A DNA stretch of 64,000 nt from Chrysophaeum taylorii (taxonomy: Eukaryota; Sar; Pelagophyceae; Pelagomonadales; Pelagomonadaceae): NCBI GenBank assembly GCA_029834535.1, contig JAQMWT010000129.1:1-64000 (forward strand), read 5' to 3'. The position numbers were made by a program, and so were the translations under genes. The first letter of the stretch is position 1, and every line of letters starts with the position of its first letter. A model generated the notes under the pieces. That model was not told where the DNA came from. It did not search any database and saw nothing but the letters and a program-made list of their open reading frames with translations. This document shows, piece after piece, positions 1 through 64,000 of the stretch.

Positions 1-599
1 TGCGCAGCTAATTGGTGACCTCAAGTCGAGCTTCTCCCGTACAGACCCCTGCCGTGTTTCATCCTACCAAGATTGTTCTTTTCGCTATCTCATCGAGAGT
101 GATCTCGATCTCCGCTTGTCCGCAAAGGGAGACTTCGACGGAGTCACGTGGCTCAGCTTCGTTAGAGAATGAGGCGTCTGTACGTTTCTGTCGCGTACTC
201 TGCTCCATAGCTGCGGTGGGTCCGCTGTCCGTCAGCATAGGCATCGCACCGAGGAAGGTGAGCAAGGCTGAGCAGGGACATCGGTGGGGATTTCTTGAAA
301 ATCCAAAAGCTTCATTGATCCGTTCCCCTCTTCATCTTTCTCGAATTTGTAATTTGTCGATAACAAGGGTTGCGCGACAGACAATCCGAATACGCATGCC
401 AGGGAGCTTCCAGGCTTGTATCCGAGCTCCCGGTTGAACGCAGCAAGCCGCATAGCCCATCATGCTAACTGTCAGATGACGTAGGATTCGAATCCCGCAG
501 AACGTTAATTACGATGATCCGTCTCTAACTTCGTCTGATGCCTTCGATATAAAATCGGAAATTTTCGAGAGCAGAGAGTACTGCGAGGAGTTCCAAGCG

Positions 600-1720
600 C
601 CGAGGATCCGACTTCCTCATCGACTAGGCACGGTTCGACTCCAGTATCTCGATAACTCTCTCTTCGATTCTTTCTCTTCCATCGTCGTCAACGACTGGTA
701 CTTTTTGAAATAGGTAAGCACCCAACCCATGTGCGGAAGCATCAGTTCGAATGTAAAAAGGTAACGAGTAATCAGGATGATATGACGCCCTTCGAAGTGA
801 CAATAGCCTCGATGATGGCATCCCAAGCTTCCTGACACCGTTCGTACCACACTGAATTTCACGTCCGGCAACGTCAGTTGTCTTAATGGCTCTGCAACTT
901 TCGCAAAATTCCTTACATAACGCCGGCAAAAACTCCCATCCAGGAAAGATCGCACTTGCTTCTTAGGGTCACATCCGACAAAGTGCCAGGAATTGCATGT
1001 GTCTGATGCTTCTAAAGACCTTGGTGATGGAAAAAGTCCGTTCGGGTAGATAAATGACCCAAAAACTCAATGACTTCTAGCATAAAATGAATTTTCTTGA
1101 TCTTGGCGCTGTACCCCTTCAAGGCGAGATGGGGAATAACTTGCACAAGGCACTGCAAGCGACTCTTTGTATCTGCGTGACCGGCGAGAATATCGTCGAT
1201 ATATGCCACGAGATCACGATATAGCCATTGCGACAAGTCAGTGTTCAACTGCTTGCAAAACAAACTTCCGGCTGGTTTGACTCCCAAAGGTAGACGCATG
1301 GTAGCTGTACGCTCCCAGAGGACTAGTGAAGGTGACCACATCTTGTGCATCTAGCGACAATCGTAAATTGTGATAGCCCCACGAATATCCAAACTGGAAC
1401 GACAAAACTTGTCGCAATGAGAAACATCAACGCGTCAGCCATGCTCACTCGGCCAGCTATCATCCTTGAGCAATGCATTGAGGCGCCGTAGGTCGACAGC
1501 TGCTCTGTATTGCATTGGAAGTGCCAGGCTCAGCACCTTTCTTAGGCAACATCAAAATAGGGAAACCCCATGGACAATTCGCGGGACGAAAAACTCCGTC
1601 TCGGGTCCATGCTTCAATCTGCATCCGCAAACATTCAATCTTTTCTTTCGATAACCGATATGGCGAGAGTTTGACGGGAGTCGGGTTCTCTTTTTTGAAC
1701 CGGAGCGTCACTTCAGGTGA
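600..1720 (-). mobile_element. reverse transcriptase and RNase H region of the LTR element
   Basis: Fragments of a Ty3/gypsy RT follow the methyltransferase: an N-terminal fingers segment (VKLSPYRLSKEKIECLRMQI, then FRPANCPWGFPILMLPKKG), the palm box YIDDILAGHADT, and a thumb/connection segment KIKKIHFMLEVIEFLGHLST. These lead into RNase H (LPFYIRTDASAHGLGAYLFQ). The region is interrupted, so no complete polymerase is present. Integrase is not seen before the window edge. Confidence 0.85.
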
Positions 1721-2279
1721 ATCAACAGGTCTCATCACATCATCGAAAAATGCCCACGAATACGAGATTAAATGCTTCATCATCAGCTTCTCGTCATCAT
1801 CTAAAGCAGGATGCTCTGTGATACCCAATTCAGTCATCACCTCTTCGACCTGCGCGACGGTCGGAGGGATGACCTGCATGCTCTCCTGATCCGCTAAATG
1901 AGGAGGCATCACCGGTGAAGGTTGACCATGTCCGTCGTGAGGCGCGTCTGCCCACGGAGCGTCGTACGTATTGAAATACGCTGGTCGCTCTTTCGCGGTG
2001 CCTTCTTCTTCAGCAGTTGCGGAGGGCTGGTTATCAACTTGGTTGCTCTGCATAACAGCAGTGGCGACATGGCGGGGTGGTGGGGCAGCAGCTGATGGTG
2101 CAGGACTCGCAGGAGAATAGAGTTCATCGGGCGCAATCCATGATACACTTCGAGTGGCAGGGTCGAGCGTTGGAATGCGCGACTCTACAGCAAAAGGTGA
2201 AAACCGTAGAATATGGTGATCAGGTTGGGCTAGCATAGTCGTCGCAATATTCCGCAACTTACCCAAATTTCGAAGTGAA

Positions 2280-3130
2280 GGGCCAAACGAATTGTGCACT
2301 GCTAGCGCAATCCGCGTCATAGTCGCGGGTGGCACCATACTGCCAAGCATCTTCATAGCTACTGTCTCGGAAACTGTCGCACCCCATTGCCACGTAGCAG
2401 GAACGGTCATAATTTCCTGGTGCATCTGCAACGTGAGTGGACGGGTGTTCGAGAAATGAGGTCCTAAGTGGAGCTTATTGCGCGTCACCGTGAAGGCAGG
2501 GCCGATAGCCGGGCGCGTAGATGAGAAACTGTTCACTATAATGAGCGGGTGACCACCTGTAAATCCCAACGCTGGGCCAAAACGGTCCCGTAAATTCGGT
2601 GGTACACGCGATAATAACGGCAGGTTCAAGCGAACATTGCACGCAAGTAGGCGCGTGCGCGAGCACAGCAGCTCTGGCGTGATACTATAGAAATCAACAA
2701 TACGCGGCACATAAAATTGGTGATGCACAAAAGGGATCACTGATGGTTCCTGCTCGAGCGTCCATCGTCCAATCACATAAGGTGCGTTGCGGAAGTGACG
2801 CAGGACCCAAGAAGTAATAGTAGCGCCCTTGCGTGCGTCCCTGTAGTGCAAATTGGCAGTCGATCCATAGATACACGGCGGACTGGCGTGAAAATAAGAA
2901 TGCTTCCAAAAATCTGAGTGTAAATACGACAACACCAAGTCGTATGTACGACGATGAGATTTCCCCAACTCATGCAAAACATAGGGAATCTTCGGAAAAT
3001 TGAGTTCAAAGGTGGCTCGGGCTTGAGGACAAGCATCCAAAGCCAGGACAATGCGAAATGAACTGCCATATAGCTCATTGCATCGCCGGATACCCAACGT
3101 TGATCCTCCAGCGCCAGCAAAGTAGACGAC
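2280..3130 (-). mobile_element. cytosine-C5 DNA methyltransferase domain inside pol
   Basis: Between protease and RT lies a domain whose motifs follow the order of C5 DNA methyltransferases: an AdoMet-binding FAGAGGSTLG (motif I), an acidic second strand LALDACPQARATFELNFP (motif II-like), a catalytic-loop-like HASPPCIYGSTAN (motif IV-like), an SRTRLLACNV stretch (motif VIII-like) and a C-terminal GSMVPPATMTRIAL (motif X-like). This domain is not part of ordinary Ty3/gypsy pol. By family it would methylate cytosine in DNA, perhaps the element's own copies; that use is inference. Confidence 0.75.
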
Positions 3131-3189
3131 GACAAAGGTGTAGGTGATGGGTATCCAAACCAAGGAGGCGTGCTTAGATAGCAGCTCCT

Positions 3190-4390
3190 TAGCAGTCGCC
3201 TCCATCTCCATTTCTGGTGTTTTTTTTCACTTCTTCATCTGGAGGTGGCTGAGGAGGAGGTCTGTCACTCAAGACATCCTCCTCGACTTCATCGTCGTCA
3301 ACAGCAGCCGTAAGAGTGGCATGACACACGTCATCAGTGGCTTCTAGCTGCATGTTGACACATCCTTCATGCGGCATGATCTCGCCTTCGACCACCAGGA
3401 CTTCGGGGTCGATACCAATGGGTTCGTCACCAATGTGCTCCACAGCCACATGAACTTCGTTGGGCTCATCAGCGCAATACGATGAATAGGAACCAGGTAC
3501 AAGGCGGAGATCTTGGAGGAGTGATCGACAAGGTCGGAATACGTGACCCTTTTCCAGCGGCACATCGCACTCCATCTCCAAGAAGTACGGTTGGCTTGGA
3601 AGAAGAAATCGAGTACTCGTCACGTACGCGAAATGAGGGATGATATCTTCCTCGCCTGCAGGGCATTCAAGTTGGTCTTCCGCTGTTTCAGTAGTCTGAT
3701 CACCGGGAGGAGCGTGATGGTGACTCGCTCTGATACGAATAGACCGCAATAGACTGTCATAACTCCACGGTTTACCAACTGGCGTCCAAGTTTGGATATT
3801 TCCGTATTGCACAGCAAGCTTAGCTGTCGGGAACATCTGCACTACCTGCGGGGTCGCATCGAATGCATCATTGTAAAGGACAATTCCATGCTGGTCTTGT
3901 GGCGAGGCGGAAGTCCGATTCTTGAGAACTCCAATGGTCACTTCAGAACGCCGAAAGATAGCTCTCTCTGTCGCATAATCCAAAATCGTACCCAAGAGTC
4001 GTAATTCTCGTGCTCCTAATAGTAACTGCCCATTCGTTTGACCAACGAAGAACATGAGCAGCATGGATGTCGTCGGCACCAAGGAGATCCGGAGAATGAC
4101 GCATTCTCGAATAGCAGCTCCCGAACCTTCTGATCCATTTAGAGTACGAATAGTAGGGAGTGGCTGACGATAGATGATTTTGCCGTCACGATCAAGTTTG
4201 CGATACAAGCGGTGATCGATGTAGGAGAAATCAGCCATGCCATCCAAACCGGCAGTGATGATGGAATGTTTCGAACCATCTAGCGAGGAGATAGCCACAG
4301 GCACATACGTCAAAGAGGCGGATCTCGTGCCATCGTACCGTACGGCTTTATTTTCACGATGGTCGGGATCCTGAGTGGTATTCAACGCAG
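3190..4390 (-). mobile_element. aspartic protease region of the LTR element
   Basis: The reading frame downstream of gag carries a retropepsin-like segment near its N-terminus (TAGLDGMADFSYIDHRLY), then a hydrophobic strand pair (QTNGQLLLGARELRLLGTIL) resembling the C-terminal flap and ILG part of retropepsins. The rest is an acidic linker running into the methyltransferase region. By family it would process the Gag-Pol polyprotein. The assignment rests on position and short motif likeness. Confidence 0.6.
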
Positions 4391-4857
4391 TCTGAGGGCA
4401 GAATTCTCGAAATCCGAAGAGATGGAAGGGTGAGCAGCATAACGCTCGGTACAGTCGTCCCTCGGTGGCACTATATCCATGGCAACCAAGGTATCTTGTC
4501 CCACACGAACAATCGTATACCCCAATTCGTCACGATTATCTTCGTCTTCCGAGAAAACTCTAGATGCAACTCCAGTCACTTCGGTACTTTGCTCCTGCTC
4601 CTCCACCCATGCATCTTCAGTGATGACCAAAAAGGAAGGAGGTTCCATGGGGTCACCAGGGGAATAGCCTTCTGCAGAGAAGCTATCATCATCGCCCCAA
4701 CCTCGTCATCGTCATACACGTTGCCCTCCGTGAGCTCAGAATACTGCACAGTGCAGTAGTCCGCTCGCTTAGTGTCATCCTGATCTTCGCCAAGCACTTC
4801 AAGCCACTGAGCGGCGACACCATCATTGTGGTGGCTAGGGTTCGCTCTCTGAGACTG

Positions 4858-6909
4858 TCACCCTCTACCCGGCGGAGCCGTCTGCTGTGCCTGACGAATC
4901 AAGTTCATCGTGTTGAGAGCCGTAGTCAGATCCTCCAGGCGCACCGGGGTCTGAGCGGTCCGCTGCACTGCAGGCTGCCTTCGGACCACCTGTTGTTGAG
5001 AGCCTGCAACCAAACGCTGCTGACTGCCTGCAACCAGCTGCTGTTGACCTGCACCTGGCATCTGCGCTGCTGTGTAGACCACCTGCGGCTGTTGCACAAC
5101 GCGCGGCGCTAGCTGAGTCACTGAAGCCTGCCCTGCAGCAGCTAAAAGCGTCCGTCGGTATTGCTCCTGTCCCTCTGGCGTTGCTGGAAAACCCGCAGTC
5201 GTCAACGTCTGAGCAGCACGCCTCTTCCTCGAGGGATTGTCCGGCACAGGACACACACCGTTGTCGTGGTTAAAACTACCATGCCGGCCGCAACTGAGGC
5301 ACGTCGTAATTGCTTGGCGCGTATGGTTATCTATCCCCTGTGGTAGCCAGGTTCCAATTCCCGAGTCAGTAACATAACCAACCCGTTGGACTGGCTGCAA
5401 CTGCTGCCTCTGCTGCTGCTGCTCTCTCCTCATCCGTGGTGCGTGCTCCTTTCCTTTCTCCTTCTTAATCGCCTCTTCGATGTTGGCAGTAGGGTTGGCT
5501 TCCAGAATCTTGGAAATCTGGATGGTCGATTGAATGGCATCGTTGAGGGTGAGAGTAGATGCTTTCATATGCGGTGAGGCCTGAGCAAGTTCGACGCTCG
5601 TCCGCAAGCGCTCAGAATTGAGACCAGCAATGAAGTGCGAACGGAACGCAGCCGGATCAGTATCGCGACCTGACATTGCTCTCCACTGGCCGAATTTCTG
5701 CACCCATCGCGCAATATACTTATTCAATGACAAATTCCCCTGCCGTAAATTGAACCATTCACGTTCAAGCTCCTCAACCGTAGCCCGAGGTGGACAAGGA
5801 AGCTTCGTCGCCTCTTGCATAGCATCCAGACAGTCGTCATCATGCTGGCGCAACTCTTTCATTGTGATGGTCCCGTCCTTGTATTGTTTCCACATCTGCG
5901 GCCGTTCAGCTTCCCACTTGCGATAAGCTCCCATAGGGGCGAGTTGATACTCGCCTCCAATCACGTTCATCGCAATTGAGGGTTTATCAATCTTGCCTTC
6001 CATCATACGCCGCAATTGCATCCACCACGCGTCCACCTCATCACGGTCCTTAGTAATTTGCCCAGTGAGATTCGAAAACGTGATACGTGTCATACCAGCA
6101 GCTCCCTTCTTGACATGAAGTATCTCTTCTTCGTCACGACGACGCGCCGAACCGGGGTCAGTATGATGGTGCGGGGTAGGCTCCGGTCGACTTCGCGGTG
6201 GCTGATCGTCGGTCAATGCCGATACAGCGTCATCATCGTCGGGCGTAACACAAGTAGCATCCGGAGAGGTTCGCCGTGCCTCTCGAGCATTCGCCCGCAT
6301 GGATTCCTCCACCATTCGTCGAAGTCGATCGTTGTCGATCCGCTGCCGCTCCACTTCTGAGCGTTGTTGCTGCGCGTCGCGGCGGGTGCTCTCAAGTTCA
6401 CGTATGACTTGCTCGATCTGCGACTGGTACATCTCGAATCGTTCGGCGATGGTCTGCAGAACCTCGGGGTCGACATCCACGCGAAAATCTGTCGCTCTCG
6501 TATTCGCAGATGGTGGCCTAGGAGGTGCACTCTCCTCTGGTCCACGCATCGCCGTAACCGGTCCGGGTTCCGCTCGAGATGACTCCGTAGCATTCATCGC
6601 ACGTTCGTAGGGTCGTGCGTACGGGAACGTCGGCTCACCCGGTCTTGAAGTTGCGTCTGGCGCAACCGTAGCTCCCCCTTCGCCGGTGCGTGGATCCGGA
6701 AGGATGACCACGCTTGGGGGGCTGTCGAGGCTATCAGATGATCTTGCCTCTCTTCCGATGCCACTTTCCTCGGCTTCCGGCCGTTGAAAGGGCGTACTGA
6801 ACGGTGTTCTCCCAAGAGACGCAAATGGAGTCCCTGCACTGAATCGTTGCAGACGCTCCTGTGCGTCCCGAAACCACTGCGGTCGTTCTGTCATTGGCCT
6901 CTCTGCCAT
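4858..6909 (-). mobile_element. gag-like region of the LTR element
   Basis: This long region encodes a protein of about 683 residues at the 5' end of the element. The N-terminal third is proline-, serine- and arginine-rich. A coiled coil (heptads around EQVIRELESTRRDAQQQRSE) lies near residues 150-210. A helical capsid-like section with a REWFNLRQGNLSLNKYIARW stretch follows near residues 380-410; such a motif is typical of retrotransposon Gag domains. A Cys/His knuckle of CX2CX7HX4C form (CLSCGRHGSFNHDNGVC) lies near residue 540, followed by a Gln-rich tail. The role by family is RNA packaging in a particle. Confidence 0.8.
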
Positions 6910-7851
6910 GACAGCGCTTTGCCCGGATAATAGGCTTAATCCGAACGCTCACAACTCACTTGTATTCTTTTCGTCAGACGACAATTGCCGGCAGCCGTCT
7001 GACTGCGCGCTGTACCGGTGCGCTGGACTTACGGAAGTATTTGCCTTGCGCGTGAAGACTATGGACGGCCTTCCCGGTGCTGTCGCTCGCCGTCAGGGAG
7101 GTGGTCTGCCTCGCGCGAGCTAAGTTATGTCTTACTCTGTCTTTGCCTGGTTAGGTCTTAAGATGCTTTGCCTGGTTGAGTCGTAGTGACTCCGCTCCCG
7201 TTCGATCCGAGTCATGTAAAATGAACCCCGCGGCGGTACCCGTGATCCTCTGGATCTTCACCCACAAATGCGTCGGCTTCGCACTCACTCGACCGTTACG
7301 AACCGACTCGCCGCCGAAAAACAGGAGATCGATAGTCCGGGAGTTGGACTATCGATTCCCGTTTCTGAGACCACTGTAGTGGTTTTCTCAGATACCCGCC
7401 CCTCCTGGCCGGACCAGGGGCCTCAACAACCCTTTCTCCCAACCCGAACCGCGGGTGAAACCACCACGCGCCCGATCTAAGCGTAATACCTCACGCCATC
7501 ACGAAATCGGACAATCAAATGAGGGTTATATCAAGACAAGTGCAGGCCAGTAAGTTCACCTAGTCCCAATCTCTAACCCCAGTAAGTTCACCTTGTCCCA
7601 GTAAGTTCACCTGGTGAGTAAGTTCACCTAGTCCCAATCTCTAACCCCAGTAAGTTCGGCGTAAACCCACTCGTGCTCACACCCACTCAGCCCACTCTCC
7701 TTCGAGCTCGTCGCTCTCACCTCCGCCAATCTAAGCCGCTTTTATCCGTACACGCCGCTAGCCTTTGCGTTCACTCTAAAAACCCCTGTAAGTTCACTTG
7801 GCCCCAGTAAGTTCACCTGGTCACTCAGCTCACCTAGTCCCAATCTCTAAT

Positions 7852-8109
7852 AGGGTCGGATAAGAAAGTTCGTACGAGCCGTTAACTATGTTTCAGTTTG
7901 TACTAAGACATACTCAACGGATCGCTGAGCTATGTTCATTTGTACTCAAGCAGTATGTGCCGCCACGCCGCGAGATCGTCGCGATGGAACTAGTCCCCAT
8001 AGTGAAGTCGGCATCCTTTCGTCCCCTCACGCAAAAAAAGGAAAAAGCCCACGCGTTGTAGGACCCGTCGTTGCGGCGCGGGCTAGTCTCGTTTTCTTAT
8101 CCGACCCTA
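7852..8109. mobile_element. hAT-like MITE, copy 1
   Basis: The element is about 257 bp and bounded by inverted repeats AGGGTCGGATAAGAAA and TTTCTTATCCGACCCT. It is flanked by an 8-bp duplication, ATCTCTAA, derived from the surrounding minisatellite. It has no coding capacity. An 8-bp target duplication and (T)AGGG ends fit the hAT superfamily. A near-identical copy lies at 58908-59166; I saw only about two internal differences, so both moved recently. Confidence 0.85.
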
Positions 8110-8579
8110 TCTCTAACCCCAGTAAGTTCACCTGGTCTCAGTAAGTTCACCTACAGTGCGCGTGTAGACGCCGGGAGGGGGCTTATCGGTATTGCGCAGC
8201 ACGTGTGGAGTAGGGTGGAGTCGTCGACCAAGAAGAGGATATCCTCGGGGTTGCCGATCGACAGAGAGCCACGTAGAGCTGGACGTGACAGAAGACGGGC
8301 TTCGCCAAGAGGACGCCGACCTCGCGGGGCGTCTGGCCCTGGCTCTTGGTGATCGTTTGGCGTCGGCGGGCCTTAAGGGATACAGGTTGGAGGAGCCTCG
8401 GTGACAACGACACGATCGATCATGTATCTGGTACCGTTGCAGTGGCCGAGCGACGGGTCGAGGTTGCGAAGACTTTAAGCTCGCGATCAAAGTCAGCATG
8501 CCGTTGGTTGTCAGGGAGTTCAAAACTCGACTGTAAAGAGCGAGGCGTCGTCTTCCGACCCAACCTAGTCGGCCGAAAA

Positions 8580-8981
8580 GAACTCCGACGCCTCGTCTCC
8601 GGGAAAAAAAGGCCGCGGTCATGCGCGCGTTGTCAGCATCGACAACATCGTTTCGACGGGGCGTGAGAATGGCGCGCTGAAAGAGCCGCCGCGGGTCGTG
8701 GAAATAGTCTGCGAGGTCGCCGTGGACGGCTTGGAGGATCAATGCCTGGCTCTCGCGCCTACCTGATCCTTACTCTCGCAGAACTCCGACGCCTCGTCTC
8801 CGGGAAAAAAAGGCCGCGGTCACGCGCGCGTTGTCAGCATCGACAACATCGTTTCGACGGGGCGTGAGAATGGCGCGCTGAAAGAGCCGCCGCGCGTCGT
8901 GGAAATAGTCTGCGAGGTCGCCGTGGACGGCTTGGAGGATCAATGCCTGGCTCTCGCGCCTACCTGATCCTTACCCTAAAT
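8580..8981. repeat. 201-bp tandem duplication within the Helitron fragment
   Basis: Two head-to-tail copies start at 8580 and 8781, both beginning GAACTCCGACGCCTCGTC and ending near CTACCTGATCCTTAC. They differ at only a few positions, so the duplication is recent relative to the helicase fragment it copies. Confidence 0.85.
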
Positions 8982-9404
8982 CGAGGGACAAACAGACAAA
9001 CGGGGCCCGTCCTCTCTTCGCCTGGCCCACGCCTCGGCGATGACCCCGACTAGGTCCCGCGTACTTATCTCCGCCCGTCAGGCACATCCCTCATACCCCA
9101 CAAACCCACCCACATCCTTCATGCTCCCCACACACACCCCCCCCCTCTTAGCAGTCGACATTTAAAGACAAACAGACAAACAGACAAACAAACAGACAAA
9201 CAAACATCTGTCGATTAGTAGTTAAGATAAGATAAGAAGACAGCAAGAAAGCAATACAAATGCCCGGTACATTGGGTCCAGGAAGCGCAGGTGAAGGTGT
9301 CGAGATGACACTCCCCCAATAAATGCAAGGTCAATACCAGGGCAACAATCAGGGTAAGTCAGGTGGCAGGCAGGCAAGTGGGGGAAATGGGCGTTACTGC
9401 CACA

Positions 9405-9725
9405 CCTGCCTTGTGTAGTAACACGTGACATGCGGAGTTGTCTAGTCGCACCTAAGACCGCACGCGGTCTCTACCATACACCCGGAGAGGGTCAAATCTC
9501 TCCAAAACTGCATGGGAAAGCCGCTGATGAAACTCGCTGCCCAACTCTGGCTTAAGCACCCACGGAGCTTTTCGGACAGCGGTAGTATACGAATTTCAGC
9601 ACAAGAGCGCTATACTAAAGCTTCGATCTTACTTATCCGCATACCGGGTCGATGTGGCGATCGCTGGTCATTCACCATCAATGACGCAAGCGCCAATAGA
9701 CGCTGGTCGGCGAATCGAGGGCAAT
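9405..9725. other. spacer without recognisable features
   Basis: Between the outer LTR edge and the stop codon of the receptor-PARP gene. I see no gene, hairpin or repeat here beyond short chance frames. Confidence 0.5.
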
Positions 9726-12700
9726 TTACAAAAGGGGTGATGCATCGCCTTCCATAGTAATGTCATGGACCTCTTCTGTCTTGGAAGTGAAACGGACGAG
9801 ATAGGCGGGGTAGGCCTGGTGGTCGTTGTAGGTGACGAAAATTGAAGGGTGGAACTCGTTGTCGACGGTCGTGTCGTAGCGCTGGTTTGGATTACCTTCG
9901 AGAGCCGGCGGGACGACGGAATCGGCGACGCCCTTGGTATAGCGGCCGACAATGATGCGGCACACAAAGACGTTCTGGACGCCGTCCTTGTCGGGCGGCG
10001 AGTACTTTGGAAAGCACGAGTAATCGGCGTCGACCGCAAAGTAGACGCCGCGGCCGTGCTGGGCCGACTTGGAGCAGAAGTCGCGATTGAATCCCTGCTC
10101 GACAATCTTGCCGGCGGCCTCGCCAGTAGTGCCGTGGTAGACGGGAAAGATCTCGACCTTTGGATCGAAGCCGTTGTTGTCCTTCAATAAGCGACGGTCG
10201 GGGGTGAGACCCTCGCGCTCGAGGATCGTCATGCGCTTGGTCGCATAGGGGCGCCAGAGCGACACGTTTTGGATGCGCTCGACGGAGACGACGTCATAGT
10301 AGTTAGGGTCGAAGGCGCGCAAGATTTCGGCGCGCTCTTTGGCTGGCGCGCGGCCGGCGCCTAGCTTAATCGTGTGGCACTGGGACTCGTCTGTCATTGT
10401 CGTTGTAGTCCAACTCTTAGGTGGAAGCAAGAACTTGAAGTCGCGAAGCGCGGTAGCGTCTGGAACGACCGAAACGCTATGGTCGCACTCCCTGACGCAC
10501 GACACGGGGAACCAGCCAGCGTTGTCGAGAACCTCGTTCATGTTGTGGATCTCTCGGCCAAAGGCCCACTCGCCCGCCTCGTGTTCGTAGACGACGGATA
10601 CGAGCATGCCGGTCGTGAGGGTGAGGCACTCGCGGCCCTGGATGTCGCGCGGCATACCCTTAACAGTGGGCACACCCTTGACGAGCGCGTTTGAGCCTCC
10701 GGTGCGGACGTTCGAACCGCGCGTCGCCTCCATCATGACGCAGACCGGGCGACGGAAGCCCGTCTCGACCTTGGTCTGCCACATCGTTCCCACATCAATC
10801 TCGTACTTGTACTCGAGCGCCGACGTTGTAAGCTCGTTGTAGGCGTCGATTTTGACGGTTGAGGATTTGGCCTGGCGGCGGCGGCGAGCGAGATACACCT
10901 CAGACAGTTTGCGCTGGACCTGTGGATCTTCGTAGCGGACCCACAACGTCCCGCTTCGCGTCGCTGCGTTGCGCCACTTAGCCATATTCCGGAAGTTTTC
11001 CCGCCAGTACCACGTAAACTCGACCTCCCGGGAGTCCGGGTCCATCCTCACCTTTCGGCATTTCCCCGTTTTGAGATTGCGCTGTGTCATTGTAGCTATG
11101 TTGATCTCGAGCCATTTACCGTTGGCGGCCGTCGACGTCGTCGTGTTGGCGAGTTCCGACTTGGATTCGGGTTCCTTGCTTTCGGTCCGCCGTACGCTAA
11201 CTGTATCGACCGAGGGCTGCTCTGGGATGTTTGTCGTTGAGGTAGGCCGAACGATGAGCGTGTAGTCGGCCGCGTCTACACCGGCGACGATATTTCGAGC
11301 TGACGTTGCCATCTCGTCGTCCTCGTCGTCGTCACCGCGCGATTGCGATTTGAGTTGCTCCCGTACGGCTTCGGGGAGCTGACAGAAGCGCCAGTACAAC
11401 TCTGAGAGCTGGTCCTGGACCACCTCGTCATAAGCGACCCAAGCGGGTTCGACATCCTCAGGGAGAGGCGTTCCTTTGTCGAGGAAAGATACCTTCTCCT
11501 CCTGTCGCGACGTCGTCTTGAGTCGCTCGCTGTCTTCCTCCCACCACCACATCTCCAGCTTGAAGACCCCGCCGGCGGTGGCCCCGCCGCGCCGAAACCC
11601 TTGGTCCTTGGTATCTTCTTGCAACAACGACGTACTCTGCGAGTCGCCCCACCCCGGAATATCGTCCGATGTCGCGAATGGCAGCTTGCGGTACTCTGAT
11701 TCATTCCGAAAAGAAAAGGCCGTGATGAGAGTTGAAACGTCGCCTTTGCCGAAAATGTCTTCGGCCCCGCGCTTCTCGAGGACGTGCACCGTTTTTTCTT
11801 CGTGCTGCTCAGGGTCAAAAGGTTCTACGACCTCGTACGCGCGAAGCGACGCGACGAGGGCCTTGCGGTGGCGGAAGTCTTGGAGGCGGAATACGTATCC
11901 GGCGGCGACACACAAGCACGCAAGCGTCATCACAAACGCAACCATTGCGATCACTAAAGAGAAGATAAGTGTTCGACTCACCTGCGGCTCTTTTTCGTCA
12001 TCGGTCACTGCGTCGTCGACGTCATCCGACACGAAATCAATGGGGACTGTCGTCACTCGCCCCGGCCAAATGACCGTGCCAAATAACGTGGATGACTGCT
12101 CCGAGACGTCATATTCGCCGACGATGATGAACTCGGCGAACGCATTTGTCAGTGGGACTGCGCGCTGCACGTCATCCCGCCGCTGTTTTCTCGCGAGCAG
12201 TGAATCCGACGACGATGTCCTCGACAACGACGACGACACGGTCTGCTCTTTATTCTCCTCGTTCTCGAGGCGACGAAATTCTCGATTTGTGATCTGCATG
12301 TTGTTGACATCGATCCTTCCGAGCCGGTCGCCGGTTTCGGGCGAAAGCACAACTGTTCCCGAAACGCCCGAGTGCGGCTCGAGCGCAAGGATCTGCGCGT
12401 AAATGTCCGCCGCCAAAAAGTCGTGGGCGCTGGCAATTTCTGTCGTCGAGGATTTCATGAATTTGTCTAGTCCCAACACGTAGATGAACACCGCATCAAA
12501 CCAAAACGCACCGTACCCATAGATGGTGTACGGGTTACCGTCGACATCGCAATACTTAGATCTGTCTTCGGAAACGTAGACGAAGTCGTTCTCGCTCGCC
12601 TCGCCATACTCGGTGAGCTCGCCGTCTTCGTATATCAACGACGTTCCAGCTACGATGGATCGGTCCGTACACGCCTCGACGCTGGCCCCGGAGGCCCACG

Positions 12701-15554
12701 CGTCCATGTAAAAGGAAGCCTGGCCACCGTCTGAATACACCGGCGAATGTTCGATGAACCCGACCGCACCCTCGTGACCGAAGATAGCATCGAAGTCGAC
12801 GTTCCCATCCGAGTCTAAGAATGTGTCCTCTGACGGGAAGAAGGTGAGCCAGCCGTAGCCTGCGCCCAGAAACAGCCCCGTGTTGTACGAGGCCGCGAAA
12901 ATCTTCTCCTGGACGCGCGGGTAAGTCGCTATGAGGATGATGTTGGTGTCAAGAGACGCGACTGACTCGAGGATGTCGGTACCAGTGATGTCCCCGGCGT
13001 CGAAGGCCTCGAGCGAGAATGCGACTCCCACGTTCACCCCGTCGATCTTGGTCGTGGCCCCACAGGTGTAGTTGGCCCCCGAGACGCAGATGCCACCACC
13101 GAGAATGAGGTGCTCGTCCGAGTGAAAATTGTCGACGAACGCCTGCGCGCCCTCCTGGCCCCACTGCGTGTCGTCGTGTATGACTATCAGCCGTGTCCAG
13201 TACGACTCGGCGTACTTCGAAATCGCGACGCCGACTTCGGATTTGGAGGTAGCGACGCGCACGAGGTACGGGTAGATCGCCTCGTCACTAAGTGACGGTG
13301 CTGTCGCCTCGGGAGATATGACCACGTACGGTTCGGATTGGCCCGTTTGAGCCGCAAACGCCGCGAGTGCGTCGGTTGACGAGACCGCAGCCACGTCGTC
13401 CGAGCACGTCGGCATAACTAGCGAGATGGACTCGCCTTCCAGAGTCGACGCGAGCGCGACCAAGCCATCAAACGCCCTGCCCTCGACGCAACCGACCGTC
13501 ACATCGTGCGCAACGAGCCTGACATTTGGAACGAGTTGGTTATACAACAACGAGCCATCGCGGTCGTTCAAGATAGCGATTGCGTTCAGGGCATGATCGC
13601 ATTGCTCACGGCGAACGATTGACCCCCCGCACAGCACTGCGACGTGGACCTTGATGAATTCATCAGACTCCTGAGATATGCGCGCAGGGACCGTCGAGTT
13701 GGAAAAGCCACCCGCGATGTTGTAAGCGGTGGTAGCATCGAGTGCGACATCTTCGGTCGGATAGAACGTCTGCATGTAGGCCGAGACGGCACTCCAGTGC
13801 GCGACGCCGAGCTCGACAACGTCGGCGTCCTCGAAGATGTCAGCGTATATGGAGCCGGTGTCGTGCACGTTTGTGAGGAGTCGACTCGAGCCCGCGACCG
13901 AGTAGTTGCGGTTGTCGTCGAGCTCGATACCATCGATGAGGATGTTGTCGTCGATCGTGGGGACTTCAGACAAAAAGAACCACGTGGTCTCCACCGACGA
14001 CGACACCTGGAGGAAGTAACGACCCTTGTAGACATCCAGCGACAGCGAGTCGGACGAGTAGTCGTCGTCATCATCGTCGATGTGAGGTGCCTCGACGTCG
14101 AGACGTTTGATCGAACGCTGTAAAGTGTCGCGGATAGACCTTCCGAGAACGTTCCTGAGCACGACGATCTCGTCGCCCAAATCGGGCACGAGGTTGATGA
14201 TGTCGGCTTTGGTGACCGCGCCGTTCCCGAGGGAGGCGCCCAGCGCTCCGGCGGTGACAAATGCAACATCGGCGTCCGCGTACCACATGAGAGCATCCGC
14301 GACAAAATCGCCGGCCTGGCACTCGGCGACCTCGCAGCCGCACAACGGAGTTTCTGAGGTCAAGAGTGTCGTGCAGTCCGCGTCCTGGATGAGCTGGGTG
14401 GCGTCGAGGGTCGATGCCAAGTAACCGGCGTGCCCCAACACATGATCCGCCAAAGTTTGATCCACCGTTGCTTTAAGGTCGTCGAGCTCCTCGCGGATCG
14501 ACGCGTCTTCCGGCGCTTCGCAATTCAATTCAATCACGCCACGGCTTGAGGTATCGGGCTGGTACTGCCCCACCGAGTTGAAGGACATGGTCGTGTTCAT
14601 GAGCGTAACACCCCTCGGCCTCGAGTCCGTAACGGCGAACCCGACCTTGTTGAGCGCCCAGTTTTCGAAAGTTTGAAAACGGTCTTCTTCGGCATAGCTC
14701 CGTCCAATCTCCGATGTGCCGTCGAGAAAAATTACGTCGGGGAGGAAGAAGTTGAGGGCAAACGAGTAGGTGATTTGTTGATCTCTGAGATAATCATCGT
14801 CGACAGAGAACAACATGTCGTCGTCGGCTCTCGCGACTATTCCCTCGAGCGTAGCATCGGAGATGCTGGAGACCGCGATGGCGAGAATATCCGGCACGCC
14901 AACCGAAAGCAGCATCTCGGACAGCGTGAACGACACAGCGCGCTCATACCCAATAACACGCGCGGCGTAGTGCGGCGAGACGCGCTCGAGCTCGAAGCCG
15001 TCGATCATATGATATACGCCCATCCTCACGTCATCGAACACCGTGAACACGGAAAATTTACGGACGTGCGACGAATTCAAGTATGGATCGTCTGTCAGGT
15101 CGAGGTTTGAAACGACCGCCACGGAACCGGTACGCGCCAAGTGCTCCGCGAGCGCCTTGCCACCAGTCGGCTCGTCGGCGGTCACCCCGGCAGCGAAATC
15201 GCGCGGGTTGAGGCATCGAGCTTCGAAATTGAGACTGCGATACAGCTCGTTCGCCGCTGCGTCGCCAAACGTCGGGTAAAACAGCCCCGATCCGAAAAAC
15301 CACCCGCCTAAGTCGATTGCCACCACGGCATCTTTGCCCTCCAACAAGGCTTCCTCGCGCCGTGCGGCGATGGCCCCCGCGCGCCTAGCTGCCCCCCCAT
15401 CGCACTCACACGGCGACCTTTCGTACGCCTCCAGCGAACATTCCGAACCGTTCTGTGCAATGGGATAGTGCGCGCCGCGGACGGCCGACGACACCACCAC
15501 CTCGATATCGTAGGCTTGAGCGCCGAGGCACGACAAGAGCAAAACAAGAGTCAT
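9726..15554 (-). CDS. single-pass receptor-like protein with pseudo-5'-nucleotidase, ANF-receptor, WWE and PARP (mono-ART) domains
   Basis: The protein has 1942 residues from the Met that opens a clean signal peptide (MTLVLLLSCLGAQA); an in-frame Met 20 codons upstream would spoil it. Residues about 15-370 resemble a 5'-nucleotidase metallophosphatase domain, but the usual D-H, AGD and GNHE metal-ligand motifs are not seen (for example IDLGGWFFGSG and LNPRDFAAG stand in their places). Residues about 395-630 match the 5'-nucleotidase C-terminal domain (QAGDFVADALMWYADADVAF). Residues about 633-1055 look like a periplasmic-binding/ANF-receptor ligand domain. One membrane span lies at about 1195-1220 (LIFSLVIAMVAFVMTLACLC). 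Inside follow two WWE-like domains (about 1327-1600), an SH3-like segment, and a PARP catalytic domain at about 1800-1925 with YHGT, GRGVYFA and FVTYNDHQAYPAYLV. This last resembles the PARP10/14/15 mono-ADP-ribosyltransferase class. No intron is needed. Ligand sensing outside coupled to ADP-ribosylation inside is inference. Confidence 0.85.
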   Translation of the reverse strand: MTLVLLLSCLGAQAYDIEVVVSSAVRGAHYPIAQNGSECSLEAYERSPCECDGGAARRAGAIAARREEALLEGKDAVVAIDLGGWFFGSGLFYPTFGDAAANELYRSLNFEARCLNPRDFAAGVTADEPTGGKALAEHLARTGSVAVVSNLDLTDDPYLNSSHVRKFSVFTVFDDVRMGVYHMIDGFELERVSPHYAARVIGYERAVSFTLSEMLLSVGVPDILAIAVSSISDATLEGIVARADDDMLFSVDDDYLRDQQITYSFALNFFLPDVIFLDGTSEIGRSYAEEDRFQTFENWALNKVGFAVTDSRPRGVTLMNTTMSFNSVGQYQPDTSSRGVIELNCEAPEDASIREELDDLKATVDQTLADHVLGHAGYLASTLDATQLIQDADCTTLLTSETPLCGCEVAECQAGDFVADALMWYADADVAFVTAGALGASLGNGAVTKADIINLVPDLGDEIVVLRNVLGRSIRDTLQRSIKRLDVEAPHIDDDDDDYSSDSLSLDVYKGRYFLQVSSSVETTWFFLSEVPTIDDNILIDGIELDDNRNYSVAGSSRLLTNVHDTGSIYADIFEDADVVELGVAHWSAVSAYMQTFYPTEDVALDATTAYNIAGGFSNSTVPARISQESDEFIKVHVAVLCGGSIVRREQCDHALNAIAILNDRDGSLLYNQLVPNVRLVAHDVTVGCVEGRAFDGLVALASTLEGESISLVMPTCSDDVAAVSSTDALAAFAAQTGQSEPYVVISPEATAPSLSDEAIYPYLVRVATSKSEVGVAISKYAESYWTRLIVIHDDTQWGQEGAQAFVDNFHSDEHLILGGGICVSGANYTCGATTKIDGVNVGVAFSLEAFDAGDITGTDILESVASLDTNIILIATYPRVQEKIFAASYNTGLFLGAGYGWLTFFPSEDTFLDSDGNVDFDAIFGHEGAVGFIEHSPVYSDGGQASFYMDAWASGASVEACTDRSIVAGTSLIYEDGELTEYGEASENDFVYVSEDRSKYCDVDGNPYTIYGYGAFWFDAVFIYVLGLDKFMKSSTTEIASAHDFLAADIYAQILALEPHSGVSGTVVLSPETGDRLGRIDVNNMQITNREFRRLENEENKEQTVSSSLSRTSSSDSLLARKQRRDDVQRAVPLTNAFAEFIIVGEYDVSEQSSTLFGTVIWPGRVTTVPIDFVSDDVDDAVTDDEKEPQVSRTLIFSLVIAMVAFVMTLACLCVAAGYVFRLQDFRHRKALVASLRAYEVVEPFDPEQHEEKTVHVLEKRGAEDIFGKGDVSTLITAFSFRNESEYRKLPFATSDDIPGWGDSQSTSLLQEDTKDQGFRRGGATAGGVFKLEMWWWEEDSERLKTTSRQEEKVSFLDKGTPLPEDVEPAWVAYDEVVQDQLSELYWRFCQLPEAVREQLKSQSRGDDDEDDEMATSARNIVAGVDAADYTLIVRPTSTTNIPEQPSVDTVSVRRTESKEPESKSELANTTTSTAANGKWLEINIATMTQRNLKTGKCRKVRMDPDSREVEFTWYWRENFRNMAKWRNAATRSGTLWVRYEDPQVQRKLSEVYLARRRRQAKSSTVKIDAYNELTTSALEYKYEIDVGTMWQTKVETGFRRPVCVMMEATRGSNVRTGGSNALVKGVPTVKGMPRDIQGRECLTLTTGMLVSVVYEHEAGEWAFGREIHNMNEVLDNAGWFPVSCVRECDHSVSVVPDATALRDFKFLLPPKSWTTTTMTDESQCHTIKLGAGRAPAKERAEILRAFDPNYYDVVSVERIQNVSLWRPYATKRMTILEREGLTPDRRLLKDNNGFDPKVEIFPVYHGTTGEAAGKIVEQGFNRDFCSKSAQHGRGVYFAVDADYSCFPKYSPPDKDGVQNVFVCRIIVGRYTKGVADSVVPPALEGNPNQRYDTTVDNEFHPSIFVTYNDHQAYPAYLVRFTSKTEEVHDITMEGDASPLL

Positions 15555-16217
15555 ACCGCATACGTTCTTTGAAACCGGTTGTGGCGATTTTTCGTTGAAG
15601 GGGTCATGGAACAAGTACGACGTCCCGAGGTGTGGATAAGTTTTGTCGATTTGTCTATATTTGCGGACATTTCCGGCCGTTAAAAGTCTTTCCGAACAAG
15701 GAGTAGAGGGGAAGGACCGGGTGAAGAGTTGCGAAGCCCAAGGAATAGTCGGATCTAACTAATCCGCCCTTGCCCTAATTGCGATTTCCCCTTACTAAAA
15801 ACTTCGGGCCGCGAAAGCACGCGATCGGTGCAGGGCTCCGCCCGCCGGACTTTGCGTCCACGGGAACTTCACGACCTCATCTGTCGGTCAGGCCAAAGTC
15901 CGGCGGACAGACGGTGCTAATCAGACCGTGCTGTCGCCGCGTCCTTATGGCACTTCTCGCAACAGCCGCGGATGATATTTTGGCGGCAGCGACGGCATTA
16001 GACACCGAACGCTGGTGGGAAATCGACGTTGGCTTCGCACGACGCGTTGGTGCGAGTCTAAATCTCACTGTCGACTACGAAATACTCAACGCCGCGCTCA
16101 CTCCCGGGCTGGCCGGTTAGCACCCGGAAAGTCCGCGCTGGGATGGGGTTCGCTCAATTTGGGCAGAACGCGACGGACAGGTCGATTGTTCGTTGACCGA
16201 CACGTTCGCGGCCTGCG
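15555..16217. other. 5' flank of the receptor gene, no gene recognised
   Basis: This holds the presumed promoter of the receptor gene. A short plus-strand frame (15779-16120) has no family likeness. Nothing else is supported. Confidence 0.4.
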
Positions 16218-16406
16218 ACGCTTTTGCACGACTTCGCACAAGACCGCGCGCAGTGGCGCTCCGCCATCAACCAGTCCTCGTCACTCGCCTTTGCCCCAGC
16301 TGCGTGATTTTCCTATGTTATTCCGGATCGGCTCCTGCCGGTCCGGCCTGGCTCCCATGCTCTGGCTCCCATGCCACGGGAGAGGTCTGGAATTAGTTAA
16401 GTTAGC
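16218..16406 (-). repeat. dispersed CTAACTAA/hairpin repeat, copy a
   Basis: This is the reverse complement of 36382-36565. Both share the GAGGTCTG/CAGACCTC block, an inverted repeat around GACCGGCAGGAGCCGGTC, and a CGCGCGGTCTTGTGCGAGGT block. Shorter copies lie at 37998-38088 and 42822-42902. Confidence 0.75.
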
Positions 16407-16420
16407 ACTCACTAGAGATC

Positions 16421-17205
16421 TTGGTCCGACTCTTCGAAGGCACCACCGCAAAGATGCGGCTGGTCGGAGGCACTGGTCGTACTGCAGTAACCCGACGAAG
16501 TTCACGGGCAACCCCCCCCCGCCGTCTTCATTGTCAATGCGGCGCAGGCGGAAGCCGCGAGACCAGCCACCTGCCCACCTGTCCGGCCTGGGACTGGCCG
16601 AATACAACGACGTGGGCCATCCTCTCGGAGTACGGCGCTTACTGGCCTGACCCAGTGCCGAGTACGAACAAGAGGCGGGCTCAGTCGACGCCGAGCAAAG
16701 CACCGCCAAAGTCGGACGAGGAGTACGACGACACGCCGTCGCCAGCCCCGTACCGGCAACCCGAGGCCATCATGGCAAAGCCCAAGCTCGAAGCCTAGGA
16801 TCACTCAACGGAGATCGCGAGGCTGAGAGCGCGCGTCAGGCACCTCGAGTACGAGAAAGAGGACGTTAAGACCAAGCTGCAGCAGAGCTAGCCGCCTACC
16901 ACCAGGTCGACGATCTTCAAGTCGAAGTACGCCGGCATCGAGAGCTCGTGACCTTCAACGCCAGCACGATAAAGAAGCAGGAGTGCGAGCTCGAGGCGCT
17001 GTTTCGAGCTGCTGATGGAGCTCGACGCCGAGTCGAGATTTTGTCAGAGGTGCGCGTCCGGGATGCCGAGGCCCGCGCCTCGGAGGCGGAGGTGCGCGCC
17101 TGGGACGCCGAGGCCCGCGCCTCAGCGGCCCAGGCGAAGTTCTTGGCGGAGGTCAATGGAGGCTTGAGTTCGATGAAATTATCGGGGGGGTCGACAGGGA
17201 ACTGA
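16421..17205 (+). pseudogene. broken coiled-coil protein gene
   Basis: Successive plus-strand pieces read like one protein tail. A Pro/Ser-rich section (KRRAQSTPSKAPPKSDEEYD) ends at a stop near 16798. Then come helical heptads (TEIARLRARVRHLEYEKEDV) ended by another stop near 16890, then a frame from about 16914 with repeated DAEARASEAEVRAWDAEARA. Stops separate the pieces, and the 5' end is replaced by the repeat at 16218-16406. The family is unknown. Confidence 0.45.
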
Positions 17206-17272
17206 TTGAAGGATTCCGTCATTGGCCGAGCCGAGGGAACTGATTGAAGGATTCCGTCATTGGCCGAGCCGA
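17197..17272. repeat. 38-bp tandem duplication
   Basis: Two adjacent identical copies of a 38-bp unit starting GGGAACTGATTGAAGGATTC, at 17197 and 17235, at the 3' end of the broken coiled-coil gene. Confidence 0.9.
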
Positions 17273-17283
17273 TCCTAACTACT

Positions 17284-17797
17284 AATCGACAGATGTTTGT
17301 CTGTTTGTCTGTTTGTTACTACTAATCGACAGATGTTTGTCTGTTTGTTTGTTTGTTTGTTTGTTTGTTTGTTTGTTTGTTTGTTTGTTTGTTTGTTTGT
17401 TTGTTTGTTTGTTTGTTTGTTTGTTTGTTTGTTTGTTTGTTTGTTTGTTTGTTTGTTTGTTTGTTTGTTTGTTTGTTTGTTTGTTTGTTTGTTTGTTTGT
17501 TTGTTTGTTTGTTTGTTTGTTTGTTTGTTTGTTTGTTTGTTTGTTTGTTTGTTTGTTTGTTTTTTTGTTTTTTTGTTTTTTTGTTTTTTTGTTTTTTTTG
17601 TTTTTTTGTTTTTTTGTTTTTTTGTTTTTTTGTTTGTTTTGTTTTTTTGTTTTTTTGTTTTTTTGTTTGTTTTGTTTGTTTTGTTTGTTTGTTTGTTTGT
17701 TTGTTTGTTTGTTTGTTTGTTTGTTTGTTTGTTTGTTTGTTTGTTTGTTTGTTTGTTTGTTTGTTTGTTTGTTTGTTTGTTTGTTTGTTTGTCTTTA
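17284..17797. repeat. (TTTG)n microsatellite with a TTTTTTTG block
   Basis: About 500 bp of TTTG, interrupted at 17560-17690 by longer T runs (TTTTTTTG and TTTTTTTTG). It reads through as Phe-Val-Cys-Leu repeats in plus-strand frames, which are not genes. It is flanked by ACTACTAATCGACAGATG on the left and CTTTAAATGTCGACTGC on the right, the same border motifs seen around the Helitron units. Confidence 0.95.
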
Positions 17798-17862
17798 AAT
17801 GTCGACTGCTAAGAGGGGGGTGTGTGTGGGGAGCATGAAGGATGTGGGTGGGTTTGTGGGGT
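17788..17862 (+). repeat. CTTTAAATGTCGACTGC border module
   Basis: A module of about 70 bp: CTTTAAATGTCGACTGCTAA, a G run, then a GT-rich tail. Copies lie at 38091-38137 and 38151-38218 (plus), 9095-9167, 19040-19075 and 59262-59300 (minus), with a diverged copy at 36266-36360. The repeated association with Helitron unit ends suggests an element border. Confidence 0.7.
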
Positions 17863-18369
17863 AGGAGGAATTGTCCACCGATTTAGGGTATGGATGGAGG
17901 ACCACTGTCTGGCTCTCGCTCCTACCTGATCCTTACTCTCGCGCCTACCTGATCCTTACCCTAAATCGACGCACAAACAAACAGACAAGCAGACAGACAA
18001 ACATCTGTCGATTAGTAGTTAAGATAAGACAAGTGCAGGCCAGTAAGTTCACCTAGTCCCAATCTCTAACCCTAGTAAGTTCAGGTCTGGTCCCAGTAAG
18101 TTCACCTGGTCAGTTAGTTCACTTAGTCCCAATCTCTATCCCGGCGTAAACCCACTCGTGCTCACACCCACTCACCCCACTCTCCTTTGAGCTCGTCGCT
18201 CCCACCCCCGCTAATCTAAGCTGCTTTGATCCGCACGCGACGCCAACCTTTGAGTTTGAGTTGTCAAAAAACTCCAGTAAGCCCACCTGGTCTCAATAAG
18301 TTCACCTGCACTCAGTTCACCTAGTCCCAATGTCTAGACGCAGTAAGTTCACCTGGTCCCAGTAAGTTC

Positions 18370-18990
18370 ACCTACAGTGCGCGTGTAGACGCCGGGAGGG
18401 GGCTTATCGGTATTGCGCAGCACGTGTGGGGTAGGGTGGAGTCGTCGACTCAGAAGAGCATATCCTCGGGGTTGCCGATCGACAGAGAGCCACGTAGAGC
18501 TGGACGTGACAGAAGACGGGCTTGGGCGAGAGGACGCCGACCTCGCGGGGCGTCTGGCCCTGGCTCTTGTCGATCGTTTGGCGTCGGCGGGCCTTAAGGG
18601 ATACAGGTTGGAGGAGCCTCGGTGACACCACACGATCGATCATGTATCTGGTACCGTTGCAGTGGCCGTGCGACGGGTCGAGGTTGCGAAGACTTTAAGC
18701 TCGCGATCAAAGTCAGCATGCCGTTGGTTGTCAGGGAGTTGAAAACTCGACTGTTAAGAGCGAGGCGTCGTCTTCCGACCCAACCTAGTCGGCCGAAAAG
18801 AACTCCGACGCCTCGTCTCCGGGAAAAAAAGGCCGCGGTCACGCGCGCGTTGTCAGCATCGACAACATCGTTTCGACGGGGCGTGAGAATGGCGCGCTGA
18901 AAGAGCCGCCGCGGGTCGTGGAAACAGTCTGCGAGGTCGCCGCAGACGGCTTGGAGGATCAATGTCTGGCTTCCGGGCCTACATGATCCT
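18370..18990 (-). pseudogene. Helitron Pif1-like helicase fragment, copy 2
   Basis: Minus-strand pieces include DPRRLFQRAILTPRRNDVVD and NSLTTNGMLTLIASL, then, after a frame change, KSQGQTPREVGVLSPKPVFC with HVQLYVALCRS. These match the last helicase motifs of Helitron transposases in order. It covers only about the last 200 residues; the Rep domain and the helicase N-terminus are absent. Confidence 0.75.
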
Positions 18991-19112
18991 TACCCTAAAT
19001 CGGTGGACAAACAGACAAACAGACAGACAGACAAACACACACCCCCCCCTCTTAGCAGTCGACATTTAAAGACAGACAGACAAACATCTGTCGATTAGTA
19101 GTTAGGAAGAAA

Positions 19113-19738
19113 GATCATGTAGGCCCGCGAGCCAGACATTGATCCTCCAAGCCGTGTGCGGCGACCTCGCAGACTATTTCCACGACCCGCGGCGGCTCTT
19201 TCAGCGCGCCATTCTCACGCCCCGTCGAAACGATGTTGTCGATGCTGACAACGCGCGCATGACCGCGCCCTTTTTTTCCTGGAGACGAGGCGTCGGAGTT
19301 CTTTTTGGCCGACTAGGTTGGGTCGGAAGACGACGCCTCGCTCTTTACAGTCGAGTTTTCAACTCCCTGACAACCAACGGCATGCTGACTTTGATCTCGA
19401 GCTTAAAGTCTTCGCAACCTCGACCCGTCGCACGGCCACTGTAACGGTACCACATACATGATTGATCGTGTCGTTGTCACCGAGGCTCCTCCAACCTGTA
19501 TCCCTTAAGGCCCGCCTACGCCAAACGATCAACAAGAGCCAGGGCCAGACGCCCCGCGAGGTCCGCGTCCTCTTGCCCACAAGCCCGTCTTCTGTCAAGT
19601 CCAGCTCTACGTGGCTCTCTGTCGATCGGCATCTCCGAGGATATACTCATCTGGGTCGACGACTCCACCCTACCCCACACGTGCTGCGCAATACCGATAA
19701 GCCCCCTCCCGGCGTCTACACGCGCACTGTAGGTTAAC
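19113..19738 (+). pseudogene. Helitron Pif1-like helicase fragment, copy 3
   Basis: Plus-strand pieces in order: GDLADYFHDPRRLFQRAILT, NSLTTNGMLTLISSL, then in another frame HCNGTTYMIDRVVVT (the family's CNGT box), then TINKSQGQTPREVRVLLPTS. It mirrors copy 2 across a short spacer. The two frame changes are shared with the other copies. Confidence 0.75.
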
Positions 19739-21315
19739 TTACTGGGACCACGTGAACTTACTGGGGTTTGAGATTGGGACTAGGTGAACTGAGTGACCAG
19801 GTGAACTTACTGGGACCAGGTGAACATAGTGGGGTTTTTAGAGTAAAGGGTTTTTAGAGTAAACTCAAAGGTTGGCGGCGCGTGCGGATCAAAGCAGCTT
19901 AGATTGGCGGAGGCGAGAGCGACGAGCTCAAAGGAGTTGGTGTGAGCTAGGTGAACTTACTGACCAGGTGAACTTCTACGAAACTGGAACCAGGTGAACT
20001 TACTTGTCTGTCTGTCTGTCTGTCCCTCGAGTTAGGGTAAGGATCAGGTAGGCGCGAGAGTAAGGATCAGGTAGGCGCGAGAGCCAGGCATTGATCCTCC
20101 AAGCCGTCCACGGCGACCTCGGAGACTATTTCCACGACGCGCGGCGGCTCTTTCAGCGCGCCATTCTCACGCCCCGTCGAAACGATGTTGTCGATGCTGA
20201 CAACGCGCGCGTGACCGCGGCTTTTTTTCGGAGACGAGGCGTCGGAGTTCTTTTCGGCCGACTAGGTTGGGTCGGAAGACGACGCCTCGCTCTCAAGAGT
20301 CGAGTTTTGAACTCCCTGACAACCAACGGCATGCTGACTTTGATCGCGAGCTTAAAGTCTTCGCAACCTCGACCCGTCGCACGGCCACTGTAACGGTACC
20401 ACATACATGATTGATCGTGTCGTTGTCACCGAGGCTCCTCCAACCTGTATCCCTTAAGGCCCGCCTACGCCAAACGATCACCAAGAGCCAGGGCCAGACG
20501 CCCCGCGAGGTCGGCGTCCTCTTGGCGAAGCCCGTCTTCTGTCACGTCCAGCTCTACGTGGCTCTCTGTCGATCGGCAACCCCGAGGATATCCTCTTCTT
20601 GGTCGACGACTCCACCCTACTCCACACGTGCTGCGCAATACCGATCAGCCCCCTCCCGGCGTCTGCACGCGCACTGTAGGTGAACTTACTGGGACCAGGT
20701 GAACTTACTGGGGTTAGAGATTGGGACTAGGTGAGCGGAGTGACCAGGTGAACTTACTGGGGCCAAGTGAACTTACAGGGGTTTTAAGAGTGAACGCAAA
20801 GGCTAGCGGCGTGTACGGGTAAAAGCGGCTTAGATTGGCGGAGGTGAGAGCGACGAGCTCGAAGGAGAGTGGGGTGAGTGGGTGTGAGCACGAGCGGGTT
20901 TACGCCGAACTTACTGGGGTTAGAGATTGGGACTAGGTGAACTTACTGACCAGGTGAACTTACTGGGACCAGGTGAACTTACTGGGGTTAGAGATTGGGA
21001 CTAGGTGAACTTACTGGCCTGCACTTGTTTGTCTTTAAATGTCGACAAGTGCAGGCCAGTAAGTTCACCTACTCCCAATCTCTAACCCCAGTAAGTTCGG
21101 CGTAAACCCAGTCGTGCTCACATCCACTCACCACTCTCCTTTGAGCTCGTCGCTCTCACCCCCGCCAATCTAAGCTGCTTTGATCCGCACACGTCGCTAA
21201 CCTTTGAGTTTACTCTAAAAACCCCAGTAAGCTCACTTGGCCTCAGTAAGTTGACCTGGTCACTAAGTTCACCTAGTCCCAATCTCCAACCCCAGTAAGT
21301 TCAGGCCTTTGGTCC
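19728..21315. repeat. GTGAACTTACTGG minisatellite arrays with embedded promoter-like module
   Basis: Degenerate tandem copies of AGGTGAACTTACTGGGACC and GGGGTTAGAGATTGGGACT occur here around helicase copy 4. The same array in either orientation lies at 7550-7850, 8110-8160, 18027-18370 and 22640-23000. Within the arrays a module of about 100 bp recurs (19850-19940, 20775-20895, 22752-22880; reversed at 7661-7790, 18141-18280, 21101-21230) with core AACTCAAAGGTTGGCGGCG and CAGCTTAGATTGGCGGAGG. Confidence 0.8.
20066..20688 (+). pseudogene. Helitron Pif1-like helicase fragment, copy 4
   Basis: Same motif order as copy 3 (FQRAILTPRRNDVVDADNAR, CNGT box, TITKSQGQTPREVGVLLAKP, HVQLYVALCRS), the C-terminal part in a separate frame. 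It is preceded by a doubled AAGGATCAGGTAGGCGCGAG and followed by the minisatellite. Confidence 0.75.
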
Positions 21316-21329
21316 CAGCAAGTTCACTG

Positions 21330-21900
21330 CGCACGCCGGGAGGGGTGGAGTCGTCGACTCAGAAGAACATATCCTGGGGGTTGCCGATCGACAGAGAGGC
21401 ACGTAGAGCTGGACGTGACAGAAGACGGGCTTGGGCGAGAGTACGCCGACCTCGCGGGGCTTCTGGCCCTGGCTCTTGTCGATCGTTTGGCGTCGGCGGG
21501 CCTTAAGGGATACAGGTTGGAGGAGCCTCGGTGACACCACACGATCGATCATGTATCTGGTACCGTTGCAGTGGCCGTGCGACGGGTCGAGGTTGCGAAG
21601 AGAAGCTCGCGATCAAAGTCAGCATGCCGTTGGTTGTCAGGGAGTTGAAAACTCGACTGTAAAGAGCGAGGCGTCGTCTTCCGACCCAACCTAGTCGGCC
21701 GAAAAGAACTCCGACGCCTCGTCTCCGGGAAAAAGGCCGCGGTCATTCGCGCGCGTCAGCATCGACAACATCGTTTCGACGGGGCGTGAGAATGGCGCGC
21801 TAAAAAGCCGCCGCGGGTCGTGGAAATAGTCTGCGAGGTCGCCGTAGACGGCTTGGAGGATCACTGTCTGGCTCTCGCGCCTACCTGATCCTTACTCTCG
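21330..21900 (-). pseudogene. Helitron Pif1-like helicase fragment, copy 5
   Basis: Minus-strand copy, slightly shortened relative to copies 2-4 near 21600 and 21745. The KSQGQKPREVGVLSPKPVFC segment remains. It forms the left arm of a large inverted repeat with copy 6. Confidence 0.7.
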
Positions 21901-22039
21901 CGCCTACCTGATCCTTACCCTAAAACGAGGGACAGACAAACAGACAGACAAACATCTGTCGATTAGTAGTTAGGACTGCTAAGAGGTCTGTCCCTCGATT
22001 TAGGGTAAGGATCAGGTAGGCGCGAGAGTAAGGATCAGG

Positions 22040-22660
22040 TAGGCGCGAGAGCCAGACAGTGATCCTCCAAGCCGTCTACGGCGACCTCGCAGACTATTTC
22101 CACGACCCGCGGCGGCTCTTTCAGCGCGCCATTCTCACGCCCCGTCGAAACGATGTTGTCGATGCTGACAACGCGCGCATGACCGCGGCCTTTTTTTCCC
22201 GGAGACGAGGCGTCGGAGTTCTTTTCGGCTGACTAGGCTGGGTCGGAAGACGACGCCTCGCTCTTTACAGTAAGAGTTTTCAACTCCCTGACAACCAACG
22301 GCATGCTGACTTTGATCGCGAGCTTAAAGTCTTCGCAACCTCGACCCGTCGCACGGCCACTGCAACGGTACCAGATACATGATCGATCGTGTCGTTGTCA
22401 CCGAGGCTCCTCCAACCTGTATCCCTGAAGGCCCGCCGACGCCAAACGATCAACAAGAGCCAGGGCTAGACGCCCCGCGAGGTCGGCGTCCTCTCGCCCA
22501 AGCCCGTCTTCTGTCACGTCCAGCTCTACGTGGCTCTCTGTCGATCGGCAACCCCGAGGATATGCTCTTCTGAGTCGACGACTCCACCCTACCCCACACG
22601 TGCTGCGCAATACCGATAAGCCCCCTCCCGGCGTCTACACGCGCACTGTAGGTGAACTTA
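22040..22660 (+). pseudogene. Helitron Pif1-like helicase fragment, copy 6
   Basis: Plus-strand copy with the same motif order and the same frame changes as copies 3 and 4. It is separated from copy 5 by only about 60-100 bp of spacer holding CTGTCGATTAGTAGTTAGG. Confidence 0.75.
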
Positions 22661-23116
22661 CTGGGACCAGGTGAACTTGCTGGGGTTTGAGATTGGGACT
22701 AGGTGAACTGAGTGACCAGGTGAACTTACTGAGACCAGGTGAGCTTACTGGAGTTTTTTGACAACTCAAACTCAAAGGTTGGCGGCGCGTGCGGATCAAA
22801 GCAGCTTAGATTAGCGGAGGTGAGAGCGACGAGCTCAAAGGAGAGTGGGGTGAGTGGTGTGAGCACGAGTGGGTTTACGCCGGGATAGAGATTGGGACTA
22901 GGTGAACTTACTGACCAGGTGAACTTACTGGGATTAGGTGAACTTACTGGGGTTAGAGATTGGGAGTAGGTGAACTTACTGGCCTGCACTTGTCTAACAC
23001 TGACCAATCAGCAGGGAGAACGATACCCTGATACTAGAACCCTAACTTGATATTGTTTACAGTATCTGCGGTATATTTCTGACGCAACGTGCTGTCACGG
23101 GGCACATAGCGGCGCC

Positions 23117-23221
23117 ATGCCAGCTCGCTTCTCCAGGGCCGTAATGGACGACGGTGATCTGGACGACGTACTCGACGCGGAGGAGGCGAAGCGGCTTTAC
23201 CGCACAGCGTCTCTCGTCTAA
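23117..23221 (+). CDS. 34-residue acidic small ORF
   Basis: ATG to TAA reads MPARFSRAVMDDGDLDDVLD, then a short charged tail. It has no recognised family and could be an exon fragment. Support is only the clean start and the host-like codon use. Confidence 0.2.
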   Translation: MPARFSRAVMDDGDLDDVLDAEEAKRLYRTASLV

Positions 23222-23594
23222 TACAAAGACGGATATGATATGATATAAGATTTTGTGTACGAGAGTTAGTATACCCCATTTGATCGGTACGAGTCTAACC
23301 TGGTTTGATCCCAAAAAAAAATAAAACAAGGGTAAGTTTGGTTTTTGTTGGATCTTTCGATACAAATCTTCGCAGGCAGTTGGTTAGGTTGGATTATCAT
23401 TTTGACGCGACGCGTCTCCTGGTAGGTTTGGTTTGATTCATTTCTTAGCCGACGTGCGCGTTTTTGGTTGGTTTGGTTTGATTTATTCTCTTCACCGACG
23501 CACGCCTATTTTGCTATGTATATATTATTTTGTCTCTTCGCCGACGCATTCCCGAACCATGGACGAGACAGCTTGAGCTGCGCGCCGGGGGTAG

Positions 23595-23828
23595 TTGAAA
23601 AATTTGAAGGACCTGTTCGACGAGAAGTTGCTGACGCAGGACATGTACGACGCTGCTGTCGAGGAAATCCCAAAGAAATACGTTGCAGAGCCTGCGCCGC
23701 CGCAAGCGCCAGCACCAGCAACGGCAACGGCACCAGCTCCGGTATCAGCGACGACAACGGCGGCTGCGGCTCCGGCTGAAGCCGCTGCAAAGTTTACAAT
23801 AAAGCGACATGCGAAAACCGTCAATTGA
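23595..23828 (+). pseudogene. fragment with SHOCT-like motif and Ala/Pro linker
   Basis: The frame reads LKDLFDEKLLTQDMYDAAVE, like the short C-terminal SHOCT helix pair, followed by a low-complexity Ala/Pro/Thr linker. No ATG opens it and a stop sits directly upstream, so it is a gene piece. Its 3' end runs into a 40-bp tandem duplication. Confidence 0.3.
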
Positions 23829-23892
23829 ATCTTTCTTTGTTGGTCCCAGGGCAAAAACCGTCGATTGAATCTTTCTTTGTTGGTCCCAGGGC
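23814..23892. repeat. 40-bp tandem duplication
   Basis: Two adjacent near-identical units starting AAAACCGTC at 23814 and 23854, each containing GAATCTTTCTTTGTTGGTCC. Confidence 0.9.
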
Positions 23893-24390
23893 GGGTGTTA
23901 GAGCGCCGGCCGTCGCCATGCCGCCGTACGAATGGGAGGAGAGTTACTCAGAACGTGTTCGTCATCTCCATGCCGAGATTTTTGGCCACAATGATGCGCG
24001 TCGCTCTGAAGGAACGGCGCACGTGTCTTGCGGGCCCCAGAAAACGACACGACCGAGAACGCTGGATGTGGGTTTTGGTTGGTTTGGCGGTCGGTTTGGT
24101 TGGATTGCTCAGGTTGATTGCGTTCGCCTGGTTGGTTGGGTTTGATTTTCTAGGTCAAAAAATTTCGCCTGGTTGGTTGAGTTTGATTTTCTGGGATCAC
24201 AGCTTTTCGGGACGTTGGGACGGCCACCTAGTTGGAACGGTTCGGACAATGACGGTATATACTGACCTTGTACACTTAAGCTTTTCAGTGTGACGCTGGT
24301 CGGGAACCGAGTCAGAACTTCAAATATAGGGCCTAGTTTCAGACCTAGTGGACACACAGAGTCGAGGATGACCGGGTGAAGCGCGGAGGG

Positions 24391-24457
24391 TTTAGGAGTA
24401 AACTCAAAGGTTAGCGAACGTGCGCTGATCAAGGCTGCTTAGGGTTAGCGTAGACTC
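24391..24457 (+). promoter_or_regulatory. module shared with Helitron arrays, directly 5' of DPH5
   Basis: GGAGTAAACTCAAAGGTTAG, then GTGCGCTGATCAAGGC and TGCTTAGGGTTAGCG, ending 8 bases before the DPH5 ATG. The same order of blocks occurs at 61556-61640 and, more diverged, in every minisatellite array. From its place it should hold the core promoter or 5' UTR of DPH5; promoter function is inference. Confidence 0.5.
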
Positions 24458-25282
24458 ATGCTCTTCTTAATCGGGCTTGGCCTCGGCGACGAGAAGGACA
24501 TCACGGTGCGCGGTCTCGAGGCCGTGCGCGCGTGTGACGAGGTGTGGCTCGAGTCGTACACCTCAATCCTGGGTGTCGAGAAGGCTAAGCTCGAGGCGCT
24601 TTACGGGAGGTCGGTGCGGCTCGCGCCACGCGAGCAAGTCGAGAGCGACGCCGAGGCCATCATTGGGTCTAGCGTCGAGCGTGACGTCGCGCTTCTTGTC
24701 GTGGGCGATCCGCTGTGTGCGACGACGCACACGGACCTCGTGCTGCGCGCGAGAAGGCTCGGGGCCAAGGTCGAGATCGTGCAGAACGCGAGCGTCATGG
24801 CTGGGGTTGCTCGTTGCGGCTTGCAGTTGTACCGGTTCGGGCAGACGGTGTCGATTCCGTTGTTCGAGGGTGATTGGCGCCCGCTGAGTTTCTACGACAA
24901 GGTCGCACTGAATCGAGCCCAGGACGTTCACACGCTGTGTTTGTTGGACATCAAGACCCGCGAGCCCGACTTCGGCCTTCTGGCGAAGACGGGCCGCCTC
25001 ACCTACCTGCCTCCGCGCTTTATGACGGTCGGCCAGGCGATCGCCCAGCTCTTTGAGGCCGAGGCCGAGCGCCAAACAGGCGCCTGCGCGCGGGAAGTTG
25101 CCGCGGTCGCCGTCGCCCGCCTCGGCCGGCCCGACGAGGCCATCGTCGCGGCGACGCTCGGCGATCTCGCGGATTTCGACCTCGGAGGGCCGCTCCACTC
25201 CCTCGTCGTCTGCGCCCCCACGCTGCACGACCTCGAGCTTGAATTCCTCGAGCAGTTCCGCCCCCGCGAGACAGCGAGCTAG
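24458..25282 (+). CDS. DPH5: diphthine methyl ester synthase (DPH5)
   Basis: The 274-residue protein is full length for the family. It opens with MLFLIGLGLGDEKDITVRGL, the strand and loop of the tetrapyrrole/diphthamide methylase fold. LLVVGDPLCATTHTDL follows near residue 80, then IVQNASVMAGVARCGLQLYR and the PLSFYDKVALNRAQDVHTLC section that are typical of Dph5. It uses AdoMet to methylate the modified histidine of elongation factor 2 on the way to diphthamide, in the cytosol. It is uninterrupted and starts just after a repeat-like module. The next gene begins 29 bp after its stop on the same strand. Confidence 0.93.
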   Translation: MLFLIGLGLGDEKDITVRGLEAVRACDEVWLESYTSILGVEKAKLEALYGRSVRLAPREQVESDAEAIIGSSVERDVALLVVGDPLCATTHTDLVLRARRLGAKVEIVQNASVMAGVARCGLQLYRFGQTVSIPLFEGDWRPLSFYDKVALNRAQDVHTLCLLDIKTREPDFGLLAKTGRLTYLPPRFMTVGQAIAQLFEAEAERQTGACAREVAAVAVARLGRPDEAIVAATLGDLADFDLGGPLHSLVVCAPTLHDLELEFLEQFRPRETAS

Positions 25283-25311
25283 GGGGGTAGCGGGATATGA
25301 ATTAGGTCCCA

Positions 25312-26343
25312 ATGGACGCGACGACCTCTCACTCTCGGCGTGACATGGCGATCCGGCTTGCGTGCGCCTCGACGAGCTGCTGCGTCGCCGATGCGATGTG
25401 TCTTCCGATGGATATGATCAAGATGCGCATGCAGTTGCAGAACGAGATGGTTCCGTCGTCGGCGCCACGCCTCGGCGTAATGGCGATGAGCAGGCGGATC
25501 CTGCGGGTCGAGGGGGCCGGTGCCTTTTGGGCCGGTTTGGGGGCTGCGATGGCGCGCCAGGCGACCTACGGTGGCCTCTCGTTCTGGTCCTACCCGTACG
25601 TGCGCGACGCGCTCGCGCGCTCGGCCGGTCACCGCGATCCTCCGACGTGGGCTCAGCTCGCCGCTGGCGCGATCTCTGGTGGGGTCGCCTCGGCCATTGC
25701 GAATCCCACGGACGTCGTCAAGGTCAGGCTTCAAGCCGACGGTCGTCGCGCGCTTTTGGGCGAGCCGCGGAAGTATTCGGGTGGTTTCGTCTCGACGCTC
25801 GGCGTCGTCTTTGGTCGCGAGGGGGGCCTCGCCGCGCTTTACGCTGGCCTCGGACCAAACGTCTCGCGCGCGGCGGTCGTCAACGGCGTCGGCATCGCCG
25901 CCTACGATTCCTCGAAAAGTTTTGCGTCGCGCATCGTCGGCGATCGGCCGCTCGCCGAACGCTTCCTCGGCGCCTGCGTCGGCGGCGTCGCGACCGCCAT
26001 CGTGCGTTATTTTGTGGTACCATCATCATTATTTTCATCATGATTGCAGGCGGGGTGTCCATTCGACGTCGTCAAAACGCGCCTCATGGCGCGCGGGGCG
26101 CAGGAGCAGCTCTACACCAGCGCGCTGCACTGCCTCGTCGCTACCGTGTCCTCCGAGGGATCGTGCGTGAGCTACCTTCTTGCGTCTTCTTTTTTCTCTT
26201 TGAGACGCACGCGCCAATCATGCAGGCTCGCGCTCTGGAAGGGCATCATCCCCGTCTATTGCCGCCAGGCCCCGTTCAACCTCTTCAACTACATCATTAT
26301 GGAGTTCCTCCTCGACACCTTCGCCCGGAAGAGCCGTCGATAG
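25312..26343 (+). CDS. SLC25-type mitochondrial carrier, three exons
   Basis: Exons are 25312-26001, 26050-26162 and 26226-26343, joined across GT-AG introns of 48 and 63 bp, giving about 306 residues. All three carrier signatures are present: PMDMIKMRMQ near residue 36, PTDVVKVRLQ near 137 and PFDVVKTRLM at the start of exon 2. The tail IPVYCRQAPFNLFNYIIMEF fits the sixth helix of carriers of the uncoupling-protein/oxoglutarate/dicarboxylate group. It would exchange a metabolite across the mitochondrial inner membrane; the substrate cannot be told. The splice sites are inferred from signature continuity. Confidence 0.88.
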
Positions 26344-26636
26344 GTGGTAGGGACCTGGCGCTGCGCTTGTAATTATTAGGGGATGTTGTCTCTTCCTTTT
26401 ATTCCTCCGCGTTCGGAGTGATTATTATTGCGTTTTAAAATGAGGAGAGAGTTGACCATATGGGCAAGTCGACGTCGACGAGGACCAAAAAAAAACCAGA
26501 AAAAAACCCGAGCCAAATGTGGAACCGTGGTCTATTATTATTATTATAACTACGGCTCCTCCGCGCTGCACGCCAGCAACAACGCAGACAACGGCTAGAT
26601 CATGAGATGATCTATGAGGCGGGCGATTAAGCGGAA

Positions 26637-29078
26637 CTAGGCGAGGGCACGCGAGGCCTCGAGCACGGGAAGATCAGGCGCGGCAACCAGGGCCGCACCG
26701 TCGAGCCAAGGCCAGTGCTGGGAACGTCGCGCTTCGAAGTCGTCAATTTCGTCGGCGTATTGGAGCGTGAGCGCGATGTCGTCGAGGCCCTCGAGGAGGC
26801 ACTTTTTGCGGAAGGGGTCGATCTCAAACTCGAAGACCTGGCCCGTGGCGACGACAGTGACGGTCTGGTTTGGGAGGTCGATCGCGATGTCGCGCGCTCG
26901 TCCCGCCTCTTCCATCAAGACGTCGACGTCGGGGCGAGGCAGCGCGATCGGGAGCATGCCGTTTTTGAAGCAGTTGTTGTAGAAAATGTCGGCGAAGGAA
27001 GGTGCGACGACGACGCGGATGCCGGCGTCCTTGATCGCCCACGGCGCGTGCTCGCGACTCGAGCCGCACCCAAAGTTCTCGCCGCCGACGAGAATGCTCG
27101 CTCGCAGGTACCAGGGCTCGCGGTTGAGAACGAAGTCCGTCTTGAGGACGGGCGTCTCGCCGCGCGCGACCGCGTCGGGGTTTTCGTACCGAAGCTCCGC
27201 GAACGCGGCGAAACCGAGGCCCGTGCGCTTGATGGTCTTCAGGTACTCCTTGGGAATGATCATGTCGGTGTCGACGTTGGCGATGTCGAGCGGCGCCGCG
27301 AGCCCCGTCAGCGCGGTGATCGACACGCTGCTGCAGTCCTCGAGCTCGGGATTGCAATCGTCGGCCTCGCCCCCCAACCCAGCCAGTGGGTCCCTGTTGA
27401 CAACCTTGGAGCCGAGCGGGGGCAGCGCGTCGTCGGGCGGCGAGAGGCGCGTCGCGAAAGGGACTACGGAAACGCGCGTCCGCGACGACTCGGCAACGAT
27501 GCTGCCGTCGTCGTTGAGGTAGTCCCGGACATCGGCGAGCTTGCCCGCGATGGCGGTCGCGGCGGCCGAGGCGGGCGACATGAGGTGCGTCCGGCCGCCG
27601 TTGCCCTGGCGGCCCTCGAAGTTTCGGTTCGAGGTCGACGCGCACCGTTCGCCCGGCTTGAGCTTGTCGGGGTTCATGGCGAGGCACATCGAGCAGCCGG
27701 GCTCGCGCCACTCGAAGCCCGCGTCGACCAGCACCTTGTCGAGGCCCTCCCGTTCGGCCTCGAGCTTGACGAGGCCCGAGCCCGGCACGATCATCGCGCG
27801 CACGCCGTCGGCCACCTTGCGGCCGGCGGCGACCGCGGCGACGTCCCGGATGTCCTCGATCCGGCCGTTCGTGCACGAGCCAATAAACACGTAATCAACA
27901 GGGACGTCGGTGAGGCGCGTGCCGGGTTCGAGGCCCATGTAGGCATAGGCCCGCTTCATCGCCGCGACCATGGACCTGTTGTCGGGCGTCGGCGCCGGGA
28001 TTTCGGGGGCGGTCCCGTCGACGGGCGCGACGTCCTGCGGCGACGTGCCCCACGTCACCATCGGCGGAATGTCGGAGGCGGCGATCTTGACGACGGCGTC
28101 GTAGGCGGCGCCCTCGTCGCTCTTGAGCGACCGCCAGTACTCGCACGCCTGTGCCCACATCTCGCCCGTCGGGCACATGGGCCTCCCCTCGAGGTACTCG
28201 AACGTCGTCTCGTCGGGCGGGATGAGGCCGGCTCGCGCGCCCGCTTCGATCGCCATGTTCGAGATCGACATCCGCGCCTCCATCGACAGCTTTTCGATCG
28301 CCGTTCCAGAAAACTCGATCGCGCACCCAGTGCCGCCCGCGGCGCCAATCTTTCCAATCACGAATAACACGAGATCTTTCGACGTGACGCCCGGACGCAG
28401 CTCGCCGTTCACCTCGACGAGCATGTTCTTTGGCTTTTGCTGAAGAATCGTCTGCGTGGCGAGGACGTGCTCGACTTCGGAGGTCCCAATACCAAACGCC
28501 AGAGCGCCGAAAGCCCCGTGCGTCGCCGTGTGGGAGTCGCCGCACACGCACGTCGTTCCGGGCAGCGTAAATCCCTGCTCTGGTCCGACGACGTGCACGA
28601 TTCCCTGACGCGCGTCCTTCATCCCAAAGTACCGGAGCCCAAACATTTCGACATTCTCCTCTAGGGCGAGCACTTGCGTGCGACTCGCGACGTCCTCGAG
28701 AAACGCCTCAACGCTTACCTCGCCACCGTGGAATGCCGCTCGCGACGACGTCGGCACGTTGTGGTCGACCGTGCACAGCGTGCAGTCGGGACGCCGCACC
28801 GGACGCCGCGCCAGCCGGAGCCCCTCGAACGCCTGAGGGGACGTCACCTCGTGCACGAGATGCCTGTCCACATACAGGACTGCCGTCTTTTCGTCGCGCA
28901 TCGCCACCACGTGGTCGTCCCACACCTTGTCCAGCAACGTCCGCGGTTTTTCTGCCGCTTCGCTCGTCGCCACCATTCGCCGCTGCCAACCCGCCGTCCT
29001 CGGCCCCACGCCACACCTCAATGCCCGACCCCCGCGAAAAGCGTGCACCATCAGCATCGCCGCCCACTGTCTGACCAT
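26637..29078 (-). CDS. fused isopropylmalate isomerase (LeuC-LeuD)
   Basis: About 813 residues from the chosen Met ([14 protein letters not shown]); an earlier in-frame Met would add 70 residues without family likeness. The N-terminus is Arg/Ala-rich and looks like an organelle-targeting stretch. The LeuC half starts near residue 48 ([12 protein letters not shown]). Iron-sulfur ligands are in [13 protein letters not shown] (about 399) and [14 protein letters not shown] (about 461). The LeuD half follows near 585 ([19 protein letters not shown], then [15 protein letters not shown]). It converts 2- to 3-isopropylmalate in leucine synthesis. Fusion of both subunits in one chain is the fungal Leu1 arrangement. 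Confidence 0.93.
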
Positions 29079-29859
29079 ATCACTCCTCGAGCCTTCTTCG
29101 CCGCCTTCGTCCGTAAGAGCAGTTGCGGTTTCAGCCCCTCTACACACACGGTCGCCCTTCCGTTGAGTTTTTTTCATTCGGCTAATAATTCGCGGGCGCG
29201 GATTCACGCGTGGGCTGCTGTTGCAATAATCGTTAGGTACCGGGCGAGGGGGAAACAAGGCACACAAGGATGTGGACGTCGAAACCAAGCAACCGAACGA
29301 CCTTTCCTACCGCACACGCGCCTTGCTTGTGTCTCGTGCGGCTGTATGCAATGTGTGGGTCTGAAAGAACGCTCGCGTTATAAATCTATCCCTACTTAAC
29401 CCCTATCACGCGAGAGTGACGCGGAGAAGAAGAAGAAGAAGGCCGGATACGTGCTAGGTCGGAAGGCTCTGTTGGCAATACCCGCCTTTTCCACCGCTTT
29501 GCTTCCGCGGGAGGAAGCTGAGGGCCTGGCGAGCCAAGCTCCAGCCCCTTCGTGCGTTCGTCCTACAAGAAGCGCGCCGACATCGCCAGCAGCTTGAGCC
29601 GGTTACCCCCTCCTTTGACCTTCTCATCATCGGACAACACTGCAATGCTTCAAGTTTCAGTTGAAGCAGAAGGTCGAAAATTTTTATGGTCACATTCCTA
29701 CAATTGTGAAGATTATTTTTATGTAGCGATGTGGCGTTTGCCACATCCAAAGGTATTTGGCGGAGCATCAGCAGCCGCGTTCATGAAGAGTCTCAAAAGG
29801 CTGGTGTACTTTTGTCGAAAGAAGAGCCAGCAGTTGAATCAGTAGAATCAGCAGAGGCG
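29079..29859. other. divergent intergenic region
   Basis: Lies between the minus-strand LeuC-LeuD gene and the plus-strand ankyrin-like gene. Short frames here have no family likeness. A frame from 29731 continues into the ankyrin-like gene and could belong to its 5' end or a skipped exon. A GAA-rich run lies near 29424-29440. Confidence 0.35.
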
Positions 29860-30912
29860 ATGGCTCCATCGAGGAGGTGCGGGTGCCTCGGGTTTTCGTG
29901 CGAGGCACCCAAGGGCGACTCATGCGCCAGGGTGTGTTACGGCCTCGGACAGCGCGATAGTTCCGCGACGCAAAAACAAGGAAATCTGAACGATTTCGTC
30001 GAGAAAGCGTACGTTGACGAAGAACGGGTCAGGAATCACGCCAAGCGCCACAATCGTCACCTCCGCGCGAGAAACAGCGCAAACAAGCGTCCCGGGGCGA
30101 AGCATAAGTCGAAAAAGCGGGGTGGGCGCGAGTCCGACGGCGACGAGGGCGACCATGATGCGAGCCAGACAAAGCGAGAGACGCCACCCGCGCCGACCCT
30201 CAGCATATCGTCGGGCTCTTCGATCGATAATGACCTTCCCGATCCGCACGCGAAGAAGCATAAGGATCATAAGTCGGTTCATCGTCGCGGGTCGGTTTCG
30301 GGCACGGTCGTGGACGTGGGCCGTGCTTCTACGAACTTTGTGACGAGCTTGTTCAAAAAAAATTCGAAGGACATGGAGGTGCCGCGCGAGTTCAAGATGG
30401 CGGCGAAGCTCCTGCCGCTGCCGGAAGCCGCCGCCGCGGATAAGTCTCACGAACTCCGCCACGTCTTCCACGTTGCGATCAAGGATCTCCGAAGCAAGCA
30501 CCTCCTCACGTCGTGCGACGAACATGGGTGTACGTTGTTATGGCTCGCAACCAGGAAGCACGATCTCAACGCGCTGGAAATGCTCTTCCAGACAGCCAGC
30601 CACGGCGACCATCGCCTTACCCCGAAAGAGATCCAAGACTGGGCGACCATGGCGGACTACGGCCACGGTCTCACGCCCGCAAAACTCGCTCTCAGATTGG
30701 ACGACGCGGAGGCGAGCGACCTCATCGAGAAGCAAATCGCTCAAGCCTGGAGATCTCTCGAGCTCGAGGATCAAAATTCAGACGTGGAGGAAGGCGACGT
30801 GCCTGCCATCGAAGACAACGTCAAGAAGCAGCTCAAAGATTCCCTCGGCCAGGTCTCCAACACAGTCACGTGTGCAGTTGGGGGACCGTGTCATAATGAC
30901 GACGACGATTGA
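29860..30912 (+). CDS. ankyrin-like protein with basic, low-complexity N-terminus
   Basis: 350 residues from MAPSRRCGCLGFSCEAPKGD; the frame is open a further 43 codons upstream. The N-terminus has a Cys-rich patch, then a long Lys/Arg/His-rich section. The C-terminal half (about residues 190-300) holds two ankyrin-like helices, GCTLLWLATRKHDLNALEML and GLTPAKLALRLDDAEASDLI. No catalytic motif is seen. The function is unknown; a nuclear or scaffold role would be a guess. The 5' end is uncertain and an upstream exon is possible. Confidence 0.6.
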   Translation: MAPSRRCGCLGFSCEAPKGDSCARVCYGLGQRDSSATQKQGNLNDFVEKAYVDEERVRNHAKRHNRHLRARNSANKRPGAKHKSKKRGGRESDGDEGDHDASQTKRETPPAPTLSISSGSSIDNDLPDPHAKKHKDHKSVHRRGSVSGTVVDVGRASTNFVTSLFKKNSKDMEVPREFKMAAKLLPLPEAAAADKSHELRHVFHVAIKDLRSKHLLTSCDEHGCTLLWLATRKHDLNALEMLFQTASHGDHRLTPKEIQDWATMADYGHGLTPAKLALRLDDAEASDLIEKQIAQAWRSLELEDQNSDVEEGDVPAIEDNVKKQLKDSLGQVSNTVTCAVGGPCHNDDDD

Positions 30913-31368
30913 CAACTCGTCACTACACATACTGCGATAAGTCTGCGTTGTGATATCTTGCCACCACCACCACCACCACCACCACGCTTTTTTTTACAAT
31001 GGAGTGGGCCCATCTGCAACGTGAAAGTTTATGTTTTAGTTCGTCGTCCGCCCGGCCGCCCGCCCGCTCATCGAGAGAGTGCGCTGTGCACAACGTCCCC
31101 CCACCCACAATGTCAAGCTGTCTCCGGACCACAATGGCAAGTTACCACCACACCCTGCAGTGGTGTGTACTTCTTTCCTTCCTTCATCAGGCGCGTGTGT
31201 GCCGCCTCTATATTGACGTACGTCCGTCCGCTTCTAGAAATATTTTCTCATTTGCTTTCTTTCGTCGTGCTATTATTAGGATTAGAAAGCTCCGCGTAAA
31301 AACAAAGTCGTGTGTGTCCTCGAGAGGTGTTAACAGATTTTGCCGCCACAAGAAAAGGGTGGTGGCGA
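30913..31368. other. intergenic region with (CCA)n run
   Basis: It holds a CCA/CAC trinucleotide run at 30961-30987 followed by a T run. Short frames are not supported as genes. It contains the promoter of the downstream esterase. Confidence 0.5.
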
Positions 31369-32505
31369 ATGATCAGAGGCTTCTTGTTGGTCGCCTCCGT
31401 GAGCGCATGGAGCTGCAACGACGAGGGGGCGACGACCGTTTTGAGGCAGCGGTCGCTGGCGGATCCGTTGGCCGTGTGCAACGATGGGAGTCCGGCGAGT
31501 TACTACTTTCGCGAGGGGAGCGCGAAGAAATGGCTCGTCTATCTCGCAGGGGGCGGTGAGTGCTGGGACGAGGTGTCGTGCGAGATGCGCGAAAACGGAA
31601 CGGCGTACCCGTACCACGACTGCGCGACGTCGTCGGTGGAGAGCCCATGCTTCATGTCGTCGAAGGACTACCCCGCCGCGTGCAACAAGACGGGTATCTT
31701 TAGCGCGAACGCTAGCGAAAATCCTGCGCTCGCGGGCGCTACCGTTGCGTACCTGCCGTACTGCACATCGGACGCGCACGTCGGGGACGCGGCGTTTGGG
31801 CGGTGGCAGTTCCGCGGGCGCCGTGTCGTCGCCGCGCTCGTCCGCGACCTCGAGAGCTTGGGCATGGGCCGGGAAGGGACGACGGTCGTCTTTGGCGGCG
31901 GGAGTGCGGGGGCGCGGGGAGCGATGCTCTGGCTCGACGCCCTCGATTCTTTCGAGGTCCACGGATTCCTCGATTCGCCGTATTATCTTGACCTGAGGCC
32001 CTACGCGGCGTCCTTCGTCGGGTTTCCGGAGATATCCGAGGCCGCGCGCCGCAATTTCAACGTCACCGTCGACGATCGGTGCGCGCGAGCCTACTTCCAA
32101 GACGTCTGGAAGTGCACGATGGGGCAGTACGCGTTGCCCTTTGTAAGAACGCGGCGCCTCGTCGTCGCCGCGCAGTTCGATAGTTGGCAACTCTCGAACG
32201 CCGTCCTCGGGTACGACGGGATCGTCGCGAGCCCAAATCTCGAGCCGGGGCCCGAGCTCGACTACGTTCTCGCCTTCGGCGCGGCGACGCGCTCCCTCTT
32301 GTTTTCGACAACAACGGAAGGCCCAAAGTTCTCCACCGCCTGCTGGTCCCACCACCAGTCCGAGTCGGCGAGCTTCTGGACGGCCCAATCGCTCGACAAC
32401 GCGACCCAAGCCTCCGCCCTTTCTGCCTTCCTCCACCTCAACGCGGAGGACGCGCCCGATCACATCGATACCTGCGCCGGCTTTGACTGCGGCCGCTGCG
32501 GTTGA
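31369..32505 (+). CDS. secreted Notum/pectin-acetylesterase-like hydrolase
   Basis: 378 residues from a Met that opens a signal peptide (MIRGFLLVASVSAWS). The family opening is clear: SPASYYFREGSAKKWLVYLA, then GGGECWDEVSC, the oxyanion-type glycines. The nucleophile elbow FGGGSAGARGAML (G-x-S-x-G) lies near residue 178. A His in ACWSHHQS near 320 is the likely catalytic base. Multiple paired Cys fit a secreted protein. Family members remove acetyl or palmitoleoyl esters from polysaccharides or proteins; the substrate here is unknown. No intron. Confidence 0.88.
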   Translation: MIRGFLLVASVSAWSCNDEGATTVLRQRSLADPLAVCNDGSPASYYFREGSAKKWLVYLAGGGECWDEVSCEMRENGTAYPYHDCATSSVESPCFMSSKDYPAACNKTGIFSANASENPALAGATVAYLPYCTSDAHVGDAAFGRWQFRGRRVVAALVRDLESLGMGREGTTVVFGGGSAGARGAMLWLDALDSFEVHGFLDSPYYLDLRPYAASFVGFPEISEAARRNFNVTVDDRCARAYFQDVWKCTMGQYALPFVRTRRLVVAAQFDSWQLSNAVLGYDGIVASPNLEPGPELDYVLAFGAATRSLLFSTTTEGPKFSTACWSHHQSESASFWTAQSLDNATQASALSAFLHLNAEDAPDHIDTCAGFDCGRCG

Positions 32506-32632
32506 CCTCGGAGGAGGGTGAATAGATTTTGTCCGCGCGTCGTCGTCGTCGTCGGTCGAAAATTAAAGGGAGAGATAATAGATCCCGACGTCGTCGTAAT
32601 GCATCATCCATCATAAGTGCGACGACCGTCAA

Positions 32633-34327
32633 TCAGGCGGTGGAAGGCTTGAGGAGGGGAAAGGCGATGACGTCGCGGATGGAGGGCGAGTCCGTGAGGA
32701 GCATGACGAGCCTGTCTATCCCGAGACCGAGGCCGGCGGTGGGGGGGAGACCGTGTTCGAGGGCCCGGAGGAAATCCTCGTCGACGCCGCAGGCCTCCTC
32801 GTCGCCGGCGGCTCTCTTGGCAGCCTGGCGCTCGAATCTGCGTCGCTGGTCGATCGGGTCCGAGAGCTCGGAGAACGCGTTGGCGAGCTCGCGGCCGACG
32901 ACGAAGAGTTCGAAGCGCTCGACGAAGCCGGGTCGGGTCCGGTGCGGCTTGGCGAGCGGAGATATCTCGACGGGGTAGTCGAGGACGAAGGTGGGCTGGC
33001 GGAGGTCGGCTTCGCAGAATTCCTCGAAGCACAGGTTGAGGAGGTCGCCGAGCGTGGTCTGCTCGTCGACGACGCGCGCGAGGCGCGCGAGGGCGTCGGC
33101 GGCTATCGCGTCCGAGGAGGGGGCCTCGAGGACGAGAAGCTTCATCTTGGCCTCGTCGAGCGTCGTGTCGTAAAAGTCGATGCCCGTCTTCTCCAGCACG
33201 AGATCGCGCATCGTGACGCGTCGCCAGGGAGGCGCGAGGTCGATCGTCTCGTCGCCGTAAGGCACGGTCGTCGTCCCGAGGAGACGCTCGGCGATTTCAG
33301 AGACGAGCGTCTCGGTGAGGCGCATCATCTCGGTGTAGTCGGCATAGGCCTGGTAAAGCTCGACCGAGGTAAACTCGGGGTTGTGGCGCGTCGACACGCC
33401 CTCGTTCCGAAAGATCCGGCCGAGCTCGTACACCTTCTCGAAGCCGCCGACTACGAGCCGCTTGAGGTGAAGCTCCGTCGCGATCCGCAAGGTGAGGTCC
33501 ATGGCCATCGCGTTGTGCGTCGTCTCGAAGGGCTTGGCGTCGGCTCCGCCCGCCTGCGTGTGAAGGACGGGGGTCTCGATCTCCAAGAACCCGCGCGAGT
33601 CGAGCTCGCGCCGCACGGCCGACGTGATCTTCGCTCGCAACTCGAACGTGCGACGCACGCCCGGATTTGAGATCAGGTCCAGCTCGCGCTGCCGATACCG
33701 CTTCGCCACGTCGGCGAGACCTTTGTGCTTGTCGGGCAACGGGGCGATCGCCTTGGTCAGCATCTCCCACTCGCACACGTACACCGACAGCTCGCCCTTG
33801 TCCGTGCGCTTGAGCGATCCGCGCGCCCCGATCACGTCCCCGCCATCGCACCACTCGAGCAGTGCCTTGAACTCGTCCCCGAGCCTCGCCTTCTCGAGAT
33901 ACAGCTGGATCTCGCCGGAGGCATCGCGCAGCGAAAAAAAAGCCAGCTTCTTACCAAACACCCGCTTCGCGACCACCCGCCCGCGCACCGCCACGCGAGC
34001 CGAATCGTCGACGCACCCGGCCTCCAGCGACGCGTACGACTCCTGGAGATCGGCACAGCTGTGGGTGCCCTCGAACGCGTACGCAAACGGCTCCACCCCC
34101 GCCAACCGCATCGCCTCCGCCTTGTCGATCCGCCGCTGCCTTATCTCGCCCAAGCTCAGGCTTTCTTGTTGGGCCTCCCGCTTCTTGCCCCCCTTTTTCG
34201 TCGAGGCCGCAGCGTCTTCCACCGACGCCATCACGCGCACGCTGCGCCGGCCCTGCCTTGCGCAACACGCCCGGAAACCCAGCGCGACGGACCGGCACAT
34301 CCACAACCCCATCATCACCCGAACCAT
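32633..34327 (-). CDS. KARS: lysyl-tRNA synthetase, class II
   Basis: 564 residues from the first plausible Met. Order: an Arg/Cys-rich leader, a Lys-rich helix (about 35-70), an OB-fold anticodon-binding domain ([20 protein letters not shown]), then the class II core with motif 1 ([20 protein letters not shown]), motif 2 ([20 protein letters not shown]) and motif 3 ([20 protein letters not shown]). It charges tRNA-Lys for protein synthesis. A second Met 32 codons in (34231) removes the basic leader and would give a normal cytosolic form, so two starts could serve organelle and cytosol; that is inference. It is divergent from the exonuclease gene. Confidence 0.95.
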
Positions 34328-34767
34328 CGTCTTTTTTCCAACGGACTCTACTTGAAGAAGAAGTAGAAGAAGAAGAAGAAGAAGTAGAAGAAGAAACGCG
34401 AAGAAGGGGCGGCGATAGCTGTCCTTCTCATCAGGCGCCCCTATTATTAGGAAACAACCAAGGCTCTCAAGGCGGGGGGTGCTGATTTTCGCCCTCTTTC
34501 CCCAAAAGCGCATACACTCGCGTACACTCCAGCAGCGGCGGCGCATTCGTCATTGTCGTCGTCGCGGCCAACTGCACCACCAACGTCGTCCTTACGCTCG
34601 TCGTCGTCGGCTTTGCGCCACGATGGTGCCCCGCGATTGACTGGGCACTCCGTGGGATGCAGCGGCAACGGCTGCGGTAAGGGAAGAGCAACACCTGAGG
34701 GTTATCGACCCGAAGAGATCGCGGAGGAGTCCGGCGACGTGCAAGGGTGACGAGGAGGCTGTAGGCA
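34328..34767. promoter_or_regulatory. divergent promoter region of KARS and the exonuclease gene, with (GAA)n
   Basis: 440 bp between two divergent ATGs. It includes a GAA/GTA-GAA trinucleotide run at 34353-34405 next to the KARS start. The short frames on both strands have no family likeness. No specific site was recognised. Confidence 0.5.
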
Positions 34768-36249
34768 ATGGGGGACGAGGTCGAGAAGCTGCGCGCACAG
34801 CTTAAGGCGCAGGAGGAGGCGAACGAGATCTTGAGCCTGCGCGCCGAGCTGGCCAAGGTCCAACAGGAGCGTGAGGCACTGCTTGCTGGCGAGGAGGCCT
34901 CGCCGGCGCCGACCGCGAAGAAGAAGGCGCGTCGCGGTAAGAAGAAGGCGCGCGCGTCATACGAGGAGGGCGAGATCAAGGCGGATGATGCCAAGGCGGA
35001 CGATGCCAAGGCTGACGAAGCCAAGGCGGACGAGGTCGAGGCTAAGGCCGTCGAGGCCGCGGCTGACGAAGCCAAGGCGCCAAAGCGGAAAGACGAGAGC
35101 GAAGACGAGAGCGCGAAGAAAAAGCGGCGCGTCGCGTCGGTCCTCGCCGGCCTCCCGGTTGCGTCGCAGCAGGATAAACCGAAAAAGGAGAAGGAGAAGG
35201 AGAAGTCGAGCGAGCCCTTCATGTCTCGGTGGTCGGTGCTCGTGCGCTCGACGAAGGCATCGTTGCGGTTCAAGACGGATCGCGCCAAGCTGTGCGAGGA
35301 GGCCGACGGGTCGTGGGCGCGCGCGAAACCGTGCGGGCCGTGGTGCGCCGACCTTCCCCACGCCTTCGCGCTCGACTGCGAGATGTGCGTGTGTCAAGAT
35401 CCGGTGACCAAGACCCAGTCGAACAGAGAGCTCGTGAGGCTCTCGATCATCGACGCCGACTCGCGCGACGTCGCCCTCGACACGCTCGTCGCTCCCTCGT
35501 TGCCTGTGGTCGACTACGTCACGAGGATCCACGGCATCGACGAGACCGCGCTCCGCGGAGTCACCTTCACGCGACGTCACGCACAGGCCGCGCTCCTCGC
35601 GCTCGTGTGCGACCGAACCGTCGTCGTCGGCCACGCGCTCTGCAATGACTTCGCCGCGCTTAGGTTCCACCACGACTGCTGCGTCGACACCTCGTGCGTC
35701 TTCGCCTGTTCCGGCGGCGAGACCCCCGGCCTCAGGGACGTCGCGCACGCCGTACTCACGGCAGAACAGAGGCAGGACTACGCCGAAAACGCGCACGACT
35801 CGATCGTCGACGCGCGCACCTCCCTCCTCTGCGCGCTCGCCGCCGTCTCGGACACCTTTCCCGTCGTCATCCCGCGCGCCGACCCCCCCGTCGCAAAAAA
35901 GGCGACAAATGGTGTCGCGGCCGCGGACACCAAGGACCACCTCCTCTTCGTCCACCGCATCCCGTCGGACTTCGACTGCGACGCCCTCACCAAAGCCTTC
36001 GAGCCCGCCACCGGCGTCCACGTCCTCTCCGCGATCTTTGTCCCGGGTACTCCCTACGGCAAGTGCACGCTTTCGCTCAAGTCGAAGCGACACGCCGACC
36101 TCGCCTTCGACGTCCTCGGCCCCGCTTCCGATGAGGACAAGCAGGGCCGCCCCCAAAAGAAACTCTTCCTCAACGCTGCGTCCAAGGGCCACCCCGCCAA
36201 CGGCGCCGCGAACCACTCAGGCCCGTACTGCAAAATCCGCAAGTTCTAG
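34768..36249 (+). CDS. REXO/SDN-type DEDDh 3'-5' exonuclease
   Basis: 493 residues. The N-terminus is a coiled coil (about 1-45), then Lys-rich and KADDAKADEAKA repeats, probably a nuclear-localising linker. The exonuclease domain spans about residues 205-365: Exo I is FALDCEMC, Exo II VVVGHALCNDFAALRFH, Exo III HDSIVDARTSLL with the DEDDh histidine. The tail (about 390-470) has an RRM-like pattern (LLFVHRIPSDFDCDALTKAF). Relatives trim structured RNAs or degrade small RNAs; which class is not decidable by eye. There is no intron. A repeat module begins about 17 bp after the stop. Confidence 0.88.
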   Translation: MGDEVEKLRAQLKAQEEANEILSLRAELAKVQQEREALLAGEEASPAPTAKKKARRGKKKARASYEEGEIKADDAKADDAKADEAKADEVEAKAVEAAADEAKAPKRKDESEDESAKKKRRVASVLAGLPVASQQDKPKKEKEKEKSSEPFMSRWSVLVRSTKASLRFKTDRAKLCEEADGSWARAKPCGPWCADLPHAFALDCEMCVCQDPVTKTQSNRELVRLSIIDADSRDVALDTLVAPSLPVVDYVTRIHGIDETALRGVTFTRRHAQAALLALVCDRTVVVGHALCNDFAALRFHHDCCVDTSCVFACSGGETPGLRDVAHAVLTAEQRQDYAENAHDSIVDARTSLLCALAAVSDTFPVVIPRADPPVAKKATNGVAAADTKDHLLFVHRIPSDFDCDALTKAFEPATGVHVLSAIFVPGTPYGKCTLSLKSKRHADLAFDVLGPASDEDKQGRPQKKLFLNAASKGHPANGAANHSGPYCKIRKF

Positions 36250-36265
36250 GGGTCTCCGAGGGTTT

Positions 36266-36565
36266 TAAAGGTCGACTGCTTTATGCTAAGGGGGGTGGTG
36301 GTGCTTGTGGGTTGTGCTTGAAGATCTTTTGGTGTTTGTGGGGGGGCATGTAGGTATTGTCCTGTCGCGTTAGTAGCGAAGCTAACTAACTAACTAACTA
36401 ACGAACTAACTTCAGACCTCTCCCGAGAATGGGAGCCAGGCTGGACCGGCAGGAGCCGGTCCGGAATCACGGAGGAAAATCACACAGTTGGGGTTGATTC
36501 GAGGGACGAAAAAGAATAGATGGCGGACTGCCACTGCGCGCGGTCTTGTGCGAGGTCGCGCCAAG
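36266..36565 (+). repeat. diverged border module plus CTAACTAA/hairpin repeat, copy b
   Basis: GGTCGACTGC, a G run and a GT-rich tail (36266-36360) are followed by CTAACTAACTAACTAACTAA and the hairpin repeat (36382-36565). The same two components stand together at 37998-38218, with the hairpin repeat reversed. Confidence 0.7.
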
Positions 36566-36806
36566 AGTTGAAGGGGAAGAGGGTACGTAATAGGCTACTA
36601 GATTCGAAGGGTCAGGGGTAAGCGTCATAGCACACTGACGTGTCCGGTAGCAAAAACCTACCAAGAGGGGATAATACACCCCCTGGTCCTCTACTTTCCG
36701 GCTTTTGCCACCGGCCACGAGCCGGGACTCGAGTCGAAAACGCACGCGGGTTAGTGGGGTGTGCTGTCCCAGAAAAAAAGGCGTGAGGTGGCGCTGTTGC
36801 TGTGAC

Positions 36807-37282
36807 ATGACCATGGTCGTGATCAAGCTGCTTGTCTTGCTTGGCCTCGCGCTCGGCTTCGTCGTCCCCCCCCCGCTGTTGGTGCCTCATCGACAAGTGG
36901 CGTGCAACGCCGAGGGCGGTCCGTTGGGCTTCTTCAAGAAAATGAGCCAGGAGATCGACAACATGGTCGACGATGCGATGATGAAGAAGCTTGGCAACGG
37001 AGATGCCTTTTATGGCAAGCGCAAAAGCAACTTCTACGGCGCGAACGACAAAGGTGAGATGATTACGTGTCTCCGATGAACTGGTCGTTGTCAACGAGTG
37101 GGATTCGTGCCGATTGGAGTGCGAGGCTCTGCTCTCACGCCGCCATGTACGCAGGTAAACGCCAGGGTCCGGACGATAACGCCGAGTACAACGGTCCCAA
37201 GGGCGGCTCGTATTTCAAGCTGGACCGCGATGGCAGGCCAGTCACGCGGCGCGGGACGCCGCTCTACGATGTCGACAAGTAG
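36807..37282 (+). CDS. small probable plastid-targeted protein, two exons
   Basis: Exons are 36807-37053 and 37155-37282, joined over a 101-bp GT-AG intron (split Gly codon), giving 124 residues. The N-terminus is a strong signal peptide (MVVIKLLVLLGLALG) followed at once by FVVPPP. A phenylalanine at the cleavage site is the mark of stramenopile plastid bipartite presequences. The mature part has a helix (GFFKKMSQEIDNMVDDAMMK), then a conserved-looking tail PKGGSYFKLDRDGRPVTRRG. The function is unknown. The upstream frame to 36705 is discounted because it would bury the signal peptide. Confidence 0.65.
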
Positions 37283-37509
37283 TGCGGTTTTTGCGCAGTG
37301 CTTTGTCCGAGTTGGTCGCCTGCCTCTATAAGAAAGAGCTCCCCTACTCTCTATAGTGCAACGCGAGTTGACCGCCACCGCTCCGAAGCGGAATCCTCCG
37401 CACGCGAGCAGTTTGACGTTGTTTGATGTATTTAATCATGGGTCGCGCGCGGACCAGCGTCTTCTCGTCCAGCGAGGAGGTGCCGCCCGGCTTGACTTTG
37501 TATATGCAG

Positions 37510-37974
37510 TTAGTACTTCTTATCGCGCAATCTAAACGCGGGCGATAATGTGCATTGACAGATGAGTACTACGACCAGCACAGCTATGACGGCGGAGAGA
37601 TCAGCATCACGCGAAGAGCGAGAAGGAGCGGAGTACGGTGCTGCTAGTCGCACCGTGGTGGCTCGCCCACGGGTGGAGCAAACGCTAGAGATACAGTAGT
37701 GTCCGTCGGCGTAATCGGGCGTTGCCAAGCTCGTCTCGCTGGGTTGGTAGTTCGTGCAGTCCACAGGTAGTCGGCGCACGTGCAGTCTTCCGCCGCGTCG
37801 CACAGAGCGAGCGCGGGTCGTTAAATGCCGTCTCGACGGCGTCGTAGCCTCATCATCACTCGTCGGGAGACTCGAATAGTGCACATCCGGGCAGCAGTGC
37901 GGTAAGAACAGGTACAACTCGGCAAGTAAGGACAATGTGTCCTGAGTTCGTACAGAGGTCGTAGCCATCAACAC
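37510..37974 (-). CDS. possible small membrane protein
   Basis: A 154-residue frame ending in one hydrophobic span (DLSAVIAVLVVVLICQCTLS) and a short basic tail. The rest is Ser/Thr/Arg-rich with several Cys. There is no family likeness. It could be the last exon of a membrane protein or a chance frame. Confidence 0.25.
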   Translation of the reverse strand: MLMATTSVRTQDTLSLLAELYLFLPHCCPDVHYSSLPTSDDEATTPSRRHLTTRARSVRRGGRLHVRRLPVDCTNYQPSETSLATPDYADGHYCISSVCSTRGRATTVRLAAPYSAPSRSSRDADLSAVIAVLVVVLICQCTLSPAFRLRDKKY

Positions 37975-37997
37975 GCCTCACCCCTCGTCTCTACCCC

Positions 37998-38218
37998 TAC
38001 TGCGTGATTTCGCTCTGAGATCCCGTACCGGCTCCAGTCGGCCCGGCCTGGCTCTCCCACGCTCGGGAGAGGTCTGAAGTTAGTTAGTGGGTGTCTTTAA
38101 ATGTCGACTGCTAAGACGGGGGTGTGTGTGGGGAGCAGTAGTTAGTGGGTGTCTTTAAAATGTCGACTGCTAAGAGGGGGGTGTGTGTGGGGAGCATGAA
38201 GGGTGTGGGTGGGTTTGA
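37998..38218. repeat. hairpin repeat copy c (reversed) plus two border modules
   Basis: The reversed CTAACTAA/hairpin repeat (37998-38088) abuts two tandem copies of the GTCTTTAAATGTCGACTGC module (38091-38137 and 38151-38218), each after GTTAGTGG. They end about 36 bp before the dehydrogenase ATG and so occupy its promoter region. Confidence 0.75.
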
Positions 38219-38253
38219 GTTAGTGGGTGTCCGTTAATGCGTTGTTTGTGACG

Positions 38254-39171
38254 ATGAGGATCGCAGTGGCTTTGTTGTTCGGTGCGGTAGACGCGGAGAC
38301 GTCGTGGGCTGTCATCACCGGGGCGAGCTCGGGGATCGGGAGCGCTCTTGCCGAAAGGGCAGCCGCGTCGGATCTGAACGTAGTGCTGAGCGGTCGGAGG
38401 AGCGCTGCCCTCGAGAGCCTGGCGGCGCGGCTCGAGCGCGAGCACGGCATTGCGACGGAAACAGTTGTCGTGGACCTCGCGACTCCGCGCGGCGCGGAAC
38501 GGCTGCATCGCGAGGCAACGCGGCGCGTCGCGCGGCGAGGGCATCAGATTAGCGTTCTCGCGGCCAACGCCGGCGTCGCGGCTACCGGACCCTTTTTGAA
38601 ACAGCGCGTTGAGGACTTGGACGCGATGTTAACGCTCAACGCGCGGTCCTCGGTCGTGCTCTGCCAGCTCTTTGGCCGCGACTTTGCGAGGGCGCGCCGC
38701 GGACGCATCTGCATCACGGGGTCCATCGCGGGCGCGGGGCCCCACGGCGTCGCCGGCGCCGCGTGCTACGGTGCGACAAAGGCCTTCCTCCGTTCCTTCG
38801 CCAACGCGCTTCAGACCGAGCTACGCGCCTCCGGCGTGACGGTCATTTGCCTCATGCCAGGCGCCGTCCGCTCGGATTTCCAACGCGCTTCGGGGATGGG
38901 CCACTCCCTCGTCTTCCGATGCGGAAAGTATCTTCCCGGAGGCATAGTCATGACGCCGGAGGCCGTGGTGCGATGTGTCGACTTCTCGACAAGCCACGGC
39001 CGCCGCCGCGAGGTCGTTCCCGGTTTTGCGAACAAGTTCTATGCGTGGGGGGCCAAGTATCTCCCGAGCGCGGTTACCCGGTTCCTCGCTTCCGTTTCGT
39101 TCAGCCAACGCTGGCCGCCTCGCTTCCCCCCCCTCGAGGAAATTTCGCAGCACCCAAGCTGGATTCCTTGA
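38254..39171 (+). CDS. short-chain dehydrogenase/reductase
   Basis: 305 residues from the Met that opens a hydrophobic leader (MRIAVALLFGAVDA). The NAD(P)-binding glycine motif is VITGASSGIGSAL, followed by VVLSGRRSAALESLA; the Arg pair suggests NADPH. NAG appears in LAANAGVA, the catalytic Ser in CITGSIAGAG, and YGATKAFLRSFANALQTELR carries Tyr and Lys. The tail has a PGAVRSDF motif and an extra basic segment, like membrane-associated SDRs of the HSD17B12/DHRS type. The substrate is unknown. There is no intron. Confidence 0.85.
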   Translation: MRIAVALLFGAVDAETSWAVITGASSGIGSALAERAAASDLNVVLSGRRSAALESLAARLEREHGIATETVVVDLATPRGAERLHREATRRVARRGHQISVLAANAGVAATGPFLKQRVEDLDAMLTLNARSSVVLCQLFGRDFARARRGRICITGSIAGAGPHGVAGAACYGATKAFLRSFANALQTELRASGVTVICLMPGAVRSDFQRASGMGHSLVFRCGKYLPGGIVMTPEAVVRCVDFSTSHGRRREVVPGFANKFYAWGAKYLPSAVTRFLASVSFSQRWPPRFPPLEEISQHPSWIP

Positions 39172-39506
39172 TTATTCTGCCGAGACCAAAAGCTCCGCCG
39201 AGGCGGATTTCCCTGTGCGGCCGCGGGCGGCTTCGAGGACCACCCGCGGGGTGTCGGGCGGCGAACGACTCGGCCGCGGCTGCTGGCCGTTCGCACCGGC
39301 GGAACTCTGCGAGGCGTCCACCTGCGGGGCGGATACGGATCGGCGCCACGACGCTGCCGGTCGAGACGCTCCCGGTCGTGCGCGCGCAGTCCTGACGAGC
39401 GCTGTTGACCAACCGCGTTCGTCTCTAGAAACAGAGTCGGCCGATTTCTCCACGCTGCCCTCCGTTGGAAGGAAGGTCGATGACCCCTCTCCCGCGCTGC
39501 GAGTGT

Positions 39507-41071
39507 CTAACAACTAGGTACTACTCTTAGGACACGAGACCCACCAACTAAGGTGGTGGCGGGAGGAGGGCGCGAACGAGGAGACCTTGTTGACCGACGA
39601 TGCCTGCCTCGCCCGCTCGCACTGCTCGTCCCAGAGGAAAAGAGTCGCGAAGATAGTTTTGGTGAGCGGCCAGAGCAACAAAGCCGACAGGAATTCGGCC
39701 AGACTGGAGTTGTGTCGATGACCTTGCGGCGGAGCCTATTTATTAGCCTCGTCCACACCACGGGTAGTACCGCAATCGAGGCGGGAATTTTCGGACCTGT
39801 GCCGCAAGAACCGTGCGGTTGTCGTGTTGGTAGGCCAGCGAGGACGGTGGCGCCGGGCATGACGACGGCGATGTCCGCCCTGAGGTACCCGTAGAAGGCG
39901 CTGATGCCGCGCAGGTCTTTACCCGTGATGTTGACGGCGAGCTCGCCAGGGATCCGCGCCGCGAGAGTGTTGCATACGACGGCGCGCAAACTCGCGGTTG
40001 ATATGTTGATTGACAAACGCCGGAGCTGCTGCCAGTGTTGGTAGAGTCTGCAATTGCTGCCAACCACCAGGTCCTTGAGCCAGTTTCTTCTTGCCAACGT
40101 TCTTGGCCGCCTTGTACGAGAAAAGGTAGAACCAGCAAGCGCCGTCGTCGGTGTTGTCGTCGGCACACGGCCCCAGCAATCGAGTCGTCACCACGAAGCA
40201 ACCAATGGCGAAGTGCACGTCGCAGGTCGGTCGCGCCCGGCCACCATGGCCCCGAGCTTGTACCTGCCGACCTTGGACATCGGCGTTTTCGTCACGTCGC
40301 ATTTGAACTCGAGGTCACCAGGACAAGCTCTCGCCCGAAGTCCATATGCTCGGCTCAGACGTCCGCCCACCGAGGGACCACAAGCCGAGGATACCGAAGA
40401 TTCGCTTAAAGGAATCCTTGGTGCCCTCGCGCGAGCAGACATCGACGACGGCCTCGATCATCTGAAGATACTTGGCCGGCGCCGAATTGTCCGGGTCCTC
40501 GCCCTTCGTGCGTTGCAGGCAGATGCGCTTGATGTTGTGGATCACGCCTCGGAACCAGGTCGCGTACTGCGTCTTACTCTATCTTGGTCGAGGCAGGCGA
40601 AGAACAACGTTACTGCCACCGAGCCGCCGCCGGCGGCCTGGAACCTACTTTGGGCCGAGCGGAGGAGCGCACGAAGGTGGTTTATGGAGAGGCCTGCCAA
40701 CAACGGCTTACCATGTTCACGGGTCCCTCGGACCTGTACGCGCGTTGACCAGATAGTGGGCGAGCTCCTCGTACAGCTCTCTACTGCAGGCCGTCGCCTC
40801 ATCCAACGAATCCCAATTCGGCATCACTTTTCTCGCCAGAAACTCTTCCACGATCCGCTTCTATTGTTTTGGCCGGCGACCGTCTCGTCCGAACCGCCTG
40901 CCGAGCTGATGAAGTCGGCACCGGACGACGACATATGGTCGCTCGCAGTCTTTCAAATTGCAAAGGCCCGCGAGACTGCGAGTCGGTGTACGAGGCAGGA
41001 TATACGTATGTGCACCGAGTCGCTGGAGCTCGCGCTTCCATCAACATTATTGCCCTGTTCGACGCTGACAA
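39507..41071 (-). other. stretch of coherent but disjoint minus-strand frames
   Basis: Several overlapping frames read protein-like, for example GELAVNITGKDLRGISAFYG (39507-40166), KYLQMIEAVVDVCSREGTKD (40315-40545) and GKPLLAGLSINHLRALLRSA (40542-40802). No frame starts or continues cleanly and I recognise no family. This may be a decayed gene or a multi-exon gene whose introns I cannot place. Confidence 0.3.
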
Positions 41072-41134
41072 AACGACTCGGCAGGTCCATCCAAGTCGGT
41101 TACCCCAACGGATTCTTCATAGAATTGGCGGAAA

Positions 41135-41971
41135 ATGGTCCTTGTTCTTCCGTCCCGCGTCGGGGGCCTGAAAGTGGCCCCCTCAACGCCAGTCATGGTG
41201 ATGATGACTGGATTCCCAGACGACGTGCGGTCTTGGGACAGCCTCGCCGAGAGCTTCGCGAAGACGCACTCGACGCTTGCGCTCTGCTTTCCGGGGTACT
41301 CGACGGAACAACCCGTGACGATTCCGCGGTGGGGGTTTGCGTTCGACGAGGTCGTCGCGATGCTCCGCGCGACCATCGTCGCGCACTTCGGCGAGAGGAA
41401 AATCGTCCTCGTCGGCCACGACTGGGGCTCGTATGTTTGCTTCCTCTACGTCAATCGTTACCGCGACTCGATCGACAAATTCGTGACGCTCGACGTCGGC
41501 TTGTACGCGCCCAAGGACATGACTCTGGCGAGTAACCTGCTCGACGTCGGGTACAAAGGAACCCTTGCCCTCGCCTTCGTCTTCCGCGCGATAGGCGTTC
41601 CCGTCTTGGGCATCCTCGCCGTCGCCCTCTATCCCTGGAAGTTCCTCGGACCTTGTCCCTATGAGACCAAAGTGCCTCCGCGCGTGAAAGACTGGTTCAA
41701 AAAGCCCGACCTCGGCCTCTGCTACCCCTACTTTAACCTCTTCGCCGGCGTTTTTACGAATACGTTCCCGGTCCCCAAACTCTCTAACGTTCCCACGCTC
41801 TTCCTCTACGGTAAGAACAAGCGCATCATGTTTCACTCCTCGGCCTTCCTCATGGCTCTCGACAAGGCCGACAACTCGAAACATATTGCCTACGATTGCG
41901 GTCATTTCATGCAATCCCAGGTCCCTGGTCCGGTCGCAGACGCCGTTGCCGACTTCATCAAACCGTCCTGA
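41135..41971 (+). CDS. alpha/beta hydrolase, epoxide-hydrolase-like
   Basis: 278 residues. The nucleophile elbow is VLVGHDWGSYVCFLYVNRY near residue 90; Asp in G-H-D-W-G is the nucleophile used by epoxide hydrolases and haloalkane dehalogenases. An oxyanion-type motif MMTGFPDDVRSWD lies near 25. A lid/cap of helices at about 130-200 is unusually hydrophobic (TLALAFVFRAIGVPVLGILA). The base His is in DCGHFMQSQVP near 260, and an acid may be in LYGKNKRI. The substrate is unknown. The start has a good context; upstream exons are not excluded. Confidence 0.85.
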   Translation: MVLVLPSRVGGLKVAPSTPVMVMMTGFPDDVRSWDSLAESFAKTHSTLALCFPGYSTEQPVTIPRWGFAFDEVVAMLRATIVAHFGERKIVLVGHDWGSYVCFLYVNRYRDSIDKFVTLDVGLYAPKDMTLASNLLDVGYKGTLALAFVFRAIGVPVLGILAVALYPWKFLGPCPYETKVPPRVKDWFKKPDLGLCYPYFNLFAGVFTNTFPVPKLSNVPTLFLYGKNKRIMFHSSAFLMALDKADNSKHIAYDCGHFMQSQVPGPVADAVADFIKPS

Positions 41972-42201
41972 TCACACCATCTCGAGAGTCCTGAGTAACG
42001 TGTAATATAAAGTGACGTCCCTGCGAATAAAGAAAGAAAGGTCTCTTGGGTGGGTGGACGGGCGGACTCCCAGGGACAGCGGGGCGTCGTATGTTCAGTT
42101 TCTGGCACGTCGCCTACCGAAGTAGTGACGACTTTTGTTCAATTGGTCAATCGGTCGGGCGGAATAAGTTCGAATCTTGGGGCGGCGGAGGTCGAAAAAA
42201 A

Positions 42202-42705
42202 TTACGCCGTCGGGAGAAAGCGGAGGCGCTCTTGCTGGGTTCCGAGGAAGAAGGCGTTGACCCAGCTGCTGTCGTCCTCGGACGTGAGGCAGATCTGATC
42301 GCCTTTTTTCAGTTGCAAGACACTCCCAAACATGACGAGATGATCGCTTATACGTATCTCGGCATACCCCTTGCTGATTTCGGCCCCGTCGACCACGCTT
42401 CGCTTGTGAAGCACGTCGGCCTCGCCATTCTCCGAGTCGTCAGACGTCGCCTGACCGTCGACGTAATACCAGCCATCCTCGTTCGCGGTGACACACGTGT
42501 CTCGTTTCTGGCCGAGGGATGCGGGCCGCTGCTGCTGCTCTCCGCCCACAAATCCCTCTGGACTTGCCACATCCGAACGAAGCATGTCGTCCTCGACTTC
42601 CAGCCGTCCACGCAAGCGCCGTCGACCCGTCCACCGGTTCTCTTCCTGCGCGGCGATTACCACGAACGCGAACAACAACGCGATGCTGTTCATGTTGTTC
42701 AACAT
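42202..42705 (-). CDS. hypothetical secreted or anchored protein
   Basis: 167 residues from a Met that opens a hydrophobic leader (MLNNMNSIALLFAFVVIAAQ). The mature part is charged and ends in a beta-rich section (EIRISDHLVMFGSVLQLKKG, then WVNAFFLGTQQERLRFL). No family is recognised. The frame extends 19 codons further upstream. It is supported by the leader and by a longer open frame than its surroundings. Confidence 0.4.
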   Translation of the reverse strand: MLNNMNSIALLFAFVVIAAQEENRWTGRRRLRGRLEVEDDMLRSDVASPEGFVGGEQQQRPASLGQKRDTCVTANEDGWYYVDGQATSDDSENGEADVLHKRSVVDGAEISKGYAEIRISDHLVMFGSVLQLKKGDQICLTSEDDSSWVNAFFLGTQQERLRFLPTA

Positions 42706-42821
42706 GTTGGCACTTCTCAACTTCTTGATTTGGAAGCCATTCCAACATTCTTTTGGTGTCAAGAAGTGAGTGCGTATGGCAATTTTCGTTCTCCAAGTTG
42801 AAGAAGGATCGTCAGAAGTGA

Positions 42822-42902
42822 AACTAACTAACTAACTAACTTCATACCTCTCCCGAGCATGGGAGCCAGGACGGACCGACAGGAGCCAGTCCGGAATCAC
42901 GG
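42822..42902 (+). repeat. dispersed CTAACTAA/hairpin repeat, copy d
   Basis: AACTAACTAACTAACTAAC, then CCTCTCCCGAGCATGGGAGC and the GACCGACAGGAGCCAGTCC hairpin, ending in GGAATCACGGG. It matches copies a, b and c. Confidence 0.8.
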
Positions 42903-43353
42903 GCCTGTAGACGAGGAGCGCCGAAAGGTCGGTCGGCGGAGAGTGACCATCAAGCTTGTCGCCATGCGACGAGGAGACCGCGATGTGACTGACAACCAAC
43001 TCGTCGATAACCTTCCGTCTTCGCCCCCGGCCATACCCCGTCCCACTGCGAACGTTCCGGCTGCCAACCGGCCCGCCCGGGAGGCGAATAGGTGCCAACC
43101 TACGCCGGGAGGGCGGATGCCCTCGCAAGGCTCAGGATTCATGAGGCACCGTCCTCCATCGCAACCGCAGTCGGCGATCAGGGTAAGGGAAACCAACTGT
43201 TTTAACAGTGATGGTGGGCACAGCGCAATGCGGCGCCACCAAATGCCTTCGCCGCGGCGCTCAATTCCCTAGAGACGAGTAGTAGCTACGGATCCTTTCC
43301 GTCGTCGTCGGGGAGACACGCGCGACGCCCAGCACTCTCTCTCCAGACGGGTT
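42903..43353. other. spacer, nothing recognised
   Basis: No supported gene. A short frame (42859-43272) lacks any family likeness. Confidence 0.4.
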
Positions 43354-43700
43354 CTGAGGCAGTAACGCCCATCCCCCCACTTGCCTGCCTGCCACCGGAC
43401 TTACCCTGATTGTTGCCCTGGCACTGACCTTGCGATTATGGGGGGGGGGGTCACCTTGACACCTTCACCTGCGCTTCCACTGAACCCAATGCACCAGGCA
43501 ATTGTATTGCTTTCTTGCTGTCTTCTTGCTATTACCCTCATTTGATTGTCCGATTTTAAGATGGCGTGAGTATTTGCGCTGAGATCGGGCGTGTGGTGGT
43601 TTCGCCCGCGGTTCGGGTTGGGAGAAAGGGTTGTTGAGGCCTCTGGTCCGGCCAAGAGAGGGGCTGAGAAAACCTCTTACAGGTCTCGGCACCAACGGTC
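43354..43700 (+). mobile_element. LTR-derived fragment of the window's retroelement family
   Basis: It begins TGAGGCAGTAACGCCCAT and matches, in reverse orientation, both halves of the split LTR near the left end (9404-9235, then 7531-7370) without the Helitron block. It is a solo LTR or LTR piece, diverged from the other copy, so an older fossil. No internal gene region adjoins it. Confidence 0.7.
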
Positions 43701-43976
43701 AAGTAATAATAATTCGTTGACACTCAGTTAAGGCCCGAGCGTGGATGACGTCATTCACTGCATCCCCTAACACTCCCCCCAAACGGGAACATCATTCACA
43801 GTATCCCCTAGCACTCCCCCCAAACCTGCGTCTAAATCTAACAATACATGCCACGTTTTGCTAATCGACGTTGAGGCTACGATGCTGTAAAATCCCAAAT
43901 GTATGTTTTCGGGACAATTCGTTAGGGTATAGGATTGTGGAAGAATTGAGGAAGCGCCGTAGTGCGCACTCGATTC

Positions 43977-45542
43977 ATGCCTGTAGTGATCGACCTCACG
44001 GCCAGCGACGACGACGAAACGTCGCACCAGAGCACCGCGCCCATCACACACACAGTGGAGAGCGAAAGTACGGTCCGCTCGACGGCCGAACGACCCCCAA
44101 ATTTGAAGCGAAGTTCGGTCGCTGGGCATTCGCACGCGACGATAGAGGCTCGGGGGAAAGATGAAATGGATTCGCTGATCGTGTTTGGTCTGCCGTTCGT
44201 TCCTGTGGACGCGCCGACGCTGGACGGGTCCCGGCGGCCGAGCGAGGACGAGGTCATCGAGTTGCTCAAACCCCTCGAGCAGCAGGACGAGGACGAGGAC
44301 GAGGTGGAGGTGGTTGGTACCACGGGGGAGAACGCGATCACCGACTACCCGCACCCGCGCGAGTGCTGCGTCATAAAGCCGTTTAAGGCCGGCGATGTCG
44401 CGATGTGCCGCGAGACGTGCCCCAAGTGCTGTTGTTACGCGTGCGACGCTCCGGCGAGCGAATGTCGGGCTTGGGAGACGCATTGCGTCGCGACGCGCAA
44501 GTCGCCGCGATGGGTCGCCGAGCGCGAGCGCATCAAGCGCGGCGGGAGCGACCCGCGCCACCATCACCAACAACAACAGCAGCAGCACCACCACCAAGTG
44601 GCTCGTCGACGAGAAGCGACGAGGTCGACGAACGCGGCGATCCTCGCGGGTCTGGTCGCGCAGCTGCAGCTGGTGCCGATGGTCGAGGCGCCGCAGCCGC
44701 CGGGGATGCGTAAACTACATCCCGTCGAGCGGCAGCTCGTGTCGCTGATGGTCGGGCTCGAGCTCGAACCAGGCGCGGCCGTCCGCGGCGGCGTGCTCGG
44801 CGAGGAGAGCATCGAGTGCGTCGTCGCGCTCCATTTGACCCACCCGGGGAGCTCGAGGCCCTCGGACGCGGAGTGGGAGACGTTCCGCGCCGTCGTCGTG
44901 AACGGCGCGCCGACCCCGACACCGAGCGCGTGCCTCGATCTCAACGCGTCCCTCGTGATTGCGCCGGCGCCGCGCGTCTACGCCTGGGCGGCGTCCCTCG
45001 AGGAGATCGCCCCGCGCCTCCGCGTCTGTGTCTATCGCAAACACCGACTCCTCCAGCACGATCTCCGAGATGTCGACATTCTCGTCCACCCGGTCACCCT
45101 CGAGTTGCCGAGGTTCGTCGCCACCCACCTCAGATTCAGACGCATCTTCGTCGACCAGTGCCACGTCGGACATAAGGCCCACGTCCTCGCTCACCGGTAC
45201 GCGGCGCACTATAAGTGGGCGCTCTCCCCGACCCCCTTCGCCTCCGCGCTCCAGCCGCTCCGCCGCATCGCCAGGTCATTGGGCCGAGACACGCCCGCCT
45301 TCCGCTCGGCACTTCGCGCCTACCACGTCAGAGCCGACCCCCGACCGCTCGCTCTTATCTTGCGCCACTGGGTCCTCCGGTCCCCAACCGCACCTCCGGC
45401 GGCGACGACCATCAACCTCCCGCGTCCGCAGCAAATGCCTCCACTCGCGCACCCTCCACTCCCGCGGCCTCCGCCTATCGTCGCCCCAAACGTCCAAAAC
45501 TTTTTCCACTTCCTCTCATCATCGGCCGCAAACCAAACCTAG
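43977..45542 (+). CDS. SUMO-interacting, Cys-rich protein with degenerate SNF2-like segment
   Basis: 521 residues from the Met before VVIDLTASDDDE, a textbook SUMO-interacting motif with an acidic tail (residues 2-14). A Cys/His cluster lies at about 121-181: DYPHPRECCVIKPF, then CPKCCCYACDAPASECRAWE and HC. It resembles the zinc-binding DYPHPR...CYVCD...HC segment found in plant and algal nuclear proteins. A His/Gln run is near 195-207. Near 387-423, FRRIFVDQCHVGHKAHVLAH followed by HYKWALSPTPFASALQPLRR parallels the SNF2 DEAH and LTGTP motifs in altered form. No Walker A is seen, so ATPase activity is unlikely. A nuclear SUMO-linked role is inference. Confidence 0.7.
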   Translation: MPVVIDLTASDDDETSHQSTAPITHTVESESTVRSTAERPPNLKRSSVAGHSHATIEARGKDEMDSLIVFGLPFVPVDAPTLDGSRRPSEDEVIELLKPLEQQDEDEDEVEVVGTTGENAITDYPHPRECCVIKPFKAGDVAMCRETCPKCCCYACDAPASECRAWETHCVATRKSPRWVAERERIKRGGSDPRHHHQQQQQQHHHQVARRREATRSTNAAILAGLVAQLQLVPMVEAPQPPGMRKLHPVERQLVSLMVGLELEPGAAVRGGVLGEESIECVVALHLTHPGSSRPSDAEWETFRAVVVNGAPTPTPSACLDLNASLVIAPAPRVYAWAASLEEIAPRLRVCVYRKHRLLQHDLRDVDILVHPVTLELPRFVATHLRFRRIFVDQCHVGHKAHVLAHRYAAHYKWALSPTPFASALQPLRRIARSLGRDTPAFRSALRAYHVRADPRPLALILRHWVLRSPTAPPAATTINLPRPQQMPPLAHPPLPRPPPIVAPNVQNFFHFLSSSAANQT

Positions 45543-45895
45543 AAAATCGCTAGGGTGACTATACGTGCGGCGGCTCTCTCTACGATTTCAGTCCCGTGGG
45601 ACCAGGTGTACCTGAGCCCGCCGTCTGGTAGTGCGTAATAAAACCACAAATAAATACGACGACGACATTGTAAAGAATAAGGCTCTCGGCGTCACCGCAT
45701 GCGACCTCGGCAGCAAGCAAGCAAGCAAGCAAGCAAGCAAGATCACCGCGGCGTGCTTCACTGCTCTTGTACGGAAGTAATATAAAAAAGACCACCACAA
45801 CCTTCTAAAAACTTGCGTCGTCTCAACACGGTGCACAACCCGCAAGGACTCAACTTGGGGCAAAAAAAAAAACAACGGAAAAAGAAGAAGCAGAG
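45543..45895. other. convergent intergenic region with (CAAG)n
   Basis: Lies between a plus-strand and a minus-strand stop. A CAAG tetranucleotide run is at 45712-45741, and an A-rich run near 45862-45872. Nothing else is seen. Confidence 0.6.
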
Positions 45896-48886
45896 TCAGG
45901 CAGGGGCACCACGACTGGTCACCACGACTGGTCGCGACTGCAGACGCACGGGGGCTCGCCCCACTAAGCCCTCCCGAATCAGGGAATCGACCCCGTATCG
46001 TTCCGTCTCGACTCCTCCAAGCTCTTCCCCCGTCTCGTCGTTGATGCGGACGGCTAAAAGCTCCCATCTTGGTTTTTTCGGATCTCGGGATTGGCTGCGC
46101 ACGACGTCTTTGACAACGAAGGTCTGGTCATACGTCGCAAACTCGACGTCGCGGAAAACGATCCCGACGTACTTTTTCTCGAGGCGCGCGTAGCCGCCGG
46201 TCGAGTGTACGGCCTGCGTCTCCCAGTCTTCCTTCGCGAGCACGAAGGCGTCGTCCTCGTCAACCCCAGGGCGCTTCCAGATACCCGCCCGGGCCTCTTG
46301 GAGGCCGAGTTTGGCGCGATATCGATGGCCGGCCAACGTCTCGACCTCGCACCACGCTTTTTTCTCGCGCAGAGCTCTCGTGTAGTCGGCAGAGGACATC
46401 TCTTGGATGATGTCGCGGGCCACAGTCCGTCGTGCTCGCCTCGGGGGCCTAACCTCCTCGTCTTCTTTTTTTTTTGGCTCCTCTTTAATTTGGTTCGGCC
46501 GCGGTTTTTTTTCGGGCGCGACAACAGCTTTGCGCGAAACGTAAGCGAAGCGCGTCAGCGGCACTTCGTAGTAGCCGCCGTCGTCTCGCACGTCGTCGTC
46601 CGACCCAAGCCGAATCCACTCGCACATTCCGCTCAGCTCGTTCGCGACCCGGAAGTACCGATACGACGGCGCGATATTTTTCTTCGCCCGGAGCGACCGC
46701 GTGTACTCGGTCGACGACGTCGCCTCGAAATGCGCCGGCCTGCGCCGGATTCGGCGCCGTCCGACGCTCGCCTCGAGCTCTTGTGGCGGCGGTTTGTCGT
46801 CGCTCGTCTGCATCACGACAAACTCGTACCCGTCCCGGCACGCGAGCGAGATGCGATCGCCCACCTTCGGCAGCAGCAAAGGGCCATCTTCTTCTTCTTT
46901 TCTTCGCCGCTTCTTGCCGCCTCCTCCGGGCTTCGCGGTGGCGGTTTGGGAGAGACCGCTCGTCGCGGGAAGATAGTCAGCAGCTTCGCGTTTCACGACG
47001 ACGGCCGCGCTGGCGGGTGGAGCAACGGCTGGACGGGTGTCGTCAGAACGCGGAGCAACAGCGGCGGGGTCATCGAGCGCCGCCTCGCCGACCTGCTCGA
47101 TAGTCGCGACCTCGGTCTCCTCCGGCGAAGGGTTGGGAACAACACAAACTGGATCACGGCATGCTGCCGGCTCCGGGTTTCGCTCGGGGGGCTTCGCCTC
47201 CTTAGGAAGAGAAGGAGACGACGCGTCGAAGAAATCGACGAGGCTAGGGTCTTGGCCAACGTTGGTGCGGACGACGCGGACCCGGCAGTAGCCGGTGGGT
47301 TCGTGGTCGCACTTGAGAAGGACGTAGGAGGATGTTGCGGGCGGCCAACGCGTACGCTCGGCGGTGGAGCTCTGCTTGGAAAGGCAGCCGGCGCGGAAGG
47401 CGGCGGCGGCGGTCGTCCCGGCAGGGTGAACGAGATGCCAGAACGACGATCGCGCGACGCACATGATTTGGCCGAAGTTTCGAGCGAGCGAGCGCGAATC
47501 AAACCAGCCAGGGTAATTGGTGGCACCGCGGATGAGGACGTCGGCGTCTCTCAACACCTTGTTCAGGCGCGAGAACTCGTAGTGGACGACGTCGTCCACG
47601 CGCGGCTCGTCGTCCCAATTCCAGGTCCTCCCGAGGTCCTTCAAATCGAACGCTTCAACTCTCAGTCGGCCGCCGGCGTCGAGCGCGACGACTCCCTTCT
47701 GGAAAAGGACGCCCCTTTGCTCGGACGACTCCCCCAGCACCACGACGCGGTCGCCCAGCCGGGGCTCGGAAAGGTCGTCGCCGCGCGTCGCGCGGACCGT
47801 ATCGCCGCCGCCGCCTCGGTGCCCGGACAGCCAAGCCTTGTTCTCTTTGTGGCCGGTCGGGTTGAACCAGTTCTTGACGGCTTTCAGAATGACCGCGTTC
47901 TGGTCGGGACGGTCGTGGGAAAATTTGTAAAGATCGTGCTTGGTCCGGTTGGTGCGAACGATCTCGCGAAAAAGGTCCTTCCAAAACGAATGACGTCCGG
48001 CCGTCTCGAGGCGCGAGAGCGAGGCCATCGCGCGCCACGACGCGCACTCTTCGGTCGTGCACGGCGGGACGCTGAAGAGGTTGTTGCACTCGTAGAACAT
48101 GTGGGTCACCCCCGACTCGGCGAGCGCGTCCCGAAGCTGGCCGAGCTGCTCGGCGTCCAAGTTGAGCTCTCCGAGGTTGAGGCTCCAGACCCTCGGCGTC
48201 GACTCGGACGCGTCGTTCGCGACGACAATCTTCCGTTGCTCGTCCACCTTAAGGTTGTGCTCGTCCTGGTGGTCCTTCTCGCGCACCAAAAACTTTAGGA
48301 ACCGCTCGAACAGGTCCTGGCGGTTCTGGAGAGGAATCGCGCCCTGGAAGAACGCGACCTGAACGGGCGGCCGCGGCGTCGCCTCGAGCTTCTCGAGAAC
48401 GTACTCGACCTGCGCCGACGACCTCTTGTCGATGAGGTCATCGAGGTGCAGCACCGCGACTTGCGGACCGTACCGCCCCTCCTCCAACGCGAAGAACTCG
48501 TCCACCTTGTGTTTGTACGCCGACGCCTCGAACGCGTACAACTCGCCCGCGTGGTTCCCGACTCGGATGCGCTCTCTCTGCACGCGCTTCAGCTTCCGGC
48601 TGTCCAACACGAGCCGCACGTCCACGCTCCCGTCGTCGTACATCTCCACGATCTCACCCACGCCGCCGTCCCCTGTCCCGAGGACTTCGCGCACGGTCAC
48701 CTGAACCCCCACGCCCAGCAGAGGAGCCTCCTCCATCTTCACCTCCACCAAGAGGGGCCCCTTCTGTCGTGTCCGCATCTCGCACGCCATCTCGCACGGC
48801 ATTGCGCGCGCCCCCTCCCCCGACGCCCCGCTTCGCGCCGCGCACCGCGGTTCGCACCGCATCGAGGGTCCTGACCGGTTGAACAC
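45896..48886 (-). CDS. large protein of unknown function (about 996 residues)
   Basis: A single open frame of nearly 3 kb. The N-terminus is uncertain because six Met codons lie in the first 50. Near residues 55-108 a small beta-barrel pattern (GVGEIVEMYDDGSVDVRLVL) resembles Tudor or chromo-type folds. Near 235-268, SLNLGELNLDAEQLGQLRDA with GVTHMFYECN is LRR-like. The middle has GDRVVVLGESSEQRGVLF. The C-terminus has Lys-rich linkers and an internal repeat: STEYTRSLRAKK and SADYTRALREKK, about 120 residues apart. The Lys/Arg patches suggest a nuclear protein. No enzyme motif was found. The long opposite-strand frame is judged a shadow. Confidence 0.6.
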   Translation of the reverse strand: MFNRSGPSMRCEPRCAARSGASGEGARAMPCEMACEMRTRQKGPLLVEVKMEEAPLLGVGVQVTVREVLGTGDGGVGEIVEMYDDGSVDVRLVLDSRKLKRVQRERIRVGNHAGELYAFEASAYKHKVDEFFALEEGRYGPQVAVLHLDDLIDKRSSAQVEYVLEKLEATPRPPVQVAFFQGAIPLQNRQDLFERFLKFLVREKDHQDEHNLKVDEQRKIVVANDASESTPRVWSLNLGELNLDAEQLGQLRDALAESGVTHMFYECNNLFSVPPCTTEECASWRAMASLSRLETAGRHSFWKDLFREIVRTNRTKHDLYKFSHDRPDQNAVILKAVKNWFNPTGHKENKAWLSGHRGGGGDTVRATRGDDLSEPRLGDRVVVLGESSEQRGVLFQKGVVALDAGGRLRVEAFDLKDLGRTWNWDDEPRVDDVVHYEFSRLNKVLRDADVLIRGATNYPGWFDSRSLARNFGQIMCVARSSFWHLVHPAGTTAAAAFRAGCLSKQSSTAERTRWPPATSSYVLLKCDHEPTGYCRVRVVRTNVGQDPSLVDFFDASSPSLPKEAKPPERNPEPAACRDPVCVVPNPSPEETEVATIEQVGEAALDDPAAVAPRSDDTRPAVAPPASAAVVVKREAADYLPATSGLSQTATAKPGGGGKKRRRKEEEDGPLLLPKVGDRISLACRDGYEFVVMQTSDDKPPPQELEASVGRRRIRRRPAHFEATSSTEYTRSLRAKKNIAPSYRYFRVANELSGMCEWIRLGSDDDVRDDGGYYEVPLTRFAYVSRKAVVAPEKKPRPNQIKEEPKKKEDEEVRPPRRARRTVARDIIQEMSSADYTRALREKKAWCEVETLAGHRYRAKLGLQEARAGIWKRPGVDEDDAFVLAKEDWETQAVHSTGGYARLEKKYVGIVFRDVEFATYDQTFVVKDVVRSQSRDPKKPRWELLAVRINDETGEELGGVETERYGVDSLIREGLVGRAPVRLQSRPVVVTSRGAPA

Positions 48887-49094
48887 ACCACTACCGACCG
48901 ACTACAAGGGTAAGCAAATTTAAGCACCCCGACGAGATTCGAAATTCGAAATCCGAAATCCACATCGACGGTTGGTTGGTTGCGAGCTTCGTATTTGCGA
49001 GCACTACAACATTTGTAGTTGTTTGTACTCTCCCAGAGACTACTCACTCGAGCGAGCGCCGACGGTGGGCGGGCGGAGTCGAGCGGAGTCAAGA

Positions 49095-49750
49095 ATGGAT
49101 GTTCTCGACGTGCGCGCTGCGAGGTCTGCGGCTCGCGCTCAGGAAAGAGACGAAGAAAGAGAACGACGGAAAGAGCGGAGCAAACTTGCTGCGGCTGGAG
49201 ACCGACCAGGTGGCGATGAACGAGCGGGCAGCGACAAGACGTCCTTGCCGCTGTTGACGCTTACCGCCTGGCCGCCAGCGGTTGTCACGCGGAAGCTCAG
49301 TATCTTGTCACCATTTTTCTATGAAGTCAGCATTGGCGGTCGAGGCTTTTGTTGTTGTCATTATGGAGTCCCAAACGACATTTTCGAAGCGACGACGAGG
49401 TGCTTTTGTGTCGCATCTAAGTATTGCAACCTCATGCTCGCGCAGTACGAACTCGGCTGCAATGCGCTGCGCGAGGATACACCCACCACGCAAGTGGCCT
49501 GTGGACGCGGGCTGTGGCGCAACCTCGCTGACGCTCGCAGGTGGCAGAGCCTCGCCTCATCGCCAGGCTGCGAAGAGGCTCGCGTCGCCTTGGCAGATCT
49601 CGAGAATGAGCTCACTTTTACTGAATTGCCCCTTATTCAACAAACATGCATCTACGACGCCTTCCTTGGATGCGGTGGGATGGCGGGATTATCAGCAGGG
49701 TTGCGAGATAACTCGAATAGTATATCAATAGAATCAACAACATATTATTC
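49095..49750 (+). CDS. hypothetical coding region, boundaries unsure
   Basis: The frame opens MDVLDVRAARSAARAQERDE with a charged helix. Further on, LAQYELGCNALREDTPTTQV and PLIQQTCIYDAFLGCGGMAG look protein-like. The frame stays open to 50120, which would overlap exon 1 of the MAPEG gene in a different frame, so the distal part is unlikely to be coding. No family is recognised. It could be one or more exons. Confidence 0.3.
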
Positions 49751-50031
49751 CTTGGTGACAACCAGTGTCGCCCATCCGCCGGACGCTACGGTTGCATGCT
49801 GCATGCTGCATGCGGTCATATCAACACAACCAGGAGTGCTGACTGGCGGGGAGCTACCACAAAGAAACAACAAACGAACACCAGCAGTCGCCCCGAGCGA
49901 AGCGCGCCGGCCAATAATCAGTACCTCAATTTTGCCCCACTTTGGTTTTTTGACGACCCGTCGTGCAGAACGGGCCTCAAAAACCCTCTGCACCAACCAG
50001 AGCTACGCCAGCACAACTAATTTACAAGATC

Positions 50032-50725
50032 ATGGCGCCCTTATTGAGCGCCGAAGACATCAAGATGCTAGGGCCGTTGATCCGTGCGACGTGGGCGTAC
50101 TTCATGGTATGTTTGGATAGAACCAAGTGGTAGCATCCTGCTTACAACCAACCTATCGCGCAGGTAAACACACAGTGTGACGTTCTTCCCCTGTAATATT
50201 AATTTCTGGCACTCGGCATGACCTCCAACCCGAAGAAGTGCTGCGTTTTCGACACGCGAGTCCCGCGCTTTGGGCGCTGCGCGTTACATTTTCGTCGTTT
50301 TTGCCGCATGTTCCTGCTCGCGGCGGCGTGCTGAAATTGCGACGCAGGTATACTACACCTTCATGATCTTCCAGTCATTCGCAAAGTACTACGTCTTCTT
50401 TTCGACAAAGAAGAAGAACGAAAAGAGCCCATCGCTGCGCGAGGTCAAGTACGAGCAGAAGAGGGGCCTGGCTCTCCTCGCGGATCGAACCTTTCTTAAC
50501 ATGTTGGAACAGAGCGTCCCGCTTATCACCTCGACTTGGCTTTACGGCCTCGTCGTCGACCCAACCTTCGCGTCGACGCTGGTCTACATCTACCTGTTCT
50601 TCCGCCTGCCCTACCCGCTCCTCTTTAAACTCGGGCCGCCCTTCATCTTCCTCTCGACGGGCCCCAACTACTGCGTCATCGGCTACGCCCTCGTCAAAAC
50701 GGGTCTCGCGTCCCTCGCTGCGTAA
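50032..50725 (+). CDS. MAPEG-family membrane protein, two exons
   Basis: Exons are 50032-50106 and 50348-50725, joined in phase 0 across a 241-bp GT-AG intron, giving 150 residues, the usual MAPEG length. Motifs fit: a cytosolic loop with Lys-rich TKKKNEKSPSLREVKYEQKR, then ADRTFLNMLEQSVPLITSTW and VYIYLFFRLPYPLLF. The core RTFLNMLEQ followed by R..YP is the family hallmark (microsomal GST/FLAP group). It would act in glutathione- or eicosanoid-type chemistry in ER or plastid membranes; substrate unknown. It is tail-to-tail with the next gene, 67 bp apart. Confidence 0.8.
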
Positions 50726-50792
50726 ATAAGAGGAGAGAACGCCACAACATAAAAATTATAAGAGCGTACTGGATAGAGCCTCGCGTTGCTCA

Positions 50793-51614
50793 CTACCGCC
50801 TCTCGGACACCGAATCCGCCCGCCGGAGTTGGCTCGAGGACAACTTCGACGACGACGATGACGACGACGAGCCAGCAGCTTCCTGCCCCGAGGGCTCGAC
50901 GAGGCCCACGACGACGATGGCGAGGGGCGACGCGATGGCCGCTTCCCGGCGCATCTCGGCGACGCGACACGCCCCGGCGACAGTCTCTTCCGAGACGACG
51001 AGCGCCGAGATTTCCTCGACGGTCGCAGCCTTCGGTGGTGCCTTGGGATCGAGGAGTGCAGAGACCTTGACCTCGAGGCGCGGGTTGGCGCGTTTCAAGT
51101 ACTCGACGACTGCGGCCGCCCGCGCCTCGAACGACTCGAGGAGGTGCGCGAGATTTTTGTTCGCGAGCAGAGCGTCGCCGGCGATGCCGACGTACACTCT
51201 CTGAGAGCAGACCGCCGCGGTGGCGGCGAGCAAGAGGCGGTGCCCCGCGTGGAGGCGGTCGAACGTACCGCCGACCGCGACAGCCGCGTGCTCCAAGCTT
51301 GGCTCGTCCGGAGGAGGACCCGCCGCCGCCGCCGCCGCCGCAGCCTCGGCGACCTTCGATCCTTCAAAAAACGCGCCGGCGGGCCGCGCGCCGACGACCA
51401 CGTCTACGGCCTCGCGGACGTCGTCGGGGGAAAGCACGGCCACCGCGTCCAGCCGGGGGTCCACCGAGGCGACGGTCGCGAACACTGCGCGCAACCGCTC
51501 GAGCGTCGACACCGTGCAACGCCCGAACGCGACGTACAACCGAGTAGCGCGGGTCGCTGCAGACCGGAGTGTCGCGTCGTCGTGGCCGGATTGGACGTAT
51601 ACAACACAGGGCAT
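50793..51614 (-). CDS. phosphopantetheine adenylyltransferase
   Basis: 273 residues from a Met that starts MPCVVYVQSGHDDATLRSAA; 164 upstream codons of open frame overlap the ankyrin gene and are discounted. The nucleotidyltransferase core AAVAVGGTFDRLHAGHRLLL (about 111-130) carries the T/HxGH motif. VYVGIAGDALLANKNLAHLL and PLAIVVVGLV follow, matching the eukaryotic PPAT domain (COASY half, CAB4-like). It transfers AMP to phosphopantetheine to make dephospho-CoA. No dephospho-CoA kinase domain follows, so it is monofunctional here. An N-terminal extension of about 110 residues is of the COASY type. The tail is Ser-rich. Confidence 0.9.
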   Translation of the reverse strand: MPCVVYVQSGHDDATLRSAATRATRLYVAFGRCTVSTLERLRAVFATVASVDPRLDAVAVLSPDDVREAVDVVVGARPAGAFFEGSKVAEAAAAAAAAGPPPDEPSLEHAAVAVGGTFDRLHAGHRLLLAATAAVCSQRVYVGIAGDALLANKNLAHLLESFEARAAAVVEYLKRANPRLEVKVSALLDPKAPPKAATVEEISALVVSEETVAGACRVAEMRREAAIASPLAIVVVGLVEPSGQEAAGSSSSSSSSKLSSSQLRRADSVSERR

Positions 51615-51634
51615 TATTAGGACCCTCTTATACT

Positions 51635-52774
51635 TTACCCTCGCGAAGCCTCGGCTGCTGCTGTTGCTCCCGCCCAGGTGGGCGTCGACGTCGGTCGATG
51701 ACCTCCTCCACCGCCAAAATACGGATTCGGCACAGGTGGCCCCGGGTGGCAACTCAAGCGGCGACCAGGTAACTCCCACCGGACGCGCGTGGTGCCGGCT
51801 TCGGCTGCCGACGGTCTCGGCATTCGGGGCATCGTGCGGACCTGCTCGGCCCGTCGCTCCCACCTCGTCGGACGCGCATCGCGATTGGCAAAATAACGAT
51901 GCTGGAACATGAAGGGTGTCGTGAGACCCGTGCGTGACATGGAAGAGGTGGGGGAGGCGCGGTGGTGGCCTCGCGGGCAGCCGTTGGCTCGAGCCCATTC
52001 GAGGACTTCTAAATGGCCACCCGCGGCTGCCTCGGTGCAGGTCAACGAGTCCCACGGGCACCCGTTCGCTCGTGCCCACTTGAGGACCTCGAGGTGGCCG
52101 CGGCACGCGGCGTTAGCACACGTCCTCCAGTCCCACGGGCAGTCGTTAGCGCGCGCCCACTTGAGGACCTCCAGCTGGCCCGCCCGAGCGGCGGTGTGGC
52201 AGACGCAAGTTCGAAGATAGTCGTTCTGGAAGACAATCCATTCAATCCAATCGATGGCGCCCGTCTTAAAAAATTCCAGGAATTCTCGGTCGCTCGTCGA
52301 AGCGGGCGAACCCACCTGCGAAGGCAACCGGACGTTGTCGTCCACCTTTGGATCGTAGCGCCCGGGAACCATCGCCGCGAGGAGCAAGCCCGTGTGCTTC
52401 TCGACGGGGACACCGACCTTATCAAAGAGCTTGGACACTTCGACCACCTGGGCCTGCGTCGCGATGCGCTTCTCGATCAACGCGTCGAGGGCCTCGTCAG
52501 AGACGCCGTCAAGCAGGTCGAACACCCACTCGCCATTGCTATTTTCGTTGGTAACCAACTCGCACAGCACCCGCCGCTTTGTTTCCGGGTCATCCGCGAT
52601 GTCGTCGTCAACGCCGTTGAGCATGGCGAGCGCCTGCATCTCGATGAGCATCAGCACCGCCTTCCTTCTCCTCCCGGGAATGTCTTTCGAGAGGTCAGTC
52701 TCGTCGGTCTTTTGGTTAACAAAGAGCCAATCCTCGTCATCATCCGGGACTCCTCCAACTCTGTCACCAGACAT
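51635..52774 (-). CDS. ankyrin-repeat protein
   Basis: 379 residues. After an acidic N-terminus and a helical section (about 1-160), three ankyrin repeats of the form QLEVLKWARANDCPWDWRTC, GHLEVLKWARANGCPWD and GHLEVLEWARANGCPRG lie at about 195-275. This cysteine-tryptophan ankyrin type is common in stramenopile algae, oomycetes and giant viruses. The last 100 residues are low complexity, so the true end may be earlier or spliced. Its stop lies 20 bp from the PPAT start on the same strand. Binding partners are unknown. Confidence 0.75.
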   Translation of the reverse strand: MSGDRVGGVPDDDEDWLFVNQKTDETDLSKDIPGRRRKAVLMLIEMQALAMLNGVDDDIADDPETKRRVLCELVTNENSNGEWVFDLLDGVSDEALDALIEKRIATQAQVVEVSKLFDKVGVPVEKHTGLLLAAMVPGRYDPKVDDNVRLPSQVGSPASTSDREFLEFFKTGAIDWIEWIVFQNDYLRTCVCHTAARAGQLEVLKWARANDCPWDWRTCANAACRGHLEVLKWARANGCPWDSLTCTEAAAGGHLEVLEWARANGCPRGHHRASPTSSMSRTGLTTPFMFQHRYFANRDARPTRWERRAEQVRTMPRMPRPSAAEAGTTRVRWELPGRRLSCHPGPPVPNPYFGGGGGHRPTSTPTWAGATAAAEASRG

Positions 52775-53999
52775 CGCGCTCTCTATCCCGCCGACGCTAC
52801 CTCACGCATTATTACTCCGAATAATTGCTTTTGCCTTCGCACTTTCCGCGAACGTTGCGTAGCTAGGGGGGATCTCGTTTGTGCAGCAATGGCGGGGGGC
52901 TTCGCCTCCTGCCGCGCGTCCGAGGAGTACCGAGGGGGGAAATCGCCACTCTGTTCTCCGCGACCAGCGATGCTCCGGCACCACCAAAGCCTCCCGGAGG
53001 AGTCTCTCTATATATCGTGTATAAGAAGTTCTTGGCACGCCGTCATCAAACTGCTGCGTCTACTGAGCGCTCTCTCGCTCTTAGGCTCACGATAATGCCC
53101 TTCGACACGAATCCTCTCCCGACCGGCCATAATAAACACGTCAACAAACGGCGTAGCGTCAATTAAAGGACATACGAGAGGTTTTCCTAGATCAGCTCTC
53201 CTCACGGCGCTCGTGGCTGGCCAAAACACCACCTTCGATGGACCCAAACCGGACTCAAACAGCGGAAACGAACAAAGACTTACGTGCCACCCGCACACCC
53301 GTACGTTCCAAGGAGTACGCACGAGTTTCGAAAAATACGCGGATAACTCAACGCGTAGCAGTCGGTCGGTCGCTCGGTCGGTCGTAATAGAGAGGGGTTC
53401 GGTGCTTGATCAGGGCACGCGGCACCACTCGGACTCGGTAGTAGTCCGCTCGAAAACAGGAACACTCGTTCGTAGGCGCTCATGTGTAGAGTGCCGATCT
53501 CGCATATCTCCACCACTTGTGGCAGGAGGCGCCACTACTCTTATATCCTCCACCACCTGTGGCAGGAGGCGAGACACCGCTGGCTCAGGGGTGTGCGCCT
53601 AGACACGCCGGCACCTCTAGAACCCGAGGTGAACGCGCTAGGCAGGGGGGTACCTCGCTGTGACCGCAAAGAACACGCTCGCCAAGACCTCAAAGTTGAG
53701 GCTCTGGAAGTTGGTTTATGGTAGAAGATACTCCAGTATCTTCATGACGACGTCGTGACGAAGCCATGACGAAAAGGGTGAGGAAATGGCGGTAAGAGCG
53801 GCGCGGTGAGGTGCCAAAGAGATGCCCTGTCTACCGAACCTACAAAACCGGTATCAAAGGTGAGGGTTTAGTTTTAGTACTTTAGTACATGTTTTAAACC
53901 AGTTTAAAACCGGATTTAACTTGGATTTTACCGGTTTAAACATCTTCTCGCGTCCGGTTGACACCGTAACGCTCAGAAAACGTTGGAGGACGTCCGCTT
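52775..53999. other. gene-poor spacer with a short tandem repeat
   Basis: No supported gene. Two imperfect copies of TCCACCACTTGTGGCAGGAG lie at 53505-53531 and 53543-53571, each with an internal palindrome-like CCACCACTTGTGG. The segment around 53820-53945 is AT-rich with several AAACCGG/GGTTTAAA repeats. Confidence 0.5.
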
Positions 54000-54830
54000 G
54001 TGGTCGGGGAGCATTTTCTCTTCCATTTCTCTTCTGTCCCCCACGCTCGCTGCCTCCTGTTGAAGTTGCACACGCTGGTGACCGTTATGGTGACCATGTT
54101 CGAGGGGGGACGGCCCAGGAGTTCGGTAAGCGACTACGTGATCACAACGCCTAAGGAGGGCGGCACGTTCGAATGGAGATGTGCGGCACGCGGCTGCACG
54201 CACGCACGCACGCACGGGCAAAAATTTCAAGCCAACTCAATGGGTTGAGCACATCACCCTGCATTGCAATCACACACCTGACGGCGTTAAGTGCACGCTC
54301 GCGAGCAAGTCGTCAGCTAAGAATATCTCGGGGTGTGTATGGGCCACGAATAAGCGGCCCGCCGCTGTCCACGACCTTCGCGCCTCGACAGCGACATCGT
54401 CCGCGCCTTCGTTGTTGCCAAAGACTGGGACGGCTCCGTCGCAAGTCGTGTCGAAGCAAGCTAGAGTCACCAAAGTCACTGACAGGTGTGATACGCGCCG
54501 TCTAATCTTATCAACGAGAAGATCACCAAACTCATGGTTGGTTGCGCTCTGCCTTTCAGCATCGTCAACACCTTTTTCTCCATCGATATGATCAAGGCGC
54601 TCAACGCGGCCTACGTCAAGCACTTGCCCAAGTCCGAGCCCTTTCGGCGCACGTGGGCGCAACGGCTTTTTGAAGAGACCGTACATAATATCAACAAGAT
54701 GTGGTTCGCCACCGGCAACTTCGCTCGAACCATTGGGTTCGACGGCTTAAAGACCGAGGCCGGCGCTCAACTCGGGGTTAGCACGAAGAGTGTACATGGT
54801 GAGCTGACGTGGCGGTACGAAACCTAAACC
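54000..54830 (+). pseudogene. hAT transposase remnant with BED zinc finger
   Basis: Plus-strand pieces in order: RSSVSDYVITTPKEGGTFEW with RCAARGC, then TQWVEHITLHCNHTPDGVKC (together a BED-type finger pattern). The piece at 54534-54827 reads LPFSIVNTFFSIDMIKALNA followed by FARTIGFDGLKTEAGAQL, like the start of the hAT transposase core (position equivalent to LTFDGW). The pieces sit in different frames and the catalytic C-terminus is absent, so it is dead. No terminal repeats were found by eye. Confidence 0.6.
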
Positions 54831-54859
54831 CCCATATTTGATGTTGTTTTTTACCGAAA

Positions 54860-55290
54860 ACAAAAAAAAAAAAAAAAAAAAAACTTTTCGAAAAGTTTAA
54901 ACTACACCTGTAAAAAAACGAGAGGTACGGTCACCCAGCAGTTGGAGAAGCCGGCGTGCACGGAAGTGCCTTGGATGCGGATAGACGCAGACACAGCTAG
55001 ACACCCGGCATGGACGTCTCGCTGGTGCGGCTACGCAGACGGGCTTTTTTACCCGGCTCCGTGGCAGATGCTGACAGCCCAGATGCGGACACGCTACGGA
55101 TGCGGATAAAACGCGGATGCGGACACGCCGCGGATACGGGTTGCGCTGCTGCGAGCAGACGCGGATAGCCCGTGCGAAACGGGCGGATGCGACACCACCG
55201 CGGATGCTGATAGCCCGGCCACGACCTGATACGGTTAGAACATGGACTCGGATGACCAGCGGATGCGGACACCTCACGGATGCGTTAAAG
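54860..55290. repeat. A-run and degenerate GCGGATGCGGACAC minisatellite
   Basis: An A run at 54863-54884 is followed from about 54950 by degenerate copies of GCGGATGCGGACAC and CGCGGATACGG with variants GCGGATAGCCCG. The unit length is irregular, about 15 to 30 bp. No coding frame is believable. Confidence 0.7.
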
Positions 55291-55413
55291 TGCCCGTGAG
55301 CTTACTTACAAGTTCTTTTTGTGCGGTTAAAGTGCGTCGTCCTCTGTGGTCCATTCGGTCATTCCGTGTGATCCTCCAAGCTCTCGCTCTTTCGAGCCCG
55401 GGATTTGCTCGCC

Positions 55414-56277
55414 TTAACAAAAACAACGACGACAATAAAGAGATTGCGCTTCTCCGGACGAAGGCCGCTTCGTCCACGTTCCTGCTGGTACGTCGCGTGG
55501 GTCGTAAAATGCACACCCCGTTATCATGAGTAAGTTGTTTGATCGGCTATGGCGCTGACGCCCGTGTTGTCGAGGCGATCTTGCGCAAAAATAATAACTT
55601 TCCTCCAGCATGATGCTGCCTCTGATCCCCCCCCCCTCGTGGCACTCGGCGCAGCCTTCTGTACCCCAATCCAAATTTAGCAATGGGCGTTCAAAAAGCC
55701 CCAGCAGTGAGCGCGCGAAGTATCCCTCGGGAGGGATGTGACTTCCTACGAGGTAAGAGACCGCAAGTTTCGTCGCACAAGCACAACACCTATGCGCATC
55801 TTCGTGCTGAAACTTGGAAAGCCGCGCTATGATCTCCGCCGTTGTTTGAGGTAGGACATAGTAAGTGACCGCGGCGATAACGACAGAGAACAGCGACGGG
55901 TGCGCCAAACCGTATTTGAACCACGCAGATTGCATGTCCGCTTTTTCGTACTTCTGCACGGGTCCAGAGAACTCGCAGACGCGCCCCCAGAGCACATAGA
56001 TCCACCACCCACGCGACTGCACGAAGACGTCTAACGAATAGAGCGCATTCACAAATATTAGTAGTCGCCAGCCCACCCACGCAATCCACCACTTCGACCA
56101 GGCCGGTGGCCGCTCTAACCCGCTAAAGAGCAATAACACTTCACCTCGGTGTTCCTCACCTTTTATCTCTTGATCTAGAACCCCACCTTCTTTTATCTCT
56201 TGATTCTCCTCTTCGTCCCCCTCCTCTTCGACAATGAATGATCGCCTTAGTTCTCCACATGCTTCACGCACAACCAT
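55414..56277 (-). CDS. hypothetical membrane protein
   Basis: The 287-residue frame starts with an acidic section (VEEEGDEEENQEIKEGG), then hydrophobic spans WWIAWVGWRLLIFVNALYSL and SLFSVVIAAVTYYVL. A Cys-containing segment (DAHRCCACATKLAVSYLVGS) follows. The residues after about 225 look non-coding, so the true 3' end may be spliced or earlier. No family is recognised. Confidence 0.4.
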   Translation of the reverse strand: MVVREACGELRRSFIVEEEGDEEENQEIKEGGVLDQEIKGEEHRGEVLLLFSGLERPPAWSKWWIAWVGWRLLIFVNALYSLDVFVQSRGWWIYVLWGRVCEFSGPVQKYEKADMQSAWFKYGLAHPSLFSVVIAAVTYYVLPQTTAEIIARLSKFQHEDAHRCCACATKLAVSYLVGSHIPPEGYFARSLLGLFERPLLNLDWGTEGCAECHEGGGIRGSIMLEESYYFCARSPRQHGRQRHSRSNNLLMITGCAFYDPRDVPAGTWTKRPSSGEAQSLYCRRCFC

Positions 56278-57733
56278 TACGGTATCTGCGTTTTGACCGA
56301 TCTGATACTTACCCTTTATCGAGTACTCGCTGTTGACATCATCCGGTACCTTATCATTCGTATCTGCTTCTCAAGTCCCTCAATACGAGCTAAGCCTCGT
56401 TTCATGATGTCGCCTTTCAACAAAAACATTTGCTTATTGCTATTCTCCGAAACTGTCGACTTTAAGAAAAGGAAGAAAAAGATTCAATATGAATTTTTTT
56501 TTGTGGTAAAAAAATAAGCAAGAGACGAAGCGAAAAAACCCGAGAAGAAAAAAAAAGTAACGAGGGTTCTCAAAAAGTCACACAGATAGCGCCAACACGA
56601 CGGGATCAGGAATTAGCGCCACTACATTGAACCAGAACAGCGCCGTGATGTAAGCCACTACTAGAAAGTACTAGCTAGATGTGACCCGCCACGCAACGAT
56701 AGACCAGGTTCTTCTTCTTTATATTATTGGTCAGCTACTCCTAGGCTCAAAGAGTCAGAATCGTACAGCGCAGACTGAGCAATTCGTAGTGAAGCAAAGT
56801 AGAGAGAACAGAGAGAAGGGCGAAGAAGAAGCAAGAAAGCGCAAGGCGGGAGGCAGATGTAGTAGGGGAGGGACAGAGAGAAAAAAGTTAGCACAGCAAA
56901 AAAAGAAGCAGGAAAAGACCCAGAGAAAAAGAAAGCAAAATGGAGAGGAGACAGGGTGAAGGAATGTACATGAAGGGGTGACTCAAGAAGATGTCAAAGG
57001 AATAAACAAAGGAATAACCGAGCCTGTGAAGAAAGACACCAGATGACGACGCTCGGAGACGGTCGCAGCACGATGCCAGGCCTCTCAAACGCCGCGCCAT
57101 AGTTTGGAGTTTCGGGCGAGGTGGCCAAATGTCGCCAGAACACAGGGGACCACACGTCTTGAGCATCAACGGCGCAAGCAACAAGGATGTCACTAAGCGC
57201 CGCCGGCAAACGACCGCACACGAAGTAATAAGCAGCGTCGGTGCCATATGCAAGGGTGAAAGCATGCGCGTCCACAAATCAAGAGTAAGGGCGAACTGAG
57301 CAGAAAGACGGGAAGTCAACCAGTCTTGCAAAATTGTGCTCGCGAGAGTGTACAAGAGGAGTAAGTAGCACCAGAGTAGCCACATAACTCCATCTCGCTA
57401 TCGTCAGAGTGGGACGTGGGCATACTAGAGTCAAAATTTGGTTTTCGAAGTGACTCGGAAGAAAGGACCCCTGTTGTGGGGGGCGACAAGAGCGACACGA
57501 GTGATGAAGGACATGAACCCCCCGGAGAAAAAAAAGAGGGCAGCAGAGCGCTGTCGAGTGGCCAGTCAAGCTGCATGGCGCGTGTCATCAAAAACACTTA
57601 TAAGCAGTGAGATTAGTAAACCGCCCGCTGCCCCCGTGGCACTGGCGTGGCAGTCCGATAAGACAGGCAGTGCTATAGCGCGGAGCCACACAAGCTTCTA
57701 AAAGAACGAGATCCAAGCCCAGAAGACGCAAGT
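56278..57733. other. A/G-rich gene-poor region
   Basis: Purine-rich tracts (56460-56580 and 56790-56960) and short minus-strand frames (56888-57600), the latter rich in Leu and Cys with no family likeness. No repeat shared with the rest of the window was noticed. Confidence 0.4.
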
Positions 57734-58678
57734 TCATCGACTTCCGGGGTTAAGGCCAAGGGAGGTGTCGACAAAGGTGTGGGCGGGGTCGAGGGTGAAC
57801 CAGAGGGCGAGGACGAAGCGCGAGCCTAGGGTGACCCGTCGCGCTCGGTGGAGGTTGTCGAGGCCCGAGGAGAAGGCGATGAGCATGCCGGCCTCCGGGT
57901 GCACGAGGGTGCGCGTATTAGGTCCGTCGAAGAACTCGAGGGCGCCACCTTGGAAGTCTCGGGCGTGGGTGGAGAGGTAGACGAGTGCCGAGTAGTCGTA
58001 AGCGGCAATGTTTGCCTTGTCTACGTGGGGTTTCCAGTAGACGTGGGAGGCGTTGAGCTGGAAGGGGCCTTGCCTCGGCGGCGCCTCGAGGCGCGTGATG
58101 AGTCCGCCCGCGGCGTAGATTCGTGGGGCGCCGAAGTGGGAGGAAACAAAATCTCTCGCGCGTTCGAGGATAGTCGTCGCGAGATCAAAGGTTCCGGGAA
58201 CGGCGTCGTCGAGCCGGAGGCCCGTCGCGGCGTCGAGGGCCATCGACGTCGATCCGCCTTGATGATAGAGGCCGTCCATGGCAGCGTCGGCCGCGCCGCG
58301 CAGCCGGGCGGCGTCGTCGGGCGAGGCGAAGTTGCGCTCGACGACGCGCCCGCATCGAAGCTCGCCGCACTCGGTCGTAAGCGCCTGAAACTCGCGCTCG
58401 GTGCCCTCATCTGCGCACTCAGCAATGAGTTCGGCCTGCGCGGCCTGCCAGACTTGGTGCTCCGCCTTGGCCTCGACAGCTCGCCGCGTCGCCTCCTCGA
58501 GGCCCCGTGCTACAAACGAGTCCACAAACGACGCCAGGGAGACAGCATTACCGTCGTCGTACGCAGCCCTCGCCTCCGCCTCGAGGTTGGCAATCAAGGC
58601 CTCCACTACGGCGTCCTCGTTCGCCCGCGAAGCGGCGGCCCACGCTGCGAGAACATGTACCCAAAAACAACGGTACAT
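57734..58678 (-). CDS. secretory 2OG-Fe(II) dioxygenase (prolyl-hydroxylase-like)
   Basis: 314 residues from the Met opening a signal peptide or anchor (MYRCFWVHVLAAWAAASRA). The following helix (about 20-110) is Ala/Glu-rich. The catalytic jelly roll lies at about 215-305: YWKPHVDKANIAAYDYSALV gives the H-x-D iron ligands, DFQGGALEFFDG follows, NLHRARRVTLGSRFVLALWF gives the distal His and the 2OG-binding Arg. The spacing and sequence recall OGFOD3 and prolyl 3-hydroxylase-like proteins. The substrate is unknown. The 73 upstream in-frame codons overlap repeat DNA and are discounted. Confidence 0.85.
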   Translation of the reverse strand: MYRCFWVHVLAAWAAASRANEDAVVEALIANLEAEARAAYDDGNAVSLASFVDSFVARGLEEATRRAVEAKAEHQVWQAAQAELIAECADEGTEREFQALTTECGELRCGRVVERNFASPDDAARLRGAADAAMDGLYHQGGSTSMALDAATGLRLDDAVPGTFDLATTILERARDFVSSHFGAPRIYAAGGLITRLEAPPRQGPFQLNASHVYWKPHVDKANIAAYDYSALVYLSTHARDFQGGALEFFDGPNTRTLVHPEAGMLIAFSSGLDNLHRARRVTLGSRFVLALWFTLDPAHTFVDTSLGLNPGSR

Positions 58679-58819
58679 TATTGTACTTCTGTACGGATTC
58701 GACATTTCAACACTTTTTCGAGCCATGTCGCCGCCTCGGACAGCCCCACCCAGGCCGCCCGAGCCAAGCAGGACGTCACACTTCGTCGCACATAAGTCCG
58801 GCGGCAGCATGCGTACGAA

Positions 58820-59300
58820 CTTTGGGCGGGGCCCGTCCTCTCTTCGCCTGCCTCGCGGCTCGGCGATGACCCCGACTAGGCCCCGCCTTTCAGGCACCCC
58901 CCTCGTCAGGGTCGGATAAGAAAGTTCGTACGAGCCGTTAACTATGTTTCAGTTTGTACTAAGACATACTCAACGGATCGCTGAGCTTTGTTCATTTGTA
59001 CTCAAGCAGTATGTGCCGCCACGCCGCGAGATCGTCGCGATGGAACTAGTCCCCATAGTGAAGTCGGCATCCTTTCGTCCCCTCACGCAAAAAAAGGGAA
59101 AAGCCCACGCGTTGTAGGACCCGTCGTTGCGGCGCGGGCTAGTCTCGTTTTCTTATCCGACCCTACCCTCGTCTTTGCTCCCACACCAGAACGGGATACC
59201 CACTTCCGCCTACCAGGCACATCCCTCATGTCCTCACACAACGCACCAAATTCCTCAAGCCCCCACACGCACAACCCCCCTCTTAGCAGTCGACCTATGA
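58820..59300. repeat. dispersed repeat copy shared with 9001-9170, interrupted by a MITE
   Basis: CGGGGCCCGTCCTCTCTTCG and CGGCGATGACCCCGACTAGG (58825-58880), and further on CAGGCACATCCCTCATG and CCCCTCTTAGCAGTCGAC (59212-59300), match 9001-9167 in order. The MITE at 58908-59166 interrupts this copy. The repeat lies in the 5' flank of the dioxygenase gene. Confidence 0.7.
58908..59166. mobile_element. hAT-like MITE, copy 2
   Basis: Near-identical to copy 1 (7852-8109) in the same orientation, with the same inverted ends AGGGTCGGATAAGAAA and TTTCTTATCCGACCCT. It is flanked by an 8-bp duplication, CCCTCGTC, different from copy 1, so these are two independent insertions. Confidence 0.88.
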
Positions 59301-60754
59301 TTAAAGATCTTTTTGGGAAGGGGGAAGGGGAAATCGAATATCCTCTTGGGCTCTCCGTCAAGGTACCAGTGACCCCGGGCCTTGACGCGCCCGCATGACT
59401 TTTAAACACTATGCCTGAAGTTGGTGACCCCGTGGCAACCCCAACGCTCGCGCGCAAGCGGGTAATCCTCCGCGGAGCCGAAGCTACGCCAATCGACATA
59501 GGAAATGGTCCTGCATCTTCCCGGGACTTCCTCCGGATTTCTGTCCGCGCGCGGCGAACATTGGGACGGCGCGGGTAGTGGCTACATTGTTTTGCGCCGG
59601 GCTCGAGAAACAATGGCGTTGGATATAGTGCCCAGTGTCACTGGGTGCACGACACACGGCGCCCGCGTACAGAATAATACACTTAACCACACCCTCCCTG
59701 AGCTCCTCGATTACCACTTCCCTGGGATGGTTGGCGCTTAGCCTGTTATGTGTCCGGTGTGTAGAGTCGAGCGGGCTGTGGTTGGCGCTCGCGTGGAAGC
59801 CTCCGGGGTAGAGCACGCCATGTCAACGCGCACGGATGATCGACTCACACAACGATATCACGATGTCGATCTGGTTCAACGCGCGTTCAGCCTTCTTGAC
59901 CTCGGGCTTGAGGCCAGCATCGGCTCGCTCGACGACGGATTCTTTTCGGCAACGCGGTTTCAAACAGCCCCGATTTTGAAAGCCAACCTCGACGGGCGGC
60001 CATTGATCGACGAGGACTTGTGCCCGGCGTTGTGCTTCTCGAGTCGAGAGGACGGACCGCACGAGGATCCAGTTAACACGTCGTGGTGCTAGTTCTCGAG
60101 GATGTAAACGTAGTAAGAACCGTTGTCTACGGACTCATCGTTTATCATGGAAAAGAGAGCGGGCGGCATCCTTCGTCGCTTGGAGGCGTCAGCTTCATCG
60201 CATCACTGTCGGTCGCCTCGGCCACAAGTCTGCGCTTGGAGAGCTCGGATGTAAAAGCGCAACCACGCCAGCGGTGCGATAGTGCCGTCGATTTGTTGGG
60301 AGGCTCGTCTTCATCATCGTCGAAGGTGCAGTCATGCACCCTTACATCGTCCTCTTAGTCGCTATCACGGTTGCTACATTCTGCCGCCAAATCGATGCAT
60401 CACTCTGAATCCCCCATAACAACTTCGTTCGTTGTTGTTGTTGAAGCCTGTGGGGGGGGTTTCTTTCTGCAGATTGGGCGTCGTCCAGCACGGGGGGGGT
60501 CGAGGGCGCGTCGATCGGCGCCTAGGTGGTTCGCAAACGAGCGCGGGTAACACCCTGCAGCCACTCCGTAGTCCTGCAGCCACTCCGTAGTTCTTATTTC
60601 AACAAGTCTAGATGTCTGCTAAAGGCGTCTCCAAACAAACTCCACTTGGGCGCGCGCGCCGATCGGCGCGGCTTTCCACCCCCCAGAACGTCAAAACTCA
60701 AGTTGAACCTTAAACCCGGACCTGGGCTTCGCAGGCGCATGGTCGCGATACTTA
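59301..60754. other. gene-poor spacer with a 19-bp tandem repeat
   Basis: A frame at 59748-60092 and a few others have no family likeness. Two exact 19-bp copies of CCTGCAGCCACTCCGTAGT start at 60554 and 60573. G runs occur at 60451-60505. Confidence 0.5.
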
Positions 60755-61519
60755 CTATCGAGCCCAAGCAAGGAGGTCCGGGCGGGGGGGCTGGAAAGTG
60801 GTGCCAAAGAGGAAGTTGGCCCCCAGGATGACGGGGTCGTCGTTGTGGGCAACGCCAACGCGGAGCTTGAGGACGGCACAGTTAGCGACGAGGTTCGCGT
60901 GGAAGTCGGCGTAGTCCGGTTCCTGGGCGAAGCGGCGGAAGATCTCCCGAATAGCCCTCGAGTGGCCGACGTAGACGCAGGGGGCAGCGGCCGCGCGGGC
61001 GTGGAGATCGAGGAGGAGGCGGCGAAGGCGGCGGTCGACAGAGGCGGTCGACTCGGCGACGGTCCACCACTCCTCGAGGTCGATCGCGCGGGTGTCGACG
61101 TCGACGCGCGAGCCGACCTCGCGTCGCAACTCGGCCTCGATGAGCGACCGCGCCGTCCCAACAGAGTCGCGCGCGAAGACCGGAGCGGCACAAGGCTCGC
61201 GTCCGTCGGGAAGGGCGACGACGCGCGACGCGCCGAGGGCGAGGTGCGCCGTCTGGAGCGCGCGACGGAGCGGCGACGCGAGGGGCTCTGCTTTGGCGAT
61301 GGCGACGGCGTCGCGGTCGCGCGATGCGCGCCAACGCTCGATGCTCGAACGGAGGGCGAGGCACTGCTCGAGGCCCCTCGAGGAAAGGCCGTGGTCGCAC
61401 TCGCGCAGGAGCGCGGCGAGCGAGTACGCCTTGGCCCCCGCGTTGTACCGCGACTCGGCATGCCGAATCAGGTACACCGTGCGCTCCGCCATCGCCGCCG
61501 CGACCGCCACCAACAACAT
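60755..61519 (-). CDS. histidine phosphatase (phosphoglycerate mutase) family protein
   Basis: 254 residues from the Met of MLLVAVAAAMAERTVYLIRH; an internal Met 9 codons on is an alternative, and the 41 upstream codons are translated repeat module, so they are discounted. The catalytic LIRHAESRYN is near residues 15-25, SPLRRALQTAHLAL near 80, a Glu in DLEEWW further on, and the second His in VYVGHSRAIREIF near 200. This is the two-histidine phosphatase core. Relatives act on sugar phosphates or proteins; the substrate is unknown. It is divergent from the LYR gene, 136 bp apart. Confidence 0.85.
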   Translation of the reverse strand: MLLVAVAAAMAERTVYLIRHAESRYNAGAKAYSLAALLRECDHGLSSRGLEQCLALRSSIERWRASRDRDAVAIAKAEPLASPLRRALQTAHLALGASRVVALPDGREPCAAPVFARDSVGTARSLIEAELRREVGSRVDVDTRAIDLEEWWTVAESTASVDRRLRRLLLDLHARAAAAPCVYVGHSRAIREIFRRFAQEPDYADFHANLVANCAVLKLRVGVAHNDDPVILGANFLFGTTFQPPRPDLLAWAR

Positions 61520-61655
61520 CCACAAGGGTATTTTTCTGCCCTCTGCGTGGGTTTCAGAGTAAACTCTAAGGTTAGCGAAGGTGCGCTGATCAAGGCAGCC
61601 TAGATTGGCAGGGGTGAGAGCGTCGAGCTGAAAGGGGTGCATGGGTTAGAAACCG
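61520..61655. promoter_or_regulatory. divergent promoter containing the Helitron-array module
   Basis: 61556-61640 reads AGAGTAAACTCTAAGGTTAG, then GTGCGCTGATCAAGGCAGCC and TAGATTGGCAGGGGTGAGAG, then GTCGAGCTGAAAGG. The same blocks in the same order stand 5' of DPH5 and in the minisatellite arrays. It fills most of the space between the two start codons, so it should include core promoter sequence for one or both genes. Confidence 0.5.
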
Positions 61656-61889
61656 ATGCTTCTCGAGCGGACCACCCTCAACCTCTATCGCGACTGCCTC
61701 AAGCTCGCCAAGCACATCGGTGGAGACTCCCCAAAAGGCCAGCAGCTCCGCGCCATCGCCCGCAACGCCTTTCGCAAGCACGCGAACGAGACAGACCCGG
61801 CGCGCATCGAGAGCCTCCGGGCCGACGCCGTTCGCGCCCTCTCGAACTATCTCGTCATGAAGACACTCGCCGACAAGCCCAAGCAATGA
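61656..61889 (+). CDS. LYR-motif (complex 1 LYR family) protein
   Basis: 77 residues. MLLERTTLNLYRDCLKLAKH carries L-Y-R at positions 10-12; AIARNAFRKHANETDP holds the conserved Phe, and the rest is helical, ending KTLADKPKQ. This matches the small three-helix LYRM proteins, which bind acyl-carrier protein and help Fe-S delivery or respiratory complex assembly in mitochondria. Which member it is cannot be told. It is intronless and divergent from the phosphatase gene. Confidence 0.85.
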   Translation: MLLERTTLNLYRDCLKLAKHIGGDSPKGQQLRAIARNAFRKHANETDPARIESLRADAVRALSNYLVMKTLADKPKQ

Positions 61890-62479
61890 ACCCTCGGCCC
61901 TCCCCCCCTTCCGCGCAATGGGGTGTGCCTGGTGGGCCCGCTCTCCGTCCGGAGACAAAGGGTTCTTTGCTGCCTCTTCTTCACGGGAGACTACTTGATA
62001 ATCGCACTCAAAAGCTCGACGACACACCCGTCCTCAGTTTAGGGCAGCCGCACGTTTCCACGCGCGCATTGTTAGTCGCCGATCGTCATGAGACGAGACG
62101 TTGCGCTCCCTTGGGGTGCCAATTATGAATATTACGTCCCAACCGCTATGCTTTCTGCGCGTCGTGCACACCGAATAAATAACTCCGCACTCTGCGGTGC
62201 CTACGCCGTTCCTGCCAGCTTCTTCTGTTCTTGCCCGTTTTGCCTCTTGGTGTCTGCTCCGGGGAGGGGAGAGCGCGTGGGATAATAACATTCAATATTC
62301 ATGCTGGCTCTAAACTAGATGACTCACCTGTGGCGCCGCGAATGGCGCCCCATGGTGACATGTTTTGTCAGGTTGTTAGAAGGCGTGACACGTATCCTTA
62401 CCCTGATATCTTGCTTGATATATCTAGCCTTTCTGTTATTCACGGCATACGTGACGTCACATAAACTCGCGCCCATGGT
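61890..62479. other. intergenic region with an overlapping upstream start
   Basis: No gene is recognised between the LYR and RGS genes. At 62475-62489 a five-codon upstream frame (ATGGTATGGGGCTAG) overlaps the RGS start codon at 62480 in another frame, and could lower or gate its translation. Confidence 0.4.
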
Positions 62480-63508
62480 ATGGGGCTAGTCTACAGCTGC
62501 GGAAGGCGCGTCCACGCAGCCGAAGAGCAGGTCGAGACGGAGGAGTCGGAAACGTCGAACTCACGGGCCCTGTACAATCGATTGCGACAACCAACGTCGC
62601 GCGAGCTCCGGCTGTCACGGGATCACGTGAGACGAAGTAGCGAAGATCCGGAGGACTGCAAGCTCGCAACTTTGCAGAACACGCTCAACTCAATCATGGC
62701 GGACTCGCAAGAGCTGGCGCTCTTCAAGGCGTACCTCCACTCGGAGTATGGTATCAGCATGTGGGACCTGTGGCGGGTGGTAGACGCGTACGAGGAACTT
62801 CGAGTTAAAACGCTCGTCGAATGCAAACCCGACAAGGGACAACACGACAGTGCCCTACTCGCGAGCGCGAGGAGTATGTACGAGAAGTACCTCTCCCCGC
62901 AGGCCGATTGCTTCGTCGACATCGTACCGTCCTCGTACTCGCAGGCGATTCGAGATCAGATAGACAAGGGCGTGGCGCCAGACTGCCACGCGCTCAAATC
63001 TCTGCTCTCGCTCGCCCTATGCAACGAGCAGCTCCTCAAGCGCTTTTTGTACTGGCTCAAAACGAGTCAGGCCAGGCAAGAGGAATTGCAAATGTTTGCG
63101 ACGGGTGGTGCCACAGATTTAGGTCAGCCCAGCTTCCGAGGCTCCTTTGAGGACATTGCGATGCAAAGTTTCGACAGCCCGGCGCCCAGCACCATCAGGA
63201 GACGGTCGACGGTCAACTTCACTGCGCATTCAATCAACAACGCCACCTTCGGGGCAATCAACAAGAAAAATTCCTGGGCTTTGGGCGACTCCATGCTTCG
63301 AAACGCGCTTCGCGAGTTTAGCCGTCGGACCTCCGTTTCAAATGACGACCGTTCCGTCACTTCGCACTACTATGCTCCGCTTGAACCACAGTTCCAGTTG
63401 CGCAGTGGCTACGTGCGTCACGCCGGCGATAAATATAATCCGAGTGTCGGTTCCCACAACCGTCGCTCCTCACCACCGCCGCCGATGGCGACCATCGTCT
63501 CTGCCTGA
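62480..63508 (+). CDS. RGS-domain protein
   Basis: 342 residues. The N-terminus MGLVYSCGRRV has Gly2 and a near Cys, suiting N-myristoylation and palmitoylation. The RGS domain lies at about 65-205: LQNTLNSIMADSQELALFKA, YLHSEYGISMWDLWRVVDAY, SARSMYEKYLSPQADCFVDI and SSYSQAIRDQIDKG follow the nine-helix pattern. The C-terminal 120 residues are Ser/Arg-rich and probably disordered. It would speed GTP hydrolysis by a G-alpha subunit or act as a membrane scaffold. There is no intron. Confidence 0.85.
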   Translation: MGLVYSCGRRVHAAEEQVETEESETSNSRALYNRLRQPTSRELRLSRDHVRRSSEDPEDCKLATLQNTLNSIMADSQELALFKAYLHSEYGISMWDLWRVVDAYEELRVKTLVECKPDKGQHDSALLASARSMYEKYLSPQADCFVDIVPSSYSQAIRDQIDKGVAPDCHALKSLLSLALCNEQLLKRFLYWLKTSQARQEELQMFATGGATDLGQPSFRGSFEDIAMQSFDSPAPSTIRRRSTVNFTAHSINNATFGAINKKNSWALGDSMLRNALREFSRRTSVSNDDRSVTSHYYAPLEPQFQLRSGYVRHAGDKYNPSVGSHNRRSSPPPPMATIVSA

Positions 63509-63821
63509 CCTGAGTGACACACATGCTGTGTGCACAGAGGAAGGAGTCATTCGCACCAAAGCGACCGCCAGCTTAGAGTAGGCCCTAGCTAAGTACTCTC
63601 GAGCCTGCGAATGTCGTCTTTCGTCACTACGTGCGTGTGCCCAACAACAACAAAGTCTTAGTTTGCCCCTCCCTTTTTTCTCTCCATCACATGTTGTGTG
63701 TCTTGGAGCGCCACAGATTTTTTAACATTAGATTCGACTCTGTCCCCATTACACCAGAGGGGGTTTGAGGTTCGTGCACTTCGCAGGTCGAACCTAACCG
63801 CATAATATCTCTAGGTGCGCG
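63509..63821. other. intergenic spacer
   Basis: No gene or repeat is seen. A CT-rich tract near 63660-63690 precedes the next gene. Confidence 0.5.
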
Positions 63822-64000
63822 ATGGAGGTCGTGGTGCCCGCGGCCGAGGTAGCTCGAGAGCGGCGAAGAGCAAAGCGGGAGCGGTCGGAGGAGCCGAGCG
63901 TGGGTTTTGTGGTGGAGAAGATCGCTGCTCTGCGGCGGTCGCGGCCTTCGGTTCCGCGCGACATATCGTTGGCGCGGTGGCTCGAGTATTTGTCGCGGAG
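63822..64000 (+). CDS. 5' part of a gene cut by the window edge
   Basis: The frame is open from ATG to the last base (59 codons): MEVVVPAAEVARERRRAKRE, a basic helix, then DISLARWLEYLSR. Codon use is GC-rich like the neighbouring genes. No family can be assigned. Confidence 0.5.
   Translation, partial: MEVVVPAAEVARERRRAKRERSEEPSVGFVVEKIAALRRSRPSVPRDISLARWLEYLSR

Follow-up and report, generated by a model that had tools for sequence, protein, structure and literature searches.

Predicted receptor-like mono-ADP-ribosyltransferases with nucleotidase-like and Venus-flytrap ectodomains in an alga

Can a ligand-binding type of ectodomain be coupled, across the membrane and within one polypeptide, to an ADP-ribosyltransferase (ART)? 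Kinases, phosphatases, cyclases and G proteins are familiar outputs of receptors, and the question is raised by a long open frame in a 64,000-nucleotide stretch of a Chrysophaeum taylorii contig (JAQMWT010000129.1, hereafter the window). A first-pass annotation had read this gene, C129, as a receptor-like mono-ART with the layout of the receptor guanylyl cyclases. We analysed the frame and surveyed the 70.8 Mb genome of the same alga for relatives. The features of C129 are as follows:

9726..15554, minus strand: complete coding frame of 1942 aa, closed by TAA (frame scan; paralogues match most of the length)
15513..15554, minus strand: N-terminal hydrophobic stretch MTLVLLLSCLGAQA, probable signal peptide (hydropathy; same Met and stretch in C125)
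14355..15512, minus strand: 5'-nucleotidase-like N-terminal (metallophosphatase) domain, degenerate (eight-paralogue profile against 2z1a and CD73)
13884..14351, minus strand: 5_nucleotid_C domain, PF02872 (Pfam E 5e-15)
12294..13364, minus strand: ANF_receptor / class C GPCR-type Venus-flytrap domain, PF01094 (Pfam E 2e-11; GABA-B2, mGluR5 and NPR-C structures)
11889..11963, minus strand: single membrane span with basic residues on the PARP side (hydropathy; same place in eight of eight paralogues)
11376..11561, minus strand: first WWE-like domain (borders drawn by eye from WWW...LYWRF; Pfam gives two WWE stretches)
10740..10967, minus strand: second WWE domain, PF02825 (Pfam E 2e-8)
10485..10625, minus strand: SH3-like segment, sub-threshold (SH3_2 E 0.011)
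9789..10298, minus strand: PARP catalytic (ART) domain with triad H-Y-I (Pfam E 5e-13; structures; triad alignment; motifs)

The claim that all of these features share one frame was borne out, since the minus strand holds 1942 unbroken codons that begin with the first in-frame ATG, at 15554, and are closed by the TAA stop codon at 9726-9728. The stop-to-stop frame is 2010 aa long, with no in-frame ATG upstream of 15554, compared with a mean of 227 aa and a maximum of 399 for the longest stop-free frame in 200 simulated first-order Markov sequences modelled on window positions 9001-16500. Furthermore, the codon-position bias in G+C was found in all ten successive 200-codon segments, including those that flank the membrane span. 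A search of the window with Rfam gave no matches. Domains were called with Pfam profiles at their curated gathering cut-offs, and 5_nucleotid_C, ANF_receptor, both WWE stretches and PARP, all of them proposed earlier, scored above cut-off.

At the N terminus, the hydrophobic stretch that had been taken for a signal peptide is present in the hydropathy scan (peak 1.76), and a signal peptide is probable; at a threshold of 1.6 for N-terminal stretches, the same scan found no such peak in four of the relatives described below (C323c, C370, C389 and C673). The nucleotidase-like region that follows was confirmed in two different ways. The C-domain is recognized by Pfam (56.3 bits, cut-off 23.6), whereas the N-domain has no Pfam match in the C129 frame and is seen only through a profile of eight paralogues (A3), which finds the 5'-nucleotidases among solved structures (2z1a at 6e-12, CD73 at about 1e-9), and only in a degenerate form. 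C129 thus has, by profile, the two-domain layout of CD73 and of the bacterial enzyme 2z1a; unlike them it is fused into a receptor-like protein and has lost the motif residues of the N-domain, with GG in place of GD and NPRD in place of GNHE. None of the eight aligned paralogue rows retains the GD aspartate or the Asn-His of GNHE. From work on CD73 and UshA we take these residues to be metal-binding or catalytic, and we therefore read the nucleotidase part as probably a pseudo-enzyme and possibly a binding module. That the ectodomain is instead an active ecto-5'-nucleotidase feeding its product to the ANF domain agrees with a 5_nucleotid_C score well above the Pfam cut-off, but the replaced residues make it extremely improbable.

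The ANF-receptor-like domain proposed for the second half of the ectodomain also stood, at 43.7 bits. A profile of this region (A4) matched the solved structures of GABA-B2 (6.5e-12), mGluR5 (5e-10) and NPR-C (9e-10), in that order, and because the first two outrank NPR-C, this part is no further from class C GPCR ectodomains than from natriuretic-peptide receptors.

Between this region and the inner half, hydropathy found a single strong span at about residues 1198-1222 (peak 2.77), which divides the ectodomain from the WWE-PARP part as the first-pass annotation had it. A weaker internal peak lies at 214 (1.81), and weak peaks at other places occur in several paralogues, each lower than the main span of the protein concerned. 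The corresponding span is found in all eight paralogues examined and also in C149 and C606. In each of the eight, the inner side is more basic: the inner 25 positions carry 5-9 basic residues and the outer 25 carry 2-4. Sequon density per 100 aa is 0.44-0.87 outside and 0.17-0.61 inside, with C242 reversed (higher inside); as this contrast is only modest, the topology rests on the basic-residue bias and on domain logic.

A signal sequence and one span would be compatible with any membrane of the secretory pathway, and C129 could accordingly be a mono-ART of an internal membrane (ER, Golgi or vacuole) that senses the lumen rather than the cell surface, like the ER-stress-linked PARP16, a membrane-anchored PARP of the ER (excerpt of PMC10450202). 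We consider this unlikely. The ectodomains are of receptor and nutrient-binding types, one class being common to a 7tm_3 receptor (see below), and the span of PARP16, according to the same excerpt, comes at the C-terminal end, behind the ART domain and followed by no more than a short helix. A PARP domain tied to a span is common to C129, PARP16 and the Clade 3 PARPs for which the excerpt of PMC4245714 describes, in Rhizaria, transmembrane and H_lectin domains and, in a sponge protein, a span at the N terminus; unlike for C129, an ANF or nucleotidase ectodomain is not mentioned in these excerpts for PARP16 or for the Rhizaria and sponge proteins.

In the inner half, the PARP domain scores 49.6 bits (cut-off 26.7) and carries the three motifs quoted earlier, YHGT, GRGVYFA and FVTYNDHQAYPAYLV. 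Aligned with PARP15, the triad consists of the H of YHGT, the Y of GRGVYFA and the I preceding FVTY. H and Y are invariant in eight of eight ANF-type copies, with I or V in third place, against L in PARP15; we take this column to be the third triad position by the standard numbering, with which the alignment is consistent. A profile of eight inner halves found PARP15 first among solved structures (1e-40), then PARP14, PARP10 and PARP12, with tankyrase far behind. In the excerpt of PMC9189837, H-Y-I or H-Y-L is given for PARP10, 11, 12, 14 and 15 and H-Y-hydrophobic is treated as a mono-ART motif, while H-Y-E is given for poly-ARTs and also for the mono-ARTs PARP3 and 4. From the triad and the nearest structures, the ART domain of C129 is predicted to be of the mono-ART type and Clade 3-like. 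It shares the H-Y-hydrophobic motif with the Clade 3 mono-ARTs PARP10/11/12/14/15 and WWE with PARP11, 12 and 14; unlike C129, these enzymes are cytosolic or nuclear, and no receptor ectodomain or span is given for them in the excerpt of PMC9189837. The SH3-like segment was seen in Pfam as well, but below the gathering cut-off (SH3_2 E 0.011 in C129 and 0.00063 in its closest copy), so that this part of the earlier description is only suggestive.

The same layout recurs across the genome. Searched with PARP, the 70.8 Mb gave at least 21 matches; of the 21 listed, 12 belong to ANF-type loci (C129, C125, three in C323, C242, C370, C379, C388 and three in C439), two in loci with another ectodomain, termed PBP-type (C389 and C673), and seven elsewhere (C360, C552, C495, two in C474, C480 and C122), where C360 and C552 look like PARP1/2-type enzymes. 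Searches with the whole protein, ANF and 5NT_C added C149 and C606, which brings the ANF-type loci found to 14, and in all 14 the order 5NT_C-ANF-PARP is kept on one strand. Eight of them are unbroken with intact catalytic motifs (C129, C125, the three of C323, C242, C370 and C379), the C379 frame starting within the N-domain. The long frame of C149 begins within the ectodomain and breaks inside PARP, which continues in another frame; that of C606 is unbroken but has lost the catalytic His. The frames of C388 and the three C439 copies are interrupted, by either introns or decay; for one C439 copy, the whole-protein search had given a single open frame of 1884 aa, but the DNA itself holds separate frames of 308, 506, 835 and 217 aa.

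In single frames, several domains fall below the Pfam cut-off: 5NT_C in C323b and C323c, WWE in C379, ANF in C606 and PARP in C149. Pfam found no PARP match in the frames of C606 and C322; both were found by the family profile instead, and C322 has also lost the catalytic His in the triad alignment. A WWE search gave at least 10 places in the genome; the WWE counts are lower bounds, because the window gene itself is absent from the matches listed. At C675, 5NT_C and ANF occur with no PARP in the stretch examined.

In a tree of 20 PARP domains, a 99/99 branch sets the 13 ANF-type rows and the degenerate C322 apart; the clustering was equalled in 36 of 500 label shuffles, and C606, C322, C495 and C552 form long branches. 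The order of the PBP-type rows, human PARP15 and C495 beside the ANF-type rows is left ambiguous by this tree, and therefore one origin of the membrane-bound cassette and two are both possible. Profile A2 found no relative in viral contigs or genome contigs and profile A1 none in viral contigs, so that, as far as these searches reach, nothing points to an origin in bacteria or viruses.

The closest copy, C125, is 84% identical to C129. The DNA similarity ends within about 15 bases of the ends of the frame and the flanks are unrelated (window 6001-22000 against 9001 bases of L009, on the C125 side). We rejected alleles or assembly duplicates as an explanation for the pair, given the 84% identity and the dissimilar flanks in the stretches compared. 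By the Nei-Gojobori method, dN/dS between the two is 0.275 overall, below 1 in 11 of 11 segments and 0.10-0.34 in 10 of 11. The least conserved segment is the outer juxtamembrane one (47% identity, dN/dS 0.64); the span segment, at 0.10, comprises 25 codons with nearly saturated synonymous sites, and the PARP segment is also at 0.10. Both halves of the protein are under purifying selection in this pair, the sole one measured by segment. Of the 16 indels, 13 have a length divisible by three, two form a +1/-1 pair separated by nine codons, and the remaining one is a two-base overhang of the compared slice. Within the C323 trio, C323a and C323b are 98.9% identical in the inner part and 91.0% outside, and C323b and C323c are 98.6% identical outside and 91.7% inside; this mosaic therefore suggests gene conversion.

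These comparisons bear on whether C129 comprises two genes, or joins a receptor-like gene to a PARP gene through chance or misassembly. The weakly conserved juxtamembrane segment speaks for such a fusion; against it, eight intact loci encode ectodomain, span and inner part in a single frame, the frames of C149 and C606 also run through the span, the codon-position bias is unbroken across the junction, and the duplicated unit of C129 and C125 coincides with the frame. As 14 loci of the genome share the 5NT_C-ANF-PARP order, C129 is not an accidental fusion, and we rejected this explanation as highly improbable.

The cassette is not confined to the ANF-type ectodomain. C389 and C673 consist of PBP_like_2 repeats, one main span, WWE and PARP, and their inner parts resemble that of C129 (29% over 458-460 aa for C389, 38% over 253-254 aa for C673). 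Their ectodomains are in turn 30-32% identical over 566-640 aa to that of C695, which joins PBP_like_2 to 7tm_3, the class C seven-span domain. There are three 7tm_3 matches in the genome, at C695, C12 and C154, and the latter two loci matched neither the seven ectodomains tested nor profiles A1 and A2. As judged from these similarities, homologous inner cassettes are combined with predicted ectodomains of two kinds, ANF type and PBP type, and ectodomains and outputs appear to have been exchanged as modules. This offers a natural experiment in receptor evolution, with a related ectodomain placed on a 7TM or an ART output in one genome.

Conservation of the triad also addresses whether the inner WWE and PARP domains might signal by binding ADP-ribose or NAD+, as a reader or scaffold, without catalysis. 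Inactive members of the family are described in the excerpt of PMC9189837 (PARP9 and PARP13), the catalytic His is gone in C606 and C322, and the PARP domain of C389 diverges just past the third triad residue, through either an intron or a frame change. Yet H and Y with I or V third are retained throughout the eight aligned ANF-type copies, C673 and C389 both have H-Y-I, and dN/dS in the PARP segment is 0.10 between C129 and C125, so that we regard a purely non-catalytic inner half as quite unlikely. The probabilities that we attach to the four alternatives discussed here overlap with one another, and partly with the reading of C129 as a receptor mono-ART, and do not sum to one.

It is this reading, of a type I single-pass, ligand-controlled receptor mono-ADP-ribosyltransferase, that we consider likely for C129. 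The protein joins a ligand-binding type of ectodomain, one span and a cytoplasmic type of enzyme domain in a single polypeptide, and the proposed analogy to receptor guanylyl cyclases is supported by the 14 ANF-type and two PBP-type loci; both the ligand control and the enzymatic activity are inferred. In the natriuretic-peptide receptor guanylyl cyclases (NPR-A/B type), an ANF_receptor ectodomain is joined through a single span to an intracellular enzyme. C129 shares the ectodomain type, the single span and an inner enzyme, with NPR-C among its structure matches, but unlike NPR-A/B it has no cyclase domain (no Guanylate_cyc match in the C129 frame at E up to 10), its output being a predicted ADP-ribosyltransferase. 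Guanylate_cyc has three matches in the genome, none of the three at an ANF place, and an ANF-guanylyl cyclase in the same genome was rejected as a candidate on the Pfam matches of one frame.

Another relative of this architecture is found in the diatom class C GPCRs, for which a figure legend in PMC3727952 lists PBP1, 5-nucleotide-C, Cache 1 and 7tm_3 as boxed domains. As in C129, their ectodomain is of a periplasmic-binding type, with 5-nucleotide-C among the boxed domains; they differ in carrying 7tm_3, with G-protein coupling proposed in the excerpt of that paper, whereas C129 has one strong span and WWE-PARP, and no Pfam match to 7tm_3 in its frame. This type of ectodomain is thus apparently already present on 7TM receptors; the ART output is what is new. 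The enzyme-linked receptor as a kind is already known, and C129 may represent a receptor class of its own. A receptor with the layout of C129 was not found among the titles and abstract openings listed in searches of the open-licence PMC literature, and the word "transmembrane" is absent from the main text of PMC2964712, as far as its accessible text goes. On balance, we lean slightly towards the view that receptor ADP-ribosyltransferases are an undescribed class of eukaryotic enzyme-linked receptors, in which, in this alga, sensor ectodomains of the Venus-flytrap and pseudo-nucleotidase kind, or made of repeats like substrate-binding proteins, are placed on either a 7TM, G-protein type of output or a single-span WWE-PARP one, and external small molecules, perhaps nucleotides or phosphate, directly set the level of cytosolic mono-ADP-ribosylation.

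Under the reading of C129 as a receptor mono-ART, the ectodomain would face outside and bind a small molecule that is amino-acid-, nucleotide- or nutrient-like. In the manner of class C GPCRs and natriuretic-peptide receptors, binding would rearrange a receptor dimer, and this rearrangement would bring two cytoplasmic ART domains together, or free them. The ART domains would then use NAD+ to place mono-ADP-ribose on their own receptor and on cytosolic proteins close by, while the WWE domains may read ADP-ribose-type ligands or hold substrates. If true, a cytosolic NAD+-dependent modification joins the outputs of receptors, and mono-ADP-ribosylation gains a direct signal input. The inner half, of about 717 aa and with a predicted catalytic His, makes this directly testable.

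Removal of the ADP-ribose mark would fall to macrodomain and ARH-type hydrolases, and the genome holds candidate eraser genes of both kinds, with Macro at three loci and ADP_ribosyl_GH at three loci. By hit name, one light-harvesting protein of the genome is best matched by light-harvesting proteins of the fucoxanthin and peridinin types. The genome also has 84 Chloroa_b-bind matches and is therefore that of a photosynthetic alga with a red-type plastid, probably a stramenopile.

On contig C439 of the same genome, three copies of the receptor-ART, the paralogue family with a 5_nucleotid_C-ANF_receptor ectodomain and an inner WWE-PARP part, lie in tandem about 31 kb from a frame of the ADP-ribose eraser type.

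C439:69878-70735, same strand as the receptor-ART trio: ADP_ribosyl_GH frame
C439:101694-124106, same strand as the ADP_ribosyl_GH frame: three tandem receptor-ART copies

We found that a second tandem trio, at C323 (L010, L011 and L012), is a mosaic in which the outer and inner halves differ in their pattern of similarity, suggesting gene conversion or domain exchange between sequences. The PARP domain of two relatives, C606 (L046) and C322 (L041), has lost its catalytic His, and both are accordingly predicted pseudo-ARTs, with the ectodomain and membrane span still present in C606.

The ANF_receptor domain is also found in other frames. At C675, a 5_nucleotid_C-ANF frame ends in Cys-rich sequence and is followed downstream by another frame with hydrophobic stretches (both seen by eye), and no PARP turns up with it in the stretch of DNA examined (L050). 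Seven more ANF_receptor frames (L027-L033) gave no PARP match in the DNA pieces examined, and five of them carry Ephrin_rec_like Cys-rich matches. With 34 ANF matches genome-wide, Chrysophaeum taylorii is rich in Venus-flytrap-type receptors. Two frames of another kind, combining 7tm_3 with PBP_like_2 (C695, L049) or with Beta_helix (C12, L051), are class C GPCR-like with unusual ectodomains.

Within the window, repeats and a frame with a methylase match were seen besides the receptor-ART gene.

1463-3226, minus strand: frame matching C-5 cytosine DNA methylase (35 bits)
7547-7820 and 19775-22982: scattered short tandem repeats with 17-, 19- and 32-bp units built around GGTGAACTTACTGGGG
8579-8974: two copies of a 201-bp unit that are 98% alike, a short way downstream of the receptor-ART gene
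17913, 20037, 21872 and 22005, either strand: doubled 23-bp unit starting GTAAGGATCAGGTAGG

The 17-, 19- and 32-bp repeats flank the gene on both sides, and the dispersed GGTGAACTTACTGGGG and GTAAGGATCAGGTAGG units are possibly a mobile or introner-like element.
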